The notes beneath the pieces were generated by a model. It saw only the letters and a list, made by a program, of their open reading frames with translations. It was not told where the DNA came from and made no database searches. Of a stretch of DNA of 64,000 bases, positions 1 to 64,000 are shown piece by piece. The stretch lies in the NCBI GenBank assembly GCA_902613845.1, contig CACMIW010000002.1, positions 62,001-126,000 of the forward strand. The letters are read 5' to 3'. Source of the stretch: an uncultured Alphaproteobacteria bacterium (lineage in GTDB: Bacteria > Pseudomonadota > Alphaproteobacteria > HIMB59). The translations under genes and the position numbers were made by a program. Each line of letters opens with the position of its first letter. The stretch's first letter is position 1.

Positions 1-714
1 GAAATTATTTCATATTTAGAGGAACAAATTTTAAATAGTTTCTACGAGAAACAATATGAAATAGATACAAGTTTTATTACTCTAGAGCCAGAAGAAAAAT
101 CAAAATTTATAACAATTGATCAAGTAAGAAAAATGAAAAAAGAGTTTCTACATACAAATGTATTAAACCTGAGCAAAGTAATATTTGTCAGAGAAGTAAA
201 TTATTTAAATATTAATGCTTTAAATGGACTTTTAAAAATCATTGAAGAAATACCATCAAAAACCTATTTTATTTTTTGTTCTAAAAACTTAATAAGTTTA
301 CCTGAAACAATAATATCACGGGCTAGAGTAATCAGAGATTTGAATTCAAAGATCAATTTTAGTGATTTCAATTCAATGAAAGAAGACATAGTAAGACAAA
401 ATCAAAATATTTCAGAGGAATTAATACACTCTCTTATTAACCCCTTCATTGATTTAAAAAGTACTGATTTTTTTGAAAAGATTAAATTATTTAATAAAGA
501 TCAAATAAGCATATGTTCATTAATATTTTTAAAAATACTTAATTACTATTTAAGAAGTAATTTAAATAATAAAAAACTTTACAAGTACCTATTAAAACTT
601 CATTCAGATTATTTAACTGATGTAGATGAAAGTTTAAAATTCAATACATTAACAAATGACCTAATTTCAATCTATTTTACAAGATTAAATTCTAATCTTA
701 TTAAGTATGTCTAA
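1..714 (+). CDS. holB: DNA polymerase III delta' subunit (clamp loader), 5' end outside window
   Basis: The reading frame is open from base 1, so the gene begins before the window; the first ATG (133) is internal. The product is the delta' subunit of the clamp loader, which helps load the beta clamp at the replication fork. The visible part carries the typical AAA+-like stretch: 'ITIDQVRKMKKE', then 'ALNGLLKIIEEIPSKT', then a sensor-like 'LPETIISRARVI'. The N-terminal nucleotide-fold and zinc region are not visible. The last 8 bases overlap metG, a common alphaproteobacterial arrangement (tmk-holB-metG-tatD), so tmk would be expected just upstream. The identity rests on the clamp-loader motifs and the operon position. 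Confidence 0.85.
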   Translation, partial: EIISYLEEQILNSFYEKQYEIDTSFITLEPEEKSKFITIDQVRKMKKEFLHTNVLNLSKVIFVREVNYLNINALNGLLKIIEEIPSKTYFIFCSKNLISLPETIISRARVIRDLNSKINFSDFNSMKEDIVRQNQNISEELIHSLINPFIDLKSTDFFEKIKLFNKDQISICSLIFLKILNYYLRSNLNNKKLYKYLLKLHSDYLTDVDESLKFNTLTNDLISIYFTRLNSNLIKYV

Positions 715-2227
715 TAATTATTTTACAACTCCGATTTATTATGTGAATGATAAACCCCATATTGGACATGCTTACACTTCAATTGCTGTTGATATATTAA
801 AAAGATTTTATGATTGTAGAGGTCTCGATTCTTATTTTCTAACAGGAACTGACGAGCATGGACAAAAAGTTGAAAGAGCTGCTCAAGAAAAAAATATTGA
901 TCCTCAAAAATTTACGGATATGGTTTCAGAAAATTTTAAAGATTTAAGTAATTTATTAAATTTATCTAATGATGATTTTATAAGAACAACAGAAGAAAGA
1001 CATAAAAAGTCTGTTCAAAATTTATGGAGAGTTCTGTTGGAAAAAGATGAAATTTATTTGTCCAAATATAGCGGATGGTATTCTGTAAGAGATGAAGCTT
1101 TTGTAGCTGATAATGAAATAGTTGAAAAAAATGGAAAAAAATATAACAGTTTTGGATCTGAATTATCTTGGGTTGAAGAAGAGTCATATTTTTTTAGACT
1201 TTCTAAATGGCAAGACAAACTGTTAGATTTTTATAAAAATAATCCAAATTTCATAGTTCCAAAATCTAGATCTAATGAAGTTATTAAATTTGTTGAGTCA
1301 GGGTTGAAAGATCTATCCGTTTCCAGAACAACATTTAAATGGGGAATTGATGTCCCTACAGATGAAAAACATATTGTTTATGTTTGGTTAGATGCATTAA
1401 CTAACTATATTTCAGCTTTAGATTACCCAAATAAAAATTCTGATTTATATCAAAAATATTGGCCTGGGATACATGTAGTAGGGAAGGATATAATCAGATT
1501 TCATGCTATTTTCTGGCCTGCTTTTTTAATGGCTGCAGAGTTAGATCCACCAAAGCAGATCGTAGCGCATGGTTGGTGGACAAATGAGGGTCAAAAAATT
1601 AGTAAAAGTCTTGGTAATGTAATTGACCCTAAAGAATTGATTGATGAATACGGTCTAGACTCAGTAAGATATTTTCTTTTTAGAGAGGTTCCATTTGGTA
1701 ATGACGGTGATTTTTCAAAGGTAGCTATCAAAAATAGAATTAATGGTGAATTGGCAAATAACTACGGAAATTTAATACAAAGAATTCTTAGCTTTATTTG
1801 TAAAAATTTAGAACAAAATATTGATTTAACTGAAGATAATTTTAATTTTAAAATTTTAAAACAAATTAACGACTCTGAAAAAGAATTGTTTGAGTATATG
1901 GAAAATTACAAATATGACGAATACCTTAAAAAATTATTTTTATTTATGAATGATTTAAATAATTATGTCGATAAATCTGCTCCCTGGGTATTAAAAAAAA
2001 CAGATCCTGAACAAATGAAAAAAGTTTTGGCTAATATTTGCCTATGTATTATCAGGGTTAGTCAATATTTAGTTCCTTTTATGCCTTCAAAAACCTCAGA
2101 AGTATTCAATTTATTTGAAAATACGAATAATATTAAATTAGATATTTTTGATAATTTTAGAGAGGTGATTAACTTAAAATTTCTAAAAATACGACAACCT
2201 GAACCTCTATTTACTAAAATTGAGTAA
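707..2227 (+). CDS. metG: methionyl-tRNA synthetase
   Basis: Class I aminoacyl-tRNA synthetase that charges tRNA-Met. The HIGH signature is at residues 18-21 (PHIGHAYTS) and the KMSKS-type loop reads KISKSLGN near residue 297. At 506 residues it is the short form, without the C-terminal tRNA-binding domain of longer family members. The editing-like 'GTDEHGQKVERAAQ' and anticodon-binding helical regions are in the expected order. It overlaps holB by 8 bases at its start and tatD by 8 bases at its end, so it is translated as part of a tightly coupled operon. Confidence 0.96.
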   Translation: MSNNYFTTPIYYVNDKPHIGHAYTSIAVDILKRFYDCRGLDSYFLTGTDEHGQKVERAAQEKNIDPQKFTDMVSENFKDLSNLLNLSNDDFIRTTEERHKKSVQNLWRVLLEKDEIYLSKYSGWYSVRDEAFVADNEIVEKNGKKYNSFGSELSWVEEESYFFRLSKWQDKLLDFYKNNPNFIVPKSRSNEVIKFVESGLKDLSVSRTTFKWGIDVPTDEKHIVYVWLDALTNYISALDYPNKNSDLYQKYWPGIHVVGKDIIRFHAIFWPAFLMAAELDPPKQIVAHGWWTNEGQKISKSLGNVIDPKELIDEYGLDSVRYFLFREVPFGNDGDFSKVAIKNRINGELANNYGNLIQRILSFICKNLEQNIDLTEDNFNFKILKQINDSEKELFEYMENYKYDEYLKKLFLFMNDLNNYVDKSAPWVLKKTDPEQMKKVLANICLCIIRVSQYLVPFMPSKTSEVFNLFENTNNIKLDIFDNFREVINLKFLKIRQPEPLFTKIE

Positions 2228-3002
2228 TTTAATAGACAGTCATGTAAATTTTGGTCATGAATTACTAAAAAATTCAGTATCAGATATCTGTAAAGATGCT
2301 CTAGAAAATAATATAGAGCGAATTTTAAGCATAAATTCTAATGTATACGAGTTTCAGAGAGATATTAATTTAATTAAAGATTTTAATTTTGTCGATATCA
2401 CTTTAGGCCACCACCCAAATAATACTCTTGATATCAAATCTGAGGAAATAAAGTCACTTTTAAATGAAAATATTAAAAAATTTAAAGATAGAATTGTTGG
2501 AATAGGGGAAACAGGCTTGGATTATCATTATGATATTCCTAAAAGTAAGCAAATAGAGAGCTTAGAGATACATTTAGATGCAGCTAGTGTTTATAATTTA
2601 CCGTGTATAATTCATATGAGAGATGCCGAAGAGGATATGATTAAAATTTTAACTAAATACTCAAAAAAAATAGGTGATATTCTAATACATTGTTTCACTG
2701 GAAGTGAGGTATTTGCAAAAAAATGTATTGATTTAGGTTGTTATTTCTCTTTGTCAGGTATTATTACGTTCAAAAATGCAAATAAATTAAGAGATACAAT
2801 TAAAATGCTACCAATTAAAAAAATTATTTTTGAAACTGACAGTCCTTATCTTACGCCTGACCCTCTAAGAGGTAAAATTAATAAACCAAGCTATTTAAAA
2901 ATTATAGTTGAAAAATATTGTGAAATTACTGGAAACGACTACATTAATACATGCGAAATCAGTACTTATAATTACAAAAAGCTTTTTAAAATAAATGACT
3001 GA
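2220..3002 (+). CDS. tatD: TatD-family metal-dependent deoxyribonuclease
   Basis: TIM-barrel amidohydrolase-fold nuclease of the TatD/YcfH family. Visible blocks are 'GETGLDYHY', 'IIHMRDAEEDM', 'LIHCFTGS' and the C-terminal 'ETDSPYLTPDPLRGK', all diagnostic. The N-terminal metal motif usually reads DSHCH; here it is DSHVN, so the second histidine of HxH is absent, as also happens in E. coli TatD itself. The start is a TTG overlapping the metG stop (TTGAGTAA); no better ATG lies near it. The end overlaps the next gene by 8 bases. Role: DNA/RNA 3' end processing or quality control; exact substrates vary in the family. Confidence 0.9.
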   Translation: MSNLIDSHVNFGHELLKNSVSDICKDALENNIERILSINSNVYEFQRDINLIKDFNFVDITLGHHPNNTLDIKSEEIKSLLNENIKKFKDRIVGIGETGLDYHYDIPKSKQIESLEIHLDAASVYNLPCIIHMRDAEEDMIKILTKYSKKIGDILIHCFTGSEVFAKKCIDLGCYFSLSGIITFKNANKLRDTIKMLPIKKIIFETDSPYLTPDPLRGKINKPSYLKIIVEKYCEITGNDYINTCEISTYNYKKLFKIND

Positions 3003-3777
3003 AAAAACTGAAATAAATGTATTAGGATGTGGCTCAAGTTTTGGAGTCCCTTTATCTCATGATATATGGGGTAATTGTGATAAATCAAATCCTAAAAACC
3101 AAAGAACGAGACCTTCCATATTTTTAAAAAAAGCAGGAAAATCAATACTAATTGATACAAGTCCAGATTTAAGAAAACAATTAATCGATAATAAAATTGA
3201 TAATGTGGGTTCAGTGCTATACACGCATTCCCATGCTGATCATATACATGGGATTAATGATTTAAGGACTATTTCACTGATAAATAGAAAAAAAATACCT
3301 ATTTATGCTGATAAATTAACTTTAGAAACCCTTCAAACTAGCTTTTCTTATTTATTTACAAAGTCATCTACTCATGGATATGAACCAATTTTGAACGGTA
3401 ACATTCTTAATGGGAATAATGTTGAAATAGAGGGTTTTAAAATAGAGGTTATCAGACAAAATCATGGAAATATTGACTCCTATGGCTTCATTTTTGATAA
3501 TAAAATAGCCTATAATTTAGATATAAAGTTTTTCTATGATGAGAACTATCTGGATAAAATAAAAGGGATTGAGTGCTGGTTTGTTGGTTGTTTAAGATAT
3601 GACGAGCATCCTTCGCATGCCTCGTATAAAGAGGTTATCGATTGGGCCCAAAAAGTTAATGCAAATAAAACGTTTTTAAGCCATATGACGGCTCATATTG
3701 ATTATAATACAGAGTACAGAAAACTATCGGCAAAGAATATATTTCCAGCATATGATGGCCTTAAACTGGAAATATAG
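2995..3777 (+). CDS. MBL-fold metallohydrolase, PhnP-like
   Basis: Metallo-beta-lactamase-fold hydrolase of 260 residues. The HxHxDH zinc motif is 'THSHADHIHG', and 'GSSFGVP' near the N-terminus and the final 'LSHMTAHI' supply further metal ligands. The GCGSSFGVP start and GYDG-like end match the PhnP / phosphoribosyl cyclic phosphodiesterase branch. No phosphonate (phn) genes are nearby. In alphaproteobacteria this gene habitually follows tatD, as here, so a housekeeping phosphodiesterase role is more likely than phosphonate use. It is last in the holB-metG-tatD operon, with an 8-base overlap at its start. Confidence 0.85.
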   Translation: MTEKTEINVLGCGSSFGVPLSHDIWGNCDKSNPKNQRTRPSIFLKKAGKSILIDTSPDLRKQLIDNKIDNVGSVLYTHSHADHIHGINDLRTISLINRKKIPIYADKLTLETLQTSFSYLFTKSSTHGYEPILNGNILNGNNVEIEGFKIEVIRQNHGNIDSYGFIFDNKIAYNLDIKFFYDENYLDKIKGIECWFVGCLRYDEHPSHASYKEVIDWAQKVNANKTFLSHMTAHIDYNTEYRKLSAKNIFPAYDGLKLEI

Positions 3778-3790
3778 TAAATTTTATCTT

Positions 3791-4012
3791 TTAGTCGTGG
3801 TCGTGATTAGAAATTTTTTCTTTTAAAGCTAAACAAACATCCTCCGAAGAAGCCATTAATACAGTGTCACTTATCTCACATGGAGTGTCAAAAGACATCT
3901 TGCTTGTGGTTTTATTATCGTCATTTGAAGAATGAGCTGTACACATACTTGCATAAGAGCTGATTGACGTAAAAGAAAAGATAGCAATCAATAATATTCT
4001 TATTTTTTTCAT
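3791..4012 (-). CDS. small exported protein of unknown function
   Basis: The preferred ATG at 4012 begins with an obvious signal peptide (MKKIRILLIAIFSFTSISSYAS); a longer frame to 4051 only adds non-signal residues in front of it. The mature part is about 50 residues with three cysteines and ends in His-Asp-His-Asp. It is convergent with the upstream operon, with only 13 bases between the stop codons. I do not recognise the family. A periplasmic location is inferred from the signal peptide; the HDHD tail could bind metal but that is speculation. Confidence 0.55.
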   Translation of the reverse strand: MKKIRILLIAIFSFTSISSYASMCTAHSSNDDNKTTSKMSFDTPCEISDTVLMASSEDVCLALKEKISNHDHD

Positions 4013-4112
4013 GTAATATTTTATATTTAAGGTTGAGATTTGGATTAACAAGTTTGTTTAATATTTATTCTATATTCTTATAATATATATTATGCAACAA
4101 ATAAATGTGTAA

Positions 4113-4571
4113 ATGTCAATAAAATCTGTCAGAGAACATCTTAGTATTATAGCCCCTGACCTAGAGATATCAGAATTTAAAGAGTCTACAGCAACTGTTG
4201 AACAAGCTGCAAATGCTCATAATGTTGAGAAAGGACAAATAGTCAAAACAATTGCTTTAATTATAGAAAAACCAATTTTGTTAATGACTTCTGGAAATGT
4301 AAAAATCGATAATAAAAAATATAAGAATTTCTTCAAAAAAAAGGCAAAAATGTTGACTGCTGATGAGACTTTGCAAATCACCTCTCACCCTATTGGCGGG
4401 GTTTGTCCCTTTGGATTGCCAAATAAATTAGATATATTTTACGATAAATCCTTAAATAACTTTGAAATCGTTATACCAGCAGCAGGATCTATCAATAGTT
4501 CTGTAAAAGTTCAAACAAAAAGGCTTATAGAATTAACAAGTGCTTTTGAAGTTGATGTATGTAAAAAGTAA
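4113..4571 (+). CDS. YbaK/ProX-type aminoacyl-tRNA deacylase
   Basis: 152-residue single-domain protein of the YbaK/EbsC/ProXp editing superfamily, which hydrolyses mischarged aminoacyl-tRNA in trans. Typical blocks: 'VEKGQIVKTIALI' (the conserved lysine strand), 'GGVCPFGLPNKLDIFYD' (the family's GGxxPxG loop) and 'PAAGSINSSVKVQ' near the C-terminus. A second, longer editing-domain protein of the ProXp-ala type lies at 12766-13284, so the window encodes two distinct trans-editing factors. The tRNA specificity cannot be read from sequence alone. Confidence 0.85.
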   Translation: MSIKSVREHLSIIAPDLEISEFKESTATVEQAANAHNVEKGQIVKTIALIIEKPILLMTSGNVKIDNKKYKNFFKKKAKMLTADETLQITSHPIGGVCPFGLPNKLDIFYDKSLNNFEIVIPAAGSINSSVKVQTKRLIELTSAFEVDVCKK

Positions 4572-4585
4572 GTAAAAACAGTATA

Positions 4586-4858
4586 TTATTTACTGTTATT
4601 ATACTTAGATTTTACAATTTTTGGAGCAGTTGCAAAAGTAGCCGCTGTCATAAAAGTTCCAAAAATAAGTAGAAAATGAGCGCTAGCTGTGATGCCAAAA
4701 ATCAAAAAAGAGCCAAAATAAAGTGAAAAAATGATACACCACATCCATGCTAAAAGTTGCATAATGAGGTGTCTCAGGGCCACACTAGGTATTTTTCTTA
4801 GAGGATTCCAATCAGCGTCCATGACTCCACTGTAAATTTGCATAAACATGTTTTTCAT
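4586..4858 (-). CDS. small inner-membrane protein, unknown
   Basis: 90 residues with two hydrophobic segments (about 32-54 and 56-75) separated by a short turn, preceded by an amphipathic, basic N-terminal part. Several methionines near the start make the exact initiation site uncertain; the ATG at 4858 is the longest option. It is convergent with the YbaK gene. I recognise no family. It looks like a real gene because it is a clean open frame in otherwise tightly packed DNA and has good membrane topology. Confidence 0.5.
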   Translation of the reverse strand: MKNMFMQIYSGVMDADWNPLRKIPSVALRHLIMQLLAWMWCIIFSLYFGSFLIFGITASAHFLLIFGTFMTAATFATAPKIVKSKYNNSK

Positions 4859-4939
4859 GGCCTTTTATACATGCGACAGATGTGACCAGATCACTTATTT
4901 TTAATAATAATTTCAATTATTTCAGTTAAGGTAGAACCT

Positions 4940-5533
4940 ATGAGAAAAATAGAATTCTGGTACTCAATTGGAAGTACATATACTTACCTCTCTACGCAAA
5001 GGTTAGCGCAGATAGAGACTGAATATGAAGTTATATTTGAATGGTCTCCTTTCAGTGTAAGATCAAGAATGATTGAAATGGAGAATGTCCCTTTTATGGC
5101 TGAAAAAAAAAGAGATAAGATTGATTATATGTGGCGGGATGTTCAAAGAAGAGCTAACTTCTATGGATTTAATGCAAAAGTTCCTGCTCCCTACCCACTT
5201 AAAGAGTTTGATTTAGCTAATAAAGTTGCAATTTTGGGAAAAGATAAAGGGTGGATCAAAGAATATACTATATCAACATATAAAAAGTGGTTTTTAGAGC
5301 ATTTGGAGCCTGGATCAGAACCAAATCTGAGTTCTACTCTCAAAGAAATTGGACTTGATTCAGATAATGTAATAAAACAAGCTCAAACAGACGAAATTGA
5401 ACAAAAATATTTAAAAAACACAGAAATGGCTAAAAATAAAGGTATTTTTGGAAGTCCCACATTTATCGTTGAAAATGAGGTTTTTTGGGGTGATGACAGA
5501 TGTGAAGATGCCATAAAATGGCTTTCAAAATAA
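4940..5533 (+). CDS. DsbA-like / 2-hydroxychromene-2-carboxylate isomerase family protein
   Basis: 197-residue thioredoxin-fold protein with a DsbA helical insertion, of the kappa-GST/HCCA isomerase family. The start 'IEFWYSIGSTYTYLSTQR' matches the family's FxxDxxSPxxYL block, and 'GIFGSPTFIVENEVFWGDDR' is the diagnostic cis-Pro and C-terminal stretch (GxPTF/W GxDR). It has no CxxC motif, so it is not a disulfide oxidase. A glutathione-dependent isomerase or transferase role is likely but the substrate is unknown. It is a single gene followed by a long non-coding gap. Confidence 0.85.
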   Translation: MRKIEFWYSIGSTYTYLSTQRLAQIETEYEVIFEWSPFSVRSRMIEMENVPFMAEKKRDKIDYMWRDVQRRANFYGFNAKVPAPYPLKEFDLANKVAILGKDKGWIKEYTISTYKKWFLEHLEPGSEPNLSSTLKEIGLDSDNVIKQAQTDEIEQKYLKNTEMAKNKGIFGSPTFIVENEVFWGDDRCEDAIKWLSK

Positions 5534-6054
5534 TGTCTATTTTCAATTTTTTTGCGTTTTTAGGTATATTGAAATTTTATTAAGTATAAATCCTTAGGTA
5601 ATTTTATGAATTTGACTATTGATTTACTAAAAAAAATATTGATAATCTTCCAACTCAAAATCCAAATATTTCCTAAATTTTGCTAGTGTCGCAATTTACA
5701 TAAGGTTTTTAAGCTAAAAATATCCGATTTTAATGTTTTTTAATAGTTTTTTTGAAATCATAGATTTGAATAACTGTCTTGATAGTTTTATTAGCAAGTA
5801 ATGATAACTATCACTTAATTTAGCGCTCTAATTTCTATTTAATCAGATAAAAATGTGTGAATACTAGTTTAATTCCTCCAAAATTTAATTTATTCTAAAT
5901 ATTTACGCTTAATATCTCATTTTATGTTTATTTTATTTTTGATTTAGTCAGATTATTTGTTTTTTTCTTTATAAATAGAATAAATAATAAATTAAAATAT
6001 AGTTAGTAAATACAATATTTTATTATAAATATTTAATGTAAATTATAATACAAT
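5534..6054. other. long intergenic region, no gene recognised
   Basis: About 520 bases of very AT-rich sequence between the stop codons of two convergent genes. No reading frame with family features, no tRNA-like cloverleaf and no GC-rich terminator stem was seen. A short dyad TGATAACTATCA lies near 5800. In a genome where most gaps are under 100 bases this is unusually long, so an undetected small RNA or gene remnant is possible. Confidence 0.4.
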
Positions 6055-7872
6055 TTATAAATTTCCAACTTTAGAAAATTTTTTTCTCTCGTTTGGATCA
6101 AGATACCTTTTTCTTAATCTTAAATTTTTAGGAGTAACCTCCAATAATTCATCAGAATTGATATAAGTCATCATTTCCTCAAGTGACATCATCCTAGGAG
6201 CGGTTAAATTTACGGCCTCATCAGACCCAGATGCTCTGACGTTTGTTAATTGTTTACCTTTTAGAACATTTATCTCTAAATCGTTATCTCTGGTATGCTC
6301 ACCGACTACCATACCTTGATAAACAGGTGTTTGGTGTTTAACAAACATTACACCTCTATCTTGAAGCTTCCAAATGGCATATGCTATTGCTTTTCCATTT
6401 CCTGTAGAGATTAACGCGCCTGCCCTTCTCTCTGTGATCTCCCCTTTAAATGGTTTATACGAGTGAAACACTCTGTTTAAAACACCAGTTCCTCTTGTAT
6501 CTGTTAAAAACTTGCTTTGATAGCCAATTAGCCCTCTAGAAGGGGCAATAAATAATAACCTAGTTTTATCAACTCCAGATTTTCTCATGTCTAACATATC
6601 AGCTTTTCTTTGATTCATGTTATCAATAACAATACTAGAAAACTCTTCATCTACATCTATCGTTACCTCTTCATAGGGTTCACACTTTGTCCCCTCTATA
6701 TTTTTTAAAACAACTTTAGGTCTAGAAAGAGATAATTCAAAACCCTCTCGTCTCATCGTTTCTATTAAAACACCTAATTGCAATTCACCTCTTCCTCCAA
6801 TTTCAAATGAATCTTTATTTTGATTTTCTGAGAAGGTAATAGCAACATTTGTCTCAGCCTCAGCTATTAATCTATTTCTTATTAAAGTTGATGTTACTTT
6901 TTTCCCTTCAGTTCCAGCTAATGGTGAGTCATTAACCATAATGTTTATTGACATAGTAGGAGGATCTATTGGTGTAGATTTTATTGGTGTTTCTATATCA
7001 GTTGAACAAATTGTGTCTGATACTGATGTAATTGATAAACCTGCTATGCAAACTATATCTCCAGTGTTAACTGAGTTAACAGTTATTTTTTTAGTTCCCT
7101 CAAATTTTAAAAGTTTAGTAAGTCTTCCAGTTTCAATGATTTTACCTGATAAGTTTAAAGCATGAACGCTGTCGTTTATTTTTGCAGATCCCTGCTCTAC
7201 TCTTCCAATTAGACATCTTCCTAAGTATGGATCATAGTCTAAAAGTGTTGATAACATTGCAAAAGGTCTAGTATTATCAACATCAGGTGATGGTACATGA
7301 CTAATAATTTTATTTAACAGAGGTGTTAGGCTGGATCTATCATCTGACAAATCATTAACACACCATCCACTTCTACCTGATGCGTATAAAACTGGAAAAT
7401 CTAATTGTTGAGTATTTGCATCAAGAGAGACAAATAAATCAAAAACTTCGTTTAACACATCATCTGGTCTTGAATCAGATTTATCGATTTTATTGATTAC
7501 TACTATCGGCTTAAGTCCTTGTTTTAAAGCCTTTCCTAAAACAAATTTTGTCTGAGGCATCGGACCTTCTGAAGAGTCAATAAGTAAGATAACACCATCA
7601 ACCATTGATAAGACACGTTCTACTTCACCACCAAAATCTGCATGTCCGGGTGTATCGATTATATTTATTCGAGTATCTTGAAAAATTATAGAAGTAGGCT
7701 TTGCTAAAATAGTTATGCCTCTCTCTTTTTCTAAGTCATTAGAGTCCATAATTCTTTCTGATATTTCTTGATTATCTCTAAAAATTCCACATTGCTTCAA
7801 TAAATTATCAATAAGAGTGGTTTTCCCATGATCAACATGAGCAATAATTGCAAGATTCTTAATATTGTTCAT
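6055..7872 (-). CDS. typA: translational GTPase TypA/BipA
   Basis: 605-residue ribosome-associated GTPase. The G1 loop AHVDHGKTT is at residues 10-18, the switch motif includes 'RGITILAKP', G3 is '[12 protein letters not shown]' and G4 is 'NKIDKSD'. EF-G-like domains III and V follow, then the TypA-specific C-terminal domain ('[18 protein letters not shown]', '[13 protein letters not shown]'). Length and motif order are standard for the family. It acts in ribosome assembly and stress or cold adaptation. No gene partner in an operon; it is convergent with the gap at 5534-6054. Confidence 0.97.
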
Positions 7873-7898
7873 TGAGATAGATGTCTTATAGATTAAAA

Positions 7899-8558
7899 TT
7901 AACTATTTAAAAGCTTATTTTTTGCTTCAGTTATTAAATTAGATAAATAGTTATTACCATCTTTATCAGGATGGAACTTCTTCATTAAGTCATAATATGA
8001 TTTTTTAATATCATCATCAGAGGCTCCTTTTTTAAGACCCAAAACTGATAGCGCTTCCTCCTCTGTCATTTGTGATTTGTCTGAAGAGGATGTAGATTGT
8101 TTATTTTGACTAATAATTACATTTAAAATATTAAATCCACGTGGATCATTTGTTTTTAGTTCCTCTAAGAGCTTCGATACCTCATTTTGAGATAGGGAGG
8201 AAAAAGAACGGCCTTTAAAAAATCCCTCTATAATATGAATTGTAGCTTGACGTGATTGTAACACAATTTCAATTTGTAAATACTTCGTATTAATTTTTGG
8301 TTTGAATTTACTTCCAAAAGAAGATCGCGAAAACAAGTTTAATATAGTTAATAATGATGAGATCCTTCGAAAAAAAAGTAAAGCAGGAGCTAAGGCAACA
8401 GGTAGAAAATTTAATTTTCCTGAAAAAATTAAAAAACATCCTAGGATTATTATTAATGAAATAATTAAATATTTTTTATAACGAGACGATAATTGATTAC
8501 CAAAGAAAACAAAGATACATATAGCTACAATTGAAAATAATAATAAGAGCTTAATCAT
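7899..8558 (-). CDS. membrane-anchored J-domain protein
   Basis: 219 residues. Two or three hydrophobic segments occupy roughly residues 1-65; a cytoplasmic linker follows. The C-terminal J-domain (about 160-219) begins 'MTEEEALSVLGLKKGASD' and has the HPD tripeptide in 'KKFHPDKDG'. The J-domain recruits and stimulates DnaK, so the protein probably brings the chaperone to the membrane, like DjlA/TIM14-type proteins of alphaproteobacteria. The ATGA overlap (4 bases) with msrA indicates translational coupling. Confidence 0.85.
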   Translation of the reverse strand: MIKLLLLFSIVAICIFVFFGNQLSSRYKKYLIISLIIILGCFLIFSGKLNFLPVALAPALLFFRRISSLLTILNLFSRSSFGSKFKPKINTKYLQIEIVLQSRQATIHIIEGFFKGRSFSSLSQNEVSKLLEELKTNDPRGFNILNVIISQNKQSTSSSDKSQMTEEEALSVLGLKKGASDDDIKKSYYDLMKKFHPDKDGNNYLSNLITEAKNKLLNS

Positions 8559-9130
8559 CCTAAATTAATTTTTAATTGTTTAATCCTCTGCTCTCTTCCG
8601 CAACTGTACTTGTAATATGTATATCTTATTGGATTTTTTTTGTAATAATCCTGATGATACTCCTCTGCAACATAAAAATTGTTAAAAGGTAAGATCAATG
8701 TTTCAACATTCTGTTTGTGATTTTCCTGAATTTTATCTATGTAAAAGTTAAATTTATCTATAACAATTTGGTCATTGCTGAAAAGAGCACTTTTATAAGA
8801 ATAACCTTTATCACAAAATTGACCAGTACCATCAAAAGGATCAATATTTACAAAAAAAACCCTAATGATCTTATCTAAACTAACAATATCTGAGTCAAAA
8901 ATAATTTCAGCCACTTCTATATGGCCTGTATCACCCTTGACAACTTCTTGATAAGTTGGATTTTCAACATGACCTCCTGAATAGCCAGATCGAACGTCAA
9001 TTACACCTTTTAATTTTTCATAAACCTCCTCAACACACCAGAAACAACCACCAGCTAAGTAAATTGTATTAATTTTTGCATAAGCTGTAATAGGTAACAA
9101 AAATAAGAAAAGAAAAAGTCTAAAGATCAT
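8555..9130 (-). CDS. msrA: peptide methionine-S-sulfoxide reductase, exported
   Basis: MsrA repairs methionine-S-sulfoxide in proteins. The catalytic motif GCFWC is at residues 28-32 (Cys29 nucleophile), and 'GYSGGHVENPTYQEV' and 'AEEYHQDYYKKNP' are classical. An N-terminal hydrophobic signal (MIFRLFLFLFLLPITAYA) suggests that this copy works in the periplasm. A C-terminal cysteine in 'YSCGREQR' could be the resolving cysteine. It is the middle gene of a three-gene set joined by 4-base overlaps: class IV aminotransferase, msrA, J-domain protein. Confidence 0.94.
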   Translation of the reverse strand: MIFRLFLFLFLLPITAYAKINTIYLAGGCFWCVEEVYEKLKGVIDVRSGYSGGHVENPTYQEVVKGDTGHIEVAEIIFDSDIVSLDKIIRVFFVNIDPFDGTGQFCDKGYSYKSALFSNDQIVIDKFNFYIDKIQENHKQNVETLILPFNNFYVAEEYHQDYYKKNPIRYTYYKYSCGREQRIKQLKINLG

Positions 9131-9969
9131 ATTGCGTTGATAAATAAATTACGAAACTTCAATGTATTTAGACCGGGCTTACCGTTTGAAATAGTAAATT
9201 TATCAACTTTAACTATGGGCATTACAAAATTAGTAGCACTTGTCATGAATGCTTCATCTGCATCAAGAAGAGATTTAATAGAAAATTTTTTTTCCTCAAA
9301 TTTAAACTTATTTTTTTTTAAAATTGATATTAATTTATGCCTTGTACATCCCTTTAAAATTCTAAAGTTAAGTGGGTGTGTAATACATTTATTTTTTTTT
9401 ATAATCCAAATACTTGAGGAATTACCCTCAGTTATCATATTTCTATTATCAAATAATACTGCTTCATGTGATTTATTCTCTTTTGCATGATTTGCAGCTA
9501 GAACATTGCCTAATAGAGAAATACTTTTAATATCTGACCTATGCCACCTTATATCTGGATAAAGAGATGTTTTTACACCTTTTAGTGCTAACTTATTTAA
9601 ATATTCAAAGTTTTTATTAATTGAGTATATAATAATATTAGGCTTAAGTTTATCAGGGTATTTATGTTCCCTTGGGTTTTGATCCCCTCTTGTAATTTGA
9701 ATATAAATTATACCCATTTTTAAATTATTTAATTTTTTGATTTTATTGGTGATACTTATTATTTGATTTCTATTGAATTTAATTTTCATTTTCATTTTTT
9801 TTAATGAAACAAACAATCTGTTTAAATGAAGATTTAAATCTACTAATTCACCTTTGAATACAGCAATGACCTCATAAACCCCATCAGAGAATTGAAAACC
9901 TCTATCTGTTACACTGACATACGATTGATTTAGAGGTTTATATTTTCCATTAATATAACAGGTTGTCAT
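9127..9969 (-). CDS. class IV aminotransferase (D-amino acid aminotransferase-like)
   Basis: 280-residue PLP enzyme of fold type IV (D-alanine aminotransferase / branched-chain aminotransferase / aminodeoxychorismate lyase). Diagnostic blocks are 'VSVTDRGFQFSDGVYEVI', 'HLNRLFVSLK', 'SISLLGNVLAANHAKENKSHEAVLFD' (the PLP lysine lies just before, in DIKS) and 'TEGNSSSIWII'. The context gives no strong clue; D-alanine/D-amino acid transamination is the likeliest role. Its start is 29 bases from the divergent M48 protease gene, so the two promoters must lie back to back. Confidence 0.85.
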   Translation of the reverse strand: MTTCYINGKYKPLNQSYVSVTDRGFQFSDGVYEVIAVFKGELVDLNLHLNRLFVSLKKMKMKIKFNRNQIISITNKIKKLNNLKMGIIYIQITRGDQNPREHKYPDKLKPNIIIYSINKNFEYLNKLALKGVKTSLYPDIRWHRSDIKSISLLGNVLAANHAKENKSHEAVLFDNRNMITEGNSSSIWIIKKNKCITHPLNFRILKGCTRHKLISILKKNKFKFEEKKFSIKSLLDADEAFMTSATNFVMPIVKVDKFTISNGKPGLNTLKFRNLFINAI

Positions 9970-9998
9970 AAGAATATCTTTTTGATTATATTAATACC

Positions 9999-10802
9999 AT
10001 GAATCTTAAAAGACGAGATTTTATTAAAAAATTATCATGTGCTTGTTGTGCACCCTTATTTTTACCTTCTTGTACTGAGGTAGCTATTACAAATCGTAAA
10101 CAACTCTCTATTATTTCAGATGAAAGTATCAACAAACAAGCTCTTCAAGCCTACGAACAAGTCAAAAAACAAGAAAATTTAATAGAGTCTGGGCAAAATT
10201 TTAGAGCAGTAAGAGAGGTAGGTCTCAGAGTTACAGAGTCAGTAGAAGAGTATTTTTTAAAAATGGGTCAATCAGAGTCTATAAAAAATTATAATTGGGA
10301 ATTTATCTTAATTGATGACAAGGACACACTTAATGCTTGGTGTATGCCTGGTGGTAAAATAGCTTTTTACACAGGGATCTTAGATGTTGCTGCAAATAAT
10401 GACGGTTTGGCCTCAATAATGGGACATGAAATTGCTCATGCGGTTGCTCGCCATAGTGTTGAAAGGGCTAGTCAAGCATTAGCAATAAATGTAGGCACTA
10501 CTATCTTGGATATTGCTTTAGAAGGTGCTCTTTCAAGTACCTCAGCTGATGATTATTTAGTGAATTTAGGTCTATCTTTACCTTTTAACAGATTACAAGA
10601 ATCGGAGGCTGATTATTTAGGCTTGGCCTTTATGACAATGGCCAAATACGATAATCATGAGTCATATAAAGTCTGGCAGCGAATGGCTGAAGCACAAAAA
10701 GGAAACGCACCACCAGAGTTTCTATCTACGCACCCTTCCCCCAAAAATCGTATTGAAAAGCTTAAAAACTGGATACCTGAAGTTGATTTAAGATTTACCT
10801 AA
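9999..10802 (+). CDS. M48-family zinc metalloprotease, exported
   Basis: 267 residues. The N-terminus has a twin-arginine-like signal (RRDFIKKLSCACC) followed by 'LPSCTE', where the cysteine fits a lipoprotein attachment site. The zinc site HEIAH is at residues 143-147 and the third ligand lies in 'QESEADYLGLAFM'. The architecture resembles YcaL/LoiP or the catalytic part of BepA, periplasmic proteases involved in outer-membrane protein quality control; no TPR domain is present. The C-terminal 'STHPSPKNRIEKLKNWIP' is typical. Confidence 0.9.
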   Translation: MNLKRRDFIKKLSCACCAPLFLPSCTEVAITNRKQLSIISDESINKQALQAYEQVKKQENLIESGQNFRAVREVGLRVTESVEEYFLKMGQSESIKNYNWEFILIDDKDTLNAWCMPGGKIAFYTGILDVAANNDGLASIMGHEIAHAVARHSVERASQALAINVGTTILDIALEGALSSTSADDYLVNLGLSLPFNRLQESEADYLGLAFMTMAKYDNHESYKVWQRMAEAQKGNAPPEFLSTHPSPKNRIEKLKNWIPEVDLRFT

Positions 10803-10854
10803 AGCGTTGTTTTGTCATACTTTAAACAAATCAGAAATTTAATATATTTTGATT

Positions 10855-11073
10855 ATGAATAAAGTTATTAAGTTAAAAAAGCAGTCAAAAACAAGCGACT
10901 CTGATAGCATAAAACAGCTAAACAGTAAGCTAAACAAACTTGATAAGAAAATCGATAACCTCTATGAGAGATTAGACGGTCATATTAACAAAATAGATAA
11001 AGTTTATTCTAGACTAGAGGAACATTTTTCTGGTATCGAAAAGCTTTTATCTTTCTTTAAATTTAGAAAATAA
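10855..11073 (+). CDS. small coiled-coil protein, unknown
   Basis: 72 residues from the ATG at 10855 (a TTG two codons earlier is less likely). Residues about 18-60 form heptad-like repeats (LNKLDKKIDNLYERLDG..INKIDKVYSRLEEH), so a coiled coil is expected; the ends are basic. Its stop is immediately adjacent to the stop of the convergent SRAP gene. No family recognised. It may be cotranscribed with the protease 52 bases upstream. Confidence 0.5.
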   Translation: MNKVIKLKKQSKTSDSDSIKQLNSKLNKLDKKIDNLYERLDGHINKIDKVYSRLEEHFSGIEKLLSFFKFRK

Positions 11074-11643
11074 CTATTTCGATAACTCATAATTTATGAC
11101 ATTAGAAGAACTAAGTAGTTCTTCATAACTGTTTGAAAACCATTGCCTTACGTTATTTTTATTAACAATAACCGGATTTCTATTGTGAATAAATTCTATA
11201 TTTTTCAAAGAGGATTTAGTTAAAATTGAAAAATAAAAAGTATCTTCTATTAATTTATATACACCTGCAAAAAAACTGACTGATGTTTTGGTAAATAGTT
11301 TATATTTTTCTTTCAATTCTTGGGTTTTCAACCATTCAAAATAACTACTAAAAGGTACCAAACAGCGATTATTTGCAATGAGGCTATTACTAAAAGATTT
11401 TTCGTGTACTGTCTCTGATCGAATATTGAAAAGTGTTTTTCCTTTTGGAAGCCAATCAAATGATAATCCCCAAGTTGACTGTTTAAATACAAAATTAGAG
11501 TTTAGATTAAAGACTATAGGGGCTTTATTGGTAGGGCAAATATCTTCATTTTTATAATCAAATATTGATTTGAAGTTATCTATAGTTTCCTTCTTAAAAG
11601 ATGAGTGATTATCTTTAAGATTAAGCGAATATCTTCCGCACAC
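11074..11643 (-). CDS. SRAP-domain protein (YedK/HMCES-like)
   Basis: 189 residues. SRAP proteins shield abasic sites in single-stranded DNA by a covalent thiazolidine link to the N-terminal cysteine, here Cys2 in 'MCGRYSL'. Other conserved blocks are 'NIRSETVHEKSF', 'RCLVPFSSYFEWLK' and 'IHNRNPVIV', where the histidine is the conserved active-site residue. Slightly short at the C-terminus for the family but with all key residues. Only two bases separate it from the TRAP gene upstream, which suggests cotranscription. Confidence 0.92.
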   Translation of the reverse strand: MCGRYSLNLKDNHSSFKKETIDNFKSIFDYKNEDICPTNKAPIVFNLNSNFVFKQSTWGLSFDWLPKGKTLFNIRSETVHEKSFSNSLIANNRCLVPFSSYFEWLKTQELKEKYKLFTKTSVSFFAGVYKLIEDTFYFSILTKSSLKNIEFIHNRNPVIVNKNNVRQWFSNSYEELLSSSNVINYELSK

Positions 11644-11645
11644 TT

Positions 11646-12728
11646 TTAAATTTTTCTAAAATTCAAGTAATTAGAAATATCAAAGTCCTTATATGAAGTT
11701 CTTAGACCTAAAAATTGAAAATAGTCATCCCTAATTTTTTTTCCAAGAGAAGTATCTGTATAATTATCTAATACACCATTGATATTTTTTTTTGCTTCAA
11801 TAACAATATCATTAGGTAGTTGCCTGAATTCTACACCAAGTGACTTCAATTTTTCTATAGCCACAACCTCTTTATACATAAAATCAGACAACATTTCTTG
11901 ATTTTCTGACTGACAAGCATATTCGATGATGCTTTTAGCTTCATTATCAAAAGAGTTCCATTTATCTAAATTCATTCCCAATGAAATAGAAACTGTAGGT
12001 TTTTTAAAATCTGGATAATAACAGTAATTTGTAACTTTATAAAAACCAAAAGCTAAATCCATAACTGGATTAGACCAATCTGCAGCGTCTATAGCTCCAC
12101 TTGCTAAAGACTGAAGGATTTCACCTCCTGGTATATTTATAGAGGTTGCCCCCATAGTCTTTAATAGATCTCCTCCCATACCAGGGCTTCTTATTTTGAG
12201 TTTAGAAACATTCTCGAGACTATTTAATTCGTTTTTGAACCAACCAAATAATGTAGATCCAGTATTGCCGACTAAAAAATGTTTTATGTTAAAATTCGAA
12301 CCCAACTCATCCCATAGTACTTGACCATTGCCTGAATATATCCATGAGTTAAATTCCTCGGCAGTCATTCCAAAAGGAACAGCAGCAAAAAAAGGATAGG
12401 CTTTGTTCTTTCCTCCCCAATAAAACTCTGCTGAGTGATATAAATCAGCAGTTCCAGATGACACGGCATCAAACACTCCAAACGGTGGGACTAGTTCACC
12501 AGCTGAGTAAACATTAACTTTTATTCTTTTATTAGATAAGTTCTCAATTCGCTGAGCCAACCTGTTTGCACCTAATCCTATACCAGGAAAATTTTCTGGC
12601 CATGATGTGACCATATTCAACTCTGTTATGGTGCTTGCGTGTACATTAAAACTGGAAAGTGCGGCTGCACCGAGTACAGGAATTGAGGCTTTTTTAATAA
12701 AATTTCTTCTGTTAATTTTTTTTTTCAT
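11646..12728 (-). CDS. TRAP transporter solute-binding protein (DctP family)
   Basis: The ATG at 12728 is chosen because a twin-arginine signal follows at once (RRNFIKKASIPVLGAAAL); the frame is open further upstream to 12929 but that part lacks signal features and lies antisense to the next gene. The mature protein has the TRAP layout: 'ELNMVTSWPENFPG', 'RIKVNVYSAGELVPPFGVFDA', 'KIRSPGMGGDLLKTMGA' and 'AADWSNPVMD'. It most resembles the TakP/mannitol-like group that binds 2-oxoacids or similar. No DctQ/DctM permease genes are in the window, so the membrane partner must be elsewhere. Confidence 0.88.
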   Translation of the reverse strand: MKKKINRRNFIKKASIPVLGAAALSSFNVHASTITELNMVTSWPENFPGIGLGANRLAQRIENLSNKRIKVNVYSAGELVPPFGVFDAVSSGTADLYHSAEFYWGGKNKAYPFFAAVPFGMTAEEFNSWIYSGNGQVLWDELGSNFNIKHFLVGNTGSTLFGWFKNELNSLENVSKLKIRSPGMGGDLLKTMGATSINIPGGEILQSLASGAIDAADWSNPVMDLAFGFYKVTNYCYYPDFKKPTVSISLGMNLDKWNSFDNEAKSIIEYACQSENQEMLSDFMYKEVVAIEKLKSLGVEFRQLPNDIVIEAKKNINGVLDNYTDTSLGKKIRDDYFQFLGLRTSYKDFDISNYLNFRKI

Positions 12729-12765
12729 ATTTTTATATAAATAAGATAACACTTTATAAATAAAA

Positions 12766-13284
12766 ATGAAATTAGAAGCAAAAAGTTTATTAGCCGCACT
12801 TAATGAACAAAAAGTTGAATATAAACTTTTTGAACACGAGGCTTTTTTTACTGTCGAGGAGTCTAGTAAATTAAAATCAGATTTGAATATGCAAGGTGCG
12901 CATACAAAAAATCTTTTTTTAAGGGACAAAAAGAGAAATTTTTACTTACTCTCATGCTTAGATAGCACTGAAGTAGACCTAAAAATTATTAAAAACACTA
13001 TACAGTGCCAAGGAAATCTCTCTTTTGGAAGTGCAGAATATTTATATGATAAACTTGGAGTCAAACCAGGCTCTGTTAGTCCCTACTCTTTAATCAATAA
13101 TGTAGATAAGGATGTAAGTTTTTACTTAGATAAAAAAATCAATGATTATGAATTATGCAATTTTCACCCATTAGACAACACTAAAACTATTCAAGTAAAA
13201 ACAGAGGATTGTATTAAATTTCTAAAAACAATTACGACTGTGCGATTAATTGATTTTACGACTATGGAAGTAATTAATCTCTAA
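12766..13284 (+). CDS. prolyl-tRNA editing protein, ProXp-ala/YbaK type
   Basis: 172 residues. Trans-acting deacylase of the INS/YbaK superfamily. 'EHEAFFTVEES', 'GAHTKNLFLRDKK' and 'GVKPGSVSPYSLINN' are the characteristic ProXp-ala (PrdX) blocks; this form removes alanine from mischarged tRNA-Pro. The C-terminal 'FHPLDNTKTIQVKTED' is also typical. It is divergent from the TRAP gene (37 bases between starts) and its 3' end overlaps the convergent yajQ by 11 bases. Confidence 0.88.
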   Translation: MKLEAKSLLAALNEQKVEYKLFEHEAFFTVEESSKLKSDLNMQGAHTKNLFLRDKKRNFYLLSCLDSTEVDLKIIKNTIQCQGNLSFGSAEYLYDKLGVKPGSVSPYSLINNVDKDVSFYLDKKINDYELCNFHPLDNTKTIQVKTEDCIKFLKTITTVRLIDFTTMEVINL

Positions 13285-13759
13285 AATTTTGAAACTGTAA
13301 AGGAATTTTGATATCACTTGATTTTAATAATTCGATCATTGATTGTAGATCATCTCTTTTCTTTCCAGTAATTCTTACTTCATCTCCATTAATTGAAGCT
13401 TGAACCTTTGCTTTCGATGATTTAACAAGATTTGTTATTTTTTTTGAGTCCTCTTTTGATATTCCATTCAAAATATCAATAAATTGTCTTACTCTGTTTC
13501 CAGAGGCAGTTTCAGTTGATTTAAGATGTATAAATTTTGGATCTATTTTTCTTCTTACAATATTATTTTTTAAAATATCATTAAATTGAGTTAATTTAGT
13601 ATTGTCGGTTGTCTCTATTGTAATAGAAAAATTGTTTCGTTCGATTGTTGAATTAGTGTTCTTAAAGTCAAATCTATTATCAACTTCTCTTTTTGTATTA
13701 TTGATGGCATTATCAATTTCTTGAATATCTGGTGACGAGACAACATCAAAAGAAGGCAT
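13274..13759 (-). CDS. yajQ: YajQ-family nucleotide-binding protein
   Basis: 161 residues from ATG 13759 (MPSFDVVSS, the canonical family start; the frame extends 5 codons further to a less likely start). Two ferredoxin-like RNP domains, with 'EVDNRFDFKNTNS' and 'KDDLQSMIELLKS' matching the family ends. YajQ proteins bind nucleotides or cyclic di-GMP in some species and may interact with RNA. The start lies 2 bases from the divergent EamA start, an exceptionally tight divergent junction. Confidence 0.92.
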   Translation of the reverse strand: MPSFDVVSSPDIQEIDNAINNTKREVDNRFDFKNTNSTIERNNFSITIETTDNTKLTQFNDILKNNIVRRKIDPKFIHLKSTETASGNRVRQFIDILNGISKEDSKKITNLVKSSKAKVQASINGDEVRITGKKRDDLQSMIELLKSSDIKIPLQFQNFRD

Positions 13760-13761
13760 AA

Positions 13762-14634
13762 TTGAACAATACAATATTTTTATTTATTTCAACACTAATA
13801 GTTTGGGGACCAACCTGGTATATAATTAAATTTCAACTAGGCATTGTCGATCCAATGACATCGGTTTTTTATCGCTTTTTCTTATCTTCAATCATTATTT
13901 TAGTATTTTGTGTATTAAAAAAAATAAATCTGAGATTTTCATTAAAAGAGCATTTCTTTATAGCTGCTCTAGGAGTCTCTTTATTCAATATAAATTATGT
14001 ACTGTTTTATCTATCTACAGTTCATTTAATAAGTGGATTTGTTGCTTTATGTTTTTCTTCAATATTATTTTTAAATGTAATTAATAATATTATTTTTAAA
14101 GGTAAATTTCCAAAAATTATGACTTTGGTTGGAGGTTTTATTGGAACGTTAGGATTACTTTTCATATTTTATGATGAAATAATCAATTTTGAATTTTCAA
14201 AAGGAACTAGTATTGGAATTTTACTTGGTGTATTGGCGACTTATTTTGCATCTATTGGTAACTTAATTTCAGAGTATACCTCTAAAATTAAATTGAATGT
14301 TATTGCTGTTACAGGATATGGGATGTTGTATGGCTCAATAACACTGTTAATTTATCTTTTAGTAACTGGTATTGAACTTAATTTTGATTTCAGTTACAGA
14401 TACGTCTTTTCATTATTGTATTTGGCTATTTTTGGGAGTGTTTTTGGTTTCATTCTTTATTTATCAGTAATTAAAAATATTGGCGCAAATGATGCCGCAT
14501 ACATTGCTATAATTATGCCTCTTATTGCTCTGATTATTTCTACGATATTTGAAGGTTTGGAGTGGGACTTAAATTTGTATGTCGGTGCAATTCTTGTATT
14601 GTTTGGAAATATATTAATATTGAAAAGAAATTAA
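13762..14634 (+). CDS. EamA-family (DMT) transporter
   Basis: 290 residues with ten predicted transmembrane helices in two EamA repeats; the start of the first (VWGPTWYIIKFQLGIVDP) and the end of the second (GANDAAYIAIIMPLIALIIS) carry the usual motifs. Drug/metabolite exporter superfamily, inner membrane; the substrate cannot be predicted. The assigned start is a TTG, and no ATG lies before the first helix. The 3' end overlaps the convergent MFS gene by 4 bases. Confidence 0.85.
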   Translation: MNNTIFLFISTLIVWGPTWYIIKFQLGIVDPMTSVFYRFFLSSIIILVFCVLKKINLRFSLKEHFFIAALGVSLFNINYVLFYLSTVHLISGFVALCFSSILFLNVINNIIFKGKFPKIMTLVGGFIGTLGLLFIFYDEIINFEFSKGTSIGILLGVLATYFASIGNLISEYTSKIKLNVIAVTGYGMLYGSITLLIYLLVTGIELNFDFSYRYVFSLLYLAIFGSVFGFILYLSVIKNIGANDAAYIAIIMPLIALIISTIFEGLEWDLNLYVGAILVLFGNILILKRN

Positions 14635-15779
14635 TTCTTAAACAACTTTTGTTGAGAAGTTACTATTATGCTTGATATTATAAAAAGTATTAACATCGGA
14701 ATATAGACGAATTCAATACCGAAGATATCAGCAACATAACCTAAAGCTGGTGGTGCAATCATAAAGACCCCATAAACACCTATTGTAATTATAGTTATCC
14801 CTACCGTAGCATTAACATTTTTAATAGAAGACCCAAAGGTATAACAAATAGGAATAATTGAAGAAACACTAAAACCAGCAATAATAAAACCAATTATTGC
14901 TAATGATAGAGAACTACTTAAAACTATAATTAATGAACCCAGTAATGAACCTATCACTGAGTAAACAAGAAAATTATAAATACCAAATATTTCTTTTAAC
15001 TTATCTCCAATTAATCTACCAATAACCATACTCCCATTAAATGCTATAGCAGCAAGTCCAATATTAAAACCATCTGCATTAATGTAATCTCTCATATATA
15101 AAGAACCCCAAGAGTCAGTACCACCCTCCAAAAATACTGCTGTAATTGATAAAATAAATAAGATTACAAGAAATAAGGGCCAATTGAAAAATATAGACAA
15201 AATAGATAAAGAGTCTGATTTATTTTGTTTTATAGTTAAACTACCTAGAAATATTAATGGTGATAAGATTATTACAAATATAATTGAATTTATTATAAAG
15301 CTTATTTTAAATTCCAGAAATAAACTAGTTAACAAAGATCCAGATAATAATCCAATACTCCAAAAGGCATGAAATCCTGACATCATAGGTTTTTTAAATC
15401 TTTTTTCTAAAGAAGTAGCTTGAACATTAAGAATTACCTCAAATAGTCCGTAACAAATACCGAAAATAAAACTCAATATTGCCATAATTATAAAAGATTG
15501 AGCAAATGGAATTAAAAGCCAAAGAATGCTTATAGCAAGACCTGATAAGAGTGAGATTTGTTTTGAGGGATATATATGTGTTATTTTTGGTGTAACTATC
15601 ATAGTTAAAACAGAGCCAATTGAAAAAATTACAAACAAATATCCCATACCTGTATAATCGACATTAATTTGATCTTTTATATCTGGTATTCTTACTGCCC
15701 AAAGTCCAACAAAAAAAGAAATTGAGAAAAATAATGCTTTGCACGCATTAGCCTCTGAAAAATTATTCTTTAATTTCAA
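14631..15779 (-). CDS. MFS transporter
   Basis: 382 residues with about twelve hydrophobic segments and a basic/polar central break near residue 190 (TIKQNKSDSLS). 'FSISFFVGLWAVRIPDIKDQ' and 'GTDSWGSLYMRDY' resemble the YbjJ-like branch of sugar/drug MFS permeases. Inner membrane; the substrate is not evident. 18 bases separate it from the thioesterase gene upstream on the same strand, so the two may be cotranscribed. Confidence 0.85.
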   Translation of the reverse strand: MKLKNNFSEANACKALFFSISFFVGLWAVRIPDIKDQINVDYTGMGYLFVIFSIGSVLTMIVTPKITHIYPSKQISLLSGLAISILWLLIPFAQSFIIMAILSFIFGICYGLFEVILNVQATSLEKRFKKPMMSGFHAFWSIGLLSGSLLTSLFLEFKISFIINSIIFVIILSPLIFLGSLTIKQNKSDSLSILSIFFNWPLFLVILFILSITAVFLEGGTDSWGSLYMRDYINADGFNIGLAAIAFNGSMVIGRLIGDKLKEIFGIYNFLVYSVIGSLLGSLIIVLSSSLSLAIIGFIIAGFSVSSIIPICYTFGSSIKNVNATVGITIITIGVYGVFMIAPPALGYVADIFGIEFVYIPMLILFIISSIIVTSQQKLFKN

Positions 15780-15797
15780 AATAGATTAATTAAATAG

Positions 15798-16235
15798 CTA
15801 CCAACCACCATCATCATCTGCTTTTTTGTCTTTAACAGATTTAATAGATGAAGTTTTAACTAATTTCCATATACCACTTCCAGAAACAATAATTTCATTT
15901 TTTGAAAAGACTTTACAATTAACAAAACAAAGTGTTTTAGTCATTCTCTCTATAGTTGGTAAGCCTATTAGTTCATCTCCTTTTTGAGCTGAAAATGTAA
16001 AGTGAGTGTTCATGGATATAGTAACACAAGGTTTATTTCCAAAAGACTTATAAGCAGCATTGCCCATAACATTATCTAAAAAAGACATTAAGAAACCTCC
16101 ATGTGCAAATTTTCCTGAGTTAAGATGTTTTTCAGTAACAAACATTCGATATTTATCCTGATTATTTTCTGATTTTGTCTCTAATTCACCAAGTAATTGT
16201 GTATATGAAGATTTTGATATTAACTTCCAGGTCAT
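15798..16235 (-). CDS. hotdog-fold acyl-CoA thioesterase (PaaI-like)
   Basis: 145 residues. The PaaI/4HBT signature 'FAHGGFLMSFLDNVMG' contains the HGG turn and the catalytic acidic residue on the hot-dog helix; 'VTISMNTHFTFSAQKGDEL' is the following strand. It hydrolyses acyl- or aroyl-CoA; the specificity is unknown. The C-terminal tail (KDKKADDDGGW) is charged and low-complexity. Confidence 0.85.
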   Translation of the reverse strand: MTWKLISKSSYTQLLGELETKSENNQDKYRMFVTEKHLNSGKFAHGGFLMSFLDNVMGNAAYKSFGNKPCVTISMNTHFTFSAQKGDELIGLPTIERMTKTLCFVNCKVFSKNEIIVSGSGIWKLVKTSSIKSVKDKKADDDGGW

Positions 16236-16329
16236 ATATAACTTTATAATGCAATCTTTAAAAAAAGAAATATTTTATGAAATTTCATAAACTATTTAAC
16301 TTAGTTATTAATACTAAACTTTATGCGTA

Positions 16330-18081
16330 ATGAATAGATCTTATAGAATTGAAGATAATAACTCTAATAGTTTTATACCTAGTTACTCTGGTACTAATGG
16401 TGCAGTAGCAACACATTCAAATTTATCCTCAATGACAGCCTATAATATTTTAAATCAAGACAGAGGTAATGCATTTGATGCTGCTGCTGGAGCAATGTTA
16501 GTTGAAGGTCTTGTAAATCCTCAAATGTTTGGAATGGGTGGTGAAGGTGTGATGATATTAAAACCCAAAAACCAAAACCCTGTTGTCTTAAATGGAAATA
16601 CTTTATCGCCAAGAAAATTTAATTTTTTAAATTTAGTTACCAGAGGTTTTACAGAAGTTCCAGATGAAGGAGTATTATGTGCCGGAGTTCCAGCAGCATT
16701 TTCTAGTATTTTTAGAATGTTACAATTATATGGAACATTAGATTTTAGGACTATTTCTAAATATGCAAAAGAATACGCAAAAGAAGGATATCCTTTACAC
16801 ACAGGAATAATAAACCAAAATAAATTTGGGTTAAAAAGTCTAAAAGGTAAATTTATAAAAGAGTGGAAAAATTCTGCTAAATTATATTTAAAAAATAATA
16901 AAATTCCAAAAGTAGGAAGTTTATTCAGAAATTCGGCTTACGCAAACTTAATAGATTATCTTGGTAATTACGAGAAAAAGATTACAGGATCTCGAAATAA
17001 TAAATTTAATAAATTGCATGATGCTTTTTATAAAGGTGATGTTGCAAACTCAATTTTAAAATATTCACAAAAAAATGAAGGGCTACTTTCAAAAGAAGAT
17101 TTTGAAAATTTTAATGTGAAATTTGAAAAAACAATTTCAGAAAAATATGGTGATTACCAAGTTCATAAAACTAATTTCTGGGGACAAGGATTGACTAGTT
17201 TAATGATGTTGAAAATGCTTAACAAACAAAAAATTAAATCACTTAATTCAGCTGGTGATATTCATAAATTTACAGAAATTTTAAAATTAACTTTTGCTGA
17301 CAGAGAGATGTATTTTACTGGGAAGTACAATTCAAAAGTCAAAGCAAATCACCTATTAGATGACTCTTACCTAAATAAAAGAATGCAATTAATTAAAGAT
17401 AAGGCAATTGACTCTATAATTCCAGGGAACCCCCTATCCAAGAAATCATTACTCCCAATTGAAAATGATATTAAACCATGGGGAGCTGGCACAGTTCATA
17501 TAAGTATTATAGATAAAGATAATAATGCTATTTCATGCACACCAAGTGGTGGATGGATCAGATCTAATGAAGTGATCAATGAATTAGGATTTCCCCTAGG
17601 TAATAGATTAATGACATTTTATTTATCAAAACCAGGTCACGTAAATTTTATAGCACCTGTACAACAACCAAGGACAACATTGAGTCCTACTTTGATTATC
17701 AATCAAAAAAAGAGAGAGATTTTAAGTTGTGGGACTATGGGCGGTGACGCTCAAGATCAATGGCAAGCACAATTTTTAATGAATTATATATTTTCAAATA
17801 TGCCTATTGACCAAGCTTTAAATGAACCAAGAGTTTCATCAGAGCATTTACCTGCTTTTTTTCACCCTCATGATCCAAATTTGAAACAATTATTATTAGA
17901 AGAGCGACTTTCGCCCTTTATTTCTCAATTAAATAAAAAAGGACATAAATGCCTTAAAACTACAGACTGGAGCGAAGGTTTTATTTTATGCGCTAGAAAA
18001 CAAGATAAAATTTATGATGCATATGCAGATATTAGAAGTTATAAGAGTCAAATATTTCAAGCACAGGCATTAGCATGGTAA
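16330..18081 (+). CDS. ggt: gamma-glutamyltransferase-family Ntn hydrolase
   Basis: 583 residues. It begins like the large subunit ('GAVATHSNLSSMTAYNIL', 'NAFDAAAGAMLVEGLVNPQMFGMGG') and continues through the autocleavage site, where Thr388 in 'WGAGTVHISIID' is the expected nucleophile. 'PQQPRTTLSPTLII' and 'GTMGGDAQDQWQAQFLMN' belong to the small subunit. No signal peptide is visible, so unlike E. coli GGT this one is probably cytoplasmic, as in several acylase-like members of the family. Glutathione or gamma-glutamyl amide hydrolysis is likely but cephalosporin-acylase-like activity cannot be excluded. It overlaps mazG by 7 bases. Confidence 0.88.
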   Translation: MNRSYRIEDNNSNSFIPSYSGTNGAVATHSNLSSMTAYNILNQDRGNAFDAAAGAMLVEGLVNPQMFGMGGEGVMILKPKNQNPVVLNGNTLSPRKFNFLNLVTRGFTEVPDEGVLCAGVPAAFSSIFRMLQLYGTLDFRTISKYAKEYAKEGYPLHTGIINQNKFGLKSLKGKFIKEWKNSAKLYLKNNKIPKVGSLFRNSAYANLIDYLGNYEKKITGSRNNKFNKLHDAFYKGDVANSILKYSQKNEGLLSKEDFENFNVKFEKTISEKYGDYQVHKTNFWGQGLTSLMMLKMLNKQKIKSLNSAGDIHKFTEILKLTFADREMYFTGKYNSKVKANHLLDDSYLNKRMQLIKDKAIDSIIPGNPLSKKSLLPIENDIKPWGAGTVHISIIDKDNNAISCTPSGGWIRSNEVINELGFPLGNRLMTFYLSKPGHVNFIAPVQQPRTTLSPTLIINQKKREILSCGTMGGDAQDQWQAQFLMNYIFSNMPIDQALNEPRVSSEHLPAFFHPHDPNLKQLLLEERLSPFISQLNKKGHKCLKTTDWSEGFILCARKQDKIYDAYADIRSYKSQIFQAQALAW

Positions 18082-18848
18082 AAAAAAAGAACAAATTAAA
18101 TGATTTAATTGATGTAGTTAAGAGACTAAGAAATCCAAAAAATGGATGTCCATGGGATATACAACAAACTTCCAAATCATTAGCAAAGTATACTTTAGAG
18201 GAAGCTTATGAGGTTATCGAAGCAATTGAGTCAAATAATAACAAAGAGCTAGAAGGAGAACTTGGTGATTTATTACTACAAGTTATTTATCACTCAGTTA
18301 TTGCTGCTGAAAAAAAGAAATTTTCTATTGATGATGTCATTGATACAAGTGTAAAAAAAATGAAATCTCGTCATCCTCATATTTTTATGCGTGATGAGTC
18401 AATCAAAACTGTTCAAGATGTTAATGATTTTTGGGAAACACAAAAAAAATTTGAAAGAAAAAAGAAAGGTGCTAAGTCTGTTTTAGATGGTGTAAGTGTA
18501 AACCTGCCTGCTGTTACTCGTTCACTTAAACTTCAAAAAAGAGCCGCAAAAGAGGGATTTGATTGGAAAAATGCAAATGGAACGTTAAAGAAGGTGAAAG
18601 AGGAATTAAATGAACTTTCAAATGAAATGAAAATTAATAATAAGAGAAAAATTAAAGAGGAATTAGGAGATTTATTATTTTCATGTATTAATTTATCAAG
18701 AAAATTAGGCCTAGATACTGAAACAGTAATTAGGGACTCTAATAGGAAATTTGAGAAAAGATTTAAAAAAATGGAAAAAACAATGAATAAAAAAAAATTG
18801 AAATGGAATTTGAATAATTTGGAGAAAGAATGGCAAAAATCAAAATAA
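18075..18848 (+). CDS. mazG: nucleoside triphosphate pyrophosphohydrolase MazG
   Basis: 257 residues with two MazG domains. The first carries the canonical 'LRNPKNGCPWDIQQT', 'EEAYEVIEAIES' and 'EELGDLLLQVIYHS'-type ExxE/D metal motifs (as EGELGDLLLQ); the second repeats them in 'EELNELSNEM' and 'EELGDLLFSCINL'. It hydrolyses non-canonical or excess NTPs to NMP and PPi. It overlaps ggt by 7 bases and tolC by 19 bases, so the four-gene run ggt-mazG-tolC-lysR is probably a single transcript. Confidence 0.95.
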   Translation: MVKKKNKLNDLIDVVKRLRNPKNGCPWDIQQTSKSLAKYTLEEAYEVIEAIESNNNKELEGELGDLLLQVIYHSVIAAEKKKFSIDDVIDTSVKKMKSRHPHIFMRDESIKTVQDVNDFWETQKKFERKKKGAKSVLDGVSVNLPAVTRSLKLQKRAAKEGFDWKNANGTLKKVKEELNELSNEMKINNKRKIKEELGDLLFSCINLSRKLGLDTETVIRDSNRKFEKRFKKMEKTMNKKKLKWNLNNLEKEWQKSK

Positions 18849-20104
18849 TTTTTTTAAGTACATTCTTTTTATTTTTTTCAAAAGGTATCTTATCCTATGA
18901 AATCACTGATTTAATAGAAATTCTCGTCGAAAAAAATGAAACAAATTCTAAGTTTAAGTATGACAATCTAATTGACGATAAAAATTTAGAATTAGCTGAT
19001 ACACTCTATATACCAGAAATTGATTATTCATTTAATGTTTCTAACAGTACTACTAGTACTAATACTACCTCTACGCTTAACTCAAATACTCATACATTAA
19101 GCGCCACAGTCAACCTCTACAACGGTGGTTTTAGCCAGTTAAATTTAATTACTACGCAAACTAGAAATCAAGCGTTTGACTATCTTAGAGAATATCAAAA
19201 AGAGTTATTAATCAAAGAACTCCTAAACGGTTATAGTAATTTACAGACATTGATCTTTAAAAAGAAAAATCAACAACTGAATTTAGAATTTTATAGAAAA
19301 AAAGTCTTAGAAGCTGAAATATTATTTAAGGCAAACAGAATCACAAAAACAGAGGTATTAGATTTAGAAAATGAGCTTTTAGAGGCACAATCTGTGTCTT
19401 TAGATTATGATAGAAAAATAGATAATTTAATGCTTCAAGTTAGTAAGTTACTTGATCTAGAAATTTATGACGAAGATGTAAATTTTGATTATGTGATAGA
19501 CGTATCTAACTCACAAATTAGTAAGAAATTATTTTCAGAATTGATGAATTCCTCTTATGGTCAATATCTCTCTTTTATTGAAAATACATATTTACCTGAA
19601 TTAGAAATGAGCAAAAAAGATTTGAGACCTTCTGTTGACCTTACATATTCTTTAAGTGAAAGTGATAATTATTCTGCAGCAATTGATCATAGAAGATCTT
19701 CATCTTTGTCACTATCTCTTAGCGTTCCTATTTATGATGGCTATAAAGATGAAAATAATTTTAATATTGAGGAATATAATTATCAGAAAAAATTATTAGA
19801 ACATAAAGACTTAAAGAGAGACTTACTTAATACTTACTTAGAGTCTTGGAACAATTATGATTTTTATTTAAATAAAATAAACAACCAAGAAAAAATAATT
19901 GATAGCTTAGAATTAAAATTACAAGGAAACGAAATATTATATAAAGCCCAAAAAATAGATATTACACAACTTATTGAAAGTAAGAATGAATTAAATGATG
20001 CACACAATATTTTATTGGATTTGAATTCCTCAAAAAAATATTATTTAATAGACATTCTGATATTAAACGGGGATTTGAATACAATTATTAATGGATTGGG
20101 ATAG
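18830..20104 (+). CDS. TolC-family outer membrane efflux protein
   Basis: 424 residues, N-terminal signal (IIFLSTFFLFFSKGILS). The rest is helix-rich with alternating hairpins and beta-barrel strands ending in aromatics, e.g. 'ADTLYIPEIDYSFNVS' and 'LSATVNLYNGGFSQ' in the first half and 'LSLSVPIYDGYKDENNF' in the second, the classic double repeat of the TolC/OEP family. No periplasmic adaptor or inner-membrane pump is nearby. Overlaps mazG (19 bases) and lysR (14 bases). Confidence 0.88.
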   Translation: MAKIKIIFLSTFFLFFSKGILSYEITDLIEILVEKNETNSKFKYDNLIDDKNLELADTLYIPEIDYSFNVSNSTTSTNTTSTLNSNTHTLSATVNLYNGGFSQLNLITTQTRNQAFDYLREYQKELLIKELLNGYSNLQTLIFKKKNQQLNLEFYRKKVLEAEILFKANRITKTEVLDLENELLEAQSVSLDYDRKIDNLMLQVSKLLDLEIYDEDVNFDYVIDVSNSQISKKLFSELMNSSYGQYLSFIENTYLPELEMSKKDLRPSVDLTYSLSESDNYSAAIDHRRSSSLSLSLSVPIYDGYKDENNFNIEEYNYQKKLLEHKDLKRDLLNTYLESWNNYDFYLNKINNQEKIIDSLELKLQGNEILYKAQKIDITQLIESKNELNDAHNILLDLNSSKKYYLIDILILNGDLNTIINGLG

Positions 20105-20984
20105 ACTTAAAACATTTTATCACGTAGCTACAGCAGGTAGCATCTCCAGAGCTATGGATACTATTCACCTCAGTCAGTCTGCTATTACTAGACAAATTCA
20201 ATCTCTTGAGCATAGTTTAAAAACCAAACTATTTAAAAGACACACAAAAGGTATAACTCTTACAGAGCAAGGTTCTTATCTTTTTGAAGAAACTGAAAAA
20301 ATTTTTGCCGATTTAAATTCTATTGAAAAAAAGATAGTTGAATATAAGTCAGTTCCCACTGGTAACCTCTCCATTAATACTACAGTTGCTTTTGGATCGA
20401 TGTGGCTTAGCCCAAGAATCAATGAATTTATTCATGAATACCCTGAAATTAATCTTAAATTAAACTATTCTGAGGATGAGCAAGATATGCTTCGCCAAGA
20501 TTATGATATTGGTTTATGGATGAGAAAACCAAGACATTTAGATTTAGTTTCAAAGCACATAGCAACAATCAAATACCATATTTATGGATCAGCGAATTAC
20601 ATAAATGAAATGGGTATGCCTTTGAGAAGATCAGAGCTTAATAGCCATAGATTAATTACATATGGAATAGGAAAACCATCCCCACTTTCTGACACCAATT
20701 GGATACTGAAAACTGGTGTTAAAAAAAACCAAAAAAATAGAAGACCTCATATTACAATCAATAATCTATATGGTTTATTAGTAGCTGTTGAAACTGGTGC
20801 AGGATTAGCTGCATTACCTGACTATATGGCTCAACATAAAGCCCATCTTGTTAAAGTATTACCAGATATAGAAGGACCAAGTTACGATGTTCATATGGTT
20901 TATCATGAAAATCTAAAAGGGAGTTTAAAACTTATAGCTTTTAGAGATTTTCTTATGAATAAAATAAGCCAATGGAGATTTTGA
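20091..20984 (+). CDS. LysR-family transcriptional regulator
   Basis: 297 residues. N-terminal winged HTH 'MDWDRLKTFYHVATAGSIS' through 'LTEQGSYLFEETEKI', then the periplasmic-binding-like effector domain ('WMRKPRHLDLVSKHIATI', 'VETGAGLAALPDYMA'). It starts inside the end of the tolC gene, so it is cotranscribed rather than divergent from a target, which is unusual for LysR proteins. It may regulate argD downstream (45 bases) or targets elsewhere. Confidence 0.93.
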   Translation: MDWDRLKTFYHVATAGSISRAMDTIHLSQSAITRQIQSLEHSLKTKLFKRHTKGITLTEQGSYLFEETEKIFADLNSIEKKIVEYKSVPTGNLSINTTVAFGSMWLSPRINEFIHEYPEINLKLNYSEDEQDMLRQDYDIGLWMRKPRHLDLVSKHIATIKYHIYGSANYINEMGMPLRRSELNSHRLITYGIGKPSPLSDTNWILKTGVKKNQKNRRPHITINNLYGLLVAVETGAGLAALPDYMAQHKAHLVKVLPDIEGPSYDVHMVYHENLKGSLKLIAFRDFLMNKISQWRF

Positions 20985-21029
20985 CTATCAAAATTTTCTT
21001 TTTTTATTAAAAATATACATAAAAAAAAC

Positions 21030-22184
21030 ATGAATAACTTATTAAAAACATACAAATTTAGTAATTTTAGAGTGGTAAAGGGTAATGGATGTTATTTATA
21101 CACCTCTGATAAAAGAAAATTATTAGATTTCTCAGCAGGGGTTGCTGTAAATTCTCTTGGATATAATCATCCAGTAATTAAAAATAGCCTTAAAGCTCAA
21201 CTTAAAACAGGAATTACTCATCTGTCAGGATCACAAATACATGAATTTAAAACTAAATTATCTAAGTTACTATCTGATAATTCCAATAAAGGGGATGTAT
21301 TCTTTTCTAACTCTGGTGCCGAGAGTATTGAGGCTGCTCTAAAAATTGCGAGAAATTACGGTAGTAAAAATGGTAAGGATGAGATTATAGCAATGACCTC
21401 CTCTTTTCATGGGAGAACAATTGGGGCTTTATCCGTCGGTAGTAATAAAAAATATAAATCGAATATTGGTCCTGTTCCTGGGAAAGTAAAGTTTTGCAAG
21501 TTTAATGATGTCTCTCATCTCAAAAAATTAGTAAATAAAAAAACGGTAGCAATCATAATTGAATTTGTTCAGGGAGACGGAGGTATAAATATTTGCAGTA
21601 AGAATTTTGCAAAAGCTATAAAAGGAATATGTAAAAATAAGAAAATTTTGCTTATTGGGGATGAAATACAAGGTGGTATAGGTCGAACTGGTAAAATATT
21701 TGCTTACAAACATTACGGTGTCAATCCAGATATCATAACCTCTGCAAAAGGCCTAGGTTCAGGCATCCCCATAGGAGCTACTATAGTTAAAAAATATATA
21801 TCCAAAATTATTTCTACTGGTTTTCATGGCTCAACTTTTGGAGGTGGTATGCTTCAGACAAGAGTTTCATATAATGTTTTTAGAACCATAAATAATAAAA
21901 GTTTTTTAAATAAAGTACTGATTAATGCTAATTTATTATCTTCTCTAATAAAAAAAATGCACCTCTTACACAAAGATAAAATAGTTGATACAAGATGTTT
22001 AGGTCTTATGGCTGGTGTAGAGTTTAAGACTAATGAAATTGCTTCAAAAATATATGAGAAGATTGCTAAAAATGGTCTTATTACTACTCTTATACAAGGA
22101 AATATAATCCGACTTACACCTCCACTAATTGTTTCTAAAAAAGAAATAAATAAAGCTATAAATATTATTTCAGAGTCACTATAG
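21030..22184 (+). CDS. argD: acetylornithine aminotransferase (class III PLP)
   Basis: 384 residues. PLP-binding 'SAKGLGSGIPIGA' holds the Schiff-base Lys240; 'GDVFFSNSGAESIEAALKIAR', 'SSFHGRTIGALSVG' and 'IGDEIQGGIGRTGKIFA' are canonical class III blocks. It converts N-acetylglutamate semialdehyde to N-acetylornithine. The role is supported by argB and argC 2-4 kb downstream on the other strand. 'LSGSQIHEF' varies from the usual motif, so another omega-aminotransferase activity is possible. It ends 20 bases before a perfect terminator hairpin. Confidence 0.85.
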   Translation: MNNLLKTYKFSNFRVVKGNGCYLYTSDKRKLLDFSAGVAVNSLGYNHPVIKNSLKAQLKTGITHLSGSQIHEFKTKLSKLLSDNSNKGDVFFSNSGAESIEAALKIARNYGSKNGKDEIIAMTSSFHGRTIGALSVGSNKKYKSNIGPVPGKVKFCKFNDVSHLKKLVNKKTVAIIIEFVQGDGGINICSKNFAKAIKGICKNKKILLIGDEIQGGIGRTGKIFAYKHYGVNPDIITSAKGLGSGIPIGATIVKKYISKIISTGFHGSTFGGGMLQTRVSYNVFRTINNKSFLNKVLINANLLSSLIKKMHLLHKDKIVDTRCLGLMAGVEFKTNEIASKIYEKIAKNGLITTLIQGNIIRLTPPLIVSKKEINKAINIISESL

Positions 22185-22203
22185 GGAAATTAATTTATTA
22201 CAC

Positions 22204-22231
22204 ATAAGGGTGATTTTATGATCACCCTTAT
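22204..22231. terminator. bidirectional intrinsic terminator-like hairpin
   Basis: Perfect 11-bp inverted repeat ATAAGGGTGAT with loop TTTATG, followed by a T-rich run on the + strand. It lies between the convergent argD and DsrE-like genes, 20 and 11 bases from their stops, and can serve both. Confidence 0.85.
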
Positions 22232-22241
22232 ATTTTTAATT

Positions 22242-22619
22242 TTATAGAGTGATTACTTGATCTGGAGGATTACCACCAAGTGCATTGTATAATTGAGGAA
22301 AACATCCTGCCACTACACCATCAACCAAACCCTTAGCTTTTACATCACCACTTCCGCATTGTTCAAGTGTTCCTTCAGCTAAATTTCTTCTAACTGCACA
22401 GGCATCGCAAACCATTAATAACATATTTTTTTCAATTGCAATTTTCGATAGTTTTTCACCAATAGGATCACCCTTTTTTAAACAAAATATGTTGTCATCA
22501 AAGAAAAACATTCCTGCAACATCAACACCGTGAGAATTTGTCTCCAATTGTGGTAAAATCATTGTTCCTAGTTGGAATGTGCTCGACAAACTTGTTTTAA
22601 AAACATAAGCAATTTTCAT
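22242..22619 (-). CDS. DsrE-family protein (SaoD-like)
   Basis: 125 residues. 'IAYVFKTSLSSTFQLGTMILPQLE' begins a DsrE/DsrF/YchN-like alpha/beta fold; 'MVCDACAVRRNLAEG' supplies conserved cysteines and 'VAGCFPQLYNALGGNPPDQV' is the family's C-terminal block. DsrE-type proteins carry sulfur as persulfide or bind small sulfur species; a sulfur-handling or signalling role is likely. It has a clear ribosome site (AAGGAG) and tandem operator palindromes upstream. No tusBC/dsr partners are present, so it probably acts alone. Confidence 0.8.
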   Translation of the reverse strand: MKIAYVFKTSLSSTFQLGTMILPQLETNSHGVDVAGMFFFDDNIFCLKKGDPIGEKLSKIAIEKNMLLMVCDACAVRRNLAEGTLEQCGSGDVKAKGLVDGVVAGCFPQLYNALGGNPPDQVITL

Positions 22620-22648
22620 AATATCTCCTTATTTTATATTTTAAATGA

Positions 22649-22686
22649 ATGTAATAATATTACATATATATGTAATAATATTACAT
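22649..22686. promoter_or_regulatory. tandem 17-bp palindromic operator
   Basis: Two identical copies of a perfect dyad ATGTAATA-A-TATTACAT (22649-22665 and 22670-22686), 21 bp apart centre to centre, i.e. two helical turns on the same face. They begin 30 bp upstream of the DsrE-like start. A TTGACA on the minus strand (22694-22699) fits a -35 element, with the copies covering the -10 area and transcript start, so a repressor bound here would block transcription. The divergent lyase gene at 22872 is also within reach. The binding protein is not known; ArsR/BigR-type or Zur-like repressors are candidates. Confidence 0.75.
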
Positions 22687-22871
22687 AATTAAATGTCAAG
22701 ACTTGGTTTTGAAAATTTTACCCATACCGTTTTTTGTCTCTGATACATTTGAAAGAGTAACTCTTACTCAAATGATTAAAAGAGAGATTTAAAAAAACAG
22801 TTTAGATATAATCAAAAATAATTGTAATTTTTTTTTTTTGATAATAGGATATTACAAAAAATATTAGTTCA

Positions 22872-24392
22872 ATGATTAAGCTATTCATTTTAATTTTATT
22901 TTTATTTCCAAAAATCTTATTAGGACTAACTATTGGCGATGATGGAAAAATTTCTAGTTCCTCAGAAGAGTCAACATCTAATTTAACAAGTACTAATAAT
23001 GGCGATGTCTTTCTATTGAAAAATGCAGGATTAGCAAGTGAAGATACAACTTTAAATATTCCAGGTGGCTCTGAGCTTGGAAGTAAAAATTTACAAAATA
23101 GATACTCGACATATAAAAATATAATGAAAAAAATAGATTATAATATTCTATCTGTCTTAACTGAAGATACAAGATATGGTGAAACAGCTCTTGTTTTTAG
23201 AGTAGGAAAAGACTGTATCGGAATTAAAGCAGACTGTGCAAGAGGAGAACCTGATAGTGGCGATTATACTAGAGCAGAATTTTCTCCCATTAACTATTAT
23301 GGAAAATTTAAAGATAATGCTTGGACATCTTTCTCATTCAAAATAGTCAGCGAACTTGAAGAATGGTCGCCTGAATTAGTATATATTCAGCAATGGCATA
23401 CAAGAAATGAATTCACTCCACCTATGCATGGATTTGGTTTTAGGAAAGAGTTTGGCCTGGTCTTCAGAACTGAAACTAGTATGGGTATACAAATTGTAGA
23501 TGATGATAACCCTTATTGTAATTCCAGAAAATACTGTCATTTAAAAGACTTAGAACTTTTAGCTATAGAATGGAATGAAATTGAAAAAGATAAATGGATT
23601 GATGTAGTTCAAAATATAAATTTTGACGACGATCCTGAGAAAGGATACATAAAAGTTTGGATTAACGGTAATTTAATAATCGATCATAAAGGCAGAACAA
23701 ATTGGAGCAAGATGCCAGGCTTTAATGCAAATGAGGACTTGGTTTGGGACTATAAATACGGCATATATACAAAATTCAGGGGTCATGAAATGGCTGTGGC
23801 CTATGATGAATTGAGTCTTGGAAGATCATGTGAAAAACTCAAAATTGAAAATTTAGGCTATAATTGCGACGAATTAATTAAACAATCAGCCCCTAAATCA
23901 TTAGCTGTTATTGATACAGAATGGATTTATTCTAATAGAGAAAAAGACGTGAAGTCTGATTATTCTCAAGTGATAATAAATAAATCAAAATATTCATCTA
24001 TTGCCTCAAATGAAAAATTCGAAGATGGCGATTATGAGTTAATGTGGTATTGGAAAATATATGATGATAATGGAAAACTAGAACAGGATGATTATTTAGG
24101 TTCTGATCAAGCAACTATTAGTAATGGAATACTAACATTTACCAAATTAAATAAATCATTTGAAATGGAAAATGATATTCAAAGTAAGAATAGAGAAAAA
24201 ATAAATTTCAAAACAGAAGATGGTTTAATTTTGATTAGTGCAAATTTAGACCTAGCCTCAGATGGAGAGACTGCACCAATGGCAATTGTTGGTTCCACTT
24301 CTAAAAATAAAGATGGTAACTATTATGCTGAAGGTCCTTGGGATGATGAAGGAAAAGAAATTATAGGAATTGCTTTTAAATTAAAAAATTAG
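22872..24392 (+). CDS. exported polysaccharide lyase-like protein (heparin-lyase I family fold)
   Basis: 506 residues, signal peptide in the first ~20 (LFILILFLFPKILLG). The central domain (about 80-330) resembles the jelly-roll Polysacc_lyase family: 'GDYTRAEFSPINYYGKFKD', 'VYIQQWHTRNEFTPP', 'WIDVVQNINFDDDPEKGYI' and 'KVWINGNLIIDHKGRTNW', ending 'YGIYTKFRGHEMAVAYDEL'. A second ~150-residue C-terminal domain is unrecognised. It probably acts on acidic or alginate-like polysaccharide in the periplasm or at the surface. Its 3' end overlaps argB by 4 bases. Confidence 0.7.
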   Translation: MIKLFILILFLFPKILLGLTIGDDGKISSSSEESTSNLTSTNNGDVFLLKNAGLASEDTTLNIPGGSELGSKNLQNRYSTYKNIMKKIDYNILSVLTEDTRYGETALVFRVGKDCIGIKADCARGEPDSGDYTRAEFSPINYYGKFKDNAWTSFSFKIVSELEEWSPELVYIQQWHTRNEFTPPMHGFGFRKEFGLVFRTETSMGIQIVDDDNPYCNSRKYCHLKDLELLAIEWNEIEKDKWIDVVQNINFDDDPEKGYIKVWINGNLIIDHKGRTNWSKMPGFNANEDLVWDYKYGIYTKFRGHEMAVAYDELSLGRSCEKLKIENLGYNCDELIKQSAPKSLAVIDTEWIYSNREKDVKSDYSQVIINKSKYSSIASNEKFEDGDYELMWYWKIYDDNGKLEQDDYLGSDQATISNGILTFTKLNKSFEMENDIQSKNREKINFKTEDGLILISANLDLASDGETAPMAIVGSTSKNKDGNYYAEGPWDDEGKEIIGIAFKLKN

Positions 24393-25240
24393 TACTCAAG
24401 TTCATTTTTTTGGAAAACTGTACCGATGCCCTCCTCAGTTTCAAGTTCAGTTATTAAGGCGTTTTTTATTTCTCCACTAATAATGTGGATTTTTTGAACA
24501 CCTTTATTTAGAGCCTTTAATGAGTTATCAACTTTAACAACCATACCATCAGATATAATATTCTTTTCGAAAAGTTTTTTTGCAACATTTTCATCGACAG
24601 ATGAAATTCTTTTTCCCTCTAGGTCTTTTATATATGGAACATCTGAGATAAATATCAATTTGCTAGCAGAAAGATTAATTGCTAGTTCTGTAGCAATTGT
24701 ATCTGCATTAACATTTAATACTTCAGAGGTATTTTTATCTAAAACTAGGCTTGGCATAATTATCATATCGTGTTCTTTAAATAAGTTTTTAATTTGTAAA
24801 GCGTCTACAGATACAATATCCCCTACTTGACCGTAATCAATTTGATCAACTACTTCTCTTTTCTTTGCTGCTATAAAGTCTTTTTTTGAAATAGGAATAG
24901 GAAAATTTCTAATATTATATCTTGAACTCAAACTAAAAATATCAATTAAAATTTGACCAGATATTTTTTTTGCGGCCTCGATATCTTGAGATGAAGTTAT
25001 TCTTCTGCCATTTATTTTTTTTGGTTCAATACCGTGAATATCAATCATATAATTATCTAGCTGGCGACCAAATCCGAAGACTAAAACAACTTTTAATTTA
25101 GAAATAGAGTTTAATAACTCTTTAATGTCACTAATAACATTATCGATATTATCTTGATTATCGCAAATCTTACCGCTTACTTTTATGACAAGAGTAGAAT
25201 TCTGTAAAATCGACTGATAAAAATTTTGGTTTTTGATCAT
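24389..25240 (-). CDS. argB: acetylglutamate kinase-like amino acid kinase
   Basis: 283 residues. Amino-acid-kinase fold: start 'TLVIKVSGKICDN', 'INGRRITSSQDIEAAKKI', 'VDQIDYGQVGDIVSVD', 'LNVNADTIATELAINLSA' and the end 'EEGIGTVF' match NAG kinases. The first glycine loop, usually HGGG, reads 'VFGFGRQLD', which is atypical. It lies 4 bases into argC on the same strand, with the P-loop protein and alaC upstream, so the operon supports an arginine role (phosphorylation of N-acetylglutamate). Given the unusual loop, a related acylglutamate substrate is possible. Confidence 0.75.
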   Translation of the reverse strand: MIKNQNFYQSILQNSTLVIKVSGKICDNQDNIDNVISDIKELLNSISKLKVVLVFGFGRQLDNYMIDIHGIEPKKINGRRITSSQDIEAAKKISGQILIDIFSLSSRYNIRNFPIPISKKDFIAAKKREVVDQIDYGQVGDIVSVDALQIKNLFKEHDMIIMPSLVLDKNTSEVLNVNADTIATELAINLSASKLIFISDVPYIKDLEGKRISSVDENVAKKLFEKNIISDGMVVKVDNSLKALNKGVQKIHIISGEIKNALITELETEEGIGTVFQKNELEY

Positions 25241-26229
25241 AGATATAATGGAATCATTTGTTTCAATCCTAATGTTTGATCGAAATCAAAAATAATATTC
25301 ATACACTCTACAGCATTACCTGAGGCACCTTTAACTAAGTTATCTAAACACGCCTCTACAACGAAGTGTCTATTATCTTTGAATGATAATGAAATATCAC
25401 AATAGTTCGATCCAATTACATTAGAGAGCTTAGTATTATTTTGTACCCTTATGAAAGGTGTTGATTTAAAGCAATCAATTAAACTGGAATTTAAGGACTC
25501 ATCAGTTGTATCTTCAGATATTTCTATGTGACTTGTTAGGTATATACCTCGAGAGAATGGTCCCGACAGCGGAACAAATGATAGAGACTCCTTTAGATTG
25601 GGAAAAGATTGATAAATTTCAGCTAAATGTCGATGTGCATTTACATTATATGAAAAAATATCTTTAGATCGTGTAGAATGATGATTTTTATTTGAGGGAT
25701 TTTTACCACCACCACTTGATCCAGTTATAGCAGTAATAGATACTTTTTTAATTATAGATTGAAATGGTAATAAAGATAGTTGAGCTGTTAGTGCAAAACA
25801 ACCAGGATTGGATATGTTAGAAGATTTTTTTATGTCATCAATTGAATTTTCAATAAATCCATATTGAAATTTGGTTTGAATGTCAGCATCAAAATTTGTT
25901 TTGTAATATTTGTTATAATCCTCTTGATTAGAAATCCTAAAATCAGAACTTAGGTCTATGATTTTAACTTTTGATAATAATTCTTTAGCATATTCATAAG
26001 CTGAACCATGAGGTAATGATAAAAAAACACAATCGAGATTTTTAAAATCATCAAGATTAGATGTCTGTAAATCTTTTAAATTTAATGACTTTAAATGTGG
26101 AAATTCCTCATCTATTTCCATTTCTCTTTTAAAGATTTTTGATAATTTTACTTCAGGGTGTACAGAGAGAATTCGTATTAACTCAACGCCTAAATAACCA
26201 TTTGCTCCAATTATGCCTACTTTAATCAT
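25237..26229 (-). CDS. argC: N-acetyl-gamma-glutamyl-phosphate reductase
   Basis: 330 residues. NAD(P)-binding 'GIIGANGYLGVELIRIL', catalytic cysteine in 'SNPGCFALTAQLSLLPF', 'GSSGGGKNPSNKNHHS' and 'AHRHLAEIYQSFPNL' are diagnostic. It reduces acetylglutamyl-phosphate to the semialdehyde, the substrate of ArgD. It overlaps argB by 4 bases and the P-loop gene by 8 bases. Confidence 0.95.
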   Translation of the reverse strand: MIKVGIIGANGYLGVELIRILSVHPEVKLSKIFKREMEIDEEFPHLKSLNLKDLQTSNLDDFKNLDCVFLSLPHGSAYEYAKELLSKVKIIDLSSDFRISNQEDYNKYYKTNFDADIQTKFQYGFIENSIDDIKKSSNISNPGCFALTAQLSLLPFQSIIKKVSITAITGSSGGGKNPSNKNHHSTRSKDIFSYNVNAHRHLAEIYQSFPNLKESLSFVPLSGPFSRGIYLTSHIEISEDTTDESLNSSLIDCFKSTPFIRVQNNTKLSNVIGSNYCDISLSFKDNRHFVVEACLDNLVKGASGNAVECMNIIFDFDQTLGLKQMIPLYL

Positions 26230-27268
26230 TATTAATCCTATTAATTATCTTAGCAAAAACATTGACATGGTTAGTTGAATTATAAATATTTAAAAAATCT
26301 GAATTTGGAATAGAAAACTTATCGATTGATTGTTTGTAAGCAGATACATTATTAGTCACTGGTCCACTAATTATAAGTAATTTACCATCTAAATTATTTG
26401 ATTTTAAATTTTCTATTATATTAACTGCTCCAGATACGTCATAAGCACAAATTATAATGACTTCAATTGACTCTGTAATTTCAGTATTTTCAATGATTTC
26501 TTTGGTTCCATAATCGCCATGATAACCATCCCCCAGTTCCATTAAAACTATTTCTGCGTCCTCACACATATAACTAATAATTGACGTTGAGCAGGTTTGT
26601 ATAGTTTTTTTATCATTCATGCATGTACTGGGGAGACCATAATCTACAAAATCTGATGTTTTATATGCACCATTATCCTTATAAGAATATAGATCTTTTT
26701 GCGAGGCGGTGCCTGCTAACTTACATGCATTAATTTTCTTAAAATAATTACTTAGAGTTTTGATTATAAAGGATGTGACAGTAGTTTTACCAGAGTCTAT
26801 ACCTGTTCCGATGACTGCAATAGATGGTACTTTATTGCCAATTTTCATTTCTTTAATTTTTGAATAATCTACTAGATTCAATTGTTTGTTACTATTATCT
26901 ACAATCGATCCGAGGACTTCACATTCTGTAGCTGGTCCAAGAAGAATATTAAAATCTTTACAATTACCAATTACGCCACCTAAATTTAAAATGTGAATTT
27001 TATCGTGTTTATTTAATTCAGTTGGAACAGAACCTGTCATTCCTGAGGAAGCTATTCTATTACCCAAGGCACCAACGATAATATCTCCTTCTGTTAATTC
27101 AGTAATTCTTCCAGAGACTAACTCCAATTTATTATAATTCGGATTGACTGAAATTACTTTAACAGCAATTAATTGACCTTGATTACAATCAATTACATCT
27201 GAAATGTTCAATTCATCAATATTATTGATGTTTTTGAGCACAGAACCTATTTTTTTTGTGTTAATCAT
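26222..27268 (-). CDS. P-loop protein in the argCB operon (DUF1611/DgcN-like, tentative)
   Basis: 348 residues. An N-terminal beta-rich domain (about 1-145) precedes a P-loop ATPase domain with Walker A 'GTGIDSGKTTV' at about 155 and an acidic 'VLMELGDGYHGDYG' block near 245. The layout (N-terminal domain plus C-terminal P-loop) recalls DUF1611, the family of D-glutamate N-acetyltransferase DgcN, but resemblance is weak by eye. It overlaps argC by 8 bases, tying it to arginine biosynthesis, where no N-acetylglutamate synthase gene is otherwise visible. A role in forming or handling N-acylglutamate is an inference. Confidence 0.55.
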   Translation of the reverse strand: MINTKKIGSVLKNINNIDELNISDVIDCNQGQLIAVKVISVNPNYNKLELVSGRITELTEGDIIVGALGNRIASSGMTGSVPTELNKHDKIHILNLGGVIGNCKDFNILLGPATECEVLGSIVDNSNKQLNLVDYSKIKEMKIGNKVPSIAVIGTGIDSGKTTVTSFIIKTLSNYFKKINACKLAGTASQKDLYSYKDNGAYKTSDFVDYGLPSTCMNDKKTIQTCSTSIISYMCEDAEIVLMELGDGYHGDYGTKEIIENTEITESIEVIIICAYDVSGAVNIIENLKSNNLDGKLLIISGPVTNNVSAYKQSIDKFSIPNSDFLNIYNSTNHVNVFAKIINRINND

Positions 27269-27345
27269 CTTAAGGTTGGTTTTATATAATTATCAAGAAT
27301 ATAAGCAATATTTTATTTGATCTAGAAATATGAGTAAAAATTAGA

Positions 27346-28533
27346 CTAAAGCTTCAGATTACGTACATTTTTTGCTGCTTGACGAATTCTTTGCTCATTT
27401 TCAACCAGTCCTATGCGAACAAAACCTTCACCATATTCGCCAAAAGCAATGCCAGGAGAAACAGCTACATCTGCTTTGACCATTAAATCTTTAGCAAATT
27501 TTAAAGAACCTTTATTTTGGTACTTTTTAGGGATTGGTGCCCATGCAAACATGCTAGCCGCAGGACTAGGTATATCCCAACCAGATCTTGACATAGACTC
27601 AACTAAAACATCTCGTCTACTCTCGTAAGTTGCCCGAATACTTGAGACACAGGTTTGTGGACCATTAAGTGCTGTTGCAGCTGCAACTTGTACTGGTGTG
27701 TAAGCTCCATAATCTAAGTAAGATTTAATTTTTGTTAAGGCTTCAATTAGTTTTTTATTTCCAACGGCAAAACCTATTCTCCAACCGGCCATAGCATAAG
27801 TTTTTGACATAGATGTAAATTCAACAGCAATTTCTTTAGCTCTATTTACTTGGAGAATTGACGGAGGTGGTTTCTTATCAAAGTATATCTCAGCATAAGC
27901 AAGATCTGATAAAACATAAACATTATACTTCAAAGCCATCTTTACTATTTCTTTATAAAAATTTAAATCAACTACTTGAGCTGTTGGATTAGATGGAAAC
28001 GATACAATTAGAGCTACTGGAGATGGAGTGCTATTTCTAATAGATCGATCTAATCTTTCAAGATAAGTTTCAGGATCAAAAACTCCGTCTTTCATTGTCT
28101 CTAAATGTCTTAATGATGCACCTGCTATAATAAATCCATAGGGGTGTATGGGATATGAGGGGTTGGGAGAAATAATAATGTCTCCAGGTGTTGATATTGC
28201 TTGAGCTAAATTAGCTAAGCCCTCTTTTGAGCCCAATGTTACAATAACTTCACTATCAGGATTTAATTTTACACCAAATCTTTTTTGATAATATTTTGCT
28301 TGAGCTTTTCTTAGCCCAGGTATTCCTTTACTGACTGAATATCTTCCAGTCCCAGGTTTATCTGTAACTTCTTTTAGTTTGTCTCTAATGTGTTTTGGTG
28401 TGGGCATATCAGGATTACCCATGCCAAAGTCAATTATATCTTTACCGTTTTTTCTAAGCTTAGCCTTGAGTTTATTTATTTCGCCAAAAATATAAGGAGG
28501 CAAACGCTCTATTCTATTAAATTTATCTTTCAC
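27346..28533 (-). CDS. alaC: alanine aminotransferase AlaC-like (class I)
   Basis: 395 residues. Class I/II aminotransferase; 'PPYIFGEINKLKAKLRKNG', 'IDFGMGNPDMPTPKHI' and 'GTGRYSVSKGIPGLRKA' are typical of AlaC and LL-DAP-like enzymes. 'SFPSNPTAQVV' and 'SMSKTYAMAGWRIGFAVGN' hold the PLP lysine and substrate arginine regions. It transfers amino groups between alanine/pyruvate and glutamate. It sits 78 bases upstream of the arginine operon on the same strand, possibly in one transcript. Confidence 0.85.
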   Translation of the reverse strand: MKDKFNRIERLPPYIFGEINKLKAKLRKNGKDIIDFGMGNPDMPTPKHIRDKLKEVTDKPGTGRYSVSKGIPGLRKAQAKYYQKRFGVKLNPDSEVIVTLGSKEGLANLAQAISTPGDIIISPNPSYPIHPYGFIIAGASLRHLETMKDGVFDPETYLERLDRSIRNSTPSPVALIVSFPSNPTAQVVDLNFYKEIVKMALKYNVYVLSDLAYAEIYFDKKPPPSILQVNRAKEIAVEFTSMSKTYAMAGWRIGFAVGNKKLIEALTKIKSYLDYGAYTPVQVAAATALNGPQTCVSSIRATYESRRDVLVESMSRSGWDIPSPAASMFAWAPIPKKYQNKGSLKFAKDLMVKADVAVSPGIAFGEYGEGFVRIGLVENEQRIRQAAKNVRNLKL

Positions 28534-28603
28534 AATTATAAAATAGATTTTTTTATCAATATCTGAAGTATAAAAAGAAATATATTAGTTAATTATATTA
28601 AAA

Positions 28604-30094
28604 CTAAAACAATTTTGCATATTCCATCAACTCTTTATTGCCTATTTTCGTAAATGATCCTTGCCCATTATTAATGTAAATAGCGTTATTACCTTTAACA
28701 AAATGATGCCCATTTACCATAAAATCAATATGTCCATCAAAATTAACATCTAGTGGATGTATTGAGAGATACCAACCATTTTCATTATGACCAACTTCAG
28801 ACTTTGGCCAATTTTCTTTATTAAATTTTGTTACACTATGAATTGAGTGTTGCCAAAATATAGAAAAATTACCATCACCATCATTTAGATAAGTAATTAA
28901 ATAACCACCAACATAATTTAGACCAATAGTAGAACCAACAATGTCCATATCACCATCGTTATCAATATCTGCAATCATAGTACCGACTGGATTACAAAGT
29001 GGAATTTTATCTTTAGTCTTAGTGTGATACCCCACATTCTTTATTTCTTTTGAGTTTTTAGTGTTCCATTTGTTGGAACCATCACCCCATAGAATTCTGA
29101 TATTATGTCTTTCTTTATTTTTAGTGTTATGACCTGACCAATTGTTGTGATAATTGAAGCAATCAGAGCTATGTCCCCCAGACAGTATATCTATATGGCC
29201 GTCTCCATTGAAGTCAGCATGCCTAGCTAAGAAACCGAACTGATTTGCACAAACATTACTTTTCATTATGCCTTTACCGTCATTAATTAGACATAGCATT
29301 TCACCATTGCTTCCTTTCCAATCAACACTGGCAAGAATGATATCCATGTCACCGTCTTTATCAAAATCACCCGCATCAGCTCGGTGTGAAAAATTACAAA
29401 ATCTTTTGAACTTTTTATTATAGTCTGCTCCATTAATATGCGTAGCACTTGACTCTTTTAAAAAACCTTCGGGTTGTGATAAAAAATACGAGTGATAACC
29501 CCCACAACCTGTTCCAAAGTCATTTACTGCTGCTGCCAAATATATGTCATCCCACCCATCACTATTAAAGTCCGCGACAAGGGGTTGTGCTGTTCCACTT
29601 TGAATAAAAGGTAAATTGTCTTGTATGAGACCTGTACCCCAAAAAGATTCATTACCTTTAGCTCTACCTGTTTTTGATTGACCAAGAATAATTTGATAAT
29701 TGTGTTGAGTTACTCCGGCTTCTGCTAAACAAGCGCCAGCGTTTTTATCAGCTTTACAAACATATATCCCAAGATTTGGATCTAACTTTTGTTTAAAATT
29801 CTTATCAAGATTAAGAACTGTTACAACATAATCCTGTACACCGTCTCTATTAAAATCACCAGTCGCTATAAAATCATGCAGAGTAAACCAAGGTTGTGAT
29901 TTATCATAAGCTAATAATTTAGCAAGAAATTGATCTTTGAGAATTTTTTTAAGGATGAGCCATTTTTTTTTATCACTATTAGCCTCTCCCCATAAATATT
30001 TCTCATCAAATCCCTGACCTGCCTGAAATGGTAAAATATTATCAGCTTTAGCAAAACTAAAAATAAACAAAAAAACTACAATAAAATATTTCAT
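28604..30094 (-). CDS. exported FG-GAP/VCBS-repeat protein
   Basis: 496 residues from ATG 30094, which opens a clear signal peptide (MKYFIVVFLFIFSFAKADN); a TTG further up would add a non-signal leader. The body has repeated calcium-binding FG-GAP motifs such as 'DFNRDGVQDYVV', 'DFNSDGWDDIYLAA', 'DFDKDGDMDIILAS', 'DFNGDGHIDILSGG', 'DIDNDGDMDIVGST' and 'DVNFDGHIDFMVNG', consistent with a seven-bladed beta-propeller. Surface or periplasmic. With the lyase-like genes nearby it may bind polysaccharide. Its 5' end lies next to a duplicated piece of the guaA end. Confidence 0.8.
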   Translation of the reverse strand: MKYFIVVFLFIFSFAKADNILPFQAGQGFDEKYLWGEANSDKKKWLILKKILKDQFLAKLLAYDKSQPWFTLHDFIATGDFNRDGVQDYVVTVLNLDKNFKQKLDPNLGIYVCKADKNAGACLAEAGVTQHNYQIILGQSKTGRAKGNESFWGTGLIQDNLPFIQSGTAQPLVADFNSDGWDDIYLAAAVNDFGTGCGGYHSYFLSQPEGFLKESSATHINGADYNKKFKRFCNFSHRADAGDFDKDGDMDIILASVDWKGSNGEMLCLINDGKGIMKSNVCANQFGFLARHADFNGDGHIDILSGGHSSDCFNYHNNWSGHNTKNKERHNIRILWGDGSNKWNTKNSKEIKNVGYHTKTKDKIPLCNPVGTMIADIDNDGDMDIVGSTIGLNYVGGYLITYLNDGDGNFSIFWQHSIHSVTKFNKENWPKSEVGHNENGWYLSIHPLDVNFDGHIDFMVNGHHFVKGNNAIYINNGQGSFTKIGNKELMEYAKLF

Positions 30095-30100
30095 TTCTTT

Positions 30101-30121
30101 ATTCCCATTCAATAGTAGATG
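30101..30121 (-). repeat. duplicated guaA 3' terminus (att-like direct repeat, distal copy)
   Basis: 21 bases matching 30616-30636 with one mismatch (T for C at 30108 versus 30623). Read on the minus strand it still encodes the last residues of GMP synthase (ASTIEWE followed by a TAA stop), so it is the displaced original end of guaA. It lies 515 bases from the copy that completes the intact gene. Confidence 0.75.
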
Positions 30122-30188
30122 CTAAAAATATCATTGTTTATCAATTATTTTAAAGCCATTTTTTAAATTGTGTAAGTTTTGTGTAAGT

Positions 30189-30613
30189 TTAATGACCATC
30201 ATATTTCTTAAGTAGATTATCAAAATTTCTTATTTTCTTATAAACATTACTTTTTTTATCGTATTCAACTCTCCAAAAAGGAAAGTTGGGGCATTCAAGT
30301 TTTAAATATTTTGTTTCTATAAGTGAATAATCTATTGCCAATCTTAGAAATATACCAAAAGTTACTGGACAAGTATTGTCCGCTTTACTTTTTTTAGCCA
30401 ACTTTAGTCTAATATCTTTAAAGTTATACTTTTTGGTAGAGGGAGTTTTTTTAATAAATTTTATAATATCTTTTGGGGTTGATATGAGCATTAATTCTCC
30501 TTTTTTCATATCAGCAAAATTAAAATCTAATTTTTTAATTTTTGGTAAAAATTCTCTATTAAATTTCTTAAATGTTTTTAATTCATCAATTGATAATTTT
30601 GTAATATCTAAAT

Positions 30614-30617
<4 letters not shown>
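30189..30617 (-). CDS. small MGMT/alkyltransferase-like winged-helix protein (tentative)
   Basis: 142 residues from the ATG at 30617, which overlaps the guaA stop as ATGA; a second ATG two codons earlier is inside guaA. 'STPKDIIKFIKKTPSTKKYNF' then 'DNTCPVTFGIFLRLAIDY' and 'FPFWRVEYDK' resemble small MGMT-family proteins with a CPxTTGIF block and a TPYWR-like motif, rather than the PCHRV active site of true repair methyltransferases, so it would be an alkyltransferase-like DNA-binding protein. This is recognition by eye only. Its start codon is supplied by the repeat, so it is translationally coupled to guaA. Confidence 0.5.
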
Positions 30618-33636
<3,019 letters not shown>

Positions 33637-33658
33637 TTATATTAAAATCAAGATCTGA

Positions 33659-34003
33659 CTAGGATAGTTTTCTTCCGTCATTGAGACCAGCTTCGTAGTC
33701 TAGTGGATCTACATCATCTAAGCATCCTAGATTAATACCCATTCCGTTTGGATCAGTTCTTCTATTGTGGTGAGTGTATATCCCGCAATGCTTGCAAAAA
33801 AAATGTTCTGCTAAGTTTAGATTAAATTGATAAAGAGATAGATCTTCTTTTCCCTTTAAAAGTTTAAAATTAGATTTAGGAACCATTATCATTTTTGCAT
33901 TTTTTCTAATACAAATGGAGCAATTGCATTGCATTATTTTTTCAAGATCAGAGTCAATCTCAAACTCAATAGCTTTACAGTGACACGATCCTTTATGAAG
34001 CAC
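33659..34003 (-). CDS. GFA/CENP-V-domain zinc protein
   Basis: 114 residues. Zinc-binding cysteines in 'GSCHCKAIEFE', 'MQCNCSICIRK' and 'FFCKHCGIYTHHN' follow the GFA pattern of glutathione-dependent formaldehyde-activating-like proteins; the fold also occurs in CENP-V. Substrate unknown; in bacteria many have no demonstrated activity. Its start overlaps the alpha/beta hydrolase gene by 11 bases. Confidence 0.9.
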   Translation of the reverse strand: MLHKGSCHCKAIEFEIDSDLEKIMQCNCSICIRKNAKMIMVPKSNFKLLKGKEDLSLYQFNLNLAEHFFCKHCGIYTHHNRRTDPNGMGINLGCLDDVDPLDYEAGLNDGRKLS

Positions 34004-34802
34004 GGCTATTTTCTTTAAAGAAATTTTTTAAAATATTTTTAGTTTCACTCGCCGTTTCTAAAATAGACATATGTCCAGACTCTTCTAAAACGACTGTTTT
34101 TGATCCCTCTATATTTGAAGCTAATTCTAGACCCACTTTTTTAGGAGTCATTTTATCATGTTTACCTACGATACATAAAGTTGGGTGTTTAATGCTTTTA
34201 GCAGCAGCTTCACCATTAGTGTATTTATCGCAAGCATTAAAGTCTGCACCAAGAGTTCCGTCATTATTTGAAGATACTAGCTGACCACCCATACCTAAAT
34301 GGCTTAATCCTGGAACAGGATGGCCACCTTTATGCCCTAAAGGTCCATGCACCCAATCCATCATAAGATCAACTGCTTTTTGATCTTTATTCAATGCTAA
34401 GTCTAAAAGTTCAGTGTTCATTTTCATTGACATAGATCCATTGATTAGTGCAAGTAAATCTAATTTCTCAGGATGTCTTTGTGCAAATTCTAATCCCACC
34501 AAACATCCCTGTGAATGACCGACGTACGAGGCTTTATCAATACCCAAAGATGTTAATAGGTCTGCAACCCAATCAGCCATCTCCTCGATAGTTTTTAATG
34601 GTGGTCCCTCTGAGTCACCATGACCGGGTAGATCTACTGCAATTGTATTGTAACCATGAAATGCAAAGTATCTTGTTTGAAGCACCCATGTGACATGGCT
34701 CAGACCACTACCATGAACAAATACAATCGAGGGTTGATTTTTATCTATTTCTCTTCCACTAGATGTGTAATATGCCTCTTTTCCGTTAACTTTAAGCTTC
34801 AT
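33993..34802 (-). CDS. alpha/beta hydrolase
   Basis: 269 residues. Oxyanion-hole 'VFVHGSGLSHVTW', nucleophile Ser in 'VGHSQGCLVGLE', acid in 'CIVGKHDKMTPKKV' and His in 'EESGHMS': a complete triad. Similar to haloperoxidase/esterase-type hydrolases; the substrate is unknown. It begins 4 bases inside metY, so it may be linked to homocysteine metabolism (e.g. ester hydrolysis), which is inference. Confidence 0.88.
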   Translation of the reverse strand: MKLKVNGKEAYYTSSGREIDKNQPSIVFVHGSGLSHVTWVLQTRYFAFHGYNTIAVDLPGHGDSEGPPLKTIEEMADWVADLLTSLGIDKASYVGHSQGCLVGLEFAQRHPEKLDLLALINGSMSMKMNTELLDLALNKDQKAVDLMMDWVHGPLGHKGGHPVPGLSHLGMGGQLVSSNNDGTLGADFNACDKYTNGEAAAKSIKHPTLCIVGKHDKMTPKKVGLELASNIEGSKTVVLEESGHMSILETASETKNILKNFFKENSRAS

Positions 34803-36112
34803 TTAGAAGCTACAAGTCTTGGCTTTTGAGATGCTCTGAAACCATTTTCAAAGTCATTAATAATGTCATCCATGTCTTCCAAGCCAACAGAAAAACGTAT
34901 CATATCTTCAGTTAGACCTGCCAACTCTAATGATTTTTTATCCATTTGAGAGTGAGTTGCGGATGCTGGATGAATGACTAGTGATTTTGCGTCGCCAACG
35001 TTAGCTAAATGTGATGTTAGTTTTAAAGAGTTTATAAATGCGTGACCAGCCTCTTTGCCCCCTTTAATTCCAAACGCTATCATTGAGCCGGCACCCTTAG
35101 GCATTAATTTTGCAGCAACTTTATGATCAGGGTGATCCGGTAAGCTTGGATGGTTTACCCAAGAAACACTTGGGTTGTTACTTAAGTAATCAACCATTAT
35201 TTTAGTATTGGATAAATGCTTTTCCATTCTCACTGAAAGAGTTTCTATTCCTATTAAAATATTAAATGCATTTGTTGGACTCATACATGGACCAAAGTCT
35301 CTCATGCCCTCTGCCCTTGCTCTCATAGTAAATGCTGCTGGACCAAATTCTTCTGCAAAAGAAAGACCGTGATAACCATCATATGGTTCAGTCATTGTTG
35401 GAAACTTATCTCCCTTAGTCCAATCAAAGTCACCCTTTTCAACAATTATACCACCCATAGAAGTGCCATGACCTGCCATCCATTTTGTTAGAGAGTGTGT
35501 AATTATATCTGCACCTAATTCAAAGAGATTACACAAATATGGTGTGTTAAATGTTCCATCAACCATTAAAGGAATACCTGCGTCTTTTGCTATTTTTGAA
35601 ATTTCAGGTAAATCCATAATTTCAATTCCAGGATTACCAATCAACTCACCCCATATACATTTTGTATTTGGTTGAATTGCTTTTTTGAAACCCTCTGTGT
35701 CTCTTGGCTTAACAAAAGTTGTTTCAATACCAAATCTTTTTAAAGTTAGTCTCAGTAAATTAAAAGAACCTCCGTACAATTGTGATGAGGAAACAATATG
35801 ATCTCCTGCACTACAAATATTTAAAAGAGCTAGCATCATTGCGCTCATACCAGAGGCAGTGGCTAGAGCAGCAGAACCACCTTCTAAAGCTGCAACTCTT
35901 TCTTCAAGAACAGATATAGTTGGGTTGGATATTCTGCTATAGATATGTCCACCCTCCTCTAGATTAAATAAAGCAGCTGCGTGATCTGCATCTTGGAATA
36001 AGTATGATGTTGTTTGATAAATTGGAACGGCACGGGAGCCAAAATTTTTATCTGGCTGATGCCCACTATGTAAAGTTTTAGTGTTAAACTTATATGTTTT
36101 TGGATCGGTCAT
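34799..36112 (-). CDS. metY: O-acetylhomoserine sulfhydrylase / Cys-Met PLP enzyme
   Basis: 437 residues of the Cys/Met metabolism PLP family. 'TKTLHSGHQPDKNFGSRAVP', 'QTTSYLFQDADHAAALF', 'YSRISNPTISVLEERVA' and 'IITHSLTKWMAGHGTSMGG' (Schiff-base Lys region) match O-acetylhomoserine aminocarboxypropyltransferase rather than shorter cystathionine synthases; the length is right for MetY. Makes homocysteine directly from sulfide. First gene of a metY-hydrolase-GFA set with overlaps at each junction. Confidence 0.88.
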   Translation of the reverse strand: MTDPKTYKFNTKTLHSGHQPDKNFGSRAVPIYQTTSYLFQDADHAAALFNLEEGGHIYSRISNPTISVLEERVAALEGGSAALATASGMSAMMLALLNICSAGDHIVSSSQLYGGSFNLLRLTLKRFGIETTFVKPRDTEGFKKAIQPNTKCIWGELIGNPGIEIMDLPEISKIAKDAGIPLMVDGTFNTPYLCNLFELGADIITHSLTKWMAGHGTSMGGIIVEKGDFDWTKGDKFPTMTEPYDGYHGLSFAEEFGPAAFTMRARAEGMRDFGPCMSPTNAFNILIGIETLSVRMEKHLSNTKIMVDYLSNNPSVSWVNHPSLPDHPDHKVAAKLMPKGAGSMIAFGIKGGKEAGHAFINSLKLTSHLANVGDAKSLVIHPASATHSQMDKKSLELAGLTEDMIRFSVGLEDMDDIINDFENGFRASQKPRLVASK

Positions 36113-36159
36113 AATTTAAACATATCATAATTTTTATATTGAAAGTATTACAAAAAGTC

Positions 36160-37431
36160 TCAATTCATACACTTTGGCTCAAAACCAAAATTTCTATCAA
36201 CAAAATACTGAGATTTTTTTGCTTTCCACATATAATTATTTCTGACATGTGTTGGGTCTCTGTCTGAAAAATTTTCAATTAACCAATCTAAAGAAATAGC
36301 CATTTGATGAACATGATAAGCGGCATCTTTTTGATCAGTTGAAAAATTCTTTAGACCGCTTGGATCTTTTCGTTCTCTGTACTTTTCAACATCTGTAAGA
36401 CCTAAATTAAGAACATCTATAGTTTTAAAAATTCTTTGTTTTAACTCTGCAGGAAACTTATTGTAATTCCATACTTCTGTTATAGCCAATAAACCTAAAA
36501 GATTATTTACACCTTGTGAGTGATACCAGACATCGCGAACACCTCTGAAACTATTATTATGAATGTAGCCATCTTCATAAATTACCTTACTAGCTTTTTT
36601 AATACCTCTATCAAACCAAAAATCTACTTCTTCTAATTTATTTTTCCATGCTAGATAAGCTATAACAGAAATTGTACCATCTGCCATTTGGATAAAACCA
36701 CGATCATCGTTTAAATGTTTATCAGCCCAAGGAAAAATATATTTTTCGTATAATTTTTGAATGTATTTATCAATTAAGATAAATTGTTCTTTTGAGAACT
36801 GGTCTTTAACCAGATATGCGTTAATTATAAAACTAGCACCATATATTTGAGCTTCGTGAACTTTATGTGGTAAGCATTTAGCTTTTGTATCTCCTTTTGA
36901 GCCGCCATAACAACTTTTAGGTGTTTTACCTTCTTCTTTGAGTTTATTAATATATTCTAAAGTCATAGTGTTTAAAAAAACACCAGACTCTGCCCAAGCT
37001 GTCATAATTTGAGTAATTGAATCTGATTGTAGCTCCATATTATTAGAAATAATTGCATTAATAATAGATCCATGTAACAAGGCTAATCTTGATGTATGTT
37101 TTTCATGATTAACGGAAAGGCTGTTTGATCTATCTTCATGCTCTTTTTGCCAATCGTATTCAGTTAGCTTCATCAAATAGTTAAAATTTTTCTCGTTTGT
37201 AAGGTCAAGATCTAATTCACTATATTTTTCACCATAGCTTCCATCACCATGAACTCCTTTTATGGTGCATGTATTTGAATTCAATACATGTGCAAAAAAA
37301 AACTTTGGAATAACGGTGGTAGAATTTTTATCAAATTCAAATTTATTCTCCTCAACTATTTTTCCATCTTTGAAAGTTAAAGAAAATGAAAGACTTGGTA
37401 TTAAAAATAATAAGATAAAAATATTTTTCAT
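36160..37431 (-). CDS. exported alginate lyase-like protein
   Basis: 423 residues. Signal peptide MKNIFILLFLIPSLSFS, then an (alpha/alpha)-toroid-like domain with 'RGVRDVWYHSQGVNNLLGLLAI' as the best-conserved block, resembling Alginate_lyase (PL5-like) proteins. Cys-rich insertion 'KSCYGGSKGDTKAKCLPHK'. Together with the jelly-roll lyase at 22872 this suggests uptake or remodelling of uronic-acid-rich polysaccharide or of the cell's own exopolymer. The family assignment is by motif resemblance only. Confidence 0.6.
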   Translation of the reverse strand: MKNIFILLFLIPSLSFSLTFKDGKIVEENKFEFDKNSTTVIPKFFFAHVLNSNTCTIKGVHGDGSYGEKYSELDLDLTNEKNFNYLMKLTEYDWQKEHEDRSNSLSVNHEKHTSRLALLHGSIINAIISNNMELQSDSITQIMTAWAESGVFLNTMTLEYINKLKEEGKTPKSCYGGSKGDTKAKCLPHKVHEAQIYGASFIINAYLVKDQFSKEQFILIDKYIQKLYEKYIFPWADKHLNDDRGFIQMADGTISVIAYLAWKNKLEEVDFWFDRGIKKASKVIYEDGYIHNNSFRGVRDVWYHSQGVNNLLGLLAITEVWNYNKFPAELKQRIFKTIDVLNLGLTDVEKYRERKDPSGLKNFSTDQKDAAYHVHQMAISLDWLIENFSDRDPTHVRNNYMWKAKKSQYFVDRNFGFEPKCMN

Positions 37432-37465
37432 TAGTATAAGAGTATCTTAAATATAAATTAGTTTA

Positions 37466-39220
37466 TCAATAGTTAGTAATCCATAGAGTTTGGTAAGCCT
37501 TTAGAGTAATTGTTGATTTAATATCAATGATTATCTCATTAGAAATTAAATCCCACCATTCGTTTGATGCTATTAGATTTAATTCTGACAAATCTAAATA
37601 TTGGAATACATTAGTTACATTACTTACACAAAATATCGACTGTCTTTTATCATGACTCTGTCTCCAAAAACCAAAAAAGTTCTTACCTAAATTAAATGTA
37701 AATTGTGTAGCATTTGGATGAAATGCAGATTGGTTTTTTCTAATTTCAATTAATTTTGATAATTGATTATATATTTTTGAATTAAAAGTATCAGTATTTG
37801 CAAGTAATCCATCAATTTCATCATACTTCCAAGTTCTTCTATTTATAGATCGATTACTTTTTGTTTGCTCTAACTTTTCATAGTCATTTGTAGAGCCCAA
37901 AATACTGTGTATATAAAATGCTGGAATTCCCTCGAGTCCTAGCATTATTGCATGGCAACAAATAAATCTTTCAATTTGCAAATGATCACTTCCTTGAAAT
38001 GTACCTTTCATAGCATCTATGAGTGAGATATTTATTTCATAAACAGTCTCGGTGTTATCTGTTTTTTTTCTTTTGGTAGTTTTTGCTCCAAAATCGGTCA
38101 TGATATCGACTAAGTTATTTCTTTCTTTTTCCGTTAAAATTCCCTCTGTCGGTCTCAGGCCAATACCATCATGAGAGGCTATGAAATTGAAATAAGAAGT
38201 GTGATCTTTTGCAGGAGGCATGCCCATAGACCATTTACGAAGAGCTGTGCTATCTCCCATCACAAGAGTCCATAGTAGCAAGGGTGGTAGAGCAAAGTTG
38301 TATACAGCATTTGCTTCATCGTTTTCACCGAAATAACTTAGATTTTCTAAATTAGGTAAATTTGTTTCAGTTATAAGTAAAGTATTTTTACTAAATGCAT
38401 TCAAAAGTGTTCTCATTAATTTCACAACTTCATGAGTCTGCGGTAAGTTTAGACAGTTGGTGTCATGTTCTTTCCAAAGAAATGCAATGGCATCTAACCT
38501 AAATACTCTAACACCATTTTTAAGATATAAATGAATTAACTTAATGAAGAAAAATAAAACCTCAGGATTTTTAAAATTAAAGTCGACTTGATCGTGGCTG
38601 AAAGTACACCATAAATAATAAATTTCTTTATTAATTTCAAATTCTCTAAAAAGATCTGAGCTTCTAGGGCGAACAACTTGGTCATAACCTTGTTTATTTT
38701 TAAGTTTTATAAAAAAATTTTGTGTTTCAGTTTTATTCTCTATAAAAGATTTAAAATATTTACTTTCAATAGATGCATGATTAATTACAATATCACTCAT
38801 TATTCTATAGTTTTTTGATAGTGATTTAATATCTTTCCAATCACCTAAATCAGACCTTACTTCTTCATAATCAGTTATAGAAAATCCATCATCTGAACTG
38901 TAAGGAAAAAAAGGTAGAATGTGCAAATTATTGAATTGTTTTTTACAATACTTATCTAAGAACTTGCTTAGAGTTTTTAATTTATTATTTTTTTCTTCAT
39001 ATATTGAGTCGCCATACGTAATTAAGAAAACATCTTTTTGAGACCAATTTGGTTCAGAAATACCTAGGTCTTTATTTTTGAATAAATCAAGAACTCTATT
39101 TATTAGTTTCAAAATTTCGTTTTGATCTAATATATTCTTGTAAATTATTTGAAAATGTATGTTTAGATTATTTTTTAATTCTTCTTGCACTTTAGGAATT
39201 ATCTTCCATGACGGCATCAT
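37466..39220 (-). CDS. GH13_18 phosphorylase, probable glucosylglycerate phosphorylase
   Basis: 584 residues. (beta/alpha)8 barrel of the sucrose-phosphorylase subfamily: nucleophile Asp in 'GVRVFRLDAIAFLWKE', acid/base Glu in 'LLITETNLP', transition-state Asp in 'NFIASHDGIGLRPTEG', and 'YGDSIYEEKNNKL' / 'HILPFFPYSSDDGFSITDY' at the N-terminus. Because it is followed by genes for glucosylglycerate synthesis, the likely reaction is glucosylglycerate + phosphate to glucose-1-phosphate + glycerate, not sucrose cleavage. It overlaps gpgS by 29 bases. Confidence 0.8.
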   Translation of the reverse strand: MMPSWKIIPKVQEELKNNLNIHFQIIYKNILDQNEILKLINRVLDLFKNKDLGISEPNWSQKDVFLITYGDSIYEEKNNKLKTLSKFLDKYCKKQFNNLHILPFFPYSSDDGFSITDYEEVRSDLGDWKDIKSLSKNYRIMSDIVINHASIESKYFKSFIENKTETQNFFIKLKNKQGYDQVVRPRSSDLFREFEINKEIYYLWCTFSHDQVDFNFKNPEVLFFFIKLIHLYLKNGVRVFRLDAIAFLWKEHDTNCLNLPQTHEVVKLMRTLLNAFSKNTLLITETNLPNLENLSYFGENDEANAVYNFALPPLLLWTLVMGDSTALRKWSMGMPPAKDHTSYFNFIASHDGIGLRPTEGILTEKERNNLVDIMTDFGAKTTKRKKTDNTETVYEINISLIDAMKGTFQGSDHLQIERFICCHAIMLGLEGIPAFYIHSILGSTNDYEKLEQTKSNRSINRRTWKYDEIDGLLANTDTFNSKIYNQLSKLIEIRKNQSAFHPNATQFTFNLGKNFFGFWRQSHDKRQSIFCVSNVTNVFQYLDLSELNLIASNEWWDLISNEIIIDIKSTITLKAYQTLWITNY

Positions 39221-40403
39221 TAAAAGATTTTAAAATAGTTGGGTCAGCACTATCAACTCTTCTCCAAGTTGGTATATTTGGATTTTCACTTGGTGAGTCT
39301 AGGAATATTTTTCCTGCTTCAATAATATTTTGTGCAAAGAGCTCAACCATTTCCTCTTCTTTGTGGACATCAAAGTTTAATCCATTCATCTCTGCATCTG
39401 TTTTATAAATCTGAACCATATCAAGGGCCAATCTATAATATGTTGCTTTAAGTGTTCTAAACTTCTCATTAGAAAATACATGACCTTGTGTAGCTAATTT
39501 TCTAAATAAAGCTTTAGAAATATCTATAGTCATTTTAGATAAACCCTTTTGACGATTATTTTTAGAAACCTCTTGGTGTTTATGTTCATAGGTATCTGCT
39601 ATATCTACCTGGCAAATTTTATTATTAGCAAAGTTCCTATACATTTCAGAGAGTATTCCTATTTCAAGGCCCCAATCATGTGGAATTCTTATGTCATTTA
39701 ATAGATTATATTTAAATGAAAATTCACCAGCCAGAGGATATTTAAATATATCTAAGAAATTTAAATATTCATTAAATCCAACCATTTTCTGTAAGGATTT
39801 AACTAAAGGCGTAACTAATAACCTTGTCACTCTTCCATTCATAGACTTTTGGGCAACCCTAGGATAAAAGCCCTTACAAAAATCAAATGAAAATTTTGGA
39901 TTAGCAACGGGGTAAAATAGTTTTGCTACTAAATTTTTATCATAGGTGACTATATCACAATCGTGCATAGCAACAGATCCCGACTCTTTCAAAGAAATTA
40001 CAAATCCCATACAGTACCAAATATTTCTTCCTTTCCCCTTTTCTGCAGGAGCAAGATCCATTTTAGATAGATGTTGATCTATTTTTTTTAATTTAGGTCC
40101 ATCGTTCCAAAGAATATATTTTTTTTGAGGTAGTACTGAAAAAAATTTTTTAGCTTTTATAAATTCTTGTTTGTTGGCTTGATCTAAACCAATAACAATA
40201 TTTTTAATGTATTTAACTTTTTTTAAAGTATTAACAATATATGTTAATGCTGGCTTTTCTAATTCTGAATACAAAGAAGGAAGAATTAAAGTCATAGGCG
40301 AGACTTTTGAAAAATCTAAAAGTTCTTTTTCTATTTCCTCAATGGGTTTCGAATTAAAATTATGAAGAGTAGCTATTACGCCGTTTTGATGAAAGTCAGG
40401 CAT
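39192..40403 (-). CDS. gpgS: glucosyl-3-phosphoglycerate synthase
   Basis: 403 residues. GT81-type glycosyltransferase with N-terminal Rossmann-like 'MTLILPSLYSELEKPALTYI', metal-binding DxD in 'AMHDCDIVTYDKNLV', 'GRVTRLLVTPLVKSLQ' and 'YPLAGEFSFKYNLLNDIRIP', and a C-terminal helical part. It joins glucose from an NDP-glucose to 3-phosphoglycerate. Family and neighbours agree. Products act as compatible solutes and accumulate under nitrogen limitation or salt stress in other bacteria. Confidence 0.88.
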   Translation of the reverse strand: MPDFHQNGVIATLHNFNSKPIEEIEKELLDFSKVSPMTLILPSLYSELEKPALTYIVNTLKKVKYIKNIVIGLDQANKQEFIKAKKFFSVLPQKKYILWNDGPKLKKIDQHLSKMDLAPAEKGKGRNIWYCMGFVISLKESGSVAMHDCDIVTYDKNLVAKLFYPVANPKFSFDFCKGFYPRVAQKSMNGRVTRLLVTPLVKSLQKMVGFNEYLNFLDIFKYPLAGEFSFKYNLLNDIRIPHDWGLEIGILSEMYRNFANNKICQVDIADTYEHKHQEVSKNNRQKGLSKMTIDISKALFRKLATQGHVFSNEKFRTLKATYYRLALDMVQIYKTDAEMNGLNFDVHKEEEMVELFAQNIIEAGKIFLDSPSENPNIPTWRRVDSADPTILKSFNDAVMEDNS

Positions 40404-40405
40404 GG

Positions 40406-41239
40406 TTAAAAAATTTTATTATCTAATATTTTATTCAACTTATACAGGACTTGACTCCAACCGTCAGGTGCTAACTTTGATGATTTAAAAATATTTTTTT
40501 TATTAGAGCGCAATATTGGATATGCACCAGAAGAATTTTTAATCAAGCAGGAGTATTTACAAGAATTTAACATGTCAATATCATTTCTACTATCACCTAA
40601 AGCAATAGTATTACTTGAGTATTTATCACGAAATTGAATATCATAAACATGAGATATTAGCTTTTTAGCTATTCTTTTGTTGCATATAGAAGAAATTTGC
40701 ATAAACCTACTCCCTTTAATCAAAATTCCGTCTTTTTCAGATTTAAGATCTTTTTTAAATAGTTTTAATTTTGTTAGATTATCTTCCCAAAGTATGATTT
40801 GACTTGCCTCACGATCCAGCATCATATTAGTGTTATCCAAATTCGTGTATTCTTTTAAAATCTTTGGTGAGAGATCTTGGGCAATTAAAAAATTATATTT
40901 TTTTTGTTTCAGTTTTAAAAATTGATACCAATTCTTTGAAGATAATTTAGCAATTCTAACCCTCCAATATCTTTCAAATAAAGATGAGTTTTTAATTTTA
41001 TTAAATCTTATTTTAGGGAAATATATAACAGCACCATTTTCAGTACTGAAAGGCATGTTTGATAATTTTAATTCTTTAAGTAATTTTTTACATTCACTGA
41101 ATGTTTTACTAGTATTAAAAATAATTTCATTTTTATTATTGATAATTGTAGATATCATTTTCTTATTAGTCCCAAAAGAATAGTTTTCATGATCAAGTAA
41201 TGTTCCATCAAGATCAGTAAAAATAAGGTATCTCTTCAT
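40406..41239 (-). CDS. HAD phosphatase, glucosyl/mannosyl-3-phosphoglycerate phosphatase type
   Basis: 277 residues of the MPGP/Cof-like HAD-IIB subfamily. Motif I 'FTDLDGTLLDHENYSFG', motif II 'NTSKTFSECKK', 'FSTENGAVIYFP' and motif IV 'LGDSRNDIDMLNS' are intact. It removes the phosphate of glucosyl-3-phosphoglycerate to give glucosylglycerate. 2 bases from gpgS and 4 bases overlapping the kinase gene. Confidence 0.87.
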   Translation of the reverse strand: MKRYLIFTDLDGTLLDHENYSFGTNKKMISTIINNKNEIIFNTSKTFSECKKLLKELKLSNMPFSTENGAVIYFPKIRFNKIKNSSLFERYWRVRIAKLSSKNWYQFLKLKQKKYNFLIAQDLSPKILKEYTNLDNTNMMLDREASQIILWEDNLTKLKLFKKDLKSEKDGILIKGSRFMQISSICNKRIAKKLISHVYDIQFRDKYSSNTIALGDSRNDIDMLNSCKYSCLIKNSSGAYPILRSNKKNIFKSSKLAPDGWSQVLYKLNKILDNKIF

Positions 41240-42090
41240 TTATATGTGATTTTTTTAATTGATTGATTTCTATCTAAAGTGATTAAAACATTACAATAAC
41301 TTGGTGTGGTTAATGACATCCATTTAGATAATTTTTGATAATATTTGATAAATTGGTGGAGCTTTTTTTTTAGACGAATATTACTCTTTAATGATCGAAG
41401 ACTTAATTCTTGTTTATATTTCCAATCAATTACAAATTCCCAATTTGGAAATTTTATAAATATATAATAATCAAATTTTTTAAAAATAATTTGGTAATCA
41501 ATCAAGGCACTATTATATGCAGTTCTCCAAATTAAATTAGAGTCATTCTTCTTTTCTAAGTCATTAATATTCATTTTTAAATATTTTATGTCGATTGGTT
41601 TTGAGCCAACACACCAACCCTCTAAAATTAGCAAATCTACTTTACTAATTTTTCTTTTATAATTTTTTTTGTTGTCAGTAACTTTATCGAAGACAGGAAT
41701 ATAGACTGGAAATTTCTTTTTCATTAAATTATTTATTACTTCATCAAGTAATTTTAAATTGTGAGTACCAGGTACACCTCTAGTTTCAAATAAATCTGTG
41801 TTGAATTTTCTTGCCAATTGTTTTCTTTGGAAAGATGATAGATAAAAATCGTCAATACTTAATATAACAACATTCTTTGAGTAAAATTTTAGAAAAAATT
41901 TTTTAATTAGAACTGATAAAGTAGATTTGCCTGAACCCTGGGAACCTGCAATCATAAGTGTTTTCTTATATTTTAGGTTAGATAATAATTTAAGATAATT
42001 ATCTTTTATTTCATTATGACTAACATTCTTGCCAGTTAATCTTTTCAGTGTATCTTGTATAAATTTTAGTTTAGCTGTAATTTCTGACAT
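41236..42090 (-). CDS. D-glycerate 3-kinase (plant-type GLYK family)
   Basis: 284 residues. P-loop 'MIAGSQGSGKSTLSVLIKKF', 'VVILSIDDFYLSSFQRKQLA', 'RGVPGTHNLKLLDEVI' and 'LLILEGWCVGSKPID' match plant and cyanobacterial glycerate kinases. It makes 3-phosphoglycerate from glycerate, the acceptor of GpgS and the product returned by the phosphorylase, closing the glucosylglycerate cycle. First gene of the four, overlapping the phosphatase by 4 bases; 104 bases lie between it and the ABC permease. Confidence 0.88.
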   Translation of the reverse strand: MSEITAKLKFIQDTLKRLTGKNVSHNEIKDNYLKLLSNLKYKKTLMIAGSQGSGKSTLSVLIKKFFLKFYSKNVVILSIDDFYLSSFQRKQLARKFNTDLFETRGVPGTHNLKLLDEVINNLMKKKFPVYIPVFDKVTDNKKNYKRKISKVDLLILEGWCVGSKPIDIKYLKMNINDLEKKNDSNLIWRTAYNSALIDYQIIFKKFDYYIFIKFPNWEFVIDWKYKQELSLRSLKSNIRLKKKLHQFIKYYQKLSKWMSLTTPSYCNVLITLDRNQSIKKITYK

Positions 42091-42194
42091 TAATAATAAA
42101 TATTATTTTAGAGGATTTTTTACTAAAATTACATGTATCAGATAAAGTAAAAATACTTTGATATTTAGTTTTGAAAAAATTTAAATAACTTAAA

Positions 42195-43076
42195 TTAACC
42201 TTTTACGGCTCCAGCTGTTAAACCACTGATTAATTGTCTTTGAAAAAACCATATAATCATAAATAAAGGAGCTGTCGCAGAAACAACACTTGATACAGCC
42301 CACATATAATTTCCGCCGTACTCTACTGTGCCGAGATAAGCATTAATTTTAGGAACCATTGTATAATTATGTTGATTAAGTAACAACGCGGTGACTGTAA
42401 AATCGTTATACGCCAACATCATACTAAATAAACCTGCGGTAACCACTCCAGGCCACATTACTGGCATAATAATATATCTAAATGCTTGAAAATATGAGCA
42501 ACCATCAATCAAAGCACTTTCATCTAATTCTTTTGGTACAGTTTTAAAAAAAGAGTACAGCAACCAAAGAGTAAATGGTTGGTTTATAGCTACCAAAACA
42601 ATTATTGTAGTAGGAAGTATTCCCCATATATTTAATTGGAAAAAAGGAAATAAGTAGCCCGATACTAAAGTAATGTGTGGCATAGCTCTGAAAACTAAAG
42701 CTATAATTAGAATATAAAAAGTATATTTAAATGTTGATCTAGACAAAGCATAAGCACCTAAAGTTCCAAGAAACAATGAAATTGATACTACTGATACAGT
42801 TACAATCATTGTATTCATAGTGGCTCTTCCAAATTCGCCTTCTGTCCATGACTCTAAATATGCTTTTATTGTTGTGGTGGCGCCTGTTTCAATCAAAGTA
42901 TTAAAACCACTTAAAGCATATGTCCAATCAGCTCTCGAGAAAAAATCTGCTTTTACTTTAAAAGAACCCCAAAGTGTCCAAATAAAGGGAAAAATTGATA
43001 TAGTAAGCCAAAACAATATAAAGATACTATTTACAATTATTATCTGTTTTGAATATTTATTAATTGTTTGATTCAT
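42195..43076 (-). CDS. ABC transporter permease, MalG-like (CUT1)
   Basis: 293 residues, six transmembrane helices; the EAA loop reads 'DESALIDGCSYFQAFRYIIMP', the CUT1 signature. Inner membrane half-permease for a polar solute such as a sugar or sugar-like osmolyte. Partner permease starts at the adjacent base and the binding protein follows, while the ATPase is at 54509. The glucosylglycerate genes lie downstream in the same direction. Confidence 0.93.
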   Translation of the reverse strand: MNQTINKYSKQIIIVNSIFILFWLTISIFPFIWTLWGSFKVKADFFSRADWTYALSGFNTLIETGATTTIKAYLESWTEGEFGRATMNTMIVTVSVVSISLFLGTLGAYALSRSTFKYTFYILIIALVFRAMPHITLVSGYLFPFFQLNIWGILPTTIIVLVAINQPFTLWLLYSFFKTVPKELDESALIDGCSYFQAFRYIIMPVMWPGVVTAGLFSMMLAYNDFTVTALLLNQHNYTMVPKINAYLGTVEYGGNYMWAVSSVVSATAPLFMIIWFFQRQLISGLTAGAVKG

Positions 43077-44105
43077 TTATCTTTCAGTTTTGAATTCTTT
43101 CCAAGTTCTAATTAGTACTGGGGTTAGTAAAAAAGCTATCCCTAATATAGTTAACATTGACGTAGCACCAGCAGAACCAAAAAGCATTTTATTTTCATTT
43201 CTTAAGTCTTGATAAATCATCCATGATAATGATTGAGCTACACCCTCAGCAGAAAAACCAATTATTGGTTCAAAAACTCTAAAATTATCCATCAAGCAAA
43301 TCAACATTATGAACGTAGCTACAGGGTATAAATGTGGTATAACAATAAAGCGAACACGTTCAAACCTCGACGCCCCATCAATGAAAGCAGCCTCTAGTGG
43401 ATCTTGTGGAACTGTCTGTAAAGCTGCATAAAAAACAACAAATGCAAAGGGTGTATTATGCCATATTCCATAAATGATCAGAGTTATCCAAGTTAAATTA
43501 CTCGAGGCCTTTAGAGAAAGATTTGGGTCATCAAAAAGAATTTGAATGCTTGCTCCAATTATTCCTTGGGAGTCAATCATCCAGAATAGTACTAAAGAAC
43601 CAATTAAAGGCGTAACTATCATTGGTAAAATTGTACCAAAAACAATAAATCCTTTTAATTTCTTTGCTAAAGTATTAACACTTAAAGCTACTATGAAACC
43701 TAAAACTATCACTGGTGGAGTTACAGCAAAACAAAATGTTAATGTAAACAATAATGCTTTATAAAAAGGGAGGTTTAAAACAGTATCTTTGAATTCACCT
43801 ATTGATGTCTTGTTATCCCATGCCTCTCTTATTTCATCAAAAGCTAAGTGATTTCTATCAGTATAAGTGCCAAAGCCATTAAATCTTCCTAATGGATTTT
43901 CAGCCTCTATTTTTTCTGTAGCCTCTACATCTACTCTAACATTTGTAGTGCACCCAAATGGATCACAATTTTCCACCTCCATAAGAACCTGTTCATTTTC
44001 AATATGAAGGGATTGAAAGAAACTAGAAACAATTGGTAAACCTATAAACAAAATCATTGCCAGAGCTGTAGGTAAAATAAACCAAAAGAAAGTTCTGTGA
44101 GGCAT
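43077..44105 (-). CDS. ABC transporter permease, MalF-like (CUT1)
   Basis: 342 residues. Transmembrane helix 1 is followed by a periplasmic loop with a cysteine pair (ENCDPFGCTTNVRVD), as in MalF-type subunits with an extended second domain. EAA loop 'LEAAFIDGASRFERVRFIVIP'. Membrane partner of the MalG-like permease; stop and start codons abut. Confidence 0.93.
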   Translation of the reverse strand: MPHRTFFWFILPTALAMILFIGLPIVSSFFQSLHIENEQVLMEVENCDPFGCTTNVRVDVEATEKIEAENPLGRFNGFGTYTDRNHLAFDEIREAWDNKTSIGEFKDTVLNLPFYKALLFTLTFCFAVTPPVIVLGFIVALSVNTLAKKLKGFIVFGTILPMIVTPLIGSLVLFWMIDSQGIIGASIQILFDDPNLSLKASSNLTWITLIIYGIWHNTPFAFVVFYAALQTVPQDPLEAAFIDGASRFERVRFIVIPHLYPVATFIMLICLMDNFRVFEPIIGFSAEGVAQSLSWMIYQDLRNENKMLFGSAGATSMLTILGIAFLLTPVLIRTWKEFKTER

Positions 44106-44175
44106 TATATTTTTTTTGTAAGAAAGTGTGGAACTTTACTAAGATCCACACTTAATAGAATTTATTAGCTTTGGA

Positions 44176-45411
44176 TTATAAAAAACCCTGCTCAGTAGCC
44201 TTAGCTATGTAAGCAGCTTCAACATCAGCTAATGCTTTTTCGGCTGACTCATTACCTTGAAGAAATTCCACAAGTTCTGTGCTTAAAGCACCGTGCATTA
44301 AGCTCATGTGTGGAAAACTAGGGTAAGGTGTTGTGCCTCTACTTGCTGCGTCAACAACAGGCCCTGCTGTATCACCAGGTGTATAACCTTTAATCAACCA
44401 AACAGTTGCATTTGGGTTGTTATTGGCTAAATCAGTTGATGAAGCGGCTCCAACTAAAGCTCTAAATGAGGCCTCTGCATTTTCATCAGATGTATTTGTA
44501 GCAATTGCAATTCCATCCCACCAAAGAGTGGTTGCAGGTTTACTACCACCGCCTACAGTTGGTGATGGGGCTAATCTTGTGTCAGCTTTGATATTTTGAT
44601 CACCTTCGTCATCAAGTAAAGAAGCTGCACCTGAGTTCCAAATATGCATTAATGCAACATTACCAGACTCCCATTCTTCTTTAACAGCGTTTGTATCTTG
44701 TGTTAAAAAGTCAGGATTACTTAACTCAGTTAATTTTTTAATCATATTCAGTGCTGCAACACCTTTTTCATTATTCACATTAGGTTGCGCGGAACCTGAT
44801 TTAAAAAACTCACCACCATGACCAAGATACATATTTACAAACTCTTGACCAAGATTCCATCCTGATTTGAAAGCTCCTGCATATGGATTTTCCATTACTC
44901 CAGCTGCTTTAATTTTTTCAGCAGCAGCAATTACTTCTTCATATGTAGAGGGAACAGCTATGCCTAAATCGTTAAGAATACTCTCTCTGTACCAAAGATG
45001 TTGTGCGTTAGCCATAAAAGCTACAGCATAAATCTTACCATCAATTGTAATCTTTTGATTATCATTTAAGTTTGACCCATATTTTGCAACTAAATCATCT
45101 AGTGGACGAATTAAACCGTCATTCATTAAAGGTGTAATTGAACCATTAGTAACTAATTTTGCAGAAAATTCAGCAGGGTTTGCTGATAAAGCAGCTACTT
45201 GTAATTTATTATGGTCAACAGAGTGCGTGACATTAAAATCCGCCTCTGGTCCAGCACAACTTTTTACTTCATCCATAAAAATTCTGTATGTAGTAAATTC
45301 GTTAGCTAAAATATTTATTGAACCGCTTGTTACACCACAAGGTGAATGGCTACCTGCAAAAACACTAGTAGATGCAAAAGAGATCAATAGAGCTATTATT
45401 AGTTTTTTCAT
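44176..45411 (-). CDS. ABC transporter periplasmic solute-binding protein
   Basis: 411 residues. Signal peptide MKKLIIALLISFASTSVFA, then a family-1 extracellular solute-binding protein with a MalE/UgpB-like two-lobe layout ('QHLWYRESILNDLGIAVPSTYEEVIAAAEKI', then 'AALMHIW'-type strands as 'VALMHIWNSGAASL'). It ends in 'YIAKATEQGFL'. Binds the imported solute, likely a carbohydrate or glycoside; the ligand cannot be told from sequence. First gene of the transporter set. Confidence 0.92.
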   Translation of the reverse strand: MKKLIIALLISFASTSVFAGSHSPCGVTSGSINILANEFTTYRIFMDEVKSCAGPEADFNVTHSVDHNKLQVAALSANPAEFSAKLVTNGSITPLMNDGLIRPLDDLVAKYGSNLNDNQKITIDGKIYAVAFMANAQHLWYRESILNDLGIAVPSTYEEVIAAAEKIKAAGVMENPYAGAFKSGWNLGQEFVNMYLGHGGEFFKSGSAQPNVNNEKGVAALNMIKKLTELSNPDFLTQDTNAVKEEWESGNVALMHIWNSGAASLLDDEGDQNIKADTRLAPSPTVGGGSKPATTLWWDGIAIATNTSDENAEASFRALVGAASSTDLANNNPNATVWLIKGYTPGDTAGPVVDAASRGTTPYPSFPHMSLMHGALSTELVEFLQGNESAEKALADVEAAYIAKATEQGFL

Positions 45412-45479
45412 TTATTTCCTCTTCTTTATGTTAATAAATTGTTAATTTTAATATACTAAATAAAATAAAATTTAAATGT

Positions 45480-45517
45480 AAGAGAAATGGTCGCGGAAAT
45501 TATTATGATATTCTCTT
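45480..45517 (-). promoter_or_regulatory. hairpin between SnoaL gene and binding-protein gene
   Basis: Inverted repeat AAGAGAA...TTCTCTT with a 24-base loop, lying just after the stop of the single-domain SnoaL gene and before the binding-protein gene. On the minus strand it is followed by T-rich DNA. It may act as a weak terminator or mRNA processing site that raises binding-protein expression over upstream genes. Confidence 0.35.
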
Positions 45518-45937
45518 TTATCTAAAACTAAGGCCCATTTGTTCGAAAACACCATGGTTATCGACCATCACATAATTATCCATAAATTTACCATTTTCTA
45601 TTGTCCAAAAATCAGAAAACTGCATTTTAATTGCCTTACCAGTTGGTTTTACACCTAAATAAGTTCCGCTATGAGTGCCAGTTAAATAACCTGTCGCACT
45701 TATCCAATTACCTTCTGCGACAACAATATCATTTTTTACATGATAGTCTGGAAACGCTTCATAAAAAGGTTTAAGAACCTTATATTTAAAATTTTCAATA
45801 CCGTGTATATCACCAAAACCTGGAGGTCCATGCCAAATCATATCATCATTCCAATATTTATGCTGTGCCTCTAAATCTTGTGCATTCAAGGCATCGTACA
45901 TATTTTGCAATAGTATTTTACTTTCATTTAAATTCAT
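45518..45937 (-). CDS. SnoaL-like protein, single domain
   Basis: 139 residues with a cystatin/NTF2-like alpha+beta barrel. The signature 'DMIWHGPPGFGDIHGIENF' and 'YLTGTHSGTYLGVKPTGKAI' are typical of SnoaL-like ester cyclase/polyketide-cyclase relatives. There is no polyketide synthase nearby. In this gene set it is one of five such proteins and probably an enzyme acting on a small metabolite. Its 5' end overlaps the next gene by 4 bases. Confidence 0.8.
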   Translation of the reverse strand: MNLNESKILLQNMYDALNAQDLEAQHKYWNDDMIWHGPPGFGDIHGIENFKYKVLKPFYEAFPDYHVKNDIVVAEGNWISATGYLTGTHSGTYLGVKPTGKAIKMQFSDFWTIENGKFMDNYVMVDNHGVFEQMGLSFR

Positions 45938-47073
45938 TTTTTTTCTCCTAAAATTTGTATTAAGATTGCCAATTCATTGAAACCAGTCCATTCTTTTGTG
46001 ATTTTATTATTTTTAATTTCCCATTGTGTAATGCCCCAAAGATAACACTCTTTATTAGATGGTTTTCCATAAATTCCATTTCCTTTGTGAGTTCCCACAG
46101 CGCCCCAACGAATTGATACTAAATAACCGTCTTTACTATTTCCCATCCAATATAAATCTTCAATACTTAGTGCAAGGTCAGGAAATGATGCAATTAATGA
46201 AATTATAAAATGTTTCAGCTTTGGTATTCCAACAAACTTTCGACTAGTTGATCCTTCAAATTTTATATTTTTTGTATAAACACTATCAATAGCAGAAAAA
46301 TTTCTTCTATTCCAAATAGTATCAAAAACCGCATGAACAAATTCTCTAATGTTTTTAATTTTATCAGGTATCGCGAAGCTTATGGGGTTTAACTTTTTAA
46401 TATTTCTTTTGGGTTTTGAATTTCTAAAATCAGGAGCAAATGGACCAATATTTCCTTTATTAGCAATTTGTTTTGCTACTTCATTTAAGTCTAAGCCTAA
46501 TTGTTTTATTAAACCTGCAGTATCATAAACAACATTTTCGTAATATATTTCATTATTTTTTGCTACACAGTTTGCAATACAGAACAACCTAACTGATTTA
46601 CCTGTTGGTTTGGCAAAATTGCTATAACCAGTGTTCGTGCCCGTAATTATAGTTCTGTGTGAAGTATGAAAACTAGTTTTGTCATCTCCTGCCCATATAA
46701 CCTCATCAGCATATAATCGAATATTTGGGAAGGCGTTGTTAGTATGAACTGTATCAGAGACTATTTTTTCAGATCCGAATTGTAATCCAAGTTCATCCCA
46801 AACACGACATTTTGGGCTATAAGTATCATATATATAACCAATATTTTTTTCTTCCCATATGCTGTAGGTAATTCTGACAATATAATCAATTATATTTTTA
46901 TATTGTTTTTCAAATCCCTGCATTGATTGAAATGGTAAATTTTTAGGGTTTGGATTTAAAGATTTAGCATTACCACCTCCGCCATAAGATTTAAGAGAGA
47001 TATCAAAATTTTTAGGCATATGATGATCTTTTAAAGGGATTGGTTTTAAATCTTTAATTAAAGTTTTTTTCAT
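45934..47073 (-). CDS. double SnoaL-like domain protein
   Basis: 379 residues. An N-terminal extension of about 45 residues precedes two NTF2-like halves: 'IIDYIVRITYSIWEEKNIGYI' begins the first and 'IREFVHAVFDTIWNRRNFSAI' the second. 'YDTAGLIKQLGLDLNEVAKQI' ends the first half. It is clearly paralogous to 50007-50978, which has the same 'ITYQIWENKD' opening and a matching linker. The fused halves may form one active pocket each. Function unknown. Confidence 0.75.
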   Translation of the reverse strand: MKKTLIKDLKPIPLKDHHMPKNFDISLKSYGGGGNAKSLNPNPKNLPFQSMQGFEKQYKNIIDYIVRITYSIWEEKNIGYIYDTYSPKCRVWDELGLQFGSEKIVSDTVHTNNAFPNIRLYADEVIWAGDDKTSFHTSHRTIITGTNTGYSNFAKPTGKSVRLFCIANCVAKNNEIYYENVVYDTAGLIKQLGLDLNEVAKQIANKGNIGPFAPDFRNSKPKRNIKKLNPISFAIPDKIKNIREFVHAVFDTIWNRRNFSAIDSVYTKNIKFEGSTSRKFVGIPKLKHFIISLIASFPDLALSIEDLYWMGNSKDGYLVSIRWGAVGTHKGNGIYGKPSNKECYLWGITQWEIKNNKITKEWTGFNELAILIQILGEKK

Positions 47074-47168
47074 AAATAAATTTACTAATACTATTAAATA
47101 AAATTCAAAGCAATAATTTTATATAAAATGAATATTATTATTTTTTCTTTTGTATTATAAATAGACTA

Positions 47169-48173
47169 ATGTCCGATTTTCAGAAAGAAAAATCATTAGT
47201 ATTAAATTTTATAAATGAAGTTGATAATGCTAATGAGGATAACTTAATTGAAATAATTTCTAAGTATACATCTAATAATTTTAATATGAAATGTACACAT
47301 CCTTTTAACGAGATAATAGGCATTGAAGAATTTGTAACAAAATTTTGGTTTCCTATAAAAAAATCATTTAAGCCTATCCAAAGAAGAATGGATATCTTTT
47401 ATGCTGGCACAAATTTAGTTGACAATCATTCTTCAAAATGGGTTGTGAATATGGGACATTTGCTTGGAAGTTTTAATTTTCCTTTTTTTGACATTCAACC
47501 AAATTTTAAGACTGTAATGTTATGGTATTGCGAGTTTTATAAAGTCGAGGATAACAAAATACAAGAAGGTGCCTTCTTTTTAGACATTTTAAAATTTATG
47601 CAACATTTAAATTTATCAGTTGTCCCGGAGTCAACGGGGATGATTGGCTTTAATCCGGGACCTAAAACACATCAGGGTTTATGCTTTGAAAAACAAAGTG
47701 AAATAGAAGGAAAGAAAACTCTTGAACTTATAATGAGAATGGCAAATCGATTAATTGGTGAGGGGATGAGGACAACAATTCCTGATTTACAAAAAGACTG
47801 GCATGAGGACATGATATGGTGGGGACCAGGGGGTATTGGTGCATCATATACCTATGATGGTTATTTAAAAGGTCACACGGGTCCTTTTGAGGATAATTTA
47901 GATTTTATAGATTTCTCTGGGCATATACTTGAAAACTCAGAGGGAAATTATGGTGGATGGTTTGGTTGGCCAAATTTAAAAATGAAACCAAAAGGTAACT
48001 ACATGGGTTTCAAACAAGACACAAATCTTATTGGGGAGATGAGAGTTGTTGACCTTTATAGAAGAGATGGAGATAAAATAGCAGAAAATTGGATATTAAT
48101 TGATCATCTTCATTTTTTAAAATGTGTGGGTATTGATTTACTTGAGAGAAATAAAAATGAAAATTCTAAATAA
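47169..48173 (+). CDS. double SnoaL-like domain protein
   Basis: 334 residues. First half (about 1-160) contains 'SKWVVNMGHLLGSFNFPFF'; the second has 'HEDMIWWGPGGIGASYTYDG' and 'GNYMGFKQDTNLIGEMRVVD'. It is paralogous to 52041-53150 (same 'WGP/YGPxGIG' and 'RVMDFY'-type blocks). Transcribed opposite to its neighbours and divergent from the 45934 gene (95 bases). Probably a metabolic enzyme of the same pathway. Confidence 0.75.
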   Translation: MSDFQKEKSLVLNFINEVDNANEDNLIEIISKYTSNNFNMKCTHPFNEIIGIEEFVTKFWFPIKKSFKPIQRRMDIFYAGTNLVDNHSSKWVVNMGHLLGSFNFPFFDIQPNFKTVMLWYCEFYKVEDNKIQEGAFFLDILKFMQHLNLSVVPESTGMIGFNPGPKTHQGLCFEKQSEIEGKKTLELIMRMANRLIGEGMRTTIPDLQKDWHEDMIWWGPGGIGASYTYDGYLKGHTGPFEDNLDFIDFSGHILENSEGNYGGWFGWPNLKMKPKGNYMGFKQDTNLIGEMRVVDLYRRDGDKIAENWILIDHLHFLKCVGIDLLERNKNENSK

Positions 48174-49296
48174 ATTTAGAAGCGAGTTTAGTACCCTCCA
48201 CTAGTGCAATAAGTTTTTCATAACAAATATTTTCATCAATTTTTCCAAAGCCTGCAAAAGTACTAAAGCCACAATCAGTTCCAGCCATTAATTGCTCTTT
48301 AGGCACTACTGTTGAATACTTAATTAATCTTTCAGCTACTACTTCTGGGTGTTCTACAAAATTAGATGTAGAGTCAATTACGCCAGGTACTAACACTTTA
48401 TCTTTTGGTAATTTAATTTCTTCAAAGACTTTCCACTCATGTGCATGTCGAGGATTGGATGACTCAATTAGAAAATATTTAATTTTTGATTTTAAAATTA
48501 TAGGTAATATTTTTTTTAGAGCTATATCATGAGTATGTGGCCCCTCATAATTACCCCAACAAATATGCATTCTAGTTTTTTCAATATCAACGTTTTTTAA
48601 GGCATGATTTAAACACTCAATTTGCATTTCAGCTTTTTTTAAAAAATCCTCCTCAGATAGATCTTTAAAATTCATATGCCTAGCTAGTGCTAAATCTGGA
48701 CAGTCTAATTGAACATGAATATTTGCATTAGTAATTTGTTCATACTCATTTGCCATAATACTAGAGAGTTTATTTAAATATTCATCATCGCTAGCGTAAA
48801 ATTTATTTGGCATAAAAACATTAATAACACCCGGTGATGCTGCATTCATAAATGCTTTTGCATGACCATACTTTTTTAAGGCGTTGCTAAAATTTTCAAT
48901 ATCATTTAACAAAGAAAAATTATCTTTTATTTTTAATTCATTGGTGCAACATGGTCTTGAATAAGTAGGTGTTCCTCCACTAATAGCTAACTTTTCCTTA
49001 TAGTCTGGAAAATCGTCTAAATCGGCAGGTGCTCTTCGTTCACTTTCTCCTGAAAAACCATCAATTCTATCCTTAATATAAGTAGCATAACTAATCTTGC
49101 TCATCTCACCGTCACTTATGAAATCTAACCCAACTTCAAGTTGTCTTTTTACAATTTGTTCAACATTTGAGCTTAAAATATTTCCAAATAATTTTTTGTT
49201 GTATTCTTCACCCTTATCCTTGGTAAAGAGATATTCTGATAGTTCTTTGGATCTTGGTAAGCTACCAACGTGTGTTGTCAAAATTTTAGATGCCAT
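48166..49296 (-). CDS. MetE-C-terminal-like zinc methyltransferase family protein
   Basis: 376 residues matching the C-terminal half of cobalamin-independent methionine synthase. All zinc ligands are visible: His and Cys in 'RMHICWGNYEGPH', Glu in 'FLIESSNPRHAHEW' and Cys in 'GTDCGFSTFAGFG'. It lacks the N-terminal tetrahydrofolate-binding half, like epoxyalkane:CoM transferase and several methyl-transfer relatives, so the substrate is a thiol rather than necessarily homocysteine. Convergent overlap of 8 bases with the SnoaL gene at 47169; a RraA gene follows upstream. Confidence 0.78.
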   Translation of the reverse strand: MASKILTTHVGSLPRSKELSEYLFTKDKGEEYNKKLFGNILSSNVEQIVKRQLEVGLDFISDGEMSKISYATYIKDRIDGFSGESERRAPADLDDFPDYKEKLAISGGTPTYSRPCCTNELKIKDNFSLLNDIENFSNALKKYGHAKAFMNAASPGVINVFMPNKFYASDDEYLNKLSSIMANEYEQITNANIHVQLDCPDLALARHMNFKDLSEEDFLKKAEMQIECLNHALKNVDIEKTRMHICWGNYEGPHTHDIALKKILPIILKSKIKYFLIESSNPRHAHEWKVFEEIKLPKDKVLVPGVIDSTSNFVEHPEVVAERLIKYSTVVPKEQLMAGTDCGFSTFAGFGKIDENICYEKLIALVEGTKLASKFI

Positions 49297-49301
49297 AATA
49301 A

Positions 49302-50003
49302 TTATGAATTGATAAATTTTTTATACTTATCTAAAAATTGTTTTTTCGAAAATTTTTTATTATTTCTAAAGAAATCAAAAATTATTTTTTCTTTTTTTAT
49401 CATTTTTTTAATAGCCAATGGTAATTCAATTAAAAAGTCTCTTTTTATTATAACAGCACCGTGTAAGTCTGCGTGAATAAGGTCGTCAGGTTTTACTTTC
49501 ATATTAAAAATATCAACATTGCAATTGATTTTATGAATTTGATTGTATCCATGCCCTACTCTTATTTCACCACTTAATATTTGAAACTTTCTATTTATCT
49601 CCTGTAAGTCCCTCATTGCTCCGTTTGTTATAGCTCCAACAAATCCAAAATTTAAATGTATAGATGCATTAAGTTCACCCCACCATGCACCAATTGTATT
49701 AGTCTTATCCTTATCCTCGATAACACAAATCTTTGGGTAGTTTCCTTCGAACATATACTCGTAATATTTATCTCTATTTTTAATTATATTTGTATTTTTC
49801 TTTTTTCTGGATGTAATAATCGCTGTTTTGGCAAAACCAATGATTGGTTTTAAACTTGGATTAATACAATGCATTGTTTTTTGTGTGTGTCCTTTTGATC
49901 GTAGAGTTGGATCTAATAATTCTAGTGAATTTGAGATAGTTGGAGTGTCATAATTTCTTATGTATTCAATAATTTTCTTTTCTCTTTTTGTTAGTAGTTT
50001 CAA
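49302..50003 (-). CDS. RraA/HMG-aldolase-family protein
   Basis: 233 residues. RraA-like alpha/beta/beta/alpha sandwich: 'DTPTISNSLELLDP', 'GAWWGELNASIHLNFGFVGAITNGAMRD' and 'VKPDDLIHADLHGAVII' match the class II pyruvate aldolase/4-hydroxy-4-methyl-2-oxoglutarate aldolase family, which also includes RraA regulators. The Asp/Arg pair in 'NGAMRDLQE' is the metal-dependent catalytic region. A C-C cleavage step is likely in this catabolic setting. Lys-rich C-terminus. Confidence 0.75.
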   Translation of the reverse strand: MKLLTKREKKIIEYIRNYDTPTISNSLELLDPTLRSKGHTQKTMHCINPSLKPIIGFAKTAIITSRKKKNTNIIKNRDKYYEYMFEGNYPKICVIEDKDKTNTIGAWWGELNASIHLNFGFVGAITNGAMRDLQEINRKFQILSGEIRVGHGYNQIHKINCNVDIFNMKVKPDDLIHADLHGAVIIKRDFLIELPLAIKKMIKKEKIIFDFFRNNKKFSKKQFLDKYKKFINS

Positions 50004-50006
50004 TTG

Positions 50007-50978
50007 TTATCCAGTTTTTAATAAAATTTGTTTCCAAATTGTTGTTTCATCAAATAGAACCCATTCATTTTTGATCCCTCTTGGACCAAATTCAGCCTGA
50101 GATATTCCCATTATATGAACATTCGCATTACTAGGATTAGAAAATAAACCAGGTCCTGAATGAATTCCCTCTAGTGACCATCTGATGGATGCCTTTTTAT
50201 ACTCATTTTTTTCCTCTAAATAGCATACATGTTCAACTTTAAAAATTGAATCCGGAAACATAGATCTTAGTGAAGACCAAAAACTCTTTACCTCATCTAC
50301 CCCTAATGCTTTCTTGCCTCCAGGCTGTTCTTGATTGACTGATCGATCATAAACTTTATCTATTATGTTAAAATTATTATTAAATATTTCCTTTAAAATG
50401 TTAGCATAATCTATTCCAGTATTATTTGTTGAGATCGGTATTTGAATATATTTTACTTCATGTGAGGTATCGTTATTAAAGGGAGCTGGGCATTTATCTT
50501 TACCGCCTTGATTTTCAATTACTTTTGCTGCATGTTTTTTAGGGTCAATATTTAACTGCCGAACAATAGCACCCTGGTCTCTTACAAGCCATTCATCATA
50601 AACCTGGTTATTCTTGCAAGCACAATCAGCTATTACTCGATACTTGAGAGTTTTACCAGTAGCTTTTCCATAAATACCATCATTTAAATGCGTCGCCTTA
50701 GATAAAATTCTATGTGATGATAAATATCCATGTTCTTCATTACCAATCCAAATAACATCTTCGCCTAATAACTGTCGATCTGGAAATTCATTCAAAGTGG
50801 CATAAGTAGCCTTCACTACAGCATCAGGGCCATATATTACACCGTCTGGAGATCTAACTGGAATACCCTCAGCATAATAGTCTCTAATTGACTCAACATC
50901 TTTATTTTCCCAAATTTGATATGTTATTTTAAATATATAATCTGGTAGATCTAAAAATTTATTATCAAAACCTTTCAT
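50007..50978 (-). CDS. double SnoaL-like domain protein
   Basis: 323 residues, two halves: first starting 'LPDYIFKITYQIWENKDVESI' and containing 'GTATGKTLKYRVIAD'-like strands, second 'DYANILKEIFNNNFNIIDKVYD' with 'WSLEGIHSGPGLFSNPSN'. Paralogue of the 45934-47073 gene: same domain order, linker 'AIVRQLNIDPKKHAAKVIENQGG' similar. 2 bases separate it from the cupin gene. Confidence 0.75.
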   Translation of the reverse strand: MKGFDNKFLDLPDYIFKITYQIWENKDVESIRDYYAEGIPVRSPDGVIYGPDAVVKATYATLNEFPDRQLLGEDVIWIGNEEHGYLSSHRILSKATHLNDGIYGKATGKTLKYRVIADCACKNNQVYDEWLVRDQGAIVRQLNIDPKKHAAKVIENQGGKDKCPAPFNNDTSHEVKYIQIPISTNNTGIDYANILKEIFNNNFNIIDKVYDRSVNQEQPGGKKALGVDEVKSFWSSLRSMFPDSIFKVEHVCYLEEKNEYKKASIRWSLEGIHSGPGLFSNPSNANVHIMGISQAEFGPRGIKNEWVLFDETTIWKQILLKTG

Positions 50979-50980
50979 TA

Positions 50981-51955
50981 TTAGAGGTTTTTTTGTCGTA
51001 TGATAAAGATACTTCCTTCTTGATTGCTAATATTTTTTAAACTTCTATTTGATCCTCTTGGAGACGAGAAAGAGTCGTTTGGTCCAATTGTGGTTTTTTG
51101 ATCATTGCAAGTTACTTCCCATTCACCCTCTAAACATAAATAAACTTCAGACTCTTTTAATGTGTACGGATGAATGTGAGCATTCTTACCTTTTAACATT
51201 GTCAAACCAAAGCCAGTATTATGGTCTATGTTTGGCTCAAAATCTTTGTTATGAACATTAAAATGGTCAAGGTAATTTAAAATTGAATTAGAGTTATAAT
51301 GCTCATCATCTTTTAAATATTTATCCTTATTTTCATAACGTATTACATATTTTTCAATTTCTTCAGAAGTGTAATGATCGAAAGACTCTAGATCTTTTTC
51401 TTTAATAGGTTCAAGGGCAGCTTTTCCGTCTGGTATTTTATTTTTATCAAGATCAATTAAGGTATTGTCATTTAATAAAACCATTCCAGACTCTTTTGCT
51501 TTTTCTAAAACTTTTGGTGTCCATGTTATCACACCCGGATCATTTTCTCCAAGGACAACAAATATTAATGCGTTTTCATCACTTACATTTTGAAATCCTC
51601 GAAACATATTAGTGGGAAATGAAGCAACATCTCCCTTGTTTAAAACTACTTCGCCCTCTTTACCATCTGTGCCCCAATAAAAGCGCCAAGAGCCTGAAAA
51701 TATCAAAAATACTTCTGCAGTCGTGTGGCTATGAAGTCCCGATCCGTTCATTGGAGCGGCACTTACTGCACCGATATTGAAGCCATGTTCTTCAGCTATT
51801 TTAACGTTTTGCTTGGTATCCTCACTCACTCCAGGGCCAACTATAGAATAATTCAGTCTATCTTGATGCCCTTTGAGCTTCCCTTCTACAAATGGAACTT
51901 TACTTGGAATTAGTTCATTAAACTTTACCAAACGACTGTTAATATCCTGCGTCAT
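50981..51955 (-). CDS. bicupin (two-domain cupin)
   Basis: 324 residues with two cupin barrels. The first has 'GSGLHSHTTAEVFLIFSGSW' and 'VVLNKGDVASFPTNMFRGFQN'; the second has 'KGKNAHIHPYTLKESEVYLCL' and 'TIGPNDSFSSPRGSNRS'. Metal-binding histidines are present in each motif 1, so it could be a dioxygenase or isomerase like gentisate dioxygenase-type bicupins; the substrate is unknown. First gene of a minus-strand run (cupin, SnoaL, RraA, MetE-like). Confidence 0.82.
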   Translation of the reverse strand: MTQDINSRLVKFNELIPSKVPFVEGKLKGHQDRLNYSIVGPGVSEDTKQNVKIAEEHGFNIGAVSAAPMNGSGLHSHTTAEVFLIFSGSWRFYWGTDGKEGEVVLNKGDVASFPTNMFRGFQNVSDENALIFVVLGENDPGVITWTPKVLEKAKESGMVLLNDNTLIDLDKNKIPDGKAALEPIKEKDLESFDHYTSEEIEKYVIRYENKDKYLKDDEHYNSNSILNYLDHFNVHNKDFEPNIDHNTGFGLTMLKGKNAHIHPYTLKESEVYLCLEGEWEVTCNDQKTTIGPNDSFSSPRGSNRSLKNISNQEGSIFIIRQKNL

Positions 51956-52040
51956 TAATTAGAATTTAAATTTCCTCATTTTGTTAAATATTATTTAAAT
52001 TATGAAGTTAATCAAAGTAATATTTATTTATATTAGATAG
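51956..52040. promoter_or_regulatory. divergent promoter region of the catabolic cluster
   Basis: 85 bases between the divergent cupin and SnoaL genes. They must hold promoters for both arms. AT-rich; I see no clear dyad or -35/-10 pair. Confidence 0.4.
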
Positions 52041-53150
52041 GTGAGGCAATATAACTTGAGCGAAATTAAAAATTTTGATACCGGTATTCCAATTAAAAGT
52101 GGGGCAAAAATTATAAATTTGGACCCTAAAGAAAATATATTAAATAAAAAAAAAATTAGAAATCTTCTCAAAAAAATTTCTGAGTCCAAAGATAGTGATT
52201 TAAGTCAAAATATAAAGAATGCATATCATGAAAATGCTGAAATCTATGCATTCCACCCTGTAAACCATATAAAAGGCATTGATGAAATAATGAATACCCT
52301 TTGGAAACCTTTACTGAATTCTTTTCCAGATTTAGAGAGAAGAGATAATTTAATAATTGGAGGGAGTTTTCAAGATAGGGTTTATGTCTCAACTGTTGGT
52401 CATTTAACTGGCACTTTTGTCAATCCATGGTTAGGAGTTCCCTCCAATGGTAAAACAATTCATTTACGAATTTGTGAAGTTCATCAAATAGAAAATGAAA
52501 AAATAATCAATTCTCATGTGTTAATTGATATAATGGATTTCATAAGGCAAGCAGGTTTTTGGCCTATTAATTCATCTTTGGGTATAGAAGAAATGTGGCC
52601 AGGACCTATTACCGGAGACGGAACAACTTTTGAAAACCTAGACTCTGATTTATCAGCTAGAACTCTTGATCAGGGTCTTACGATGCAAAGAAGTTTAGAT
52701 ATAAAACCAGAAACTGAGACTGGAGCTACTAAAGATAGTGTTAGACAGAAATTAATTAATCATCCTCAAAAAGATTATTGGCATCCGAAAATGATGTGGT
52801 ACGGACCCTGTGGTATAGGCACTGCTAGAGGTTTAAAAGGTTTTATTGAGCATCATCAGCTACCATTTAGATTAACATTTAAAGAAAGAAATTATTGGAA
52901 AATTGGTCATTACATTGAAATAGGTGATGGTAATTATTCAATGACAGGTGGTTGGCACAGTATTCAAGCAACACACGGTTCAAGTGATTGGCTAGGATAT
53001 GAACCTACTAATAAATTAGTTACTATGAGAGTAATGGATTTTTATTTACATAATGAGGGACTTATTAGGGAAAATTGGGTACCAATAGATATTGTCCATA
53101 TTTTATTTCAATTAGGAATAGATGTTCTCAAATTAGTTCATAAGAAATAA
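52041..53150 (+). CDS. double SnoaL-like domain protein
   Basis: 369 residues, GTG start. First half (about 35-185) includes '[20 protein letters not shown]' and '[18 protein letters not shown]'; second half '[18 protein letters not shown]' and '[19 protein letters not shown]'. Paralogue of 47169-48173. It begins the plus-strand operon with the dehydrogenase, ATPase, SDR and HAD genes (2 bases to the next start). Confidence 0.75.
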
Positions 53151-53152
53151 AA

Positions 53153-54478
53153 ATGACAGTTGAATTTATAAAAAAAAGCTTAAATGAAAAACAAAGAGCT
53201 GAAGAAAACAATAAAGTTAAAGCAGTAGTTGAGAACACTTTAAAGGAAATAGAATTAAAGGGAGATAGTTATGTAAGAGAATTATCAGAGAAATTTGATG
53301 AATACTCACCTAGTTCATTTAGATTATCTGAAGATGAAATAAGTAAATTAGTGGATGAAGTTTCTGATAATGACAAAGAGGATATTAGATTTGCACAAAA
53401 ACAAGTTCGATCGTTTGCTGAGGCACAATTAAAAAGTTTAAGTGAAATTGAAGTGGAAACTCAACCAGGTGTAATTCTTGGACATAAAAATATACCTGTT
53501 CAATCTGTTGGCTGTTATGTTCCTGCTGGAAAATTTCCAATGGTGGCATCAGCACATATGTCTGTAGTCACCGCTTCAGTTGCTGGAGTTCCTAGAATAA
53601 TAGCAACAACACCACCCTATCAAGGAAAAGCAAATGCTGCTGTAGTTACAGCTATGAAAATGGGAGGAGCTCATGAAATATACGTTTTAGGTGGAATGCA
53701 AGGTGTTGGAGCTATGGCTATTGGAACTGAGACCATAGAACCAGTAGATATGATTGTTGGTCCTGGAAACGCATATGTTGCAGAAGCAAAAAGGCAATTA
53801 TTCGGTAAGGTTGGGATTGATTTATTTGCCGGTCCTACCGAAACAATGATTATTTGCGATGATACTGTAGACGCAGAAATATGTGCTACTGATCTTCTTG
53901 GTCAAGCAGAGCACGGTTATAATTCCCCTGCAATAATGATTACTAATTCAAGAGATTTAGCAACAGAAACAATAAAAGAAATAGATAGACTGCTCAAAAT
54001 TTTACCAACAAGAGATACTGCTGGTGTTAGCTGGAAAGATTATGGTGAAATAATTTTATGTGAAAGTTATGATGAAATGTTAATGAAAGCTAATGAGATA
54101 GCTTCAGAGCATGTTCAAGTAATGACAGATAGAGATGAATGGTTTTTAAAAAATATGACATCTTATGGAGCACTTTTTTTGGGTGCAAGAACAAATGTTG
54201 CGAATGGAGATAAAGTAATAGGAACAAACCATACATTACCAACAAAAAAAGCTGGAAGATACACTGGTGGTTTATGGGTTGGTAAATTCATAAAGACTCA
54301 TACCTATCAAAAAATTACAACCGATGAAGCAGCTACAAAAATTGCAGAATATGGATCAAGATTATCATATTTAGAGGGTTTTATTGGTCACGCAGAACAA
54401 TGTAATGTTCGTGCAAGAAGATTTGGTGGTGTAAATGTAGAGTATGGAAAACCAATATCTAAGTTAAAAGATCAATAA
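53153..54478 (+). CDS. histidinol-dehydrogenase-family enzyme, sulfopropanediol 3-dehydrogenase type
   Basis: 441 residues, fold of HisD. '[20 protein letters not shown]', '[21 protein letters not shown]', '[16 protein letters not shown]' and '[13 protein letters not shown]' (metal Gln/His) plus catalytic Glu-His in '[11 protein letters not shown]' and '[20 protein letters not shown]' match HpsN-like dehydrogenases, where HisD has a different substrate loop. HpsN oxidises 2,3-dihydroxypropane-1-sulfonate to sulfolactate in two NAD-linked steps; here an alcohol-to-acid oxidation of a related polyol is inferred. No sulfolactate lyase is in the window. Confidence 0.82.
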
Positions 54479-54508
54479 TATGTTTTAGAGTTTATTTGGA
54501 TTAACAAA

Positions 54509-55567
54509 ATGGCTGAAATAGAATTACAATCAATAAATAAATATTATGGTAAAACTCATGTTATCAAAGATTTTTCTCTAAAAATTAAAGATCAGTCTTT
54601 TACAACACTCGTTGGTCCATCTGGTTGTGGAAAATCAACACTCTTAAGAATGATAGCTGGTCTAGAGGAAATTAATTCAGGAAGCATTCTTATAAATAAT
54701 AAATCTGTTAATGACTTACCACCAAGAGACAGAGGAATAGCTATGGTTTTCCAATCTTACGCTCTGTATCCACATATGACTGTATTTGAAAATATGGCTT
54801 TTGGATTAAAGATAGAAAAGAAATCAAAGGATGAGATAAATAGCAGAGTTAAAGAGGCAGCTAAAATATTACAAATCGAAGAATTGTTAGATAGAAAACC
54901 AAAACAATTATCAGGTGGGCAACGTCAACGTGTTGCAATAGGAAGAGCTATAACAAGAAAACCGAAAGTTTTTTTATTCGATGAACCTCTTTCGAACTTA
55001 GATGCTGCTTTAAGAGTTCAAATGAGGGTTGAGTTGGCAAAATTACATGAACAACTTGATGCAACAATGATATATGTAACTCATGATCAAACTGAGGCTA
55101 TGACACTATCAGACGAGATAGTCGTACTGGATGAGGGCAAGATTTCTCAATTAGGCAAACCTTTAGAATTATATAATAAACCAAATAACTTATTTGTTGC
55201 TGGTTTCATAGGTTCACCCAAAATGAATTTTATTCCAGCTAAATTTATTTCAAAAAACAAAAATGATATTGAAATAGAATTTTTAAATTCCAAATTTATA
55301 TTTAATTATGAAAATGATATAAATTTTAAAAAACAAGAACTCATTGTTGGTATAAGGCCTGAAAATATCCACGTAAGTTTTGACAATGATTACAACTGGC
55401 GTAGCAAAGCTTTTGTTGTTGAAAAACTTGGCTCAAGTACTTTTATCTACTTAGATAGTCTTGTTGAACCTGTGGTGGTTGAATGCGACGGTGATATTTC
55501 AGTTAAAACTGGTGATATTATAAATGTTAAATTTAACTTTGAAAAAATTATTCTTTTTAATAAATAA
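54509..55567 (+). CDS. ABC transporter ATPase (UgpC/MsmK/MalK type)
   Basis: 352 residues. Walker A 'GPSGCGKSTLLRM', signature 'LSGGQRQRVAIGRAI', Walker B 'VFLFDEPLSNLDAALR' and H-loop 'YVTHDQTEAMTLSD', followed by the CUT1 TOBE-type C-terminal domain ('GIRPENIHVSFD'). The only such ATPase in the window, so it probably powers the permeases at 42195-44105 although it sits within the dehydrogenase operon. Confidence 0.94.
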   Translation: MAEIELQSINKYYGKTHVIKDFSLKIKDQSFTTLVGPSGCGKSTLLRMIAGLEEINSGSILINNKSVNDLPPRDRGIAMVFQSYALYPHMTVFENMAFGLKIEKKSKDEINSRVKEAAKILQIEELLDRKPKQLSGGQRQRVAIGRAITRKPKVFLFDEPLSNLDAALRVQMRVELAKLHEQLDATMIYVTHDQTEAMTLSDEIVVLDEGKISQLGKPLELYNKPNNLFVAGFIGSPKMNFIPAKFISKNKNDIEIEFLNSKFIFNYENDINFKKQELIVGIRPENIHVSFDNDYNWRSKAFVVEKLGSSTFIYLDSLVEPVVVECDGDISVKTGDIINVKFNFEKIILFNK

Positions 55568-55590
55568 AAATTATAATTGTAAATGTATAT

Positions 55591-56358
55591 ATGTATTTGA
55601 AAAATTTTAATTTAAAAAATAAAACAGCACTTGTAACTGGAGCTGGTAAAGGTATCGGAAAAGCATGTGCTATTGCTTTGGCACAAGCAGGTGCAGATTT
55701 AATAATCATAAGTAGAACTAAAAAAGATTTATTGGGCGTGCAAAAAAAAATTATTTCATATAAAAGAAAATGTACATTTTTTGAATGTGATTTATTTGAT
55801 ATAGAGGAATTAAATACTGTTTTTAAAAAAATTAGAAAAATTGATATTCTTGTCAACAATGCAGGAACAAATCGTCCAGCGCATTTTACTAAAATTAAAA
55901 GAGAAGATATGGATTACATGATAGATCTTAATTTAAAAATAGCTTTTCATGTTGCCCAATTATCAATCAAGAAAATGTTGACTAACAAAAATAGAAAATC
56001 TATTGGGGGAAGCATAATTAATATGTCTTCTCAATTGGGGAAAGTTGGCGCGCCTAAAAGAAGCATCTATAATATGTCAAAATTTGGAATAGAAGGTTTA
56101 ACAAAAGGTATGGCTTTAGATTTAGCTAAAAAAAATATTCGTGTAAACTCTATTTGCCCAACCTTTGTAGAAACACCTATGGTTAAAAAATTTTTTAAAG
56201 ATAAAAAATTCAAAGATATGGTATTAAAAAATATACCTCTTGGTCGACTAGCTAAAGAAAGTGATATTGCTACTGCAACAGTTTATTTAGCTTCTAATGC
56301 ATCTTCAATGATTACAGGGACATCTTTAGTGATTGACGGTGGTTGGACAGCACAATAA
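55591..56358 (+). CDS. short-chain dehydrogenase/reductase
   Basis: 255 residues. 'TALVTGAGKGIGKACAIALA' (TGxxxGxG), 'VNNAGTNRPAHF', Ser in 'IINMSSQLGKV' and 'YNMSKFGIEGLTKGMALDLA' form a classical SDR with the SYK triad; ends 'TGTSLVIDGGWTAQ'. Oxidoreductase of a secondary alcohol or ketone; follows the ATPase in the operon. Confidence 0.92.
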   Translation: MYLKNFNLKNKTALVTGAGKGIGKACAIALAQAGADLIIISRTKKDLLGVQKKIISYKRKCTFFECDLFDIEELNTVFKKIRKIDILVNNAGTNRPAHFTKIKREDMDYMIDLNLKIAFHVAQLSIKKMLTNKNRKSIGGSIINMSSQLGKVGAPKRSIYNMSKFGIEGLTKGMALDLAKKNIRVNSICPTFVETPMVKKFFKDKKFKDMVLKNIPLGRLAKESDIATATVYLASNASSMITGTSLVIDGGWTAQ

Positions 56359-56391
56359 GAATTATTTTAAATAATTTTTTTTAGTAATTTG

Positions 56392-57045
56392 ATGAAAGCA
56401 GTCATATTTGGTTCAATTGGGACCTTAGTTGAAACATCAGATATTCAAAGGCAATCTTTTAATAAAGCTTTCAAAACATTAGGTTTAGATTGGTATTGGA
56501 GTAAAGACAATTATAAGAATTTACTAAAAAAATCAGGTGGAGCTAACAGAGTCAATTACTTTTCTAATTTAAAGAAAAAATTTGTTGACTCAAAAAAAGT
56601 AAGAGAAATTAAAACTCTTTTTTTTAATAATTATTTAAAAAATAATTATATTAATCCTCGTGATGGAGTTTTAGAGGTAATTGAATACGCTAAGTTACAA
56701 AATATTAAAATTGGTCTAGCGTCAACAACTTCTATTGAAAATATTGATGCTATTTTTAAGACTCTTAATAAAAAAATAGAAAAGAAAGATTTTGATTTTA
56801 TTGGAAACAATGAATTAATAAAAAAAGTAAAACCTGAACCAGATATTTATATTAAGGCTCTTAATGATTTAGGCGTAAACCGAGATGAATGTATCGCAAT
56901 CGAAGATTCACTTGATAGTGCATTATCAGCTCTTAGGGCTAAAGTTGAATGTATTGCATTTCCAGGACTATTTCATGTGGACGATGATTTCAGTTATTGT
57001 AAAAAATGTTTGAATAAATTAGATATTTCAATTTTTGAAAATTGA
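56392..57045 (+). CDS. HAD-superfamily protein lacking the catalytic aspartates
   Basis: 217 residues from ATG 56392 (a TTG one codon earlier is possible). HAD-IA (CbbY/phosphoglucomutase-like) fold: cap domain, 'IGLASTTSIENIDAIF' (motif II), 'KVKPEPDIYIKALNDLGVN' (Lys motif III) and 'AIEDSLDSALSALRAKV' (motif IV). Motif I, normally FDxDGT, reads 'IFGSIGTLVETSD', so neither the Asp nucleophile nor the general acid is present. It cannot use the usual phospho-aspartate mechanism. The change may mark a new use of the fold; last gene of the plus-strand operon. Confidence 0.8.
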   Translation: MKAVIFGSIGTLVETSDIQRQSFNKAFKTLGLDWYWSKDNYKNLLKKSGGANRVNYFSNLKKKFVDSKKVREIKTLFFNNYLKNNYINPRDGVLEVIEYAKLQNIKIGLASTTSIENIDAIFKTLNKKIEKKDFDFIGNNELIKKVKPEPDIYIKALNDLGVNRDECIAIEDSLDSALSALRAKVECIAFPGLFHVDDDFSYCKKCLNKLDISIFEN

Positions 57046-57056
57046 TAAATATCATT

Positions 57057-57109
57057 AGTCATGTGTTTATTATTCACAATGACTTAGGTCTCAAACCCCC
57101 TATTTTGAG
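57057..57109 (+). terminator. two weak hairpins after the catabolic operon
   Basis: AGTCATGTG...CACAATGACT (57057-57084) and CTCAAA...TTTGAG (57090-57109). Neither is followed by a good T run, so terminator activity is uncertain. Confidence 0.3.
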
Positions 57110-57130
57110 GTAATTAAGATTTGTCTTTTC

Positions 57131-57220
57131 TTATTGCAAGTAGCCTCTACGTTCCATAGCAAAGAGATATCCTTCAGCACATAAAACAGGTCCTTGATCT
57201 AATTTCTCTACTAAATTCAT
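57131..57220 (-). pseudogene. 5' stub of a homocysteine S-methyltransferase gene
   Basis: Strong ribosome site GGAGGG (57229-57234) then ATG and 29 codons MNLVEKLDQGPVLCAEGYLF.. ending AMERRGYLQ before a TAA. 'VLCAEGYLF-MERRGYLQ' is the opening of BHMT/homocysteine S-methyltransferase-like proteins, which run on for about 300 residues. The rest is gone, and the remaining bases to the HAD gene show no further match. The start region is undisturbed, so the deletion looks recent. Only a 29-residue match supports this. Confidence 0.6.
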
Positions 57221-57305
57221 CTTAAAATCCCTCCAAATTTCTCAAAACTCTAATATGGAAATCTTCGAAATTCTAGTTTAAAAGTAAAAAAAAGGAGTTA
57301 GGAAT

Positions 57306-57404
57306 ATGAGTTTATTTAAAGCTCAAGTTAATTTCATTAACGAATGGGTCTTATCTATTCGTCCTTTTTATTCAATAAATCAAAAATCTATATGCCTGAT
57401 ATGA
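57306..57404 (+). CDS. possible small ORF (leader-like)
   Basis: 32 codons (MSLFKAQVNFINEWVLS..) preceded by an AAAGGAG ribosome site at proper spacing and ending 13 bases before the oxidoreductase start. Could be a leader peptide or a remnant; no family recognised. Confidence 0.25.
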   Translation: MSLFKAQVNFINEWVLSIRPFYSINQKSICLI

Positions 57405-57417
57405 GGGGGAAGTTAAA

Positions 57418-58446
57418 ATGACAAATTCGAAAGTCATAGGAGTAATTGGCTTAGGGAATGCCGGATTACCAATCTTAAATAATTTAAATAAAACAAAAAA
57501 ATATCAATTGATTGCTTATGATATTGATGAACATAAACTAAATCTTCTTCCTGAAAATATTTCAATAGCATCTTCTATTAAAGAGTTAGCTCAAAAATGT
57601 CATGCCACCATAACTTGTTTGCCAAAACCTGAACACGTCTTACAAGCTGTTGAAGGAAAAGAAGGGTTATTGGAAAATGCCTCGCCAGGAATGGTTTGGA
57701 TTGATACTTCTACTACTGACTTTAAGCAATCTCAAGAATTAGAAAAAAAAGCATTAACCAATAATGTATCCATGTTAGAGGCTACTTTGACAGGAGGGGT
57801 TCATGCATTGCAAAATAATAATATGGTTAGTTTAGCAGGAGGCAATAAAGAGATTTTTAATAAGTGGAAAGAATTAATACAAGATGCAATTGGTGAGGTT
57901 GTTGTGCTTTGTGGAGATATCGGAGCAGGTGCGATTGCGAAGGTAGTTTCTAACATGCTTGCTTTCACTAATATGGTGGCAGCTTCGGAATGTATGATGA
58001 TTGCAAAAAAAGCAGGCTTAGACTTAGAAAACTTTTTTGATGCCATCAGAGTTTCTGCTGGTAATTCATTTGCATGGGAAACAGTTGTGCCACATATTTT
58101 TAATCAAAAATATGAAGCGGGTTTCACAATGGACTTAGCATGTAAGGATATGAACTTATGTTATTTATTAGGTGAGCATTTAAAAATTCCATTAGATTTA
58201 CATATGGAAGTGAAAAAAAAGATGGAGAAAGCCAAATCTCAATATGGAGATAATGAAGGATGTTATGTATATCCACGAACTCTTGAAGATGAATTAAATG
58301 AGCCTTTATCTCTAAATGGATGGGATAATTGGGGTTATGACATAGAGGTAGTAGATGGTTCAATAGTTGTTAAACACAAAAATCGGCCTGATTCTAAACA
58401 CCCTCAATACAACACACAGTCACAAAAGTTAGACAGAGGCGTCTAA
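57418..58446 (+). CDS. beta-hydroxyacid dehydrogenase-family oxidoreductase
   Basis: 342 residues. NAD-binding 'GVIGLGNAGLPILNNLN' (GxGxxG form) and 'VVSNMLAFTNMVAASECMMI' / 'FTMDLACKDMNLCYLLGEHL' of the 3-hydroxyisobutyrate/tartronate-semialdehyde reductase family; about 45 residues longer than usual at the C-terminus ('YDIEVVDGSIVVKHKNRPDS'). The catalytic Lys is in 'GAIAKVVSN' (K of KxxxN). A GGGGGAAG ribosome site precedes it, stronger than is common here. Lies between the stub gene and the tRNA att site. Confidence 0.85.
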   Translation: MTNSKVIGVIGLGNAGLPILNNLNKTKKYQLIAYDIDEHKLNLLPENISIASSIKELAQKCHATITCLPKPEHVLQAVEGKEGLLENASPGMVWIDTSTTDFKQSQELEKKALTNNVSMLEATLTGGVHALQNNNMVSLAGGNKEIFNKWKELIQDAIGEVVVLCGDIGAGAIAKVVSNMLAFTNMVAASECMMIAKKAGLDLENFFDAIRVSAGNSFAWETVVPHIFNQKYEAGFTMDLACKDMNLCYLLGEHLKIPLDLHMEVKKKMEKAKSQYGDNEGCYVYPRTLEDELNEPLSLNGWDNWGYDIEVVDGSIVVKHKNRPDSKHPQYNTQSQKLDRGV

Positions 58447-58518
58447 TCCCACTGTGTACTTTTAGGGGATAAGATCTCAATATTGTTTATAAAATCTTTA
58501 TTATGTTCTTGCCTAGAG

Positions 58519-58563
58519 TGGCGCGCTCTGCAGGATTCGAACCTGCGACCCTCTGCTTAGAAG
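58519..58563 (-). tRNA. 3' half of tRNA-Arg(UCU): integration attachment site
   Basis: Read on the minus strand: anticodon loop CTTCTAA (anticodon TCT at 58559-58561), stem GCAGA, variable GGGTC, T-arm GCAGG-TTCGAAT-CCTGC, acceptor AGAGCGC, discriminator G and CCA. Beyond the anticodon loop the 5' side of the stem no longer pairs (only two of five), so the gene is truncated at that point. The absent 5' half should be at the far end of the element, past the window end. Confidence 0.85.
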
Positions 58564-58705
58564 CGGGATTTCAAGCTCTACTACCTTTTACTAATATGCA
58601 CTACTATCTAAGATATTAAATGGTTTTTAAGAATTTTCAAAAGACTAAAATAGTCACCATTATGATTAATTTTGAATTTTTTTGTTACCTTTTTGCTACC
58701 TTGTA

Positions 58706-59794
58706 ATGAAACTTAATAATCAAAATATATTCACTAAAACAGATCAAAAAATACTTTGGGATGATCAATTAAAAGGATTTGGAGTTAGAATTTATGAATC
58801 TGGGAAAAGATCATTCATCATTCAAATAAGAGATAAAAGCAAAAAACAATTCAAAAGGACTATAGGTAACATCAATTTAGTCAGTCTTAAACAAGCCAGA
58901 GATAAAGCGAAAAGAATATTATCTCTAATTCATCTAGGAAATGATCCATTCGCTAAAGATAAAGATATTTACTTTAAGAATTTTATTAATGAATATATTG
59001 AGAAGGTTTCTAGTAGAACAAAGTCTATTAAATCCCAATTAAATGAGAAATCATTGTATAAGGTTTATCTCATACCCTACTTCGGTCATTTAAAAATCTC
59101 TCAAATAAATAAAAACAAAATCAGAAAGTTAATTTTTGATATGGAAAGTAAGCCTGTAATGGCTAATAAAGCTCATAACTTACTCTCTCACATGTTTAAT
59201 ATTGCCATAGAATGGGATTTGGTTAAGGAAAATCCATTAAAAGGAATAAAGAAATATCCCGAAGAAAAAAGAAATGTATTTCTTAACTTTGAACAAATAG
59301 AACAATTAATTAAAGTTTTAAATAAAGATTGTTCATTATCTTCTATGGCTATTAAGATGATGATACTAACTGGAGCTAGAAGAAGTGAAGTATTAAACTC
59401 AACTTTTGATCAATTTGACTTAATTAATCATTATTGGAACAGACCATATAACTCAACAAAACAACGTAAGACACATACTGTTCCTATCAGTGATAAAGTA
59501 ATTGAAATTGTTACAAATCTTAGAAAACAACAAAGTGGAGAATATTTATTTGCAAATTTTAAAGGTCAGCCAATGCAAGACATTAAAAAGAAATGGCAGA
59601 AAATTAGATTAGAAATAAACATGCCTCATCTAAGACTGCATGATTTAAGGCATAGTTTTGCAAGTTTTATGGCCAATAAAGGCATTCCTATAAGATTAAT
59701 TTCAGAATTACTTGGACATTCAAATATTCAAACTACTCTTAGATATGCTCATGTATTTGATAAATCTCTTAAAAAAGCAGTTAATCTAATTTAA
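58706..59794 (+). CDS. tyrosine recombinase/integrase with DUF4102 arm domain
   Basis: 362 residues from ATG 58706 (a TTG 24 bases upstream is less likely). N-terminal arm-binding domain 'LWDDQLKGFGVRIYESGKRS', core-binding SAM-like domain, then catalytic 'LTGARRSEVLNSTFDQ' (Arg I), 'HLRLHDLRHSFASFMA' (His-x-x-Arg) and 'LLGHSNIQTTLRYAHVFD' (His, Tyr). All five catalytic residues are present, so it is probably active. It lies about 140 bases from the tRNA fragment. Confidence 0.93.
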   Translation: MKLNNQNIFTKTDQKILWDDQLKGFGVRIYESGKRSFIIQIRDKSKKQFKRTIGNINLVSLKQARDKAKRILSLIHLGNDPFAKDKDIYFKNFINEYIEKVSSRTKSIKSQLNEKSLYKVYLIPYFGHLKISQINKNKIRKLIFDMESKPVMANKAHNLLSHMFNIAIEWDLVKENPLKGIKKYPEEKRNVFLNFEQIEQLIKVLNKDCSLSSMAIKMMILTGARRSEVLNSTFDQFDLINHYWNRPYNSTKQRKTHTVPISDKVIEIVTNLRKQQSGEYLFANFKGQPMQDIKKKWQKIRLEINMPHLRLHDLRHSFASFMANKGIPIRLISELLGHSNIQTTLRYAHVFDKSLKKAVNLI

Positions 59795-59844
59795 ATTAAT
59801 AGAAGAAAGTGAACTAAAAAAAAGTCAAAAAAATATAAATTCAA

Positions 59845-60006
59845 ATGATTAGAGCGCCTATGTGCCAGAACAAAAAATGTAAAGGGTACAAGAAAATTGA
59901 TTTCGTGATTAAGATGGTAAATTACAGGAACAAATACCTTTGTATCAAATGTAATCAGGAATTTAAATGGTCTATGCCCAGAGCTCCTAAGGGCGCTATA
60001 CTCTAA
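59845..60006 (+). CDS. small zinc-ribbon protein (53 residues)
   Basis: ATG followed by 53 codons with four cysteines: C7 and C12 (CQNKKC) and C33 and C36 (CIKC), i.e. a CX4C-X20-CX2C zinc ribbon flanked by lysines, ending 'EFKWSMPRAPKGAIL'. Its 3' end overlaps the convergent membrane protein gene by 4 bases. It is below common annotation cut-offs. Likely DNA- or RNA-binding; family not recognised. Confidence 0.55.
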   Translation: MIRAPMCQNKKCKGYKKIDFVIKMVNYRNKYLCIKCNQEFKWSMPRAPKGAIL

Positions 60007-60239
60007 TTTAAATATTTCCTATGAATATAAATTATAGAGTAAATAAATATTATAAAATGAGAAGGCCACCAGATAGGCATGTTGTTAAACCAATATAGCC
60101 ATTCAGTAAAAATCATAACAAGGCTTTGTTCATGACCATAAAATAACATAGAATTTGAGATAATTCTTAAACCAGTGTAGGAAAATATTAAAAAAAACAC
60201 TATAAATTTAAATCTATCAAAATCAAAAAACTTAGACAT
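60003..60239 (-). CDS. small membrane protein, unknown
   Basis: 78 residues with two hydrophobic segments (about 11-30 and 58-73) and aromatic-rich linker 'FTEWLYWFNNMPIWWPSHF'. 8 bases separate it from the next gene upstream on the same strand. No family recognised. Confidence 0.5.
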   Translation of the reverse strand: MSKFFDFDRFKFIVFFLIFSYTGLRIISNSMLFYGHEQSLVMIFTEWLYWFNNMPIWWPSHFIIFIYSIIYIHRKYLN

Positions 60240-60247
60240 ATGATATT

Positions 60248-60739
60248 TTAATTTATCTTATTTTTATCTTTTAAGTGTTTCCATAAATTACCACTAAATA
60301 CTTCATCATTATCATAATATGCAAGAATTAACTCCGAACTGATTATTAAATTATTTAATATAGTATTTATAGGCTTCTCATCTTCACAATCTTTTTTCAT
60401 ATTTACGAGAAGTAAGTCATAGAAATATTCTCTCCCCTCCATTCCATAAAATATATTTCTAAAATATCTTGAAAGTCTGCTTATCATCCAACTAAGCTCA
60501 AATGAATGATTTGTTTTGATAATAGAGTATCCGTACCAGCTATCTAGCTCTGTTGCTTTAGGGGATGTATCCTCTGGACAAATTGTCAAACCACTTAGAG
60601 AAAAACTTTTAAATTTATTATTTTTTTTAATTTTCTCTAAAAATTCTTGATCATTCATATCTCTTTTAAGTCGTATGAGATTTCTTTTAATCATCAATGA
60701 AATATCATGTTTAGATCTAATTTTATCAATATTGTTCAT
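60248..60739 (-). CDS. hypothetical island protein
   Basis: 163 residues, mostly helical and polar; a basic N-terminus (KIRSKHDISLMIKRNLIRLKR) and an aromatic block 'YFRNIFYGMEGREYFYDLL'. Clear ribosome site AAGGAAGG upstream. Middle gene of a three-gene minus-strand set with 60003 and 60757. Function unknown. Confidence 0.5.
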   Translation of the reverse strand: MNNIDKIRSKHDISLMIKRNLIRLKRDMNDQEFLEKIKKNNKFKSFSLSGLTICPEDTSPKATELDSWYGYSIIKTNHSFELSWMISRLSRYFRNIFYGMEGREYFYDLLLVNMKKDCEDEKPINTILNNLIISSELILAYYDNDEVFSGNLWKHLKDKNKIN

Positions 60740-60756
60740 AATTAACCTTCCTTAAT

Positions 60757-61029
60757 TTAAATTATTCTTTTAGGTATCTCTCTTTTTGGAGCCTGTATAA
60801 CTTCACCATTTAAAGAGCTTTTAAGCTGTTTGATAACCTTATCCAACTCTTCTGTGATGAAATTTTGTATATTTTTAATGTCTTCCTCATCGTATTTATA
60901 TGCTCTTTGATTTTTTAAATTTCCAATAGTCTTTATCGATCTAATTGCATTATCTAATCTCAAATTGCAATAAGTTAGAAAATTATCTCTTTTTTCCTTA
61001 TCTGTTTTTAAATTTACATTATCACCCAT
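60757..61029 (-). CDS. hypothetical island protein
   Basis: 90 residues, helical and highly charged (KTDKEKRDNFLTYCNLRLDN..), ending 'APKREIPKRII'. First gene of the minus-strand set, with ribosome site GAAAGGAA and a near-consensus promoter 25 bases further up. No domain recognised. Confidence 0.5.
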   Translation of the reverse strand: MGDNVNLKTDKEKRDNFLTYCNLRLDNAIRSIKTIGNLKNQRAYKYDEEDIKNIQNFITEELDKVIKQLKSSLNGEVIQAPKREIPKRII

Positions 61030-61336
61030 ATTAATTTCCTTTCTTAATTAAATAATATAATTATTATATATAATTATGTCAAGATATAATTTAATATTTT
61101 TAATACCCATATTTACGATAATCAGCATATTTACTTAATCCTCTTTTTCACTATGATTTACTTTATTGCACCAGAGTATAGCTGAGATGCCAAATCCATC
61201 TGGGAATCTCGTTTAAAGATATTTGACGAGCCAAAAATATCTACTCACGGTTGACAGGTCGTATATCGTAAATCCTGAAAAATCAACCCACTGAGTTTTT
61301 TTTCAGAAACTAAATAGATATTAAGGACAGAATAAT
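61030..61336. other. control region between divergent island operons
   Basis: 307 bases without a gene. The left part holds the minus-strand promoter (61054-61082). The right part (about 61180-61310) is less AT-rich and shows short overlapping hairpins: GAGAT/ATCTC (61184-61188 with 61206-61210) and CTCGT/ACGAG (61208-61212 with 61226-61230) compete for the same bases, and CTGAAAAA/TTTTTCAG (61275-61306) follows 30 bases before the AlpA-like start. It could be a structured leader RNA. Confidence 0.4.
61054..61082 (-). promoter_or_regulatory. near-consensus sigma-70 promoter with palindrome in its spacer
   Basis: On the minus strand TTGACA (61077-61082), 17-base spacer, TATATT (61054-61059), about 25 bases before the 61029 start. 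The spacer contains the inverted repeat ATAATTAT-tatat-ATAATTAT (61057-61077), a plausible operator for the AlpA- or HTH-type regulators encoded divergently. Confidence 0.6.
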
Positions 61337-61528
61337 ATGCTTGAACAGCTATATAATGAGAAAGAAACTGCAAAACTGCTCTCCCTGAGCGTTAAAACCC
61401 TTCAAAGGTACAGATATACTGGAGGGGGACCTACATACATTAAACTAGGTAAAAGCGTTAGGTACAAAGAGTCTGATATCCATATGTATGTATCAGCAAG
61501 AACTAGAAATATTACGACTGAACAATGA
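61337..61528 (+). CDS. AlpA/excisionase-like HTH protein
   Basis: 63 residues. MerR-type HTH of the HTH_17/AlpA family: 'YNEKETAKLLSLSVKTLQRYRYTGGGPTYIKLGKSVRYKESDI' in order, ending in a short basic tail. Such proteins act as excisionase directionality factors or activators of the integrase. Overlaps the next gene by ATGA. Confidence 0.85.
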   Translation: MLEQLYNEKETAKLLSLSVKTLQRYRYTGGGPTYIKLGKSVRYKESDIHMYVSARTRNITTEQ

Positions 61529-61884
61529 ACACAAAGGTGTATTTAACGACACCAGGTCATAAATTTAATTTAATAAGGGAAATAAATAAAAGAACTGACC
61601 TTAATAATGTAACTAAACTAATACTATGGGCTATTATTGATAGTTATAATATTGATAATGGAAAATGTTTTCCTTCAATAAATTTTATTGCATCTAAAGT
61701 CGGATGTTCAGTATCCTGGGTAAAAAAGAATATGAAATATGTCTATAATTCAAGGTATCTAGAAATTGTAAAAGGTCATACTGGCAAGGCTAATACCTAT
61801 AAGATTATTTACCAGACTATCTATCAGGTATCTGTATGGGTACCCCATAAAATAAATACACACGAAGGAGTTTTAAATAATTAA
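61525..61884 (+). CDS. helix-turn-helix protein (HTH_36-like)
   Basis: 119 residues with a winged helix typical of replication/initiation-type HTH_36 proteins: 'LWAIIDSYNIDNGKCFPSINFIASKVGCSVSWVKKNMKYV'. The C-terminal part is polar. Probably controls replication or expression of the island. Coupled to the AlpA-like gene by a 4-base overlap. Confidence 0.75.
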   Translation: MNTKVYLTTPGHKFNLIREINKRTDLNNVTKLILWAIIDSYNIDNGKCFPSINFIASKVGCSVSWVKKNMKYVYNSRYLEIVKGHTGKANTYKIIYQTIYQVSVWVPHKINTHEGVLNN

Positions 61885-62240
61885 TGAAACGTTAATTCAT
61901 AAAAGCGCTAGCCTTTATTGTAATTCGTAGCGTTAATATCTTAAAAGTTAATTACTTATAAGATGTCACTAATAAGATGATGGGTTTAGAGTTACCTAAA
62001 AAGATTGAGTTTTAAAATGTTACGCCGTAGCCTTTACTTTTATTAAAAAAATTGTGCGAGCGATTGGTTTATTGTAATTATATATGTAATTTTTAAACCC
62101 CCTACTCGTCTAATGCCTGTTATTAATGTGCCCCCTCACTTCGACCATAAATGAAGATGAGGGGGAAATATTGACATACTATGCCTTAGGATGTCAGATA
62201 ACATTTATATGACACTTATTAACTGTAAAAAAGATAAATC
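61885..62240. other. intergenic region with hairpins and short repeats
   Basis: 356 bases between convergent genes. TAGCCTTTA occurs at 61909 and 62028; CGCTA/TAGCG forms a hairpin at 61906-61932. A strong stem at 62131-62165 and the dyad TGACAT...ATGTCA (about 62174-62198) follow. It could be a remnant of an origin or a terminator region; no gene seen. Confidence 0.4.
62131..62165. terminator. strong GC-rich hairpin
   Basis: CCCCCTCA..TTC paired with GAA..TGAGGGGG around a short loop. It lies between the convergent HTH and restriction genes, but neither side has the T run of a classical intrinsic terminator. Confidence 0.4.
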
Positions 62241-64000
62241 TTAGATTTGAGCGTAAAACTCTTTTCTAGTTATAGTTGTATCAAATAAACCAACATCCTC
62301 TTTATCATGTGTGATAATACCAGAGTAAGTTAAACTAGCGTCTTCGATCCTCTTAAACTTAGCTATAGCATCATTCATTCTTGAGTTATTAAAAACATTT
62401 AGGTTTTTTAAAAGTCTAAAATCATCAACAGATAAGCCAGTTACTTTTTTAAATAAACCTGGTTCAATTTTTGAAATTACATCCTCTAGTTTCTTCTCAC
62501 GGTAATCTGTCAAATACATAAAAATAGGTATTCTTGTTGCAAATTTTATTAACTTTTCTTGGATAATTTTTCTTTTAGATTTTACCTCTTTCTCAGTTTC
62601 AGAGAGTTGTTTTTTTTCATTATTATTTAAATCTTCATCATTCGCTTTTGATTTTAGTTTATTAATAGAGTCTGTTTTGTTAATTATTGTTTCAATATCA
62701 TTTCTCAAAGAACGAAAACCTTCAATATTCATTAAAGCCTCCATAGCCTTGTCATCAGAAAGTAAACGTTCAAGAGTCATATTATCAACGTTAACAAGCA
62801 AAACACTTTCCCACCTTCTAGCCAATAAAGTTGATGTTGTTCCACTGAAAGCTATTTCTAATATTCCTTCAGCGTCAATTTCCTCCATTTTCATTCCATC
62901 ATAAGAAAGAACTGGAAGAAAGTTTATGAAATCTCTAACTTTTTTTTCTGGACTAATGTCATCTGTAACAAGTCTACAACTATAATCTGAAATTTGTCTT
63001 AAAGCTCTATCTGGAGCAAAATCAAAAATATAACATTCTTCTTTTAAAATTTCTGACTTTTTAGATTGATCTTCGTTTTTAATCTCCCAAGGTGTCTGAA
63101 CTCTAAATGCGGCTTGAAAATAAGTTTCAGGAGTCGATGAATTTCGTAACATAAATATACCCGTCCAAGGTTTTACAGAAACGCCAGTTATTAATTTCAT
63201 ACAAGATAATGTTATAGTTTTTGATTTAAGTGGGTCATCCATTGCTTCATACACAGGTTTAAGTGCATCAACACCCATACCAGCTTGATTACCAGCAGCT
63301 ACAATTACTTTATACTGCTGATAAAAGTTATTTTGTTTTTCGCCTATTAAGTTTTTCATTGCAAAACACGAGGCAACACTTGGTAAAAACCAAAATGTGT
63401 GTGAAAGAGATTTTAAAAGCCTAGTATCATAAAATGGCAATGGTGGTTTTTTTGAGCCTAATCTTAAATTATCAACTGTAGTTTCTAAGTATGAACCTCT
63501 AATTAAATCCAACCATTTTTGCACCTCATTCTTATGTATGAAAGTAGCTTGTGAGTCATTACCTTTAGCTGAAAAAAATTCATTTAAATTAAATTCGTTA
63601 AACTCACCAGAAACAGCAATATCTTTGATTGAATTAGGGAGTTGATATGTAAGTAGGACCATCCTAGGTAAAGCTAAATAAGGATTATTTTTTCCTTTCC
63701 ATTCAAGTTTAGATTTTTGTTCATCCGAATAAGTCCAATTAAATATTTGTTCTTCAATAAACTCTCCAGACTCCAAAGCTCTAAAAGGAGTTCCTGATAA
63801 ATAAAGATAATGATTAGTTGTTATTGGAAGTATTTTTTCATCAAAATATTCAATTCCCTCTCCTTCAACAAACTTAATTTCTTCTTTTTCTTCTGAGTCG
63901 AATAGTTCCTTAGCACTATCTCTCCAGGCACCATAATGATATTCATCAAATATTACACAATCCCAATTTGTTAAATGAACCCACTCATTTTTTGGTTTAA
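62241..64000 (-). CDS. SF2-helicase restriction endonuclease, 5' end outside window
   Basis: Open to the window end, so the start lies beyond 64000. Visible parts read in order: 'LTNWDCVIFDEYHYGAW' (motif II, DEYH), 'YLSGTPFRALESGEF' (motif III), 'TLSCMKLITGVSVKPW' and 'TYFQAAFRVQTPW' (motifs V and VI, the latter QxxxR). This is a translocase of the kind found in type III/ISP-like and DEAD-helicase restriction enzymes; the nuclease and N-terminal parts are off-window. The ~250-residue C-terminal part is unrecognised. No methyltransferase is in the window. Confidence 0.75.
   Translation of the reverse strand, partial: KPKNEWVHLTNWDCVIFDEYHYGAWRDSAKELFDSEEKEEIKFVEGEGIEYFDEKILPITTNHYLYLSGTPFRALESGEFIEEQIFNWTYSDEQKSKLEWKGKNNPYLALPRMVLLTYQLPNSIKDIAVSGEFNEFNLNEFFSAKGNDSQATFIHKNEVQKWLDLIRGSYLETTVDNLRLGSKKPPLPFYDTRLLKSLSHTFWFLPSVASCFAMKNLIGEKQNNFYQQYKVIVAAGNQAGMGVDALKPVYEAMDDPLKSKTITLSCMKLITGVSVKPWTGIFMLRNSSTPETYFQAAFRVQTPWEIKNEDQSKKSEILKEECYIFDFAPDRALRQISDYSCRLVTDDISPEKKVRDFINFLPVLSYDGMKMEEIDAEGILEIAFSGTTSTLLARRWESVLLVNVDNMTLERLLSDDKAMEALMNIEGFRSLRNDIETIINKTDSINKLKSKANDEDLNNNEKKQLSETEKEVKSKRKIIQEKLIKFATRIPIFMYLTDYREKKLEDVISKIEPGLFKKVTGLSVDDFRLLKNLNVFNNSRMNDAIAKFKRIEDASLTYSGIITHDKEDVGLFDTTITRKEFYAQI

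Follow-up and report, generated by a model that had tools for sequence, protein, structure and literature searches.

Which protein carries out the first step of arginine synthesis in HIMB59, a marine group of Alphaproteobacteria? The question arises from a locus in the window (the whole stretch of 64,000 nucleotides that was analyzed), where an open reading frame for a P-loop protein overlaps argC by 8 nt at its 3' end, and argC in turn shares 4 nt with an amino-acid-kinase gene (Table 1). An earlier note on this DNA had proposed that the P-loop protein may replace or feed the first step, that it possibly forms N-acetylglutamate, and that it recalls the DUF1611 family.

Table 1. Coordinates and layout of the features discussed. 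Positions without a locus prefix are those of the window; gene orders are given for related operons.
Feature	Position	Strand	Remarks
P-loop protein, proposed N-acylglutamate synthase	26222..27268	-	348 aa, ATG start
N-terminal all-beta domain, residues 1-135	26864..27268	-	AlphaFold models, pLDDT 91.2 and 91.0
Walker A GTGIDSGKTT, residues 154-163	26780..26809	-	G154, G160, K161, T162 invariant in 31 sequences
Lys183	26720..26722	-	invariant in 31 sequences; hmmsearch alignment with BioD
ELGDG, residues 244-248, Walker-B-like E-x-G-D-G	26525..26539	-	E244, G246, D247, G248 invariant in 31 sequences
argC, N-acyl-gamma-glutamyl-phosphate reductase	25237..26229	-	TIGR01850, 298 bits (cut-off 233.6)
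argB-like N-acylglutamate kinase	24389..25240	-	TIGR00761, 128.8 bits; PRK05279, 140.8 bits
argD-like acylornithine aminotransferase	21030..22184	+	TIGR00707, 386 bits (cut-off 410); position conserved in genus
L184 transcarbamylase	L184:1221-2306		diagnostic residues Q/P/I
L181 transcarbamylase	L181:7959-8984		diagnostic residues A/P/I
L183 transcarbamylase	L183:5930-7162		diagnostic residues M/P/E
Micavibrionales and Haematospirillum operon			P-loop-argC-argB-argD, usually argF, argG
Micavibrio operon			P-loop-argC-argB-argD-argF
Patescibacteria operon L183			argG-Ploop-argC-argD-argB-transcarbamylase-argH-M20
Patescibacteria operon L181			argG-transcarbamylase-Ploop-argC-argD-argB-AstE/AspA-type-argH
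Planctomycetota operon L184			argR-argG-Ploop-argC-argB-M20-argH; transcarbamylase 7 kb away
Nitrospirota operon L182			Ploop-argC-argD-argB fused to M20 domain

By its sequence, argC is certainly what its name implies. The kinase scored below the cut-offs of both TIGR00761 (acetylglutamate kinase; 151) and PRK05279 (the ArgA kinase-domain model; 344). In alignments it retains K20, N176, D180, and K236, which we take to be the counterparts of the residues that E. coli NAGK uses in catalysis. The GGG loop has become GFG and the KxGG motif KVSG, changes not seen in the Micavibrio orthologue; these altered loops perhaps reflect a changed acyl specificity. The window's genome (1.28 Mb, 92% complete) holds four amino-acid kinases, with open frames of about 405, 376, 249, and 298 aa, which we interpret as aspartokinase, ProB, PyrH, and the operon kinase; the last is the sole NAGK candidate in the genome and the genus. 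The idea that the operon kinase is a remnant of a NAGS was rejected: while ArgA-kinase-domain-like by score, it keeps the NAGK catalytic residues and has no competitor for that role. The argD-like gene lies 2.2 kb from the operon on the opposite strand, convergent with it. The cargo between argB and argD differs among HIMB59 genomes, comprising a secreted lyase-like protein and a small protein in the window (22242-24392) and a pectin-acetylesterase-like protein elsewhere in HIMB59 (L035:3166-4131 and L039:3125-4087).

The earlier note had named the presence of argA or argJ in the genome as a check on its proposal, and neither was found: the window's genome yielded no match to PF01960 (ArgJ), and none of its four amino-acid kinases carries a GNAT extension, ruling out a full ArgA. 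The complete HIMB59-genus genome G030 encodes argG (625 bits), argH (467 bits), an OTC-like protein of 292 aa, argC, argB, and argD, with both ArgJ and ArgE absent.

The P-loop protein was found with an open frame in 42 of the 52 HIMB59-genus genomes, at 62-99% identity. Because the frame is kept open in so many genomes, it lies far beyond chance, and the gene that the earlier note had seen overlapping argC is real. At every HIMB59 locus inspected, argC and the kinase gene lie downstream of it. In genome G039 (locus L042), frame changes that are probably due to sequencing error interrupt many genes, the P-loop gene and argC among them. In the comparison of 100 genomes from the order, all 48 sister-family genomes lack the P-loop protein and 41 of them have ArgJ, which is in turn absent from all 52 genomes of the HIMB59 genus. 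Ten HIMB59 genomes lack the P-loop gene, two of them (G017 and G051) more than 90% complete, which counts against reading it as the synthase.

Since two clades alone provide a weak test, the exclusion test was extended to the whole class, where an alignment search recovered the arg-operon form in the near-complete Micavibrio-type genomes G334 and G415, and ArgJ is absent from G030, G334, and G415 (99% complete). Conversely, ArgJ is present in all 14 alphaproteobacterial genomes that carry only a distant paralogue, located elsewhere. Distant paralogues in ArgJ-bearing Alphaproteobacteria (L103-L119, L359, and L360) are annotated as DUF1611 or dethiobiotin synthase; the neighbors of many are ABC transporter genes together with a sensor kinase and response regulator, and those of others include an isoaspartyl-peptidase-like gene. 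Scanning GTDB genomes yielded 73 loci. ArgJ was found in none of the 30 genomes outside HIMB59 that carry the arg-operon form (Micavibrionales, Haematospirillum, Patescibacteria, Gracilibacteria, Nitrospirota, and Planctomycetota), the assemblies being partly incomplete. In a tree, the arg-operon sequences separate from the paralogues (support 100/97), with several long branches.

Outside HIMB59, argC lies directly downstream of the P-loop gene at 31 of 33 loci, the two exceptions being a contig end and a Gracilibacteria locus. The Ca. Gracilibacteria copy (L180:8998-10014) has no arginine gene within 9 kb and adjoins a priA-like gene, which counts against the synthase reading. The operons of the other phyla are laid out in Table 1. 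In the Planctomycetota cluster, the P-loop gene overlaps its neighbor on either side by 4 nt, and no argD appeared in the sequence examined. The clusters L181-L184 each contain a dedicated deacylase of the M20 or AstE type, and an M20 amidohydrolase lies beside the operon at many Micavibrio loci. In both Patescibacteria operons, enzymes from known families account for every arginine step except the N-acylation of glutamate; because this first step alone lacks one, the P-loop protein most likely makes N-acylglutamate. Such an enzyme-less first step in otherwise complete operons is the main argument for a synthase role. It joins the finding that the P-loop gene sits in arginine operons for which no other known NAGS was found (no ArgJ in either the 30 genomes or the HIMB59 genus). 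Computation across these genomes shows the operon to be conserved, ArgJ to be lost or absent in every case of the arg-operon form, and the remaining pathway to be complete. We therefore consider it likely, on the strength of gene content and context, that arginine synthesis begins with the P-loop protein, which would N-acylate L-glutamate. The earlier suggestion that it replaces this step is thus strongly supported by (i) the lack of ArgJ beside the arg-operon form, (ii) the exclusion in the sister family, and (iii) operons in which only the first step is unfilled.

A further relative, on a Priestia megaterium plasmid (L358, NZ_CP085446.1 88630-89691; 27% identity, 84% coverage), has as neighbors genes for OTC, two ATP-grasp enzymes, thiamine-pyrophosphate enzymes, an M20 peptidase, and a PEP-mutase-family protein. 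This looks like a phosphonate natural-product cluster based on an ornithine-like substrate, which would again be a setting of N-acylation and deacylation.

GNAT-type synthases were examined in HIMB59 and partly in Micavibrio, which has 8-14 GNATs; the window's genome encodes only two PF00583 proteins. The main rival in HIMB59 is that the synthase is a genus-specific GNAT of 142 aa, encoded between cysE and a transporter gene (L032:1459-1887), with the P-loop protein serving as a regulator, chaperone, or kinase partner. This GNAT has no orthologue in the ArgJ-bearing sister family and therefore shares the phyletic pattern expected of an ArgJ substitute, and it is similar in size to ArgO, which together with S-NAGS represents short GNAT synthases of 146-180 aa (PMC4490483; PMC3827942). 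Its gene, however, is not linked to arg genes, its top NCBIfam hits are weak ones to RimI-like models (29 bits), and it leaves unexplained why the P-loop gene occupies arg operons in other phyla that lack ArgJ. We judge this explanation unlikely. A GNAT adjoining miaB, RimI-like by both score and neighbor, was discarded as a synthase candidate.

How the acyl group is later removed bears on a second alternative. No dedicated ArgE was found in HIMB59, a result that counts against our proposal; the M20 protein that the genus shares is DapE, its gene lying downstream of dapD. Consequently, either (i) DapE or (ii) some other deacylase would deacylate acylornithine, or (iii) the P-loop protein would recycle the acyl group. 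The last option would make the P-loop protein an analogue of ArgJ, returning the acyl group of N-acylornithine to glutamate and closing the cycle, and HIMB59 does combine an ornithine-type carbamoyltransferase with the lack of ArgE, as a cyclic pathway would. Several features of the related loci argue otherwise: the in-cluster deacylases of L181-L184, the transcarbamylases of the N-acylornithine kind in L181, L183, and L184, and the M20 gene beside many Micavibrio operons. An ArgJ-like cycle therefore seems less likely again, and synthesis of N-acylglutamate remains the reading that we prefer.

The identity of the acyl group was approached through the knotted transcarbamylases of L181, L183, and L184. 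At three diagnostic positions, AOTCase has E92, N185, and K302, whereas SOTCase has A/S/P/V/Q, P, and V/I/E (PMC4581275). Alignments to the X. campestris AOTCase (chain index = native + 20) place succinyl-type residues at each diagnostic position in L184 and L181 and at two of three in L183. NCBIfam names all three enzymes N-acetylornithine carbamoyltransferase, but, as far as can be told, its model does not separate the AOTCase and SOTCase activities. These residues suggest succinylated arginine intermediates outside Bacteroidetes, and in the lineages of Patescibacteria and Planctomycetota concerned the acyl group is probably succinyl. Because of the SOTCase-type residues, and because HIMB59 possesses DapE, a desuccinylase, and lacks ArgE, the acyl group may be succinyl and the product of the P-loop protein may be N-succinylglutamate instead of N-acetylglutamate; the AstE-type deacylase of L181, like the presence of DapE alone in HIMB59, points in the same direction. 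Against succinyl in Micavibrio, the M20 protein there is closest to DoeB2 (N-acetyl-diaminobutanoate deacetylase) and CpsA, both below cut-off. Of the earlier suggestion of an N-acetylglutamate-forming enzyme, then, the first-step role is well supported, while the acetyl group is placed in doubt.

The predicted fold of the P-loop protein sets it apart from the known enzymes of this step. An AlphaFold model built from the 31 sequences (pLDDT 91.2) predicts a C-terminal domain with a SIMIBI P-loop fold of the dethiobiotin-synthetase type, most similar to HypB, dethiobiotin synthetase, and MeaB (Foldseek E 2e-6 to 2e-4). Together with the Walker A motif, this predicted fold places the protein in the SIMIBI class of P-loop NTPases. 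The N-terminal domain, searched alone against the PDB with Foldseek, gave no significant match (best E 0.41). A single-sequence search of the PDB with the window protein found nothing, and a profile search gave dethiobiotin synthetase as the best match (E 0.01); K183 is aligned there to the lysine that follows helix 1 of that enzyme. The protein is not BioD by model score, the window protein having no NCBIfam match and its relatives reaching at most 12.9 bits against a cut-off of 83.3. Nor does it match PF01960 or any GNAT family, and its predicted fold is a beta domain joined to a SIMIBI P-loop.

Membership in DUF1611, as the earlier note had guessed, would make the P-loop protein a relative of DgcN that acetylates glutamate with acetyl-CoA, as reported for D-glutamate N-acetyltransferase. 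Nine of ten relatives do match PF07755 (DUF1611) weakly at the P-loop, the best at 20.9 bits where the gathering score is 25 bits, and one plasmid relative is annotated DUF1611. The window protein itself, however, has no match to PF07755 at E<=10. With hhalign, only the Walker A region aligned to 14 DUF1611 proteins (34 columns, probability 0.3%, from shallow profiles that may miss a remote kinship); for the wider P-loop family hhalign gave a probability of 100%. The DUF1611 invariants GTDCSxGK and EGQGS are absent, GTxxDSGKTT and E-x-G-D-G standing in the P-loop family instead, and the all-beta N-terminal domain differs as well. HIMB59 has no DUF1611 protein of its own. Membership was accordingly rejected, and we regard this explanation as very improbable; the P-loop protein may, by analogy, work like DgcN.

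In the pathway that we favor, the P-loop protein would N-acylate L-glutamate to N-acyl-L-glutamate, which would pass to the adjacent ArgB-like kinase, then to ArgC and ArgD. The SIMIBI domain could use ATP to activate succinate or acetate as an acyl phosphate, to be attacked by the amine of glutamate; alternatively, acyl-CoA could be the donor. Phosphoryl transfer is the means by which related SIMIBI enzymes activate carboxylates or carbamates, and for this reason we prefer ATP-dependent acylation, at about even odds with the use of acyl-CoA. Catalysis by the P-loop protein is what we infer from all this; a point against it is that no SIMIBI domain is known to catalyze glutamate N-acylation. 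In its fullest form, the proposal would have an ATP-dependent P-loop ligase, a new fold class for this step, join succinate to glutamate in a succinylated pathway spanning Alphaproteobacteria, Nitrospirota, Patescibacteria, and Planctomycetota, with DapE replacing ArgE in HIMB59; as a whole, this is tentative and rather doubtful. That ornithine, N-acetylglutamate, or a precursor is imported and not made from glutamate, the P-loop protein being a regulator, is barely credible: loss of biosynthetic steps is common in small genomes and in streamlined marine ones, but argC, argB, and argD are kept across the genus, and a 5.3-Mb Planctomycetota genome carries the same operon.

The making of arginine is textbook biochemistry, and the enzymes that we found described for its first step are ArgJ or GNAT-type proteins; no paper found in our literature search connects a P-loop protein with NAGS and arginine synthesis as proposed here. 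If confirmed, the protein would represent a new enzyme family for that step and would close the gap that leads automatic annotation to present HIMB59, Micavibrionales, and some Patescibacteria as arginine auxotrophs. If the acyl group is indeed succinyl, succinylated arginine synthesis, so far described for Bacteroidetes, would be used more widely.

Among known systems, DUF1611/DgcN shares with the P-loop protein an N-terminal domain followed by a P-loop domain and, as proposed here, glutamate N-acylation, but homology is undetected beyond Walker A, and both motifs and N-domain differ. BioD and other SIMIBI carboxylate-activating enzymes resemble it in the C-terminal fold, Walker A, the lysine after helix 1, and an E-x-G-type motif, and dethiobiotin synthetase activates a carbamate much as the P-loop domain would activate a carboxylic acid; unlike BioD, the P-loop protein has an extra beta domain and an arginine operon context. 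The N-succinylglutamate synthases of Bacteroides (BT3761) and Caldithrix (Cabys_1732) are likewise the first enzymes of an arginine locus, and succinylated intermediates are likely in the SOTCase-bearing relatives of the P-loop protein; set beside it here by description, that family was, according to a 2017 account, confined to Bacteroidetes and Caldithrix (PMC7311316, PMC5317091). Finally, ArgA, ArgO, S-NAGS, C-NAGS, and H-NAGS, which are GNAT or GNAT-related, and ArgJ serve the same inferred step and are linked to, or required with, argB, argC, and argD; in place of a GNAT or ArgJ domain, the P-loop protein is predicted to combine a SIMIBI P-loop with an all-beta domain, and it probably depends on ATP and possibly transfers succinyl.

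Follow-up and report, generated by a model that had tools for sequence, protein, structure and literature searches.

A locus of importer, SnoaL and oxidoreductase genes

Within the window, i.e., the whole stretch of 64,000 nucleotides analysed, from a genome of 1.27 Mb, positions 42195-57045 hold a block of 15 genes. They are listed here together with the two divergent intergenic regions that lie among them.

42195..43076, minus strand: CUT1 ABC permease 2 (TMD2); PF00528; SAR11 and Rhodobacteraceae clusters keep it too
43077..44105, minus strand: CUT1 ABC permease 1 (TMD1); PF00528
44176..45411, minus strand: extracellular solute-binding protein, sugar type; PF01547/PF13416
45518..45937, minus strand: S1, single SnoaL protein; PF07366, 86.6 bits
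45934..47073, minus strand: D1, tandem SnoaL protein; PF07366, 78 bits, two stretches
47074..47168: divergent intergenic region D1/D2, 95 bp
47169..48173, plus strand: D2, tandem SnoaL protein; PF07366, 39 bits, two stretches
48166..49296, minus strand: METE, MetE C-terminal-like zinc protein; PF01717
49302..50003, minus strand: RRAA, class II aldolase of RraA/HMG-CHA type; PF03737
50007..50978, minus strand: D3, tandem SnoaL protein; PF07366, 73 bits, two stretches
50981..51955, minus strand: CUP, bicupin; PF07883, two stretches
51956..52040: divergent intergenic region CUP/D4, 85 bp
52041..53150, plus strand: D4, tandem SnoaL protein; PF07366, 65 bits, two stretches
53153..54478, plus strand: HISD, HisD-family Zn/NAD alcohol dehydrogenase of the G[KR][FY]P type; PF00815, 443 bits
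54509..55567, plus strand: ABC ATPase, MalK/UgpC type; NF008653, 467.8 bits (cut-off 432)
55591..56358, plus strand: SDR oxidoreductase; PF13561, 198 bits
56389..57045, plus strand: HAD-fold protein without the nucleophilic Asp; PF13419, 82 bits

The open reading frames are intact and Pfam and NCBIfam confirm their families, so the gene content given in the original prediction stands. Its layout in two divergent arms does not: there are four transcription units, which flank the two divergent intergenic regions at 47074-47168 and 51956-52040, and D2 is a lone plus strand gene between two minus strand units. Rfam gave no riboswitch in 37000-60800 and there is no regulator gene within the cluster of the window; relatives usually have a LacI gene inside theirs, of which a search of this genome, run with no positive control, returned no close homologue.

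Where does the block end? The glucosylglycerate genes at 37466-42090, on the same strand and 104 bp from the transporter, were considered as members, but the kinase gene among them adjoins the cluster in just 3 near relatives and they therefore fall outside the conserved set. The gene at 57418-58446, for a 3-hydroxyisobutyrate-dehydrogenase-like protein, is also not a member, since none of the relatives tallied has it next to the cluster. The CUT1 importer set is complete, with a binding protein, two permeases and an ATPase. The solved relatives of the binding protein, of trehalose/maltose type at 48 bits, are too distant to tell its specificity.

Conserved and replaced residues in the enzymes

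PF07366 is above its cut-off in S1 and in D1 to D4, and the nine domains so counted, all within the cluster, are all that it finds in the genome. The structural modelling that had been proposed bears out the tandem arrangement, as AlphaFold2 models of D3 (pLDDT 95) and D4 (pLDDT 92.5) each have two SnoaL/NTF2-like folds in succession. Are these then cyclases of the kind known from antibiotic synthesis? Each domain shares the fold of the polyketide cyclases and hydroxylases SnoaL, SnoaL2, AclR and IdmH and, on domain alignment, 8 of the 9 also have an Asp at the catalytic-type position (the C-terminal domain of D1 has Asn there). Unlike those enzymes, the cluster proteins are tandem and of about 320-380 amino acids, and their neighbours are an importer, an aldolase and other enzymes of catabolic type; as had been predicted, there is no polyketide synthase among the cluster genes. 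The epoxide hydrolases Lsd19 and MonBI/MonBII (PDB 3rga, 9kw6) likewise have two SnoaL/KSI-like domains per chain or complex, but their domains are arranged differently, with superposition giving a TM of about 0.3 and an rmsd of about 16-18 Å, and their context, unlike that of the cluster, is biosynthetic. In both domains of D3 a His, an Arg, an Asp and a Trp are invariant, which suggests, at the level of conserved residues, that its substrates are polar.

For RRAA, E110-X20-R131-D132 is invariant in 13 sequences and agrees with the motif D/E-X20-R-D, the E-X20-R-D wording of which reportedly comes from work of Wang, Mazurkewich and Seah. RRAA shares this motif and the fold with HMG/CHA aldolase (LigK/ProA), itself of the RraA family (PMC5065237), but is far under the NCBIfam equivalog cut-offs, and the cluster has no genes for aromatic ring cleavage. 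Of two aldolase metal/catalytic motifs, most RraA homologues have one or the other (PMC5065237), and proteins of the family also perform dehydrations and decarboxylations (PMC8563752). Across relatives RraA is present at 26 loci and an HpcH/HpaI aldolase, which replaces it in other phyla (in Priestia, for one), at 6, with both together at none. Motif and exchange alike strengthen the aldolase role that had been put forward, and RRAA is predicted to be a class II aldolase for 4-hydroxy-2-oxo acids.

In METE the zinc ligands H244, C246, E278 and C342 (H-x-C, E, C) are invariant in 28 sequences, and the protein may be a methyl or alkyl transferase with a thiol as acceptor. The catalytic fold and zinc ligands are those of MetE-like proteins that have no N-terminal half (PDB 1ypx, 3rpd), though METE, at about 46 bits to these solved relatives, is of its own family. 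The bicupin retains HxHxxxE in its first cupin and has no C-terminal His. The protein described as HAD does have a HAD fold, but its motif I is FGSIGT rather than DxD, and the nucleophilic Asp of HAD phosphatases and dehalogenases is missing in 6 of 6 homologues (FGSIGT or a close variant).

HISD bears on a sulfonated substrate, which had been suggested as one possibility, and on the noted likeness to HpsN, the 3-dehydrogenase of dihydroxypropanesulfonate (DHPS). Could the cluster be a variant of that pathway, with HISD as HpsN and with DHPS or a conjugate of it as the compound degraded? HpsN (PDB 8v35; PMC11382572) is the best solved relative of HISD (376 bits) and its HisD fold is alignable to it over the full length. 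The catalytic positions Glu318-His319 and Asp352-Lys353 are kept, in the conserved motifs [SY]EH and GDK; the four-electron oxidation of the HpsN/HisD mechanism (PMC11382572), with Zn and NAD, is to be expected of HISD. In SAR11 the HpsN motif GRYAH itself is present, in the HisD gene near D4 of 9 clusters. However, recognition of the sulfonate by HpsN is by His126 in the motif GRY[AS]H (PMC11382572), and in HISD this His is missing, the motif being GKFPM; G[KR][FY]P is present in all 43 rows of the HISD clade (100/98), which is separate from the HpsN clade (100/100). The gene neighbours differ too, and none of the cluster genes was recognised as coding for a sulfo-lyase. On motif and phylogeny DHPS catabolism is rejected for HISD, and a DHPS pathway variant is a very unlikely account of the cluster. 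Because the residue that recognises the sulfonate is replaced, a sulfonated substrate for the dehydrogenase is unsupported, and sulfonates are disfavoured as substrate. The prediction was correct as to family and nearest solved relative but, judged by motif and tree, HISD is not HpsN; it belongs to a new group of HisD-family dehydrogenases with a diagnostic motif of its own. It was also considered as the biosynthetic histidinol dehydrogenase and rejected, since there is a better PF00815 match elsewhere in the genome (G000:C3:86901-88109) and HISD groups with HpsN-like proteins and not with that protein, in a grouping that involves a long branch. Public records list proteins of the HISD group as histidinol dehydrogenase.

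Recurrence in distant bacteria

The comparison of gene neighbourhoods that had been called for bore out the association, and the refutation offered with the prediction fails. Within the genus the genes are present as a set or absent as a set: D4 is present in 31 of 52 genomes, METE in 27 and HISD orthologues in 29, every carrier of METE or of HISD also having D4, and in the genomes negative for D4 any HisD is at most ~30% identical. With order and strand changed the set recurs in Alphaproteobacteria, Rhodobacteraceae, SAR11, Acidimicrobiia, Chromatiales, Erwiniaceae, Deinococcus and Priestia, and this recurrence is not due to chance. Its carriers include marine, sponge-associated, soil and leaf bacteria; in the cultured Ruegeria conchae M340 the cluster is at about 237-255 kb of NZ_CP081104. 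The most widely shared marker is D3, with at least 588 loci in sequenced genomes. Relatives have in addition genes for Amidohydro_2 and alpha/beta hydrolase proteins, and there are versions from leaf and soil with a second HISD and, in some, an amidase or C-N hydrolase nearby. Within the stretch seen, some versions lack METE (those from leaves among them), the aldolase (RRAA/HpcH) or the SDR; the SAR11 cluster is without SDR, aldolase and S1, and Vibrio pelagius has the importer and tandem SnoaLs only. Either other genes complete the path in these bacteria, or the function of the core is narrower than full catabolism.

Does the cluster make or modify a small molecule instead of degrading one? 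The best-known roles of SnoaL proteins are in polyketide biosynthesis, from which the solved relatives IdmH, AclR and SnoaL come, and Lsd19 and MonBI/II, which are tandem proteins, hydrolyse epoxides in biosynthesis. Yet none of the cluster genes was identified as one for a synthase, ligase or exporter, an importer is present, relatives have the LacI gene, the aldolase where present is RraA or HpcH and never both, and the cluster is kept in genomes of 0.7-1.4 Mb. A biosynthetic role is highly improbable, and importer, LacI gene and aldolase exchange support a catabolic character.

A candidate catabolic pathway

The reading preferred here, to which we give a probability of roughly 0.6, is that the cluster encodes in full a hitherto undescribed pathway by which a polyhydroxylated compound of sugar size is broken down after import. 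The literature searched, in which few subscription papers were covered, held no described pathway of this composition, just as no known one could be named originally. The coherent catabolic cluster of importer, oxidoreductases and aldolase then proposed is retained, and what falls away is the sulfonated substrate of the dehydrogenase. From gene content, recurrence, catalytic residues kept or lost and the RraA/HpcH exchange, with enzyme roles assigned by family, we infer an order of reactions with its substrates and products. The compound would enter by the CUT1 system, and the tandem SnoaLs would act by acid/base chemistry on a polar keto- or imino-compound, probably a cyclic one, which they would open, hydrolyse, dehydrate or isomerise. 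HISD would oxidise a CH(OH or NH)-CH2OH end to the carboxylate in an NAD-dependent four-electron reaction, the SDR would oxidise or reduce a second centre, and the cupin, in relatives with the alpha/beta hydrolase, may open or hydrolyse the product. RRAA would act on a 4-hydroxy-2-oxo acid and release pyruvate or oxaloacetate together with a second acid, METE in marine versions may methylate or alkylate a thiol, and in relatives a LacI-type repressor would control the set.

A narrower form of this explanation has a methylated sugar or sugar acid degraded non-phosphorylatively, through a dehydrogenase, a lactonase, a dehydratase and an aldolase, where the tandem SnoaLs would stand in for the usual dehydratase and isomerase. 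The CUT1 importer and LacI regulator suit it, the Amidohydro_2 and alpha/beta hydrolase genes of relatives suit lactonases, and such routes classically end with an SDR and an RraA/HpcH aldolase. But the core is without a dehydratase of enolase, IlvD or DHDPS type and without a kinase, four tandem SnoaLs are hard to account for by one dehydration, and a HisD-type four-electron oxidase is unusual there; this form is unlikely. Decidedly unlikely as substrates, and matched by chemistry alone, are the mycosporines and mycosporine-like amino acids with which algae, corals, cyanobacteria and fungi screen out UV. Their ring C(OH)-CH2OH would suit HISD, their enol methyl ether METE and their enaminone/imine carbons the SnoaLs; oxidation of CH2OH to COOH and ring cleavage would yield 4-carboxy-4-hydroxy-2-oxoadipate, a known substrate of the RraA-type CHA aldolase. 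The leaf and soil versions with a second HISD may suit fungal mycosporine-glutaminol. The absence of METE from leaf versions tells against the mycosporine reading.

Whatever the compound, the comparison defines a tandem-SnoaL family without a solved structure, and the diagnostic motif G[KR][FY]P defines a new group of HisD-family dehydrogenases. The D3 loci include SAR11 and other streamlined bacteria of the surface ocean. These keep few accessory pathways and yet retain the cluster, which points to its substrate being common in marine dissolved organic matter and so far unrecognised there.

Architecture and recurrence of the cluster

The 15 intact ORFs at 42195-57045 form a probable ABC-fed catabolic cluster in a window of 30% GC, from a draft host genome (1.27 Mb, 28 contigs) whose nearest named relatives, among the matches listed, are single-cell genomes of marine origin, recorded as uncultured Alphaproteobacteria and Pelagibacteraceae. 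Pfam and NCBIfam support a CUT1 importer with its binding protein (SBP), two permeases (TMD1, TMD2) and a MalK/UgpC-type ATPase (ATP), and also assign a MetE-catalytic-domain protein (METE), an RraA protein (RRAA), a bicupin (CUP), a HisD-family protein (HISD), an SDR and a HAD-fold protein (HAD). There are five SnoaL proteins, one single (S1) and four, D1 to D4, each with two stretches matched by Pfam, and all nine SnoaL domains detectable genome-wide lie inside the cluster. Intergenic gaps within the transcription units are 0-106 bp.

Layout of the cluster and of the adjoining gene set
37466-42090, directly downstream of the transporter and on its strand: glucosylglycerate-type set of sucrose/glucosylglycerate-phosphorylase-like GH13, glucosyl-3-phosphoglycerate synthase (353 bits), MPGP-like phosphatase and kinase
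Strand -: unit D1-S1-SBP-TMD1-TMD2
Divergent intergenic region D1/D2: 95 bp
Strand +: unit D2 alone
Strand -: unit CUP-D3-RRAA-METE
Divergent intergenic region CUP/D4: 85 bp
Strand +: unit D4-HISD-ATP-SDR-HAD

As the near-identical relative L080 differs from the window to the right of HAD, that flank is variable; a tyrosine recombinase (58682-59794) lies 1.6 kb beyond the cluster end.

Do these genes belong together? They do, and the linkage that the original prediction supposed is borne out both within the genus and across some 130 mapped loci, where these gene families return in varying order and orientation. D4 is present in 31 of 52 genomes of the genus, METE (27 genomes) and HISD orthologues (29) are confined to these, and the few D4-positive genomes lacking either are incomplete drafts; neither gene occurs in the D4-negative genomes of the genus, one of which is a single contig at 99% completeness. 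More widely, D4 matches occur in 28/385 genomes of an even sample of the class, D3 profile matches in 23/399 of a sample of the phylum, and at least 588 D3 relatives in a scan of GTDB genomes. All 11 SAR11 loci combine D4, CUP, D3, METE and the pseudo-HAD with SBP, TMD1 and TMD2, and a HisD-family gene lies close by. Among 18 Rhodobacteraceae-like loci D3, CUP and HISD are universal, LacI, SDR, S1 and D4 are each in 17, METE in 15 and RRAA in 13. The six Acidimicrobiia loci all have importer, D2 and D3, along with some of the remaining genes. The Erwiniaceae version (Pantoea dispersa plasmid) has an MFS protein in exchange for the transporter and two HisD genes; MFS genes are also in the Priestia version, and ABC genes are retained in that of Deinococcus. 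A minimal version on a Vibrio pelagius plasmid has only importer and four tandem SnoaL genes, and is adjoined by sarcosine oxidase and purU genes. One alphaproteobacterial cluster is on a contig labelled Euryarchaeota archaeon ARS96, a record likely mislabelled or misbinned, and in another copy (L092, G007:C1 254-274 kb) HISD and METE have many in-frame stops, reflecting either decay or assembly errors.

Dehydrogenase, aldolase and their exchanges

The closest solved protein to HISD is HpsN, the dihydroxypropanesulfonate (DHPS) 3-dehydrogenase (376 bits). The HpsN motif is GRY[AS]H, whose His126 binds sulfonate, its HisD counterpart being GSAPL (PMC11382572). On sequence comparison HISD shares the catalytic Glu-His and Asp-Lys with HpsN but lacks that motif, having GKFPM at its position, and cluster homologues have G[KR][FY]P[MLI]. 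The latter form a clade (support 100/98) with members in Alpha- and Gammaproteobacteria, Acidimicrobiia and Deinococcus; HpsN-type sequences separate from it at 100/100, though the deep root of the tree is unsure, canonical HisD being represented by a single, long-branched row. Erwiniaceae, Priestia and Deinococcus carry an extra HisD that belongs to a second P-motif type, more remote in sequence. With catalytic residues kept and motif replaced, HISD should carry out a two-step oxidation of alcohol to acid on a substrate other than DHPS. Sulfonate catabolism by HISD is accordingly disfavoured, and with it the sulfonated substrate entertained in the original prediction.

The HISD slot is filled in seven clusters by a GRYNN-type homologue, beside D4 in L088, L093, L115, L123 and L132, whose relatives have the GKFPM type, an apparent paralogue exchange. 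In nine SAR11 clusters a true HpsN-type (GRYAH) gene is near D4, separated from it by a second transporter; in L137, L141, L151 and similar loci this transporter is of an unrelated, sugar-type ABC kind and is accompanied by one more gene. The HpsN-type gene may be a functional replacement or just a neighbour.

All 13 RRAA sequences retain GxxWGE-X20-RD. According to PMC5065237, RraA-fold proteins that carry motifs of this kind probably act for the most part as class II pyruvate aldolases; one family member is a dehydratase/decarboxylase (PMC8563752). The best evidence for an aldolase reaction is interchange of two unrelated aldolase families, as an HpcH/HpaI aldolase (PF03328) occupies the RRAA place in Priestia, Deinococcus, Erwiniaceae and some others (26 loci with RRAA, six with HpcH, none with both).

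SnoaL, METE, cupin and HAD proteins

Predicted models of D3 (pLDDT 95, pTM 0.91) and D4 (92.5, 0.91) have a tandem SnoaL fold. Foldseek gave D3 single-domain alignments only, to IdmH, AclR, SnoaL2 and SnoaL, and matched D4 to the epoxide hydrolases Lsd19 and MonBI/II, which likewise have two domains but in an incompatible arrangement. The D3 profile picks up D1 (225.6 bits), and D2 aligns with D4 at 31% identity. What we take, by alignment to a known SnoaL enzyme, to be the catalytic Asp position is Asp in eight of nine domains and Asn in the second domain of D1. Since His89, Arg90, Asp118, Trp130, Arg133 and Asp134 are invariant in D3 domain 1, and Trp234, His250, Arg266, Trp267, His273 and Asp310 in domain 2, both sites are constrained and polar-looking.

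METE keeps H244, C246, E278 and C342, putative zinc ligands by analogy with MetE, in 28 sequences. Cupin 1 of CUP retains HxHxxxE, with the last His absent. The HAD-fold protein (56389-57045) lacks the nucleophilic Asp in 6/6 homologues, which makes phosphatase or dehalogenase chemistry unlikely; a structural or regulatory role is possible, and the protein stays with the cluster in SAR11 despite the loss.

A proposed pathway

Gene content, catalytic residues and recurrence are results from the sequences; the order of the steps and the substrates are proposals. We infer a general catabolic route, with a probability of roughly 0.6, in which a compound would be imported and undergo SnoaL chemistry, a CH(OH/NH)-CH2OH end would become COOH by HisD-type oxidation, and, after additional oxidation and hydrolysis, aldol cleavage would yield pyruvate or oxaloacetate; in marine versions METE would strip a methyl or alkyl group. 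The enzyme families are already known; no description of the pathway, the HISD subgroup or the tandem-SnoaL families was found in the literature searched. A mycosporine-type substrate is an improbable candidate, though, if true, it would jointly account for HISD, METE, the SnoaL proteins and a 4-carboxy-4-hydroxy-2-oxoadipate aldolase.
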